NCBI GenBank assembly: GCA_008704415.1 | Contig: VXIS01000392.1 | Location: 1 to 40,005 of the forward strand | Direction of reading: 5' to 3' | Origin: Sphaerosporella brunnea | Lineage: Eukaryota > Ascomycota > Pezizomycetes > Pezizales > Pyronemataceae | DNA: 40,005 bases | Shown here: piece by piece, positions 1 through 40,005 of the stretch | Numbering within the stretch: position 1 is the stretch's first letter | How the letters are laid out: each line of letters opens with the position of its first letter | Made by a program: the position numbers and the translations under genes | Notes under the pieces: generated by a model | The model's database searches: none | What the model saw: the letters and a program-made list of their open reading frames with translations, nothing else | What the model was told of the DNA's origin: nothing

Positions 1-779
1 TTACCAACTCGTATAACCAGGATTCTCTGCAGGGTATTGTTCACTGCAGATTTGCAACTCGTGCAACTCTGCGACAGATCAATTTGGACATAAGGTCTGC
101 CAAACTTTTGCATAAAGGCCGCTGGGTCAAACGGCTGAATCCACAGCAGTCTCTCCATTTGCTTGCGATAGACATCCAACGCCGTAGTGTTCTCACACTC
201 GCTGCGCTGCTTCAACATCTATAAAAATTTCTGTACCCAGTCATCCGTTTTGTTTAATAGCTTAAGCATGTTCGGCACACGATGCAGCAGTTCAATCAAG
301 GGCAAGATAAGCTACATAACGCCAGTGTCCTCAATGCGTATGCCTGCGAGTACAGTCCTGTAGGTTCCCCCGAATCACATTCGCATCTCTTTCTCTGTTG
401 GAAATTCTCACTCCATCCTATGGTTCTTGCACATTTTGATATGATGGATTGTGATAAGCATCACATCGCAACGGGTAAGGTTTGTCAGCGTCTCTACGAC
501 GAGATTATAATCGTCGTCATTAAGCAGTTTGAATGCCGCATCAAGGCATTTGGCACGAGACAAGCTGGACTTCACACTGAGCTAGAAAAACTTTTGCCTA
601 AGATTGCGTCAGTTGCCATAGTGGGGTGAAAGCATGTGCTGGTACCTCTCAGCGGTCCTCTTCATGGTCATCCAAGACTCAATGACTGTCTTGTCTTCGT
701 GAAAGAAGTCCGCTGTTAAATTAAACTTTTCCATATGCTTCCGGAACTCCTTGTCCAAATCATTGTGCGTTAAAGCCAT
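1..779 (-). pseudogene. Decayed open frame with six in-frame stops, running off the window (left copy)
   Basis: The frame starts with ATG at 777-779 and stays in one register to the window edge, about 259 codons, interrupted by six stops. It begins MALTHNDLDKEF and near the edge contains DDWVQKF and the cysteine-rich SCTSCKSA. I do not recognise the family. The stops are TGA or TAG only, and each can come from CGA or CAG by one C-to-T change on the coding strand. No frameshift is needed. That is the signature expected of repeat-induced point mutation or of cytosine deamination decay in a fungal repeat. Because the frame is otherwise uninterrupted, it was probably a gene recently, perhaps part of a transposon. 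The 3' end lies outside the window. Confidence 0.6.
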
Positions 780-917
780 CTCAAAAGTTGTCGTTCGCTT
801 GACGATGGTTGAGGTTGTGAATGTGGCGAGGTGAGGAGGGTGCGGCGATTTGTGCAGAGAGAGGGCGTGAGAGAGGGTGTGTGTTAGACGAGATGAGAGG
901 GAGAAAAGTCTTTATAG
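780..917 (-). promoter_or_regulatory. TATA box and pyrimidine-rich leader of the decayed gene (left copy)
   Basis: On the minus strand a TATAAAG box at 910-916 lies about 131 bases before the ATG at 779. It is followed by a strongly CT-rich stretch (about 830-905) that is typical of fungal core promoters and 5' leaders. The promoter looks better preserved than the coding frame it serves. Confidence 0.55.
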
Positions 918-1448
918 TGCAGTTTGTCTTGGCGCGGCCAAATTCAAAGCCCTAAACCCACTGTATGTGTAACAATTCCTTGAGTTGCGATCGCATACTG
1001 ACAAACTGCTCAAGCCAGTGCACTTTCCATTTTCTTCTGTTTCCCACTCTACGGCAGTCTTTAATAACTTTGAATTGTTAATGCGTTCCTTACAGTTGAT
1101 ACTGTTCCTTGTCTCACGTTCAGGCCGTCGCTTAACAGGTCAGTTGGAGTTGGCCCTTTACTGTGCTTTGCCTTCTCAGGGCGTTCCTAACTAGTAAGTG
1201 ACTGAATGTCTAGCTACAAATGACAGGGAAAACTCTTTGAGGTCTGCAGTTTCTTGGGCTCTACCGCTAACCCAACTGTTTGATTACAGAGTACGGTATT
1301 GTGTATCACTATGTATATAGAGCAAAGAAAGCTGCAGACGTGGCGCAATACGGTGGTTCAACATGGAAAACCCGAAAATTTACCCTACTAAAGGCTGGCT
1401 GATTATCTGTGATTGCGCGGCACATTGTGGAGCGCAGCTATAGGATTT
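918..1448. other. Intergenic, nothing recognised
   Basis: AT-rich sequence with only short non-conserved frames. I see no gene, RNA or element boundary. The mirror is 38559-39089. Confidence 0.5.
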
Positions 1449-1719
1449 AAAGCGGAGCTGTAGGGAAGCTTTAGCTACGATATTGTGGACCGACTGCGCA
1501 ACTCTGATATCTGCTGCGAAGCTGTGGAGGAGCGTAGGAGCATGTTATCTATTGCTCTATAAAACACGTTGGCGAAACGCGGAAAACTTCCCCTACCTTT
1601 GCCCAAGTGATACGCTGTGGGTGAGATCTATCATTCCCAAGCGGAGCCGTGGAGCAAGTTTAGCGACGACACTGCGGAGCGACTGCACAGCTCTTTCAAT
1701 CTGGAGCGGAGCTGCAGAT
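1449..1719. repeat. Degenerate direct repeat built on GCGGAGC-TG units
   Basis: Two units of about 78 bases, at 1449-1526 and 1640-1719, align over most of their length. Each starts near AGCGGAGC, carries AGTTTAGC/AGCTTTAGC, then GACTGCGCAACTCTG-like sequence, and ends at a second GAAGCTG/GGAGCTG motif. Related GGAGCGCAGCTA motifs occur just upstream. Such short clustered motifs resemble subterminal repeats of DNA transposons, but I could not define element ends. The mirror is 38288-38558. Confidence 0.5.
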
Positions 1720-1777
1720 GAACTTTTGGCGTACAGGGGTTTAGTTGAGATGGGTTGAGAAGGGTGGGAGAATCATG

Positions 1778-1967
1778 TATATAAACCTGTACGCAGCAAC
1801 ATAGAGAGTATCTTCCTTTCTACCTTCCTCGCTCAACCACCACCTCGTGTGACCACTACTTCCCCACAATTATATCAAGTGGTCTTGTACTAATGACTGC
1901 ACACCGTGTGGTGCGTTCACCCGATAAACAAAAGACTGGATTCCCAAGGCGCCGCAGAAAAGCTTAG
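1778..1967 (+). promoter_or_regulatory. Promoter-like segment leading into a 24-codon ORF
   Basis: TATATAAA at 1778-1785 is followed by a CT/CA-rich leader (about 1808-1865) and an ATG at 1893. The frame encodes 24 residues, starting MTAHRVVRS and ending in a basic RRRRKA, with TAG at 1965. Directly after it, from about 2046, lies a dispersed repeat. This could be the promoter and first codons of a gene cut by that insertion, or a non-coding transcript. The mirror is 38040-38229 on the minus strand. Confidence 0.35.
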
Positions 1968-2045
1968 TGATCCTGCTTCTGCAGCCTCACCGCACCTTGC
2001 GGCACGGTAAGCATCCAACCTTGTGGCAGAGGGACATCTCGTTAA

Positions 2046-2170
2046 AACGCAACACTATCACTGCGATGGCTGATGAAGCGCTGAAACAGATGATGTCACT
2101 CGTGAAACATGCGATGTCACTCGATGTTTTCCATAATAGTACATCTTGGTGCGTGGTCATGTCAGTATTA
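2046..2170 (+). repeat. Dispersed repeat, copy C (partial)
   Basis: This copy shares the succession CAACACYATYRCTGCRATSGCTGATGAA, then ATGTCACTC repeated, then a CATCTTGG/CATCAGCG tail, with 8555-8680 on the same strand and 12800-12932 on the other. It is more diverged and shorter than the other two and lacks the TTTACCGTCTGG end. No coding capacity is apparent. Confidence 0.55.
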
Positions 2171-3084
2171 CAACAAAAAACAAACCCTTTGGATGTGCAC
2201 CATGTTTTGAGGCGAAGTGTTATGTAAGGTAGTACTTTGAATGTTAGTTATGTAAGGATGATTAAAATAGAACGCATCTTGGACGCCTTCCCGTCGCGCT
2301 ATTGGGGACGAATAGAACCATTACCTATCGGCTGAATTTCCTTGTTTCCACATCAATGTTGGCGTTCTATGGTGGTTTTGTCTCCCAGTGCCAAGAAAGT
2401 GAGGCTTTAAAGCTTTTACCACCACCAGTGAACAAACTATAGTTTCGTTGCCAAACGCTGTCTACAAGTTGGCAATTGGCCGCGAGTCCATGGTTTCGGG
2501 AGTTTGTATACTTGAAGTCAAACCCATGTCGCGCGGGCCGAACCGGCCCTTAAATCGCGCTACTTTCTTGTTTTGTTCTATGGGTTACATTTAAACGATC
2601 GCATACAATCGGATGTCCCGTCGCATAGAGTGACGCCGGCGTGTAGTTTTTTAGAGCCGGTTCCGGACACGCGGTGTGCCTCAGATAGAGTGCAAATCGA
2701 ACGTCAAAAATGATTAATTACAGTATTCAGTTGCTTGTTTGATCTACTCGTATACCGTGCGTTGAGATAGCGGATCAAATTTTGAGTGGCCGAGGCTCCT
2801 TCGTCATATGGGTGGAGGTGGTGGTCGATCGCGGAGCTTTTCCGGGAGGGGAAGGCTACCCCTCACGTTCTCCAGTTTCTGCGGAACGCAAAGATTGGAC
2901 AATCCGTGGCGGAGGGTGATTTTTCGTCATCCTCTCTCATGTGCCACCATGCACAATATCTTCGTTTCTGTTGTTACGCCTGTTTCTTTCCTTTGTTGCC
3001 TCTTACTACACTTTTTTGTCGGGCATGTTGGGTGGCCGCAGTTGACCCATGAGATAGCATCAATAAGGGGGCGGACAGGAAAAG
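2171..3084. other. Intergenic, nothing recognised
   Basis: The sequence has a tandem TTATGTAAGG at about 2219 and 2248 and otherwise only short overlapping frames without coding character. The mirror is 36923-37836. Confidence 0.5.
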
Positions 3085-3092
3085 GGCGGCGA

Positions 3093-3217
3093 TAGTGATG
3101 GACACATAGAAACTCGAGCTGACGAGCCGAGCCGAGCCGATCCTTCGTCCTCTACGAGCCGAGCCAGCTCGAGCTGACCTTGGAGGATTGATTCGAGCTG
3201 GCTCGGGTCCATCACTA
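3093..3217. mobile_element. 125-bp hAT-type MITE with perfect 8-bp target duplication
   Basis: The element begins TAGTGATGGACAC and ends with the near-inverse GGGTCCATCACTA. It is flanked on both sides by GGCGGCGA (3085-3092 and 3218-3225), an exact 8-bp duplication as hAT transposases make. The interior is a cluster of GAGCCGAGCC and GAGCTGGCTC motifs able to pair with each other. The same termini bound the 1093-bp element at 5453-6545, so this is a deleted, non-autonomous member of that family. Confidence 0.88.
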
Positions 3218-3225
3218 GGCGGCGA

Positions 3226-3929
3226 CGAGCAGAGGGTCTGTCATGACCGTTCGCGGTCGTATACGGACTATAAACCTGATAACCAACAAACATCACGAGA
3301 CATATCTCACGCAGGAAAGCGGGGGCACGGAAATATATGAACAGGAAAGTAGAGGACAGGTATTTGTTTGGTTCATCATCCGATGAGTGAGACGTCGCTG
3401 GTTACCGCATCACCGAAGATCAAGTCTTATATTCCGTTATCCCATGGATCCGCTATCACACCGAGCGGGTAGTTTGGAGGTTTTCTGTTATATACCTTTT
3501 CCCGCCAGGCCCAATGAGCTCGAGTGGACGAATGCTTCTGGCCGTATGTACAGTATATACAAGTCAGTGCGGTAATGACGCCCTGGGGTAACACAGGCCT
3601 ATCTCGTTCTTCTGCAGTGATGCGGTGCAGATCCATGATCCCTGCTAACAAAGGTGTTTGCAGCCATGTGACAGACGCCTTAACCGCGATGGCCTACATA
3701 TAGCTTCTGGTTTGCTCGTTCTGATTCACTTGAAACCCTGCTTGCGTCGCTATGCATAGACCCGTCAGGCGCTGCGGACGGACCTAGGCATCAAACAGGC
3801 GACCGGCGAAGAGAGGTTGGAACAAGATGGAACATCGCATGGAAGCCTGGCCATTGGGAGCATGGCCAGCAGTCATATAATGCACTCACGCCTCGCTCTC
3901 CTTGTTTTTTTGTTTTTGCCAGCTTCTGA
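3226..3929. other. Upstream region of the P450 gene
   Basis: No gene is seen. A CATATAATG box at 3874-3882, followed by a CT-rich stretch with runs of T up to about 3920, is a plausible core promoter 50 bases before the P450 ATG. The mirror is 36078-36781. Confidence 0.45.
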
Positions 3930-5117
3930 ATGCAAGCTCAACCAAGATTATCAGCAACAGCTATGCGTCCCTTCATACTCCCCATTCCGGCCGTCGTTTT
4001 GGTCGTCATTCCAGCGCTGCCCATTCTGAGTCTACTTCTGGCCTTCATCCTCCGACGCCGCCGGAGAAAGCCCACGATAACTACAATCCGCTGTCTGCAC
4101 GTCGGCCGTGCCCTCCTCACCAGTTCCCCAGGCCATCTGACGCCGCTCGCCTCACGGGCCCTCCCGAACCAGCGCCTAGTCACCGCCTTCGGAATCGATA
4201 ACAGCTTCACGACGGCGTCCTATTCACGCCACAAAGCCTTCCGCTCCCGCGTCGAGCATCTCCTACGGATGTCGTCGGCTTCGTGGCAACAAACCAGTAC
4301 TCTCGCGCAGACGCTTTTCCGGCAGAACACAAGCTCCCTACACCTGGTTCCCTTCGTGCGCCAGTACGTGCTCACGACGATCCTGCACATCTTCTTTGCA
4401 GACTTCGTGCCCTTCCAGCCAGACGCCGTGGCAGAGCTGGGCGACCTGATCCACTCGCTCTGGCTGCAATCGAAAGTCGGAGCGCCGTCGGTAACCTCCC
4501 AGCGGCGCCTGCAAGAGACGCTGCGGCACCTTTTCCCCGGCATGACCGAGAACCCGCTAGACTTGTTGCTTCCGGCGTACGAAACATTGTGGCGTACCGT
4601 GATGCGCTGCTTCCTCGAGGTGCAGTTTCGCGCGGGAGAGCAAGCTCCAGCGTGGCGAGAGCTGTTGGCGGAGTACCTCGGGCAGCCCAGCAGCCCCCGG
4701 TTTTACGCTTCGCTCGACGGCGTCTCGCCCGCGTTCTTGGTAAAAGAGACGCTGCGGCTATACCCACCCACCAAACGCATCTACCGCGCCACCACGGAAA
4801 AGAACTGGGTAGCCGTCGACGTGGAGGGCCTGCAGTGCAGCCCGGAGGTATGGGGAAAGGACGCGGAGCATTTCCGGCCGGAGCGGTGGGGAGAAGCGGA
4901 TGCGGGGACTTGGATACCGTTCGGCACTGGCACGTTTGTGTGTCCTGCCAAGGGGGAATTCGCGCCAAGGTTGATTGGGATTCTGGTGGCGGCGATGCTG
5001 GGCGCAGTTCCCAAGGATGCCAGGTGGACGGTGGAGCATGAAGCGGATGATGTGTTACGCGGCGGGCGGTTAAATAATGAGAGAGATGGGTACGAGTCGT
5101 TGAAGCTGTTTTGGTAG
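3930..5117 (+). CDS. Cytochrome P450 monooxygenase (left copy)
   Basis: A haem-thiolate monooxygenase of 395 residues, expected in the endoplasmic reticulum membrane. Residues about 19-41 form a hydrophobic anchor followed by the stop-transfer cluster RRRRRK (42-47). Helix I carries PAYET at 215-219, giving the usual acid-alcohol pair (E218, T219) but not the common A-G-x-D-T form. The K-helix ExxR is E273-R276 in KETLRLYPP, the PERF-type motif is FRPERW (315-320), and the haem loop is FGTGTFVCPAKGEFAPR with ligand C338. All core motifs are present, so it looks functional although shorter than the usual 450-520 residues. It has no intron. A second ATG at 3963 gives MRPFILPIPAV and a tighter anchor, and is an equally good start. 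The substrate cannot be told from sequence. Neighbours are transposon remains, not biosynthetic genes. Confidence 0.93.
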   Translation: MQAQPRLSATAMRPFILPIPAVVLVVIPALPILSLLLAFILRRRRRKPTITTIRCLHVGRALLTSSPGHLTPLASRALPNQRLVTAFGIDNSFTTASYSRHKAFRSRVEHLLRMSSASWQQTSTLAQTLFRQNTSSLHLVPFVRQYVLTTILHIFFADFVPFQPDAVAELGDLIHSLWLQSKVGAPSVTSQRRLQETLRHLFPGMTENPLDLLLPAYETLWRTVMRCFLEVQFRAGEQAPAWRELLAEYLGQPSSPRFYASLDGVSPAFLVKETLRLYPPTKRIYRATTEKNWVAVDVEGLQCSPEVWGKDAEHFRPERWGEADAGTWIPFGTGTFVCPAKGEFAPRLIGILVAAMLGAVPKDARWTVEHEADDVLRGGRLNNERDGYESLKLFW

Positions 5118-5444
5118 CGCCGGCCTGTGGAGAATTTCGCGTGTACTATAACTATTTTTTTTAACAGGAGAAATGTGTGCTTGCAATACTTATTGGAATT
5201 GCGACGATATGTTGGCCTTCCCACGTGTTCCGTCAGTTGGAAGGATTCTCTCGACTGCAGACCGGCAAAGTTAATCCCACCCAGAAGCAGCCAGCCACGG
5301 TAGACATTTCGTCGCATAGATGGAGGAAGGCCAAGATGTATCTTTACAGAGCAGACGCTGCTGTAAATTAACCCAACCCTCGGTTCAATTATCTTCGCTC
5401 CGAAAAGGGCCTTCGCCGCGCAAAGCCTTTTTCCGATGCTTCAA
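5118..5444. other. P450 3' flank
   Basis: A T-rich tract directly after the stop (5153-5162) may belong to the 3' end signal. No other feature is visible up to the hAT target site. The mirror is 34563-34889. Confidence 0.4.
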
Positions 5445-5452
5445 AATTAAAC

Positions 5453-6545
5453 TAGTGATGGACACGAGCCGAGCCGGCTCGAGCCAATAGCTCGAGCCAC
5501 GAGCTAGAGCCGGCTCGAGCCCGGTGAATTTTGAGCTCGAGCCGGCTCGAGCTTTTACATAGAATTGTGTTCGTTTTGTGGACGTGCCTGGTCTCAGATA
5601 TCACTCAAGCGGGACCATCTCAACCCACCCCACCATCGCCCCACCGCCGCCACTGCTGTGGGGAAACAGAGGCGGCTTGAGAGAGAGTGACGGCCAGTGT
5701 GGGGGAACGGAGGCGGCTTGGGACAGAGTGACGGGCAGTGCATGTAATGACCTATAGCTAGGCCGAGACACCTCAATAGAACCTAGACCTCGTCATACCA
5801 CTTCCTACAACCGCCGCAACTTCATCACCGGTTGTCTCAATCTGTCACCGCATATCCCTATAAAATCTGAGCATGTCAGCGGTCGCTGCTAGCCAAGGCT
5901 CCGGCCTGGATCAGCCCCGGGGTCAGCAGACGCCTTCCGAGTCCCTGGGTCCGGCGGAGGAAGAGGACGTTGTCATGCAGGCGTTCTATAGGAAAATAAG
6001 CGGACAATGGCGTAAGTATCAGTCTCTGAGCAAAGTACTAGTACTCGCGTTAATCCCTCGGTCCACAAACCTTTTATGAAGCAGCCGGAAGCCGCACACT
6101 TAGCGGGCAGCGGAGCTCTCCTTACAACGCCTTTCTCTATCAAAGAAGAATCATTTTCCGCGAGCAAGTTGCTAGAAATGACGCGGGCAGAGATGCAGAT
6201 AGGGTGAAGCATTGGTTGAAGCAAACTGACGTCCAGCCATGGGAAAAGTGGGGGTATGAACTTGAAGACACCGCGGCGGACCCTTCAGCCAGACATCGTG
6301 AGGGCATTGCGTGAGACGGGGCCGGGCCGGAGAGCAACAGTGACCATGACGCCCCGGAGGAGGCAGATTCAGCTGCCGAGGCCGCTCTGAACTCCTCTTC
6401 AGGGCTGTCAGACATCTCCGATTGATAGCTTGCAAACGCTTATGGAATCTACAGAGTCCCACCAATTGTTTCCTCGTGCCTTAAACTGTTGCATGGCTCG
6501 AGCCTACCCTCCGGCTTGAGTCGAGCCGGCTCGTGTCCATCACTA
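5453..6545. mobile_element. 1093-bp hAT-type element with 8-bp target duplication
   Basis: The termini are TAGTGATGGACACGAGCC at the left and its inverse ending GTGTCCATCACTA at the right. The flanks 5445-5452 and 6546-6553 are both AATTAAAC, an exact 8-bp duplication. Both subterminal zones (about 5466-5555 and 6496-6532) are packed with GAGCCGGCTCGAG motifs, the kind of clustered sites hAT transposases bind. The interior carries a two-exon gene instead of a recognisable transposase, so the element probably moved in trans. The perfect target duplication argues for recent insertion. Confidence 0.88.
5873..6425 (+). pseudogene. Two-exon gene inside the hAT element, one internal stop (left copy)
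   Basis: Exon 1 (5873-6011) encodes MSAVAASQGSG through FYRKISGQW. A GTAAGT donor at 6012 and a CAG acceptor ending at 6084 define a 73-bp intron, normal for ascomycetes. Exon 2 (6085-6425) continues in frame with SPYNAFLYQRRIIFREQ, DRVKHWLKQTDVQPWEKWGY and an acidic, serine-rich tail ending GLSDISD before TGA. One in-frame TGA at 6312-6314 interrupts exon 2, and CGA to TGA would explain it. Without that stop the product is about 159 residues. The FYRKI and YNAFLYQRR segments suggest a small helical protein, but I recognise no family. It may be a host gene fragment captured by the element or an accessory transposon protein. A TATAAAAT box sits only 7 bases before the ATG, so transcription may start elsewhere. 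Confidence 0.5.
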
Positions 6546-6643
6546 AATTAAACTGTGTCATGCAACCTCGCCCGACGCCTCAAAATTAAATTGAATCATG
6601 AAACCCCGCATGTTTTATTTCCGAAGGAAGGCGGGCGTCGCTG

Positions 6644-7521
6644 ATGGGGTTATTCGTGGGGGGGAGAACGGCGGAAGAATTGGGGGGCTTTCACGATAGA
6701 TCAGCCATGACCCAGATAGATGCAGAACAGGGAAAATGGAGGAATACCGCAGCTTACATCAGAAGGAAGAAGGAGGCTTATGACGCAGAGCTCCTTGGCA
6801 TTGCTGCAGGCCTCGACATCGCACTCTCCAGCGCGGTGGTCCAAGCGAACCCAAACCGGTTGCGTCCGCATCTTCACTGACGCACAGGCGGCGGCTTCAG
6901 CACGGCACGCCTGGTTCGTGACACCACCTGCTACCACAGACCGCCGGCGCAGAGGCTGCACTGCAAACTCAAGGGTGGAAGGGGGGGTTTCGGTGGGTCC
7001 CTGGCCATTCGGATGCACTGGGCAACGAGCTAGCCAACCAGTTGGCCGAGCGGCAGCAGAAAATCGTTGCAACAAGCCTTTCGCGAACAACATCATTGCT
7101 GGCCCACATCGGCAAAAGGGTCACTTAGGCCAAGCATAAAGACTGTACTACTTGGCTGAATAAACACTGACGGCCGAAACGAAACTACATTCAATGAGTT
7201 AAACCAAACCCTTGGCCTACACGCAGAGGAAAGGGGTGGCGTTTTGCTTCTTTCAACTACACGGCAGAAAAACCCCAACTGGTCCCTATCTACATCGCAC
7301 CGGTTGCATAGGGGATGGCAAGTGCTGGTGGTGCGGCAGTAGCTTCATCCAGACATGTGACTATCTCTTCAATTTTTAAGAGGCGAAAGGAAGTGCAGAG
7401 GGTTTTTTTGGAGGATGCTCAAGGATGCAACAAAGAGGAATGGCAGACGCGGTGGCCGGTGACCCTGACCTCTGCGCTGCTAGCAGATAATTGGTGCACG
7501 GAAGCGGGACGGACTTCTTAA
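6644..7521 (+). pseudogene. 3' relic of a non-LTR retrotransposon: RNase H and zinc-knuckle region (left copy)
   Basis: The early frame contains EAYDAELLGIAAGLDIA and then, after a one-base run-length difference near 6855, RIFTDAQAA. These carry the acidic residues of the RNase H domain found downstream of reverse transcriptase in Tad/I-type elements. A second frame (about 6945-7130) reads RWVPGHSDALGNELANQLAE at 6991 onward, the C-terminal RNase H motif. Near 7320 the reading KCWWCGSSFIQTCDYLF matches the Cys-rich knuckle after RNase H, with the expected Arg and His replaced by Cys and Tyr, both C-to-T changes. Frames are shifted and the reverse transcriptase is missing, so it is a dead 3' fragment. 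Confidence 0.75.
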
Positions 7522-8554
7522 ACACCACCAAAGTTGTGGCGTGGCCTACAAGGAGCGATATGTAGTGACAAGTCTGTAACCTTTCCTTGGCATAGCTTTT
7601 CCTTAGTTGGTCGCATTTTCTTTGGAGAGTCACAGGCACCAGCAGTAGGCTTAGGCTTAATATTTAGCATAGTCTCTTCTTTATATATGTCATGGCTCTA
7701 AACGGCCAAATACAATATCATTATACAAAGGAAAACACGAAGCTACGGCTGCTGCTTTAGTGGTTCACAGTTGCGGTTGCAAGAGGATTACCATAAAAGA
7801 CCGTAACCAGTTTTTGGTTGTCAAAACCGCCTTTGTCATTTCACAGCAGAAAAGAACTTTAAAACGCTGTCATTGGTCGCAAAAGTGACATAAAATGTTC
7901 ACAGTTACTGTAATTGCCTAGAGTAGGTAGTATGAACGTTTCAACGTGTCCCCTTCCAAGTAGAAATTGTTTAGGTAGTCACCACTATCTTCTTAATTGC
8001 TACTGTGGTCGTCACCACCTTTTCCATCGTCCGACTCATCCTTCAATAGATCATCAATTTATATTGCACAGAAGGCTTCAGGTACTGCTAGGTAATACTC
8101 CTGGGGTTGCTGTGGCGCTAGTCAGGCAGAGCAGCTCAGCCGTTTGTCGGTTTTCCGGGTGATTGTCACCTTGGTAGGAGGCCTGATGGCTTTCCTTCCT
8201 GGAAGACGCGTACGAGTCTGTCATAATACTATCAGCGTGGCTATTTTAAAGCATTGAAAAGCAAGCCAACCATGCCGTAGGGCAGAGGGTGCTGTGAGCC
8301 AGAGGAGGGGGGTGTGGGTACACATGATTGCTGCTTGGGAAAGGTGCTGGCAAACCTTTTTCTCTTCTTGTGCGCTCTCTCCGGTAGGGCAATTTTGGTT
8401 TTATAGTGGGCTGCTTCTTACGCGTGCTTAACATATCAGGTATTCCACGGCCTGACTGTATCCCTGTGCTTACAGAAAAACTTGTGATGCATGTGTCGCG
8501 CCTTATTAGCTCCTTCTTACTTGCAGTCTTAGTTCTAAGTAGCGCTTCTTCACA
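7522..8554. other. Gene-poor stretch with an A-tract of disputed length
   Basis: No gene is recognised. An A-run follows ATTATACAAAGG at 7733-7736. It is 4 bases here and 25 on the other arm (32249-32273), so its true length is unknown. It could be the poly-A end of the upstream non-LTR relic. The mirror is 31429-32485. Confidence 0.5.
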
Positions 8555-8860
8555 GATTGAAAAACTCAACACCATTGCTGCAATCGCTGATGAATCAATC
8601 AAACATGTGATGTCACTCAACTTGGCACCCAACATCAGCGTATGTCTAACCATTCTACAACGATTATATAAGGATTATTTGAGGACAGAAGTTTTTGTTC
8701 AAACACAGTTTTTGGGTAAACACATTTTCCAATTAATCATACTACCGGTGTTTACCACGGCATGTCCTTTCCCCCACAACCACCATTCTACAAAGCACAT
8801 AATATCACTCTTTCTTCTGACTGAGCATGATGAAACAATCATACAGGCTTTACCGTCTGG
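8555..8860 (+). repeat. Dispersed repeat, copy A
   Basis: About 300 bases from GATTGAAAAACTCAACACC to TTTACCGTCTGG. It matches the reverse complement of 12604-12932 through several shared blocks: the TTGCTGCAATCGCTGATGAA zone, paired ATGTCACTC, GTCTAACCATTC, TATATAA and the CATGATGAAACAATCATACAGG/TACCGTCTGG end. It has no convincing coding frame. This is probably a non-autonomous element family; I could not define terminal repeats. Confidence 0.7.
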
Positions 8861-9237
8861 GAACAAGCTATAATTCAGGAAGCCTTAAACCCACACCCAA
8901 TGTGAAACACCAGTTTTCCGGCCTCAACGAGTGAGTCATTGCATGTGCTCTCACTCGCCAGCACTCGCTCCACATCCACATTACGCCAGGACGCATATTC
9001 CAACAGCAACAGACGTCGTCCATCATAGGCTGCAAGCCTTGAACACCAACAAGAATAGAACACTTACGAGAATACGAATTATCCACCAGCAATGGCGCCA
9101 TCGCAATCGTCGCGCCATTTTCAGCACACCGGGCCAAGAAACTCGCTGGCTAATTTCAAATTCAAAGTTTCGGAGTGCGTGCGCCGCTTGAGGAAACCTG
9201 AAGCCACGTCCGAATAAGTGCTTTCTCCTGAGACGAA
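8861..9237. other. Intergenic, nothing recognised
   Basis: Short overlapping frames only. The mirror is 30746-31122. Confidence 0.45.
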
Positions 9238-9720
9238 TTATCCTTGAGACATATACTCGCTGTCGTCAAAAAAGAGTTCCTCATATAACTCCTTGTGGCG
9301 GGCCCTCTTTCTCAGCTTCAGTGCTTCTTTCTCATCTCTCGTTGGCTGTTCTTGTTACCGTTCTTCTGATGATTCATCTAACCCGTCCGTCGCCGGGATA
9401 CAGAATCTCAGCCCTCGCAAGAACGAAAGACGTAAAGTCCCAGCCCCATTCTCAACGCAACAGTGGCGAATGATTGAATCATCGTGTCCTTTGAGGTTTT
9501 GAAGAGCTTTGCCAACCTCTGCATTACTTGTCGCGATCTTCGCGGCAGTAGACTTGATTTGTTTCGTGACGGCATTTGGCATCGAGTTCACCTGAAGAGT
9601 GCGGGCAGAACGGTCCAGGATTTTAAAGGCGTCGGCATGGGCATTTCCCCAATTGGATACTGAATCGTTGAGCTTTGGATCGTTGCGCAGGAACTCCTTA
9701 AGCGAAGTCACTACCCTCTT
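9238..9720 (-). pseudogene. Exon-like frame with one internal TAA (left copy)
   Basis: On the minus strand a pyrimidine-rich acceptor ending CAG at 9721 precedes a frame that begins KRVVTSLKEFLRND. It continues through AVTKQIKSTAAKIATSNAEV and, after a TAA at 9355-9357, carries on in the same register with a charged LKLRKRARHKELYEELFFDD segment to TAA at 9238. The internal TAA would be CAA before a C-to-T change. The composition (amphipathic Lys/Ala/Glu) is protein-like. I do not recognise the family, and I could not place the upstream exon or a start codon with confidence; the frame can be extended upstream to 9837 if there is no intron. Alternatively the gene ends at 9355 and the tail is chance. 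Confidence 0.4.
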
Positions 9721-9837
9721 CTGAAAAAAGGGGGGTAAATAAAATGACACTTTTTGAGAGAATGGCGTGTCTGGAATTGTTATCATAATGATAAAATGTG
9801 TAGAAATCGTACGTTTGAGTTGAGTAGACGTTATCAA

Positions 9838-12603
9838 AGCGGTTGAGGTATTAAAATGTTTTCCTTTTGTTTTCCAACAGTTTTAATAACGCAGACGCTG
9901 CTGTGCTGCAATACGCCACCACTTCAACGATGTCCCATGGTAGCGGACATCTATCACGGTAAGCAGAGCGTTTGTCAAAAACAAACAGTGGCATGTCTTA
10001 AACACTGACATCGTCAACTCTCTTAAACGTGGCTTGTGACTCCCGAGACCTCCACTTCTTCCTATCAATTTTGAATTTTTTTTTGTAAATCTTAACTCCC
10101 GAGAGTTTTTACCCGCGTGGGGATTGTGCTGTGGGCGGTGTACACCGTAAAATAAAAGTCGTCTATCCCGGGCCGCCTAGGCCCCGGCTCGGAAATCTGG
10201 TTTTTTGGTTACCTTGTAAAAGCACAACGCGCGGCGCGGCGGGGCGTCCAGGGCACGATACGGCAGGGCGGGGTGGGTAACTGGAGACGCCGGTGGATGC
10301 GCCGTAGACGCAACAGGCGCCTGTTCGGATGGCTGCACTCCACCTCCGGCAGCCCACCAACCTTATCGGCGATCTCTGCAGGTCCGGTGGGGGACCCGTA
10401 GGTGATACGATTCCGTGAGTCTTCGATTGTCGGCACGCGATGGCAGTGATGATCACCTCAGGCCGACCAGTGAATTGCCGATGCGCATGCGTACGCATGT
10501 GCCCGCGCAGGAAAGCCCGGTTCTGCGATCAAATCTCTAACGTCCCCATACCGTCAACTCACACCACTGCCACGGTAGACTGGTTTGAAAAACCCTCAAC
10601 TTCATGGGGTCTGTATTCCCGCTGGTATTCGTACTGGCATCGCGAGCTCGCAGTCATAATGTTGAGCATCGCCAACCGGATACCAGTTTCGTCATTCCGC
10701 GATCCCTTCGGCTTCTGTCGGCGTCAGCCTGAGGGTCCACCCACTGCCGACCGCCGGCGCGGTCGCTCAGGGGTCCACCCTATCAAATACACCACGTGGA
10801 AGGCGTCGCCGCGCGGTCTCCGGTCGTCGCTCAGTGCCCGGTGCGAGCTTAACCATCTCTCGGTCGCCTACGGGATAGGCATGCTGCCTCGTTGGCAGGT
10901 CATACCGGTCACAGTGTTGCACGATATGTAGGCATCCTGTCTCCTCGGGCTCTGCTGGGCACTGTGGGACTACGGCCAGTAGGCATCGCGTCTCCTAGGG
11001 ATTTTATGGCCGGCCAGCATCCCATCTTCCTTTTTTCCTTTGGTTTCAGGAGGCGAGTTCAAGTCTGCCAGCCGAGCGAGTGATCCACTGTAATTATCTT
11101 TGTCCGGCCTGACATAGCTTTTATAGTTTGCATGCAAACAATAAATTTGATTGCACACACACACACACGAGTGACCCGCTTGTACCTCATGCCATGGAAG
11201 CAGCCGAATTCAATCTCTCCTTCGAAAAACACAAAAATGTTCCATCCTGCCGGGCAAACGGTACCGGCGACCTGTCGGACAAACAAGCTATCGAACCCTG
11301 ACACAAAAAGTTTCTGAAATCTCTCACCATAGTGTCCTATCCAAGCTACAAACTACCACCTACACATGGGTCTAGTATATTCGTGCCATTTACAGTTGAA
11401 ACCTGCAGTACTGGGAGTTTGATAAATGGCTCCACTCCCAGAAAAGCCGTGTCAGTGGAGCTCTCAGTGGCACCTCGTTACTGTGCTTCTGCGAGTTGCT
11501 CCTTCAGCGGCCAGCGACATTCAGATCCCGTATAACGAGATGAGTGAAAGATTAACTTGCACCAGGTTGCAGCCAAGAATTCCACGAGTCGGCGAAGCCG
11601 CCAAAGTGCTCGGGAAGCTGCCGTTGCCTGCGGAATCTTTGAGGTCGACACTTCGCTGGCTGAAGTTGATGATTTGGAACCATGGCAAGCTTTGTACGGG
11701 AGCAGAGTTCTGTAGATTGAGTGTGCACTGTGAGCATGGCTTCGCAGCTGTCTGAGATATGTGGCGGTGACGAGTGATCGTACTCGATATGTTCGATATG
11801 ATAATTTTTACGCTGATGGTGGCGGTGGTCAACTTAGTCTGTGTTGTTGCGTTGTTGTGCGGGCATTATAGAATGCGTGGGTAGATTAAAACACAACTCG
11901 CTTTTGACGGGCATTGTAGACCTTTGCTCTTCCGGAATTTGTGTTGATTCCAAAGGGACAAAAAGCGAGGGAGAGCACGAGCGATTGTAGACAGCCCAGT
12001 TTTTGCGACCAAAATTGACAAAATAATCGAGCAGAGTGCACAGTGCGGACAAGGCCGCAACGTGAAATACACAACGACAACACCGCAAACTTTACCAGAA
12101 AAATTAAAAAAGAAACATGAGAGCAAAACCAGCAAGCAACAGCGCGGCAGATACTTTATGAATGTTCCCTGAATTTTCACAATAAATCGGCTTGCTTGGT
12201 TGGTTGCTTGTGTCGGATGGCGGAAGCTTAAAAAACCGCGTGAGAGTTAAAGATGATATGCACTGGATCTCACTCGGGTGTAGATTCAGCGTTAAACCTC
12301 AAACTTGAAGCGATATCAATCTATTTTTTAATTTTTTTGAAAACCAAAAATTATAATCCCTATTATTGTCGATGTATGTGTTTGTTCGATTGACCTTATT
12401 TCTTGTGGTATTGTTCTCGAGCGACTCTTGTGAAGAAGGGCACTGCGGGGTAGTTCTCAATTCACAAACTCGCGAAGGTCGGTGAAGCCATTCCACTTGC
12501 TATTATATTCTCTCTGCGTAAAACTTCTATCTAAGTACCTACTAAGTACCTAAGTACCTTAGCAGGGGACGGCCGTTTTTAAAAATCGTCATATGACCCT
12601 TTT
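9838..12603. other. Long stretch without a recognisable gene
   Basis: It contains a GC-rich block (about 10160-10960) with long but overlapping frames on both strands, none with recognisable motifs. A perfect 14-bp palindrome GTTTGCATGCAAAC lies at 11126-11139, a CA microsatellite at 11154-11168, and a CTAAGTACCTACTAAGTACC motif array at about 12531-12562. Several frames of 60-110 codons at 11059-12180 lack coding character. The mirror is 27379-30145. Confidence 0.45.
11154..11168. repeat. CA microsatellite
   Basis: An uninterrupted CA run of about 7.5 units. It reads as GT at 28814-28828 on the other arm with the same length. Confidence 0.9.
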
Positions 12604-12932
12604 CCAGACGGTAAAGCTTACATGACTGTTATATCATGCTCAGGTAGAAGAAATGGTGATGTAATGGGTTTTCTAGAAAAATGGTCGCCACAAAAAGGAT
12701 ATCCGGTGGTAAACACGATGATCGATCAGAAACTAGTGTTTGCTCAAAACCCACAGCCTTGCTCATCAAATAATCCCTGCTCATCAAATAGTCCGTATAT
12801 AATGGTTATTGAATGGTTAGACATCAACCAAAGTTGGGAGCAAACTCGAGTGACATCGCGTGCTCTGCAAGTGACATCATGTGTTGCCGCAATTCATCAC
12901 GCCGTTACAGCAATGGTGTTGAGCTTTCCAAT
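12604..12932 (-). repeat. Dispersed repeat, copy B
   Basis: Reverse-oriented relative of 8555-8860, starting CCAGACGGTAAAGC and ending GAGCTTTCCAATCAGCC. It is longer than copy A in the middle, where CTCATCAAATA is duplicated (12764 and 12780). It lies about 40 bases from the CTAAGTACC array. Confidence 0.7.
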
Positions 12933-13269
12933 CAGCCATATATCGGTCACGAGTAGGCTTCCGGCTTCGGCATCACCACATCTTCAGTTACGTTTTCCTG
13001 CGCCATCCACTGGTGGTGTCGCCTCAGTTTTGGGGGTTGAGGCAGGCGAGGCGCACGACTCGACGACGATGATGATGATTATGTGTTGATAATGATGGTG
13101 ATGGCGATGTCTGGCGCCTGGCGGGTATTACCGCCGCGTCGGGGTCGGATGCCCGCCGCGCGGCGAGGGTGCGGAGAGTAGGGCATATGAGCTTTTCTCA
13201 TATAATGGTTATATAATGGTTAGCAGCGAAATAATTGTTTTACTCACTAACCATCACCCACCCATAGAA
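12933..13269. other. Intergenic, nothing recognised
   Basis: It contains GAT/ATG-rich low-complexity sequence near 13065-13105 and a short hairpin (CATATGAG and CTCATATAATG, about 13185-13206). No gene is seen. The mirror is 26713-27049. Confidence 0.45.
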
Positions 13270-13557
13270 TAGGGGTCGATAAATATTATATACCGCTGTA
13301 GTTCTATACCATCCCGCAAGCGAAACCAAAACTACCGGAAACAAGATTCTTGCGGCCTATGATTAGCACTTCTTAGTATAACGCCATTATATACGTTTCC
13401 CAATCTTCTTGGTCATGTTCAAAGATCCCATTCATCACGCGATAATTCGTCCCAGCCTGAAACAATTGATTGAAAGTGTCTGCTTTTTTTTTGCTTTTTT
13501 TGATTCCCAAAAAAACACTCCACTGATGATCATCTGCCGTGCCACATTCCAGTAAGA

Positions 13558-13800
13558 GTGTCTAGCTTAGGAAATCTCCAGCCCACGAAATCCCTGGGCC
13601 AAGAAACCTCCTCTTTGAGAAATCCACGCCCCCAAGAAACCCCCGCCCCAAGAAATCCCCGGTCCTCCAAGAAACTTGCGGCCCTCGACCCAGGAAATCC
13701 CCGCCCTAAGAAATCACCGCCTCAAGGAATACCCACCCCCAGCAATCCCCGCCCCTCCCAATGGAAATCCTCATTCCAAGAAGTCCTCGCCCTACAGTTG
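13558..13800. repeat. Degenerate minisatellite, unit about 16-20 bp
   Basis: About a dozen tandem units of the form CCAAGAAATCCCCGCCC with variable spacing and changes. A stray unit lies at about 13871-13895. Long frames across it on the plus strand are low-complexity Pro/Arg/Asn translations and not genes. It sits inside the hAT remnant. The mirror is 26181-26423. Confidence 0.8.
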
Positions 13801-14102
13801 CACCATCACACGGCAATCATCTACCCTACCACACAGTCGCAGGGTTGCACATCCAGCCAAACAAAAATCTCCGCCCCCAAGAAATCCTGGCTCCACACAA
13901 AGTCATATGCCGTGTAACATTTAGAATGCATATGCATCATGCAGAGGAATACCCTTATACTATTGTGAAAACACAGTTGCGCCGAGCCAGAGTGATAGCA
14001 TGAGGCGGTCTTTTTTTGGCATTTATTTTGGCATTTTTCGATGTCAAACAGTACAAGCCTGAGCACGCCGACGCCGGCAGTCGCGCGCGTTTTTCCAGGC
14101 CT

Positions 14103-14810
14103 TTACACAAATTCGTCTTCAAGTTCCGTCAACTCCTCCTCAATTTCCTGTGACTGCTGTTCTTCAACCTGATGCCAATTGCGTGGTTCTCGGAAGGAGC
14201 GCTCGTGGATACGCATGTTTACATGGATGTAGGACAGCTTATCGGCTCGTTCTGCTGTAAGACGATTCCTCTTTTTATCATGCACAAGATTCCTGGTAGA
14301 AAAGGACCGCTCAGAGGGCACAGAATTAGAGAGCTTGAGTGCAAGCTCAGCAAGGTCTTTTGCGAAGGGTGCCATTTCTTCCCAAAAATTACGAGCATCC
14401 TCTGCGAGCTCCCAAATCTAACTGCGACGACGAAAGGGCTCATGGTGGCTTCTGTATTTCGCAAACTGGCCCTGCGTTACCTGCGGATTTGCACAGTGCT
14501 TTATGATAAAGTCAGATGTCGGATAGTGTTTGTCAATGGAAGCCGATTGTCGTCATCCAGTTCTTCTTCTCGTCCATTGAAGCGTAGGAAGTTGCGGTAT
14601 TGTTCACACTCATCCCTGAGATGGCGTTTTGCGCGAGTTGTGTTCTTCGCACCTTTCCATCCACAGTGCAGGCAGTGCGTGGTTTCGCACTGACTCAAGT
14701 TAATACTCCACAAGTCGTCGGTGTAGGTCAGTGGATTTTATCTCTGCGCCTTGCGGTGCGTCGCGGATTTCAAAGTTGCTTAAAAATTCGGGGTCGGTAT
14801 GGCCAGGCAT
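14103..14810 (-). pseudogene. Collapsed hAT transposase: BED-like finger joined to the C-terminal dimerisation domain (left copy)
   Basis: The minus strand starts MPGHTDPEFLSNF at 14810. A frame around 14650 then gives CLHCGWKGAKNTTRAKRHLR followed by DEC, a C-x2-C ... H-x4-C BED-type finger. The last block (14417-14103) reads IWELAEDARNFWEEMAPF, then LSNSVPSERSFSTRNLVHDK and RLTAERADKLSYIHVNMR, the hallmark hAT C-terminal dimerisation motif. Only about 700 bases separate start and end, where a full transposase needs about 2 kb, so the RNase H-like catalytic core is deleted. Stops and shifts separate the pieces. It cannot make active transposase. Confidence 0.82.
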
Positions 14811-15115
14811 TTCTTTCTGTCTGAGACTCCGAGTCCGAGTGGGTGGAAATTGGTGTGCTTTATATCCATCCTGTTCTCACCTTAAAGGAGCTTGAGGCTG
14901 CGTCCTCTCTGAAAGGCCGCGTCCTCACTCTTCGATCTCCGAGCGTCAAGTTTCAAGTTGAGGCGGCATGGGCGTCGTCCTTAGGCTAGTATCAGGCTCT
15001 ACCGCACTCAGGCATCAAATAAAGCTTTATACCTCCCCCAAGTGCTGTAATCTAGAACGTAGCGTTACCATACCTTAGGTTTCGTACGCAATTGAACCGT
15101 AATTATCGACCCCTA

Positions 15116-15469
15116 GCCTTAGCAGCATATGAGCTTAGATCCGAAAGTGCATTACATGATACTGTTTTGGCCTATTGGCTTAGACATTGTCATATAATGA
15201 TTGCATAACCATTTTCCAAAACACCCCACCCTGCTAAGGTAGGTAAGTACAGTACCAGGACAAAAACAATGGGAAAAGTCGCAGCTTTCCTAGTTCACAG
15301 CTAAATCACTCACTTTTCACCACCTTACCAAAAATCACCATTTGGTCCAAATATTTCGAAAGCAGATTTTGTATGGGGCCCCATACAAACGTGACTTGAC
15401 AACGGCCTTTGCGCACTCTGCCAGTTCGTCACGCAACACAAACACCTTTTTTCTTAATCTGCCACCAGA
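15116..15469. other. Intergenic, nothing recognised
   Basis: It holds the CCCTGCTAAGGTAGGTAAGTAC motif at about 15230, related to the array at 12531-12562, and a perfect GTATGGGGCCCCATAC palindrome at about 15372-15387. The mirror is 24511-24865. Confidence 0.45.
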
Positions 15470-15775
15470 ATGAAGATTCAAGATATCTCTTTAGCGTTCT
15501 GCGAACCTGCAGGTCAAATCACCTTGCCTGAACTAGTACCGCGCAATGGCGCTATTTTCCTCAGCACTACCGCATGTGCTACACCACAGGTTATTCTCCG
15601 TTTCCAAGCTCCATTCTTACTCTCTGCTAATTCCTGGCTGGATCTGGACTCTCGAAAGCTTGGCTATGAGCGGGGCAGCGATAGGCTGAGACAGTGCTTG
15701 TGGAAGCAGAGGGGCATCTCTTTGTACATTAGGGACCACCGGTATAGCCCGCTCAGTTGGGGCGTCTGCGGTTTA
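15470..15775 (+). pseudogene. Frameshifted left-arm version of the possible small ORF
   Basis: It starts with the same MKIQDISLAFCEPAG, then an extra base near 15569 changes frame. The shift fits the error pattern of this inner segment, so it is not evidence of a real pseudogene. Confidence 0.3.
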
Positions 15776-16757
15776 AGCATCGGCGACCCCAGAGATCGGG
15801 TCTCGACTCCTTCGTGTGGCGGTTTCGAGGACCGCGGTAAAGGCTCGCATAGACGCTCGCTAAATCGTGCCGATTGCGTGTTTGGGATGTATGTAATAGC
15901 ATACGTGCAGCCGCAATTGGCAAAAATGACACACTGACCTGTGACCTAATTCCCACCCGCGCATGCATACCTCTCACGCAATCCAACCAAATCCTGTCCC
16001 TAACCCATCTATGGCTCTGTTCCTGGCGCCCTTATGCTAGCAAAAGCCGGGCCCTTGCTCCTTTCGAGACGCTACATACCACGATAAGTGCTCTCTCTAG
16101 CCATCTCACATACGCGCAGCACAACTGCGCACTGGGATCCCCCGCGCGGCTTCAAGGGAAGGCCACCGACGCAACCCACGATATCCCATAGGCGCCCTGC
16201 GAATCCTATGAATTGCTGCCTCGCGACAAAGAAAGAAGCAGCAGCGATGGTTTCGAGCTTGGTGGCATCGACGCATCGTCGGACGGCGATGTCTCATAGA
16301 CGTACTCCACTTGCCGGCTCAGCACTCTTCTGTCATCCTTGTTTGCATGATCAACGTCAGCGCATCTCTGCGGGCGAAATGCAATTCTTCGAGCGGGTTC
16401 AGGCAATCTGCACCCTGCGTCAAGCGATATGGAGCCGCTCTGATTGGCCGAAGCAGACGACATGACATCGCAAAAAAAATATTATCATATGGGTTGGTTA
16501 CGTGAATGCAATTGGAGAAGAGCGATTGGCGAATGCGCCGCCGAGAACACACAAGACGTTAGAACAAGCACGCACGCAGTTTTTTCAACGTGCCAAAATA
16601 GTACCATAGTTCGAAGCACAAAACTACCTGTGCGGGGTATGTACTGTGCCGGTTGGGTGTCTCTTAACTGCAGCTTGATCCGTCGGTCTTGATAGAACCA
16701 TCTTCCAGAGCAGCAGATGAGATAACACTTCCTCTCTCCATTTATTCCACGGACCAG
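15776..16757. other. Upstream region of the nicotianamine synthase-like gene (left arm)
   Basis: There is no recognisable gene. Arm-to-arm alignment is noisy here. Frames of 60-130 codons do not agree between arms. The mirror is 23229-24204. Confidence 0.45.
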
Positions 16758-17794
16758 ATTTCGGCACGCGGAAGCCATCCCCTCGAACCACACGCTCCAA
16801 AAGCGACCTCGTACACCAATTCGGAGCCGATACTGCAAGCTGTTGCGGTCACCCCCCCCCCCCCCCCACCCCACCCCCCCGCCTCCGTGATCACGCATCT
16901 ACGACGCCTTACTCCGCAGCCAAAATCTCCTCGCCGTCTCCCGGCGTCACGCCCATCTCTCAGAGCTGGTATCGCTTTGCGTACGGCCTTACGCTCGTCC
17001 ACCGTTTCCGACATCCTCTCAGACCCACACTCCAGGAGATCGCGGCGAACTCGAAAGACTTTTTCGAACGGCGAGTACCTGCTCGAAAACACTGGGCAGC
17101 GCAAATCCTAGCCTCCAGCAATGGTGACTCCCTCCCGCACGTCATCTTTTCTGTGGAAGCCGCTACAACCCCCCGACCAGCCACGCCGCCCTCGCACGCC
17201 TTCCCCACTTCCAGAAACTACATGGAGCTCGCCACAGCCCTCACCTGCAGCCATCCCTCGGTGCACCCCCACCGAATCGACCTCCGTCGCCTTCATCGGC
17301 TCCCGGCCCCCATTGCCGCTGACAAGCCTATGCTTCTCGGCGCTCTGAGCCCCCGCCGGAGCGGCAAGCAAACAAACATCGACAACAGTGCGCGGCGCGA
17401 TCGCGGCGTCGTCGCAGCTCTGCGCCAAGCTCGCCAGGACCGGCGTCGGGCGCGGAGCATGGCGGCGGGCCTTTTGACGTTCCAGCTCGCCGACGCGGCG
17501 GCGGTGCAGGATATCGGGTCGTTCGAGGTGGTGTTACTCTCCGGGCTGGTCGGGGACACGGAGGCGGAGAAGCGGAGATCTTGGCGAACTTGGCGGGGCG
17601 GTGCAGCGGCGGGTCGCCTGCTGGTGCTGAGGAGCGCGCACGGGCTGAGGAAGCTGCTGTATCAGGAGAATCGATGAGGGTGCGTTGCAGGGATTCGGCT
17701 GGAGGTTTTATGGTCGTGCATCCGTGGAACCGTGTGGTCAATCCGTGGTGGTTTTGTACAATGGCTGGGACAGGCGTGAGGGGGAAAGCTGTAG
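16758..17794 (+). pseudogene. Nicotianamine synthase-like gene, error-ridden left-arm version
   Basis: Same locus as 22222-23228. The start codon reads ATT (16758), a C-run of about 17 bases with further C-rich sequence is inserted at 16851-16880, and many small indels scatter the frame. Fragments such as VVLLSGLVGDTEAEKRR still show the family. Between about 17122 and 17155 this arm keeps the frame that the right arm loses. It should be read as a second, noisy observation of one gene. Confidence 0.8.
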
Positions 17795-17983
17795 GGTGGG
17801 GGGGGGGCGGTGTGAATGAGCTTTTGTGGTCCAGAGAATCCCCCGACGGCTACAAGTATTTCACTCAAGCAAGGACACAATCAATGAACTCACTCGGCTA
17901 CTCGCTGGCCAGAATTTGTTCCAGGAGATGAAATGCATAGAATGAGCTTGCTAGAACAGTAGCACACACGACACCCAGCACAC

Positions 17984-18209
17984 TCAATCATAAGGCCCAT
18001 CATCGCCCACGCCCTACAAAAAAACCAACCGTAGCACGCACGCAACATACTCAACCAAGCGCTTACAAATCGGACAAGGCGTCGGGGACACGAGCGAAAG
18101 AAAGCAGATAATGCTCCGCAGCCTCATGAACGGGCGGCAGCCGCAGGGCGCAGGGTAGTCCCTAGGGCCGGAGAGGATGTGTTGGGGTGGCAGAGTTCGC
18201 AGGCGGCAT
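17984..18209 (-). pseudogene. RING-like protein, frameshifted left-arm version of 21810-22025
   Basis: The start MPPANSATPT and the DNA for CGCRPF and CPICKRLVEYV can be traced, but several indels destroy the frame. This is the same locus as the intact copy on the right arm. Confidence 0.65.
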
Positions 18210-18434
18210 TCGTTGTTGATGTTCCTGCCCCTCCCCCCCAGGTGACGGAGGGGGGGTTAAATAGTGATTGGGAGGAGGTGATTTTTGGAAGTCGTTTTTT
18301 AATTGCCATTTTGCAGCTGTTTTTTTTTTGTGAGGGGAGAGGAGGAGGAGGTGAGCGGAAATACGGGAGTAGACTAAGATAAGCCGCGCCACTCAGGACG
18401 GTTTCGCTCGCAGTCTCAACCTATGACGCGAAAC

Positions 18435-18733
18435 ATGTCATCCACAAAGATGCAACAGGCAGACCCGGTTAACCAGCATCGTGCAGACTGGCGCACTGCC
18501 GCTCCAACATGTCGCGGCGCCATACTGCGCCCGTGCGCGTGTCCTAGCCGTTCTGCGAGATGCGAGTATCATGATAACATCTACATAGTGCTTTGCGAGG
18601 CGCGGAGAGCTAATGCGTTTGTCCGCTGTGCACGCGCACGTTGTAGTATGGCGTTGACGAGGTTCTTGTGGCTGTGGTCATTAGAGAGTGAGGATGGCTC
18701 TTCACCGCTGGGGGTGTGGGAGGCAGCTGGTGA
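18435..18733 (+). pseudogene. RING-like paralogue, error-ridden left-arm version of 21387-21632
   Basis: It starts ATGTCATCCACAAAG like the intact copy and keeps a recognisable RPCACPSR segment, but it has insertions, including extra sequence before the ATG (18332-18434), and lost frame. Confidence 0.6.
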
Positions 18734-18849
18734 AAAAACAACTTCAAAGTAGCATGTTACGTTTTTGTCATGAGGTCTTAAGTGGAAAGTTCCTGATTGC
18801 ATATAACTACATAAAAAAAAAAATTCACACACTATCGCGTCCACAACCA

Positions 18850-19632
18850 TCACCGGAGAACCGCCACACCAGCCTTTCCTCCCTCTCGGTGTGCGGTATA
18901 CACCGCCTCGTGATCGACCTGCGGCAGCGGCGGCGGGCTGTCCTCGGCTTGCTGCTGCTGCTGCTCTCGTCCCCCTTTTCCGGCGCAAAGATCCGACGTA
19001 TGCGACGCCGCGCTCCGGCATCCAAAAGGGGTTTCCCCGGAAGACTGTACCTCACGCCGGCACTCCACTGGGCGGCGGGGGGCTCACGGCGCAACAAACG
19101 CAAGCGCGTGCGCGCCGCAGCGCCCCGCAACACCCTCCTGACCGCATGGGCGACATAATCATTTCGGCAAGGAAGCGCGGGGACGCGTGGGCGCCCAGAC
19201 GAGGCGCCAGCGCTCGAGGGGCGCTGCGGTCGCGGCGCCACACCTTCGCGCCGGCCTCGAGCGCGAACAGGCAGTCCTCGGTCGACGGCGACGGCGGCGA
19301 CGGCGCCAGCCGACGCAGGCGCCGCGGTCCACGCGCTCCGCGCGCGGAGTACGCGCGCGCCAGACGCAGCAGCGGCGGCAGACGCTTGCGTGGCGGCGCG
19401 GCAGGGCCAGCGCGGCAGCAAGCTGCGGGAGCTTCAGCTGGGCTTCGAGCAGCAGGCGGGACGCCAGCGAGGCGAGCAGCGGCTGTTCAGCGCGCGTGGG
19501 TCGCGCACGAGCCGCTGCTGTTGCTGCTGGTGCCGCTGTGGAGGAGGTGGGCTGGCATGCTGTGGGTTTCTGCGGGGGTAGGGTTAGCGCGGCGGAGAAG
19601 AGGCGGCGGTCGCTGGGCGTGAGGGGCGCCAT
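18850..19632 (-). pseudogene. Unknown 262-residue protein, frameshifted left-arm version
   Basis: The start (19630-19632) and stop (18850-18852) can be matched to the right arm and the span has the same total length. Compensating indels put the middle in other frames. It is the same locus as 20503-21291. Confidence 0.55.
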
Positions 19633-20030
19633 GGCTTGCGATGGAATGAGATGATGGTTACCGAAAAGGGTACTCTGCTGCCCTCCCCCGCCGCATTACT
19701 CTGGCCCGTAGACGTGCATCTTGAAGTCGACGGGTTTGCTGGGGTTCAAATGTGTCGCTCAACTCGAACCCGTGTGAAAGAGAATTGTGCCCCCCCAGCG
19801 GTGACATAAAGCATCACTCGGAATGTTCGGGCAGGGCTTACGTAAGGTTCGTTCGAAGTCCCCATCGCCAAGGCGACAGTCGTCAGCGCATGTGGTCACA
19901 CACAATTGTCCTGCACGCTCCTCGGCCGAGTTGGTGCATGCTTCATTCACTGACTGTTGCGAGTGCGATATGATATGCCTGACAAAAGTGCACGCAAGGA
20001 GGAAAAAACACAAACACCACCCAAGCGTCA

Positions 20031-20106
20031 ATCTCGGGCAGGTGGGCTGATTTGCTGAGTCCGAAACAGAGCGAGTCGAGCACAACGGAGGAGGGCAAGA
20101 GAGAGA
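20031..20106. other. Fold-point spacer with residual sequencing-adapter sequence
   Basis: These 76 bases separate the two arms and are the only non-duplicated sequence in the window. Read on the minus strand from 20107, they begin ATCTCTCTCTT, two mismatched bases, then CCTCCTCCGTTGT. Both blocks (11 and 13 bases) match the start and middle of the 45-base PacBio SMRTbell hairpin adapter as I know it, with three bases missing between them. The opposite edge reads ATCTC at 20031-20035, as expected for the other stem end. About 45 bases between (20036-20080) do not match the adapter and look like low-quality sequence, which would explain why adapter trimming missed it. Confidence 0.85.
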
Positions 20107-20502
20107 TGACGCTTGGGTGGTGTTTGTGTTTTTCTCCTTGCGTGCACTTTTGTCCAGGCATATCATATCGCACCGCAACAGTCAAGTGAATGAAGCATGC
20201 ACCAACTCGGCCGAGGAGCGTGCAGGACAATTGTGTGACCACATGCGCTGACGACTGTCGCCTTGGCGATGGGGACTTCCGAACGAACCTTACGTAAGCC
20301 CTGCCCGAACATTCCGAGTGATGCTTTATGTCACCGCTGGGGGGGCACAATTCTCTTTCACACGGGTTCGAGTTGAGCGACACATTTGCACCCCAGCAAA
20401 CCCGTCGACTTCAAGATGCACGTCTACGGGCCAGAGTAATGCGGCGGGGGAGGGCAGCAGAGTACCCTTTCCGGATAACCATCATCTCATCCATCGCAAG
20501 CC
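20107..20502. other. Sequence between fold point and first right-arm gene
   Basis: No gene is recognised. Frames here differ between arms (mirror 19633-20030). It is the 5' flank of the unknown protein gene, cut where the adapter spacer begins. Confidence 0.5.
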
Positions 20503-21291
20503 ATGGCGCCCCTCACGCCCAGCGACCGCCGCCTCTTCTCCGCCGCGCTAACCCTCACCCCCGCAGAAACCCACAGCATGCCAGCCCACCTCCTCCACAG
20601 CGGCACCAGCAGCAACAGCAGCGGCTCGTGCGCGACCCACGCGCCGCTGAACCAGCCGCTGCTCGCCTCGCTGGCGTCCCGCCTGCTGCTCGAAGCCCAG
20701 CTGAAGCTCCCGCAGCTGCTCGCCGCGCTGGCCCTGCCGCGCCTGCCACGCAAGCGTCTGCCGCCGCTGCTGCGTCTGGCGCGCGCGTACTCCGCGCTGG
20801 CGGAGCGCGTGGACCGCGGCGCCTGCGTCGGCTGCGCCGTCGCCGCCGTCGCCGTCGACGAGGACTGCCTGTTCGCGCTCGAGGCCGGCGCGAAGGTGTG
20901 GCGCCGCGACCGCAGCGCCCTCGAGCGCTGGCGCCTCGTCTGGGCCGCCCACGCGTCCCCGCGCTTCCTTGCCGAAACTGATTATGTCGCCCATGCGGTC
21001 AGGAGGGTGTTGCGGGCGCTGCGGCGCGCACGCGCTTGCGTTTGTTGCGCCGCTGAGCCCCCCGCCGCCCAGTGGAGTGCCGGCGTGAGGTACAGTCTTC
21101 CGGGAAACCCCTTTTGGATGCCGGAGCGCGGCGTCGCATACGTCGAGCTTCCTGCGCCGGAAAAGGGGGACGAGCAGCAGCAGCAGCAGCAGCTCGAGGA
21201 CAGCCCGCCGCCGCTGCCGCAGGTCGATCACGAGGCGGTGTATACCGCACACCGAGAGGCGAGGAAAGGCTGGTGGCGGTTCTCCGTGTGA
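20503..21291 (+). CDS. 262-residue protein of unknown function (better copy)
   Basis: ATG at 20503 begins MAPLTPSDRRLFSAAL. The protein is rich in Ala, Leu and Arg, with probable helices (LASLASRLLLEAQLKLPQLL and RKRLPPLLRLARAYSALAE), CVGC and CVCC pairs, a WRRDRSALERWRLVW segment, a Gln run near the C-terminus and TGA at 21289-21291. I recognise no family. High GC lengthens frames on the opposite strand too, but this frame is favoured because it keeps ordered hydrophobic and charged spacing and shares its strand with no better candidate. It sits about 400 bases from the fold point and tail-to-tail with the RING-like gene at 21387. Confidence 0.55.
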   Translation: MAPLTPSDRRLFSAALTLTPAETHSMPAHLLHSGTSSNSSGSCATHAPLNQPLLASLASRLLLEAQLKLPQLLAALALPRLPRKRLPPLLRLARAYSALAERVDRGACVGCAVAAVAVDEDCLFALEAGAKVWRRDRSALERWRLVWAAHASPRFLAETDYVAHAVRRVLRALRRARACVCCAAEPPAAQWSAGVRYSLPGNPFWMPERGVAYVELPAPEKGDEQQQQQQLEDSPPPLPQVDHEAVYTAHREARKGWWRFSV

Positions 21292-21386
21292 TGTTGTGGA
21301 CGCGATATGTTGTGAATTTTTTTTTTATGTAGTTAATGACATCGGACTTTACATGCAAAAGTAACATGCTTATTTGAAGTTGTTTC

Positions 21387-21632
21387 TCACAGCTGCTCCC
21401 ACCCACCCACGTGACTCCTCACGACCACATTCAACGCATACTCCACCGTGCGCGTGCACAGCGGACACCTCATTAGCTCCCCGCGCTCCGCAAAGCCTAT
21501 GTAGATGTTCCAGCACGCCTCGCAGAACGGCTGGCACGCGCACGGGCGCAGTATCGGCGCCGTCGACCTGTGGAGCGGCAGTGCGCAGAGTCTGCAGATG
21601 CGGTTAACGGTTGCTGTGTTTGTGGATGACAT
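21387..21632 (-). CDS. 81-residue RING-like protein, paralogue of the neighbouring finger (better copy)
   Basis: From ATG 21630-21632 the protein starts MSSTNTATVNRIC and carries ICRLCALPL, RPCACQPFCEACW and CPLCTRTVEYAL. The ligand spacing (C-x2-C-x14-C-x1-C-x3-C-x2-C-x15-C-x2-C) is identical to the divergent neighbour at 21810, with Cys in place of His at the fifth ligand. The frame is open 20 codons further upstream to 21692, but I prefer the inner ATG because it matches the short neighbour. The two starts are about 177 bases apart, so a shared bidirectional promoter is likely. This looks like a local inverted gene duplication. Function is inferred only from the finger. Confidence 0.72.
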   Translation of the reverse strand: MSSTNTATVNRICRLCALPLHRSTAPILRPCACQPFCEACWNIYIGFAERGELMRCPLCTRTVEYALNVVVRSHVGGWEQL

Positions 21633-21809
21633 GTTGCGTGGGGAAGGAAACCTGGGGCGCGGCTTATCTAGTCCTACTTCCCCGTATTTCAAAAAAAAAA
21701 AACAGCTGCAAATGGCAATTAAAAACGGCCTTCAAAAATCCTCCTCCCAATCACTATTTAACCCCCCCTCCCCTCACCTGGGGGGGCGGGGGGCAACATC
21801 AACAACGAA
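21633..21809. promoter_or_regulatory. Probable bidirectional promoter between the RING-like paralogues
   Basis: The region holds A- and T-runs, a CAGCTG box near 21701 with AATGGCAATT beside it, CCAATC-ACTATTTAA near 21746-21760 reading toward the plus gene, and a C/G-rich stretch just before the 21810 ATG. On the left arm it corresponds to about 18210-18434, which is longer and unreliable. Confidence 0.45.
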
Positions 21810-22025
21810 ATGCCGGCCTGCGAACTCTGCACCCAACACATCCTTCCGGCCCTGGGACCTACCCTGCAGCCCTGCGGCTGCCGCCCGTTCCATGAGGCCT
21901 GCTGGAGCCATTATCTCGCTTTCTTTCCGCTCGGGTCCCCCGCGCCTTGTCCGATTTGTAAGCGCTTGGTTGAGTATGTCGTGCGTGCTACGGTTAGGGG
22001 CGTGGGCGATGATGGGCCTTATTGA
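21810..22025 (+). CDS. 71-residue RING-like zinc-binding protein (better copy)
   Basis: The whole protein is little more than one finger. Metal ligands are C4, C7, C22, C24, H28, C31, C47 and C50, in QPCGCRPFHEACW and CPICKRLVEYVV. The order C4-H-C3 resembles the RING variant (RING-CH) class, with a short C-x3-H spacing. Such domains usually recruit E2 ubiquitin-conjugating enzymes, but a 71-residue protein without other domains may be an adaptor or metal-binding protein. ATG at 21810 starts MPACELC. A CCAATC and TATTTAA pair lies about 50-60 bases upstream. It is divergent from the paralogue at 21387-21632. Confidence 0.75.
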   Translation: MPACELCTQHILPALGPTLQPCGCRPFHEACWSHYLAFFPLGSPAPCPICKRLVEYVVRATVRGVGDDGPY

Positions 22026-22221
22026 TTGAGTGGGCTGGGTGTCGTGTGCTGCTACTGTTCTAGCAAGCTCATTCTATGCCATTTCATCTCCTGGAACAAA
22101 ATTCTGCCAGCGAGTAGCCGAGTGATGTTCAATGATTGTGTCCTTGCGAGTGAAAACTTAGCCCGGCAGGGGATTACTCTGGACCCACAAAAGCTCATTC
22201 ACACCCGCCCCCCCCCCACCC
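22026..22221. other. Convergent 3' region of RING-like and nicotianamine synthase-like genes
   Basis: Both genes end here. A C-run (22208-22217) lies just past the synthase stop. No separate gene is seen. The left equivalent is 17795-17983. Confidence 0.4.
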
Positions 22222-23228
22222 CTACAGCTTCCCCCTCACGCCTGTCCCCACCACTCTACAAACCACCACGGAATTGACCACACGGTTCCACGGATGCACG
22301 ACCAGCAACACCTCCAGCCCGAATCCCTGCAACGCACCCACATCGATCTCCTGATACAGCAGCTTCCTCAGCCCGTGCGCGCTCCTCAGCACCAGCAGCG
22401 ACCCCGCCGCGCACCGCCCCGCCACGTTCGCCAAGATCTTCCGCTTCTCCGCCTCCGTGTCCCCGACCAGCCCGGCGAGGAACACCACCTCGAACGACCC
22501 GAGATCCTGCACCGCCGCCGCGTCGGCGAGCTGGAACGTCAAACGGCCCGCCGCCATCGCTCCCGCGCCCGACGCGGTCCTGGCGAGCTTGGCGCAGAGC
22601 TGCGACGACGCCGCGATCGCCCGCGCACTGTTGTCGATGTTGTGCAGCCGCTCCGGCGGCGGGCTCAGCAGCGCCGAGAAGCAGAGGCTTGTCAGCGGCA
22701 AGGGGCCGGAGCCGATGAAGGCGACGGAGGCGATCCGGTGTGGGTGCACCGAGGAGATGGCCTGCAGCTCGAGGCGTGCGAGCTCCATGTAGTTCTGGAA
22801 GTAGGGGAAGGCGCGGAGGGCGGCGTGGGCTGGTCGGAGGGGTTTAGCGGCTTCCACAGAAAAGATGACGGCGGGAGGAGAGTTTCACCATTGCTGGAGG
22901 CTAGGATTTGCGCTGCCCAGTGGTTTTCGAGCAGGTACTCGCCGGTCGAACACGTCTTTCGTAGTTTCGCCGCGATCTCCCGGATGTGTGGGTCTGAGAG
23001 GATGTCGGAAACGGTGGACGAGCTGTACGGCCGTACGCAAAGCGATACCAGCTCTGAGAAGATGGCGTTGACGCCGGGAGACGGCGAGAGATTTGGCTGC
23101 CGGAGGAAGGCGTCGTAGATGCGGATCACGGAGGCGGTGACCGCAACAGCTGCAGGATCGAGCTCCGGAATTGGTGTCCGAGGTCGCTTTGACGCCGGTG
23201 GTCGAGGAGTGCTTCCGCGTGCCGACAT
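22222..23228 (-). CDS. Nicotianamine synthase-like protein (better copy, one frameshift)
   Basis: Nicotianamine synthases join aminocarboxypropyl groups from S-adenosylmethionine; fungal relatives are known and may make nicotianamine-type metal chelators. The first part, from ATG 23226-23228, reads MSARGSTPRPP, then FSELVSLCVRP and VSDILSDPHIREIAAKLRK. The second part carries the family core: FPYFQNYMELARLE, the SAM-binding VAFIGSGPLPLTS, NIDNSARAIAAS, VVFLAGLVGDTEAEKRKIL, LLVLRSAHGLRKLLY and HPWNRVVNSVVV, ending at TAG 22222. The two parts are in different frames, joined at about 22865-22890. There the left arm (near 17122-17155) is one base shorter and reads straight through, so the shift is most likely a base-call error. 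The corrected length is about 335 residues, normal for the family. The in-frame codon at 23297 is TTG, so 23228 is the better start. It is convergent with the RING-like gene at 21810. Confidence 0.85.
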
Positions 23229-24204
23229 CTGGTCCGTGGAATAAATGGAGAGAGAAGTGTTATCTCGATCTGCTGCTCTGGAAGATGGTTCTATCAAGAC
23301 CGACGGATCAAGCTGCAGTTAAAACACCCAACCGGCACAGTACATACCCCGCACAGGTAGTTTTTGTGCTCTTCGAACATGCGTACTATTTTGGCACGTT
23401 GAAAAACTGCGTGCGGGCTTGTTCTAACGTCTTGTGGCTTCTCGGCGGTCGCATTCGCCAATCGCTTCTTCTCCAATTGCATTCACGTAACCAACCCATA
23501 TGATAATATTTTTTTTGCGATGTCATGTCGTCTGCTTCGGCCAATCAGAGCGGCTCCATATCGCTTGACGCAGGGGTGCAGATTGCCGAACCCCCGCTCG
23601 AAGAATTGCTTTCGGCCCCGCAAGATGGCGATGACGTTGATCATGCAAAACAAGGGATGACAGAAGAGTGCTGAGCCGGCAAGTGGAGACTTCTTGAGAC
23701 ATCGCCGTCCGACCGATCGCGATGCACCAAGCTCAAACCAATCGCTGCTGCTTTCTTTGTCGGCGAGGCAACAATTCATGGATTGCAAAGGGCGCCTATG
23801 GGATATCGGTGGGTTCGTCGGTGGCCTTCCCTGAAGCCGCGCGGGGGATCCCAGTGGCAGTTGCTGCGATATGTTGAGATGGCTAGAAGAGCACTTATCT
23901 TGGTAGGTAGGTCTTCGAAAGGAGCAAAGGGCCCGGCTTTTTGCTAGCATGGGCTCCAGGAACAAGAGCTATAGATGGGTTAGGGACAGGATTTGGGTTG
24001 GGAATTGCGTGAGAGGTATGCATGCGTGGGTGGGAATTAGGTCAAAGGTCAGTTGTCAATTTTTGCCAAATTGCCGGCCTGCAGTATGGCTTACATAATT
24101 CCCCAAACACGGCAATCGGCAGATTTAGCGACGTTAGGCGCTTATCGCGGTCCGAAACCGCCACACGAAGGAGTCGAGACCCGATCTTCTGGGGTCGCCG
24201 ATGC
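23229..24204. other. Upstream region of the nicotianamine synthase-like gene (right arm)
   Basis: A 160-codon frame on the minus strand (23483-23965) lacks recognisable motifs and does not survive on the left arm. A long T-run (23511-23518) and ATGATAAT sequence occur near 23500. No gene is called. Confidence 0.4.
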
Positions 24205-24510
24205 TTAAACCGCAGACGCCCAACTGAGCGGGCTATACCGGTGGTCCCTAATGTACAAAGAGATGCCCCTCTGCTTCCACAAGCACTGTCTCAGCCTATC
24301 GCTGCCCCGCTCATAGCCAAGCTTTCGAGAGTCCAGATCCAGCCAGGAATTAGCAGAGAGTAAGAATGGGAGCTTGGAAACGGAGAATAACCTGTGGTGT
24401 AGACATGCGGTAGTGCTGAGGAAAATAGCGCCATTGCGCGGTACTAGTTCAGGCAAGGTGATTTGACCTGCAGGTTCGCAGAACGCTAAAGAGATATCTT
24501 GAATCTTCAT
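24205..24510 (-). CDS. Possible small protein of unknown function (better copy)
   Basis: An ATG at 24508-24510 opens a 101-residue frame starting MKIQDISLAFCEPAG and containing LVPRNGAIFLSTTA and DRLRQCLWKQRG. It is not recognised. It lies upstream of the nicotianamine synthase-like gene on the same strand, about 980 bases away. Composition is mildly protein-like, but there is no motif, no clear promoter, and the counterpart at 15470-15775 is frameshifted. It may be chance. Confidence 0.25.
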   Translation of the reverse strand: MKIQDISLAFCEPAGQITLPELVPRNGAIFLSTTACLHHRLFSVSKLPFLLSANSWLDLDSRKLGYERGSDRLRQCLWKQRGISLYIRDHRYSPLSWASAV

Positions 24511-24865
24511 TTCTGGTGGCAGATTAAGAAAAAAGGTGTTTGTGTTGCGTGACGAACTGGCAGAGTGCGCAAAGGCCGTTGTCAAGTCACGTTTGTATGG
24601 GGCCCCATACAAAATCTGCTTTCGAAATATTTGGACCAAATGGTGATTTTTGGTAAGGTGGTGAAAAGTGAGTGATTTAGCTGTGAACTAGGAAAGCTGC
24701 GACTTTTCCCATTGTTTTTGTCCTGGTACTGTACTTACCTACCTTAGCAGGGTGGGGTGTTTTGGAAAATGGTTATGCAATCATTATATGACAATGTCTA
24801 AGCCAATAGGCCAAAACAGTATCATGTAATGCACTTTCGGATCTAAGCTCATATGCTGCTAAGGC
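24511..24865. other. Intergenic, mirror of 15116-15469
   Basis: It contains the GTATGGGGCCCCATAC palindrome at about 24594-24609 and the TACCTACCTTAGCAGGG motif near 24736. No gene is seen. Confidence 0.4.
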
Positions 24866-25170
24866 TAGGGGTCGATAATTACGGTTCAATTGCGTACGAA
24901 ACCTAAGGTATGGTAACGCTACGTTCTAGATTACAGCACTTGGGGGAGGTATAAAGCTTTATTTGATGCCTGAGTGCGGTAGAGCCTGATACTAGCCTAA
25001 GGACGACGCCCATGCCGCCTCAACTTGAAACTTGACGCTCGGAGATCGAAGAGTGAGGACGCGGCCTTTCAGAGAGGACGCAGCCTCAAGCTCCTTTAAG
25101 GTGAGAACAGGATGGATATAAAGCACACCAATTTCCACCCACTCGGACTCGGAGTCTCAGACAGAAAGAA

Positions 25171-25878
25171 ATGCCTGGCCATACCGACCCCGAATTTTTA
25201 AGCAACTTTGAAATCCGCGACGCACCGCAAGGCGCAGAGATAAAATCCACTGACCTACACCGACGACTTGTGGAGTATTAACTTGAGTCAGTGCGAAACC
25301 ACGCACTGCCTGCACTGTGGATGGAAAGGTGCGAAGAACACAACTCGCGCAAAACGCCATCTCAGGGATGAGTGTGAACAATACCGCAACTTCCTACGCT
25401 TCAATGGACGAGAAGAAGAACTGGATGACGACAATCGGCTTCCATTGACAAACACTATCCGACATCTGACTTTATCATAAAGCACTGTGCAAATCCGCAG
25501 GTAACGCAGGGCCAGTTTGCGAAATACAGAAGCCACCATGAGCCCTTTCGTCGTCGCAGTTAGATTTGGGAGCTCGCAGAGGATGCTCGTAATTTTTGGG
25601 AAGAAATGGCACCCTTCGCAAAAGACCTTGCTGAGCTTGCACTCAAGCTCTCTAATTCTGTGCCCTCTGAGCGGTCCTTTTCTACCAGGAATCTTGTGCA
25701 TGATAAAAAGAGGAATCGTCTTACAGCAGAACGAGCCGATAAGCTGTCCTACATCCATGTAAACATGCGTATCCACGAGCGCTCCTTCCGAGAACCACGC
25801 AATTGGCATCAGGTTGAAGAACAGCAGTCACAGGAAATTGAGGAGGAGTTGACGGAACTTGAAGACGAATTTGTGTAA
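25171..25878 (+). pseudogene. Collapsed hAT transposase (right copy)
   Basis: Mirror of 14103-14810. The BED-like finger is at about 25295-25370 and the dimerisation block at 25564-25878, ending in TAA. Confidence 0.82.
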
Positions 25879-26180
25879 AGGCCTGGAAAAACGCGCGCGA
25901 CTGCCGGCGTCGGCGTGCTCAGGCTTGTACTGTTTGACATCGAAAAATGCCAAAATAAATGCCAAAAAAAGACCGCCTCATGCTATCACTCTGGCTCGGC
26001 GCAACTGTGTTTTCACAATAGTATAAGGGTATTCCTCTGCATGATGCATATGCATTCTAAATGTTACACGGCATATGACTTTGTGTGGAGCCAGGATTTC
26101 TTGGGGGCGGAGATTTTTGTTTGGCTGGATGTGCAACCCTGCGACTGTGTGGTAGGGTAGATGATTGCCGTGTGATGGTG

Positions 26181-26423
26181 CAACTGTAGGGCGAGGACTT
26201 CTTGGAATGAGGATTTCCATTGGGAGGGGCGGGGATTGCTGGGGGTGGGTATTCCTTGAGGCGGTGATTTCTTAGGGCGGGGATTTCCTGGGTCGAGGGC
26301 CGCAAGTTTCTTGGAGGACCGGGGATTTCTTGGGGCGGGGGTTTCTTGGGGGCGTGGATTTCTCAAAGAGGAGGTTTCTTGGCCCAGGGATTTCGTGGGC
26401 TGGAGATTTCCTAAGCTAGACAC
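26181..26423. repeat. Degenerate minisatellite (right copy)
   Basis: Mirror of 13558-13800, read as GGGCGGGGATTTCTTGG units. Confidence 0.8.
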
Positions 26424-27049
26424 TCTTACTGGAATGTGGCACGGCAGATGATCATCAGTGGAGTGTTTTTTTGGGAATCAAAAAAAGCAAAAAAAAAAGC
26501 AGACACTTTCAATCAATTGTTTCAGGCTGGGACGAATTATCGCGTGATGAATGGGATCTTTGAACATGACCAAGAAGATTGGGAAACGTATATAATGGCG
26601 TTATACTAAGAAGTGCTAATCATAGGCCGCAAGAATCTTGTTTCCGGTAGTTTTGGTTTCGCTTGCGGGATGGTATAGAACTACAGCGGTATATAATATT
26701 TATCGACCCCTATTCTATGGGTGGGTGATGGTTAGTGAGTAAAACAATTATTTCGCTGCTAACCATTATATAACCATTATATGAGAAAAGCTCATATGCC
26801 CTACTCTCCGCACCCTCGCCGCGCGGCGGGCATCCGACCCCGACGCGGCGGTAATACCCGCCAGGCGCCAGACATCGCCATCACCATCATTATCAACACA
26901 TAATCATCATCATCGTCGTCGAGTCGTGCGCCTCGCCTGCCTCAACCCCCAAAACTGAGGCGACACCACCAGTGGATGGCGCAGGAAAACGTAACTGAAG
27001 ATGTGGTGATGCCGAAGCCGGAAGCCTACTCGTGACCGATATATGGCTG

Positions 27050-27378
27050 ATTGGAAAGCTCAACACCATTGCTGTAACGGCGTGATGAATTGCGGCAACA
27101 CATGATGTCACTTGCAGAGCACGCGATGTCACTCGAGTTTGCTCCCAACTTTGGTTGATGTCTAACCATTCAATAACCATTATATACGGACTATTTGATG
27201 AGCAGGGATTATTTGATGAGCAAGGCTGTGGGTTTTGAGCAAACACTAGTTTCTGATCGATCATCGTGTTTACCACCGGATATCCTTTTTGTGGCGACCA
27301 TTTTTCTAGAAAACCCATTACATCACCATTTCTTCTACCTGAGCATGATATAACAGTCATGTAAGCTTTACCGTCTGG
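27050..27378 (+). repeat. Dispersed repeat, copy B (right copy)
   Basis: Mirror of 12604-12932. Confidence 0.7.
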
Positions 27379-30145
27379 AAAAGGGTCATATGACGATTTT
27401 TAAAAACGGCCGTCCCCTGCTAAGGTACTTAGGTACTTAGTAGGTACTTAGATAGAAGTTTTACGCAGAGAGAATATAATAGCAAGTGGAATGGCTTCAC
27501 CGACCTTCGCGAGTTTGTGAATTGAGAACTACCCCGCAGTGCCCTTCTTCACAAGAGTCGCTCGAGAACAATACCACAAGAAATAAGGTCAATCGAACAA
27601 ACACATACATCGACAATAATAGGGATTATAATTTTTGGTTTTCAAAAAAATTAAAAAATAGATTGATATCGCTTCAAGTTTGAGGTTTAACGCTGAATCT
27701 ACACCCGAGTGAGATCCAGTGCATATCATCTTTAACTCTCACGCGGTTTTTTAAGCTTCCGCCATCCGACACAAGCAACCAACCAAGCAAGCCGATTTAT
27801 TGTGAAAATTCAGGGAACATTCATAAAGTATCTGCCGCGCTGTTGCTTGCTGGTTTTGCTCTCATGTTTCTTTTTTAATTTTTCTGGTAAAGTTTGCGGT
27901 GTTGTCGTTGTGTATTTCACGTTGCGGCCTTGTCCGCACTGTGCACTCTGCTCGATTATTTTGTCAATTTTGGTCGCAAAAACTGGGCTGTCTACAATCG
28001 CTCGTGCTCTCCCTCGCTTTTTGTCCCTTTGGAATCAACACAAATTCCGGAAGAGCAAAGGTCTACAATGCCCGTCAAAAGCGAGTTGTGTTTTAATCTA
28101 CCCACGCATTCTATAATGCCCGCACAACAACGCAACAACACAGACTAAGTTGACCACCGCCACCATCAGCGTAAAAATTATCATATCGAACATATCGAGT
28201 ACGATCACTCGTCACCGCCACATATCTCAGACAGCTGCGAAGCCATGCTCACAGTGCACACTCAATCTACAGAACTCTGCTCCCGTACAAAGCTTGCCAT
28301 GGTTCCAAATCATCAACTTCAGCCAGCGAAGTGTCGACCTCAAAGATTCCGCAGGCAACGGCAGCTTCCCGAGCACTTTGGCGGCTTCGCCGACTCGTGG
28401 AATTCTTGGCTGCAACCTGGTGCAAGTTAATCTTTCACTCATCTCGTTATACGGGATCTGAATGTCGCTGGCCGCTGAAGGAGCAACTCGCAGAAGCACA
28501 GTAACGAGGTGCCACTGAGAGCTCCACTGACACGGCTTTTCTGGGAGTGGAGCCATTTATCAAACTCCCAGTACTGCAGGTTTCAACTGTAAATGGCACG
28601 AATATACTAGACCCATGTGTAGGTGGTAGTTTGTAGCTTGGATAGGACACTATGGTGAGAGATTTCAGAAACTTTTTGTGTCAGGGTTCGATAGCTTGTT
28701 TGTCCGACAGGTCGCCGGTACCGTTTGCCCGGCAGGATGGAACATTTTTGTGTTTTTCGAAGGAGAGATTGAATTCGGCTGCTTCCATGGCATGAGGTAC
28801 AAGCGGGTCACTCGTGTGTGTGTGTGTGCAATCAAATTTATTGTTTGCATGCAAACTATAAAAGCTATGTCAGGCCGGACAAAGATAATTACAGTGGATC
28901 ACTCGCTCGGCTGGCAGACTTGAACTCGCCTCCTGAAACCAAAGGAAAAAAGGAAGATGGGATGCTGGCCGGCCATAAAATCCCTAGGAGACGCGATGCC
29001 TACTGGCCGTAGTCCCACAGTGCCCAGCAGAGCCCGAGGAGACAGGATGCCTACATATCGTGCAACACTGTGACCGGTATGACCTGCCAACGAGGCAGCA
29101 TGCCTATCCCGTAGGCGACCGAGAGATGGTTAAGCTCGCACCGGGCACTGAGCGACGACCGGAGACCGCGCGGCGACGCCTTCCACGTGGTGTATTTGAT
29201 AGGGTGGACCCCTGAGCGACCGCGCCGGCGGTCGGCAGTGGGTGGACCCTCAGGCTGACGCCGACAGAAGCCGAAGGGATCGCGGAATGACGAAACTGGT
29301 ATCCGGTTGGCGATGCTCAACATTATGACTGCGAGCTCGCGATGCCAGTACGAATACCAGCGGGAATACAGACCCCATGAAGTTGAGGGTTTTTCAAACC
29401 AGTCTACCGTGGCAGTGGTGTGAGTTGACGGTATGGGGACGTTAGAGATTTGATCGCAGAACCGGGCTTTCCTGCGCGGGCACATGCGTACGCATGCGCA
29501 TCGGCAATTCACTGGTCGGCCTGAGGTGATCATCACTGCCATCGCGTGCCGACAATCGAAGACTCACGGAATCGTATCACCTACGGGTCCCCCACCGGAC
29601 CTGCAGAGATCGCCGATAAGGTTGGTGGGCTGCCGGAGGTGGAGTGCAGCCATCCGAACAGGCGCCTGTTGCGTCTACGGCGCATCCACCGGCGTCTCCA
29701 GTTACCCACCCCGCCCTGCCGTATCGTGCCCTGGACGCCCCGCCGCGCCGCGCGTTGTGCTTTTACAAGGTAACCAAAAAACCAGATTTCCGAGCCGGGG
29801 CCTAGGCGGCCCGGGATAGACGACTTTTATTTTACGGTGTACACCGCCCACAGCACAATCCCCACGCGGGTAAAAACTCTCGGGAGTTAAGATTTACAAA
29901 AAAAAAATTCAAAATTGATAGGAAGAAGTGGAGGTCTCGGGAGTCACAAGCCACGTTTAAGAGAGTTGACGATGTCAGTGTTTAAGACATGCCACTGTTT
30001 GTTTTTGACAAACGCTCTGCTTACCGTGATAGATGTCCGCTACCATGGGACATCGTTGAAGTGGTGGCGTATTGCAGCACAGCAGCGTCTGCGTTATTAA
30101 AACTGTTGGAAAACAAAAGGAAAACATTTTAATACCTCAACCGCT
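27379..30145. other. Long stretch without a recognisable gene, mirror of 9838-12603
   Basis: It includes the GC-rich block (29022-29822), the GT microsatellite (28814-28828) and the GTTTGCATGCAAAC palindrome (28843-28856). Frames are overlapping and motif-free. Confidence 0.45.
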
Positions 30146-30262
30146 TTGATAACGTCTACTCAACTCAAACGTACGATTTCTACACATTTTATCATTATGA
30201 TAACAATTCCAGACACGCCATTCTCTCAAAAAGTGTCATTTTATTTACCCCCCTTTTTTCAG

Positions 30263-30745
30263 AAGAGGGTAGTGACTTCGCTTAAGGAGTTCCTGCGCAA
30301 CGATCCAAAGCTCAACGATTCAGTATCCAATTGGGGAAATGCCCATGCCGACGCCTTTAAAATCCTGGACCGTTCTGCCCGCACTCTTCAGGTGAACTCG
30401 ATGCCAAATGCCGTCACGAAACAAATCAAGTCTACTGCCGCGAAGATCGCGACAAGTAATGCAGAGGTTGGCAAAGCTCTTCAAAACCTCAAAGGACACG
30501 ATGATTCAATCATTCGCCACTGTTGCGTTGAGAATGGGGCTGGGACTTTACGTCTTTCGTTCTTGCGAGGGCTGAGATTCTGTATCCCGGCGACGGACGG
30601 GTTAGATGAATCATCAGAAGAACGGTAACAAGAACAGCCAACGAGAGATGAGAAAGAAGCACTGAAGCTGAGAAAGAGGGCCCGCCACAAGGAGTTATAT
30701 GAGGAACTCTTTTTTGACGACAGCGAGTATATGTCTCAAGGATAA
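30263..30745 (+). pseudogene. Exon-like frame with one internal TAA (right copy)
   Basis: Mirror of 9238-9720. The acceptor CAG is at 30260-30262 after a C/T run, the internal TAA at 30626-30628 and the final TAA at 30743-30745. The same internal stop is called on both arms. Confidence 0.4.
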
Positions 30746-31122
30746 TTCGTCTCAGGAGAAAGCACTTATTCGGACGTGGCTTCAGGTTTCCTCAAGCGGC
30801 GCACGCACTCCGAAACTTTGAATTTGAAATTAGCCAGCGAGTTTCTTGGCCCGGTGTGCTGAAAATGGCGCGACGATTGCGATGGCGCCATTGCTGGTGG
30901 ATAATTCGTATTCTCGTAAGTGTTCTATTCTTGTTGGTGTTCAAGGCTTGCAGCCTATGATGGACGACGTCTGTTGCTGTTGGAATATGCGTCCTGGCGT
31001 AATGTGGATGTGGAGCGAGTGCTGGCGAGTGAGAGCACATGCAATGACTCACTCGTTGAGGCCGGAAAACTGGTGTTTCACATTGGGTGTGGGTTTAAGG
31101 CTTCCTGAATTATAGCTTGTTC

Positions 31123-31428
31123 CCAGACGGTAAAGCCTGTATGATTGTTTCATCATGCTCAGTCAGAAGAAAGAGTGATATTATGTGCTTTGTAGAATGG
31201 TGGTTGTGGGGGAAAGGACATGCCGTGGTAAACACCGGTAGTATGATTAATTGGAAAATGTGTTTACCCAAAAACTGTGTTTGAACAAAAACTTCTGTCC
31301 TCAAATAATCCTTATATAATCGTTGTAGAATGGTTAGACATACGCTGATGTTGGGTGCCAAGTTGAGTGACATCACATGTTTGATTGATTCATCAGCGAT
31401 TGCAGCAATGGTGTTGAGTTTTTCAATC
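31123..31428 (-). repeat. Dispersed repeat, copy A (right copy)
   Basis: Mirror of 8555-8860. Confidence 0.7.
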
Positions 31429-32485
31429 TGTGAAGAAGCGCTACTTAGAACTAAGACTGCAAGTAAGAAGGAGCTAATAAGGCGCGACACATGCATCACA
31501 AGTTTTTCTGTAAGCACAGGGGATACAGTCAGGCCGTGGAATACCTGATATGTTAAGCACGCGTAAGAAGCAGCCCACTATAAAACCAAAATTGCCCTAC
31601 CGGAGAGAGCGCACAAGAAGAGAAAAAGGTTTGCCAGCACCTTTCCCAAGCAGCAATCATGTGTACCCACACCCCCCTCCTCTGGCTCACAGCACCCTCT
31701 GCCCTACGGCATGGTTGGCTTGCTTTTCAATGCTTTAAAATAGCCACGCTGATAGTATTATGACAGACTCGTACGCGTCTTCCAGGAAGGAAAGCCATCA
31801 GGCCTCCTACCAAGGTGACAATCACCCGGAAAACCGACAAACGGCTGAGCTGCTCTGCCTGACTAGCGCCACAGCAACCCCAGGAGTATTACCTAGCAGT
31901 ACCTGAAGCCTTCTGTGCAATATAAATTGATGATCTATTGAAGGATGAGTCGGACGATGGAAAAGGTGGTGACGACCACAGTAGCAATTAAGAAGATAGT
32001 GGTGACTACCTAAACAATTTCTACTTGGAAGGGGACACGTTGAACGTTCATACTACCTACTCTAGGCAATTACAGTAACTGTGAACATTTTATGTCACTT
32101 TTGCGACCAATGACAGCGTTTTAAAGTTCTTTTCTGCTGTGAAATGACAAAGGCGGTTTTGACAACCAAAAAACTGGTTACGGTCTTTTATGGTAATCCT
32201 CTTGCAACCGCAACTGTGAACCACTAAAGCAGCAGCCGTAGCTTCGTGTTTTTTTTTTTTTTTTTTTTTTTTTCCTTTGTTATAATGATATTGTATTTGG
32301 CCGTTTAGAGCCATGACATATATAAAAGAAGAGACTATGCTAAATATTAAGCCTAAGCCTACTGCTGGTGCCTGTGACTCTCCAAAGAAAATGCGACCAA
32401 CTAAGGAAAAGCTATGCCAAGGAAAGGTTACAGACTTGTCACTACATATCGCTCCTTGTAGGCCACGCCACAACTTTGGTGGTGT
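31429..32485. other. Gene-poor stretch with a 25-base T-run, mirror of 7522-8554
   Basis: The T-run at 32249-32273 opens a spurious lysine-rich frame on the minus strand. No gene is called. Confidence 0.5.
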
Positions 32486-33363
32486 TTAAGAAGTCCGTCC
32501 CGCTTCCGTGCACCAATTATCTGCTAGCAGCGCAGAGGTCAGGGTCACCGGCCACCGCGTCTGCCATTCCTCTTTGTTGCATCCTTGAGCATCCTCCAAA
32601 AAAACCCTCTGCACTTCCTTTCGCCTCTTAAAAATTGAAGAGATAGTCACATGTCTGGATGAAGCTACTGCCGCACCACCAGCACTTGCCATCCCCTATG
32701 CAACCGGTGCGATGTAGATAGGGACCAGTTGGGGTTTTTCTGCCGTGTAGTTGAAAGAAGCAAAACGCCACCCCTTTCCTCTGCGTGTAGGCCAAAGGGT
32801 TTGGTTTAACTCATTGAATGTAGTTTCGTTTCGGCCGTCAGTGTTTATTCAGCCAAGTAGTACAGTCTTTATGCTTGGCCTAAGTGACCCTTTTGCCGAT
32901 GTGGGCCAGCAATGATGTTGTTCGCGAAAGGCTTGTTGCAACGATTTTCTGCTGCCGCTCGGCCAACTGGTTGGCTAGCTCGTTGCCCAGTGCATCCGAA
33001 TGGCCAGGGACCCACCGAAACCCCCCCTTCCACCCTTGAGTTTGCAGTGCAGCCTCTGCGCCGGCGGTCTGTGGTAGCAGGTGGTGTCACGAACCAGGCG
33101 TGCCGTGCTGAAGCCGCCGCCTGTGCGTCAGTGAAGATGCGGACGCAACCGGTTGGGTTCGCTTGGACCACCGCGCTGGAGAGTGCGATGTCGAGGCCTG
33201 CAGCAATGCCAAGGAGCTCTGCGTCATAAGCCTCCTTCTTCCTTCTGATGTAAGCTGCGGTATTCCTCCATTTTCCCTGTTCTGCATCTATCTGGGTCAT
33301 GGCTGATCTATCGTGAAAGCCCCCCAATTCTTCCGCCGTTCTCCCCCCCACGAATAACCCCAT
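32486..33363 (-). pseudogene. Non-LTR RNase H relic (right copy)
   Basis: Mirror of 6644-7521. Here the frame runs without a break from the ELLGIAAGLDIA motif through IFTDAQAA because one A fewer is called at about 33153. The GHSD motif still lies in another frame, so the relic is frameshifted in both arms. Confidence 0.75.
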
Positions 33364-33461
33364 CAGCGACGCCCGCCTTCCTTCGGAAATAAAACATGCG
33401 GGGTTTCATGATTCAATTTAATTTTGAGGCGTCGGGCGAGGTTGCATGACACAGTTTAATT

Positions 33462-34554
33462 TAGTGATGGACACGAGCCGGCTCGACTCAAGCCGGAGGG
33501 TAGGCTCGAGCCATGCAACAGTTTAAGGCACGAGGAAACAATTGGTGGGACTCTGTAGATTCCATAAGCGTTTGCAAGCTATCAATCGGAGATGTCTGAC
33601 AGCCCTGAAGAGGAGTTCAGAGCGGCCTCGGCAGCTGAATCTGCCTCCTCCGGGGCGTCATGGTCACTGTTGCTCTCCGGCCCGGCCCCGTCTCACGCAA
33701 TGCCCTCACGATGTCTGGCTGAAGGGTCCGCCGCGGTGTCTTCAAGTTCATACCCCCACTTTTCCCATGGCTGGACGTCAGTTTGCTTCAACCAATGCTT
33801 CACCCTATCTGCATCTCTGCCCGCGTCATTTCTAGCAACTTGCTCGCGGAAAATGATTCTTCTTTGATAGAGAAAGGCGTTGTAAGGAGAGCTCCGCTGC
33901 CCGCTAAGTGTGCGGCTTCCGGCTGCTTCATAAAAGGTTTGTGGACCGAGGGATTAACGCGAGTACTAGTACTTTGCTCAGAGACTGATACTTACGCCAT
34001 TGTCCGCTTATTTTCCTATAGAACGCCTGCATGACAACGTCCTCTTCCTCCGCCGGACCCAGGGACTCGGAAGGCGTCTGCTGACCCCGGGGCTGATCCA
34101 GGCCGGAGCCTTGGCTAGCAGCGACCGCTGACATGCTCAGATTTTATAGGGATATGCGGTGACAGATTGAGACAACCGGTGATGAAGTTGCGGCGGTTGT
34201 AGGAAGTGGTATGACGAGGTCTAGGTTCTATTGAGGTGTCTCGGCCTAGCTATAGGTCATTACATGCACTGCCCGTCACTCTGTCCCAAGCCGCCTCCGT
34301 TCCCCCACACTGGCCGTCACTCTCTCTCAAGCCGCCTCTGTTTCCCCACAGCAGTGGCGGCGGTGGGGCGATGGTGGGGTGGGTTGAGATGGTCCCGCTT
34401 GAGTGATATCTGAGACCAGGCACGTCCACAAAACGAACACAATTCTATGTAAAAGCTCGAGCCGGCTCGAGCTCAAAATTCACCGGGCTCGAGCCGGCTC
34501 TAGCTCGTGGCTCGAGCTATTGGCTCGAGCCGGCTCGGCTCGTGTCCATCACTA
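33462..34554. mobile_element. 1093-bp hAT-type element (right copy)
   Basis: Mirror of 5453-6545, with target duplications at 33454-33461 and 34555-34562. Confidence 0.88.
33582..34134 (-). pseudogene. Two-exon gene inside the hAT element (right copy)
   Basis: Mirror of 5873-6425 with identical splice signals and the same internal TGA (33693-33695). Agreement of the stop on both arms shows it is not a random read error. Confidence 0.5.
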
Positions 34555-34889
34555 GTTTAATTTTGAAGCATCGGAAAAAGGCTTTGCGCGGCGAAGGCCC
34601 TTTTCGGAGCGAAGATAATTGAACCGAGGGTTGGGTTAATTTACAGCAGCGTCTGCTCTGTAAAGATACATCTTGGCCTTCCTCCATCTATGCGACGAAA
34701 TGTCTACCGTGGCTGGCTGCTTCTGGGTGGGATTAACTTTGCCGGTCTGCAGTCGAGAGAATCCTTCCAACTGACGGAACACGTGGGAAGGCCAACATAT
34801 CGTCGCAATTCCAATAAGTATTGCAAGCACACATTTCTCCTGTTAAAAAAAATAGTTATAGTACACGCGAAATTCTCCACAGGCCGGCG

Positions 34890-36077
34890 CTACCAAAACA
34901 GCTTCAACGACTCGTACCCATCTCTCTCATTATTTAACCGCCCGCCGCGTAACACATCATCCGCTTCATGCTCCACCGTCCACCTGGCATCCTTGGGAAC
35001 TGCGCCCAGCATCGCCGCCACCAGAATCCCAATCAACCTTGGCGCGAATTCCCCCTTGGCAGGACACACAAACGTGCCAGTGCCGAACGGTATCCAAGTC
35101 CCCGCATCCGCTTCTCCCCACCGCTCCGGCCGGAAATGCTCCGCGTCCTTTCCCCATACCTCCGGGCTGCACTGCAGGCCCTCCACGTCGACGGCTACCC
35201 AGTTCTTTTCCGTGGTGGCGCGGTAGATGCGTTTGGTGGGTGGGTATAGCCGCAGCGTCTCTTTTACCAAGAACGCGGGCGAGACGCCGTCGAGCGAAGC
35301 GTAAAACCGGGGGCTGCTGGGCTGCCCGAGGTACTCCGCCAACAGCTCTCGCCACGCTGGAGCTTGCTCTCCCGCGCGAAACTGCACCTCGAGGAAGCAG
35401 CGCATCACGGTACGCCACAATGTTTCGTACGCCGGAAGCAACAAGTCTAGCGGGTTCTCGGTCATGCCGGGGAAAAGGTGCCGCAGCGTCTCTTGCAGGC
35501 GCCGCTGGGAGGTTACCGACGGCGCTCCGACTTTCGATTGCAGCCAGAGCGAGTGGATCAGGTCGCCCAGCTCTGCCACGGCGTCTGGCTGGAAGGGCAC
35601 GAAGTCTGCAAAGAAGATGTGCAGGATCGTCGTGAGCACGTACTGGCGCACGAAGGGAACCAGGTGTAGGGAGCTTGTGTTCTGCCGGAAAAGCGTCTGC
35701 GCGAGAGTACTGGTTTGTTGCCACGAAGCCGACGACATCCGTAGGAGATGCTCGACGCGGGAGCGGAAGGCTTTGTGGCGTGAATAGGACGCCGTCGTGA
35801 AGCTGTTATCGATTCCGAAGGCGGTGACTAGGCGCTGGTTCGGGAGGGCCCGTGAGGCGAGCGGCGTCAGATGGCCTGGGGAACTGGTGAGGAGGGCACG
35901 GCCGACGTGCAGACAGCGGATTGTAGTTATCGTGGGCTTTCTCCGGCGGCGTCGGAGGATGAAGGCCAGAAGTAGACTCAGAATGGGCAGCGCTGGAATG
36001 ACGACCAAAACGACGGCCGGAATGGGGAGTATGAAGGGACGCATAGCTGTTGCTGATAATCTTGGTTGAGCTTGCAT
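34890..36077 (-). CDS. Cytochrome P450 monooxygenase (right copy)
   Basis: The same gene on the opposite arm, with an identical 395-residue product, including the ExxR, PERF-type and cysteine-ligand motifs. If the palindrome is an assembly artefact, this is not a second gene. The absence of any amino-acid difference between copies supports that. Confidence 0.93.
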   Translation of the reverse strand: MQAQPRLSATAMRPFILPIPAVVLVVIPALPILSLLLAFILRRRRRKPTITTIRCLHVGRALLTSSPGHLTPLASRALPNQRLVTAFGIDNSFTTASYSRHKAFRSRVEHLLRMSSASWQQTSTLAQTLFRQNTSSLHLVPFVRQYVLTTILHIFFADFVPFQPDAVAELGDLIHSLWLQSKVGAPSVTSQRRLQETLRHLFPGMTENPLDLLLPAYETLWRTVMRCFLEVQFRAGEQAPAWRELLAEYLGQPSSPRFYASLDGVSPAFLVKETLRLYPPTKRIYRATTEKNWVAVDVEGLQCSPEVWGKDAEHFRPERWGEADAGTWIPFGTGTFVCPAKGEFAPRLIGILVAAMLGAVPKDARWTVEHEADDVLRGGRLNNERDGYESLKLFW

Positions 36078-36789
36078 TCAGAAGCTGGCAAAAACAAAAA
36101 AACAAGGAGAGCGAGGCGTGAGTGCATTATATGACTGCTGGCCATGCTCCCAATGGCCAGGCTTCCATGCGATGTTCCATCTTGTTCCAACCTCTCTTCG
36201 CCGGTCGCCTGTTTGATGCCTAGGTCCGTCCGCAGCGCCTGACGGGTCTATGCATAGCGACGCAAGCAGGGTTTCAAGTGAATCAGAACGAGCAAACCAG
36301 AAGCTATATGTAGGCCATCGCGGTTAAGGCGTCTGTCACATGGCTGCAAACACCTTTGTTAGCAGGGATCATGGATCTGCACCGCATCACTGCAGAAGAA
36401 CGAGATAGGCCTGTGTTACCCCAGGGCGTCATTACCGCACTGACTTGTATATACTGTACATACGGCCAGAAGCATTCGTCCACTCGAGCTCATTGGGCCT
36501 GGCGGGAAAAGGTATATAACAGAAAACCTCCAAACTACCCGCTCGGTGTGATAGCGGATCCATGGGATAACGGAATATAAGACTTGATCTTCGGTGATGC
36601 GGTAACCAGCGACGTCTCACTCATCGGATGATGAACCAAACAAATACCTGTCCTCTACTTTCCTGTTCATATATTTCCGTGCCCCCGCTTTCCTGCGTGA
36701 GATATGTCTCGTGATGTTTGTTGGTTATCAGGTTTATAGTCCGTATACGACCGCGAACGGTCATGACAGACCCTCTGCTCGTCGCCGCC

Positions 36790-36914
36790 TAGTGATGGAC
36801 CCGAGCCAGCTCGAATCAATCCTCCAAGGTCAGCTCGAGCTGGCTCGGCTCGTAGAGGACGAAGGATCGGCTCGGCTCGGCTCGTCAGCTCGAGTTTCTA
36901 TGTGTCCATCACTA
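36790..36914. mobile_element. 125-bp hAT-type MITE (right copy)
   Basis: Mirror of 3093-3217, with target duplications at 36782-36789 and 36915-36922. Confidence 0.88.
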
Positions 36915-37836
36915 TCGCCGCCCTTTTCCTGTCCGCCCCCTTATTGATGCTATCTCATGGGTCAACTGCGGCCACCCAACATGCCCGACAAAAAAGTGTA
37001 GTAAGAGGCAACAAAGGAAAGAAACAGGCGTAACAACAGAAACGAAGATATTGTGCATGGTGGCACATGAGAGAGGATGACGAAAAATCACCCTCCGCCA
37101 CGGATTGTCCAATCTTTGCGTTCCGCAGAAACTGGAGAACGTGAGGGGTAGCCTTCCCCTCCCGGAAAAGCTCCGCGATCGACCACCACCTCCACCCATA
37201 TGACGAAGGAGCCTCGGCCACTCAAAATTTGATCCGCTATCTCAACGCACGGTATACGAGTAGATCAAACAAGCAACTGAATACTGTAATTAATCATTTT
37301 TGACGTTCGATTTGCACTCTATCTGAGGCACACCGCGTGTCCGGAACCGGCTCTAAAAAACTACACGCCGGCGTCACTCTATGCGACGGGACATCCGATT
37401 GTATGCGATCGTTTAAATGTAACCCATAGAACAAAACAAGAAAGTAGCGCGATTTAAGGGCCGGTTCGGCCCGCGCGACATGGGTTTGACTTCAAGTATA
37501 CAAACTCCCGAAACCATGGACTCGCGGCCAATTGCCAACTTGTAGACAGCGTTTGGCAACGAAACTATAGTTTGTTCACTGGTGGTGGTAAAAGCTTTAA
37601 AGCCTCACTTTCTTGGCACTGGGAGACAAAACCACCATAGAACGCCAACATTGATGTGGAAACAAGGAAATTCAGCCGATAGGTAATGGTTCTATTCGTC
37701 CCCAATAGCGCGACGGGAAGGCGTCCAAGATGCGTTCTATTTTAATCATCCTTACATAACTAACATTCAAAGTACTACCTTACATAACACTTCGCCTCAA
37801 AACATGGTGCACATCCAAAGGGTTTGTTTTTTGTTG

Positions 37837-37961
37837 TAATACTGACATGACCACGCACCAAGATGTACTATTATGGAAAACATCGAGTGACATCGCATGT
37901 TTCACGAGTGACATCATCTGTTTCAGCGCTTCATCAGCCATCGCAGTGATAGTGTTGCGTT
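37837..37961 (-). repeat. Dispersed repeat, copy C (right copy)
   Basis: Mirror of 2046-2170. Confidence 0.55.
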
Positions 37962-38039
37962 TTAACGAGATGTCCCTCTGCCACAAGGTTGGATGCTTAC
38001 CGTGCCGCAAGGTGCGGTGAGGCTGCAGAAGCAGGATCA

Positions 38040-38229
38040 CTAAGCTTTTCTGCGGCGCCTTGGGAATCCAGTCTTTTGTTTATCGGGTGAACGCACCACA
38101 CGGTGTGCAGTCATTAGTACAAGACCACTTGATATAATTGTGGGGAAGTAGTGGTCACACGAGGTGGTGGTTGAGCGAGGAAGGTAGAAAGGAAGATACT
38201 CTCTATGTTGCTGCGTACAGGTTTATATA
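38040..38229 (-). promoter_or_regulatory. Promoter-like segment and 24-codon ORF (right copy)
   Basis: Mirror of 1778-1967, with the ATG at 38112-38114 on the minus strand and the TATA box at 38222-38229. Confidence 0.35.
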
Positions 38230-38287
38230 CATGATTCTCCCACCCTTCTCAACCCATCTCAACTAAACCCCTGTACGCCAAAAGTTC

Positions 38288-38558
38288 ATCTGCAGCTCCG
38301 CTCCAGATTGAAAGAGCTGTGCAGTCGCTCCGCAGTGTCGTCGCTAAACTTGCTCCACGGCTCCGCTTGGGAATGATAGATCTCACCCACAGCGTATCAC
38401 TTGGGCAAAGGTAGGGGAAGTTTTCCGCGTTTCGCCAACGTGTTTTATAGAGCAATAGATAACATGCTCCTACGCTCCTCCACAGCTTCGCAGCAGATAT
38501 CAGAGTTGCGCAGTCGGTCCACAATATCGTAGCTAAAGCTTCCCTACAGCTCCGCTTT
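38288..38558. repeat. Degenerate direct repeat (right copy)
   Basis: Mirror of 1449-1719, with units at 38288-38367 and 38481-38558. Confidence 0.5.
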
Positions 38559-39090
38559 AAATCCTATAGCTGCGCTCCACAATGTGCCGCGCAATCACAG
38601 ATAATCAGCCAGCCTTTAGTAGGGTAAATTTTCGGGTTTTCCATGTTGAACCACCGTATTGCGCCACGTCTGCAGCTTTCTTTGCTCTATATACATAGTG
38701 ATACACAATACCGTACTCTGTAATCAAACAGTTGGGTTAGCGGTAGAGCCCAAGAAACTGCAGACCTCAAAGAGTTTTCCCTGTCATTTGTAGCTAGACA
38801 TTCAGTCACTTACTAGTTAGGAACGCCCTGAGAAGGCAAAGCACAGTAAAGGGCCAACTCCAACTGACCTGTTAAGCGACGGCCTGAACGTGAGACAAGG
38901 AACAGTATCAACTGTAAGGAACGCATTAACAATTCAAAGTTATTAAAGACTGCCGTAGAGTGGGAAACAGAAGAAAATGGAAAGTGCACTGGCTTGAGCA
39001 GTTTGTCAGTATGCGATCGCAACTCAAGGAATTGTTACACATACAGTGGGTTTAGGGCTTTGAATTTGGCCGCGCCAAGACAAACTGCAC

Positions 39091-39227
39091 TATAAAGACT
39101 TTTCTCCCTCTCATCTCGTCTAACACACACCCTCTCTCACGCCCTCTCTCTGCACAAATCGCCGCACCCTCCTCACCTCGCCACATTCACAACCTCAACC
39201 ATCGTCAAGCGAACGACAACTTTTGAG
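39091..39227 (+). promoter_or_regulatory. TATA box and CT-rich leader of the decayed gene (right copy)
   Basis: TATAAAG is at 39091-39097, followed by a CT-rich tract to about 39180 and an A-rich approach to the ATG at 39228. It mirrors 780-916. Confidence 0.55.
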
Positions 39228-40005
39228 ATGGCTTTAACGCACAATGATTTGGACAAGGAGTTCCGGAAGCATATGGAAAAGTTTAATTTAACAGCGGACT
39301 TCTTTCACGAAGACAAGACAGTCATTGAGTCTTGGATGACCATGAAGAGGACCGCTGAGAGGTACCAGCACATGCTTTCACCCCACTATGGCAACTGACG
39401 CAATCTTAGGCAAAAGTTTTTCTAGCTCAGTGTGAAGTCCAGCTTGTCTCGTGCCAAATGCCTTGATGCGGCATTCAAACTGCTTAATGACGACGATTAT
39501 AATCTCGTCGTAGAGACGCTGACAAACCTTACCCGTTGCGATGTGATGCTTATCACAATCCATCATATCAAAATGTGCAAGAACCATAGGATGGAGTGAG
39601 AATTTCCAACAGAGAAAGAGATGCGAATGTGATTCGGGGGAACCTACAGGACTGTACTCGCAGGCATACGCATTGAGGACACTGGCGTTATGTAGCTTAT
39701 CTTGCCCTTGATTGAACTGCTGCATCGTGTGCCGAACATGCTTAAGCTATTAAACAAAACGGATGACTGGGTACAGAAATTTTTATAGATGTTGAAGCAG
39801 CGCAGCGAGTGTGAGAACACTACGGCGTTGGATGTCTATCGCAAGCAAATGGAGAGACTGCTGTGGATTCAGCCGTTTGACCCAGCGGCCTTTATGCAAA
39901 AGTTTGGCAGACCTTATGTCCAAATTGATCTGTCGCAGAGTTGCACGAGTTGCAAATCTGCAGTGAACAATACCCTGCAGAGAATCCTGGTTATACGAGT
40001 TGGTA
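39228..40005 (+). pseudogene. Decayed open frame with six in-frame stops (right copy)
   Basis: This is the mirror of the left copy and is easier to read. ATG is at 39228. In-frame stops lie at 39396 (TGA), 39423 (TAG), 39597 (TGA), 39630 (TGA), 39693 (TAG) and 39786 (TAG), then the frame is open to the window end. Between stops the reading is protein-like, for example CLDAAFKLLNDDDYNLVVET and DVYRKQMERLLWIQPFDPAA. No TAA occurs. Function is unknown. An intron starting at the GTACCA near 39362 could bypass the first stops but would not remove the later ones. Confidence 0.6.

Follow-up and report, generated by a model that had tools for sequence, protein, structure and literature searches.

The 40-kb palindrome that makes up contig C326 of Sphaerosporella brunnea is, at a probability that we put at about 0.97, a missed-adapter (adaptor-skipped) PacBio read carried into the contig, not a feature of the genome. 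Missed-adapter reads in contigs are a known class of artefact. The window, i.e. the whole stretch of DNA analysed (positions 1-40,005), is the complete contig from end to end, in an assembly of 640 contigs and 50,565,648 bases. It is mirror-symmetric about a fold, so that the entire contig is one palindrome, composed of the following parts:

1..20030, plus strand: left arm of the palindrome, (near-)identical to the reverse complement of 20108-40005
20031..20107, minus strand: spacer of 77 bases at the fold, very probably the read-through of a hairpin adapter with a swollen or garbled second half
20108..40005, minus strand: right arm, the reverse complement of the left arm according to the arm alignment
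15762..20030, plus strand: the noisy stretch nearest the fold in the left arm, where identity to the mirror is 72-98% in full 250-base bins and short indels abound (outer limit approximate)
20108..24218, minus strand: the noisy stretch nearest the fold in the right arm, from the arm alignment (outer limit approximate)

The longest paired stretches are 100% complementary (e.g. 2-6854 with 33153-40005). Because the left arm holds more inserted bases, the midpoint of the pairs is not constant: it lies at ~20,003 in the outermost one and reaches ~20,068 in the innermost ones; the fold has its midpoint at 20,069 and the contig at 20,003. In 500-base bins, the identity of the arms is 99.8-100% from position 1 to ~15.5 kb, with the single exception of bin 7501-8000 (94.7%), and falls to 72-98% over ~15.5-20.0 kb. 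The final kilobase before the fold (window 19001-20000, 96.5-98%) is cleaner than 15760-19000 (72-94%), and this difference between 19.0-20.0 kb and 15.8-19.0 kb counts against the missed-adapter explanation. Regions 1-6000 and 14001-15503 of the window have many relatives across the assembly (mostly 67-98% identical), which are probably transposable elements and may explain why the contig ends near there. A palindrome of the rDNA or telomere type was also considered and dropped, as the Rfam scan of the window at gathering thresholds gave no match and none of its 13 tandem-repeat rows is telomere-like.

The sequence-only reading had attributed the palindrome to an untrimmed read-through, on the grounds that the spacer, which it counted as 76 bases (20031-20107 comprises 77), contains half of an adapter. 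As the reference for alignments we used what we take to be the 45-base SMRTbell adapter sequence. The minus strand from 20107 to 20082 indeed reads ATCTCTCTCTT GC CCTCCTCCGTTGT, so that the two blocks reported in that reading are present in the right order, with the sequence and at the place it gave, and so is the stem end that it had noticed at the opposite edge of the spacer:

20082..20107, minus strand: legible part of the SMRTbell adapter, covering positions 1-29 of 45, with 24 exact bases in two blocks
20031..20035, minus strand: 3' stem end of the adapter, read from the sequence as GAGAT on the minus strand (ATCTC on the plus strand)

The exact blocks correspond to adapter positions 1-11 and 17-29, with positions 12-16 garbled, while positions 30-45 are unrecognisable save for the terminal GAGAT and perhaps TGTT; to call this half an adapter is thus fair. 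The match starts exactly at the edge of the right arm, which is where a hairpin adapter lying between the arms would begin. Local alignment of the spacer with the adapter gave a score of 39, far above the shuffled controls: mononucleotide shuffling of the spacer gave this value in none of 20,000 trials, its dinucleotide-Markov versions did so in one of 20,000 (score: 46), and random 2.5-kb sequences generated from a model of the window in none of 4,000 (10 Mb; maximum: 37). The end-to-end alignment, with long insertions allowed, scored 41.2 (null maxima: 31 for 20,000 shuffles; 35.4 for 20,000 segments of 77 bases taken from the window itself). The pattern ATCTCTCTCTT-N{0,8}-CCTCCTCCGTTGT has one occurrence in the whole assembly, the fold of C326. 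On the other side of the balance, the spacer exceeds the adapter in length by 32 bases and ~50-51 of its 77 bases are mostly not adapter, which counts against the missed-adapter reading; a comparison of the ~51 unmatched bases with the arms, made for their source, revealed no match above shuffles (28, null maximum 32).

The differences between the inner arms are of the short-indel kind expected from read errors. In ordinary divergence substitutions far outnumber indels. Here, from 15,580 inwards, gap-friendly scoring yielded 269 indel events, among which 220 concern one base, versus 61 substitutions, and three substitution-friendly scorings yielded 185, 212 and 127 substitutions versus 183, 174 and 213 indel events, respectively. 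The inner arms thus differ more as noisy reads do than as relatives; however, indels clearly dominate only under the gap-friendly scoring and are about equal to substitutions under the others, which counts against this interpretation. Even these near-equal numbers represent a much higher share of indels than is usual for ordinary divergence.

When 14001-19990 was searched against the assembly, the matches in other contigs, mostly scattered repeats, ended at ~15,503, and past that point the inner arm matched C326 alone; both results refer to the 40 scored out of 170 candidates and are not exhaustive. By sequence comparison, the locus of the inner arm looks single-copy and written twice. It contains a nicotianamine synthase gene (match to PF03059), whose copies in the two arms are as follows:

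22222..23228, minus strand: nicotianamine synthase gene, right-arm copy, annotated as protein P0001 and spread over two open frames that overlap
16758..17787, plus strand: left-arm reading of the nicotianamine synthase gene with a broken frame, 31-43% identical to P0001 in three frames

Among proteins, the gene product is matched best by P0001, the nicotianamine synthase of S. brunnea, to which the right-arm gene is 95-98% identical in two frames; this comparison is circular, P0001 being the annotation of S. brunnea itself. The Wilcoxina relative (P0003) gives a single-frame alignment of 195 columns with the right arm (65%) and aligns with the left arm in pieces only (38% and 27%). The nearest relatives of the nicotianamine synthase (from Wilcoxina mikolae and metagenome proteins) are 59-69% identical. 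What the inner arms present twice is a real fungal locus, with this gene in it. Farther out, a P450-like frame that is open for 395 aa (Pfam score of 27.9 against a cut-off of 22.8) lies at 3930-5117 on the plus strand with its mirror at 34890-36077 on the minus strand; it is identical in both arms and would be counted as two genes.

The window is linked through the protein match P0001 to the published S. brunnea genome, which was sequenced from PacBio SMRTbell libraries (low-input, 10 kb, 908x depth), assembled with Falcon 0.3.0, finisherSC 2.1 and Arrow, and reported as 872 contigs and 51.6 Mb (PMC6908789); for the reads of the project the same paper names SRP214822 and SRP215074. The assembly that we searched, of 640 contigs and 50.57 Mb, may be another version of it or incomplete. 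At the published depth (PMC6908789) polishing would be expected to have cleaned the inner ~4.3 kb, yet they are noisy, which counts against the artefact reading.

We propose that the polymerase would have read one strand of the insert, rounded the hairpin (SMRTbell) adapter and returned along the other strand. The adapter stretch would have been read badly, with one half near-perfect and the other swollen, so that the adapter finder may have failed to cut it and the uncut read could enter the assembly. We infer that the swollen adapter caused the failure of trimming, that the inner ~8.5 kb derive from a single read and that Falcon or finisherSC was the step at which the join was made. In C326 the out-and-back read would have joined the contig to its own reverse complement, which accounts for a fold near the middle of the contig. 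In two of the contigs described below, C388 (one arm of which reaches base 1) and C178, the uncut read would instead have added a fold-back at the contig end.

The sequence-only reading had proposed a screen for the same adapter bases at other centres of inverted repeats. The same 24 bases were found only in C326, while looser adapter words do lie in fold-backs of four further contigs. Neither the full adapter nor the 26-base word of its second half (both with up to 3 mismatches), nor either of two gapped adapter patterns, was found at any place in the assembly; these near-exact and gapped patterns missed all four other folds, which were reached by shorter words alone. Searches with short adapter words, allowing few mismatches, led to 39 different places (14, 1, 4 new of 8, and 20), and reversed control patterns gave half as many to equal numbers (9 versus 14, 1 versus 1, 4 versus 8 and 15 versus 20), so most of the short-word matches are probably due to chance. 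Inverted repeats across the word were sought at 38 of the 39 places (C637 was left out, and one of the places included had only 12 bases beyond the match). The word lies inside a fold-back at 5 of the 38 places, in four contigs (two places in C388, one each in C178, C451 and C504), as compared with none of 12 control loci (loci chosen for other reasons). Leaving aside the second word in C388, these are:

C388, 4264-4285: adapter word of 22 exact bases, between 3.84-kb arms of 99.8% identity
C451, 5452-5473: adapter half GTTGTTGTTGTTGATGAGAGAT at the fold; arms 99.8% identical farther out and 67-92% near the fold
C504, 10986-11010: adapter half CCGTTTTTGTTGTTGTGAGAGAGAT; the two longer pieces of the arms pair at 72-74%
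C178, 67590-67612: adapter half CCGTTTGTGTTGTTGAGAGAGAT; arms 77% identical, 2.3 kb from the contig end

C451, C504 and C178 have a clean second half of the adapter, and what stands in place of the first half is over-long and rich in C and T, whereas in C326 and C388 the clean half is the first one. It is plausible that the garbled half is the reason why adapter trimming failed.

The near fold of C388 comprises ~430-490 bases per side, of which a stretch of 139 columns forms a mirror match of 70%, centred beside the adapter word, with a score of 76 (at most 36 in the null). This match is rich in substitutions (30, with 11 gap bases), which counts against the missed-adapter reading, and no pairing was seen in the remainder of the 937-base stretch between the 99.8% arms. 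The interpretation of the C388 word as a chance match was dropped after a more sensitive comparison revealed the 139-column mirror match. The second word (C388:4605), in the same stretch, is off-centre by about 305 bases and is taken as a coincidence.

Three other explanations have to be weighed. An artefactual fold could mark a real break, if DNA molecules recurrently ended near 20,030, for instance at a chromosome end or a fragile site by the nicotianamine synthase gene: inserts would then have stopped at this point, hardly any read would have passed it and the fold-back read would be the sole connection; we regard this as improbable. A slightly smaller chance is left to an amplification chimera (template switching in MDA or PCR) or an adapter-free fold-back of the library. 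The genome was produced with a low-input protocol, the description of which is silent on amplification (PMC6908789), and amplification is known to yield palindromic reads, according to the parts of the literature available to us (PMC6218980; PMC13265396), but a fold of this kind is made without a sequencing adapter, and half of an adapter is present at the fold of C326 and at those of the four other contigs. Least credible of all is a real inverted duplication or palindromic element with outer arms kept identical by gene conversion and a spacer whose likeness to the adapter is accidental: gene conversion could produce outer arms that are 100% identical over many kb, and the inner arms do consist of genuine fungal DNA, nicotianamine synthase gene included, but the adapter match begins precisely at the arm edge, the arms are indel-rich with the gene frame broken in one of them, an adapter half and a fold-back recur in four other contigs, and the window is a whole contig folded near its middle (20,069 versus 20,003). 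The read-through claimed in the sequence-only reading is supported by these observations together with the PacBio chemistry.

A missed-adapter origin of the C326 palindrome agrees with what has been described for long-read data. The accessible text on BIGMAC states that adaptor-skipped reads are common in such data, that assemblers are held up by them and that contigs inherit the palindromic pattern (PMC5084376), and the corresponding text on Pacasus states that missed SMRTbell adapters lead to palindromic reads that are potentially harmful to assemblies (PMC6218980). C326 resembles these cases, as far as the available portions of both sources describe them, in the long palindrome, the out-and-back read at the fold, the adapter remnant in the spacer and the PacBio reads (PMC5084376, PMC6218980); it differs from the same descriptions in that the adapter remnant is still legible in the assembled contig, with one half garbled. 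The fold-backs treated by Breakinator are likewise out-and-back reads taken for real structure, but, in the portion of that source available to us, the artefacts arise mainly in nanopore libraries, with virtually none in PacBio HiFi data (PMC12870357), unlike in C326.

Leftover adapter is also present in public contigs, with a geometry that differs from that of C326. The exact 33-base core of the adapter occurs in two stretches of the GTDB genome collection, both in contigs of Bacteroides faecalis, and in one stretch of IMG/VR. NZ_BHWB01000048.1 of B. faecalis (1-6129) is a 6.07-kb palindrome (99.6%) and, like C326, a palindromic contig carrying an adapter (positions 7-45, 39 exact bases); however, this adapter lies at the outer end of the contig, and the best adapter score around the fold is 16. 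The companion contig NZ_BHWB01000042.1 also ends in an adapter, and the last 45 bases of the viral contig IMGVR_UViG_3300046167_000019 are a complete, exact SMRTbell adapter; no inverted repeat was found in these two adapter-ended contigs, in the 428 and 2,379 bases examined.

For PacBio assemblies of this kind, it costs little to test whether partial adapter words sit inside a fold, and the check is worthwhile because near-exact patterns missed adapter halves with a garbled partner. For the S. brunnea assembly, our analysis removes a false 40-kb palindrome together with the false duplication of the content of its arms (the nicotianamine synthase gene and the P450-like frame), and indicates the same fault in C388, C178, C451 and C504.
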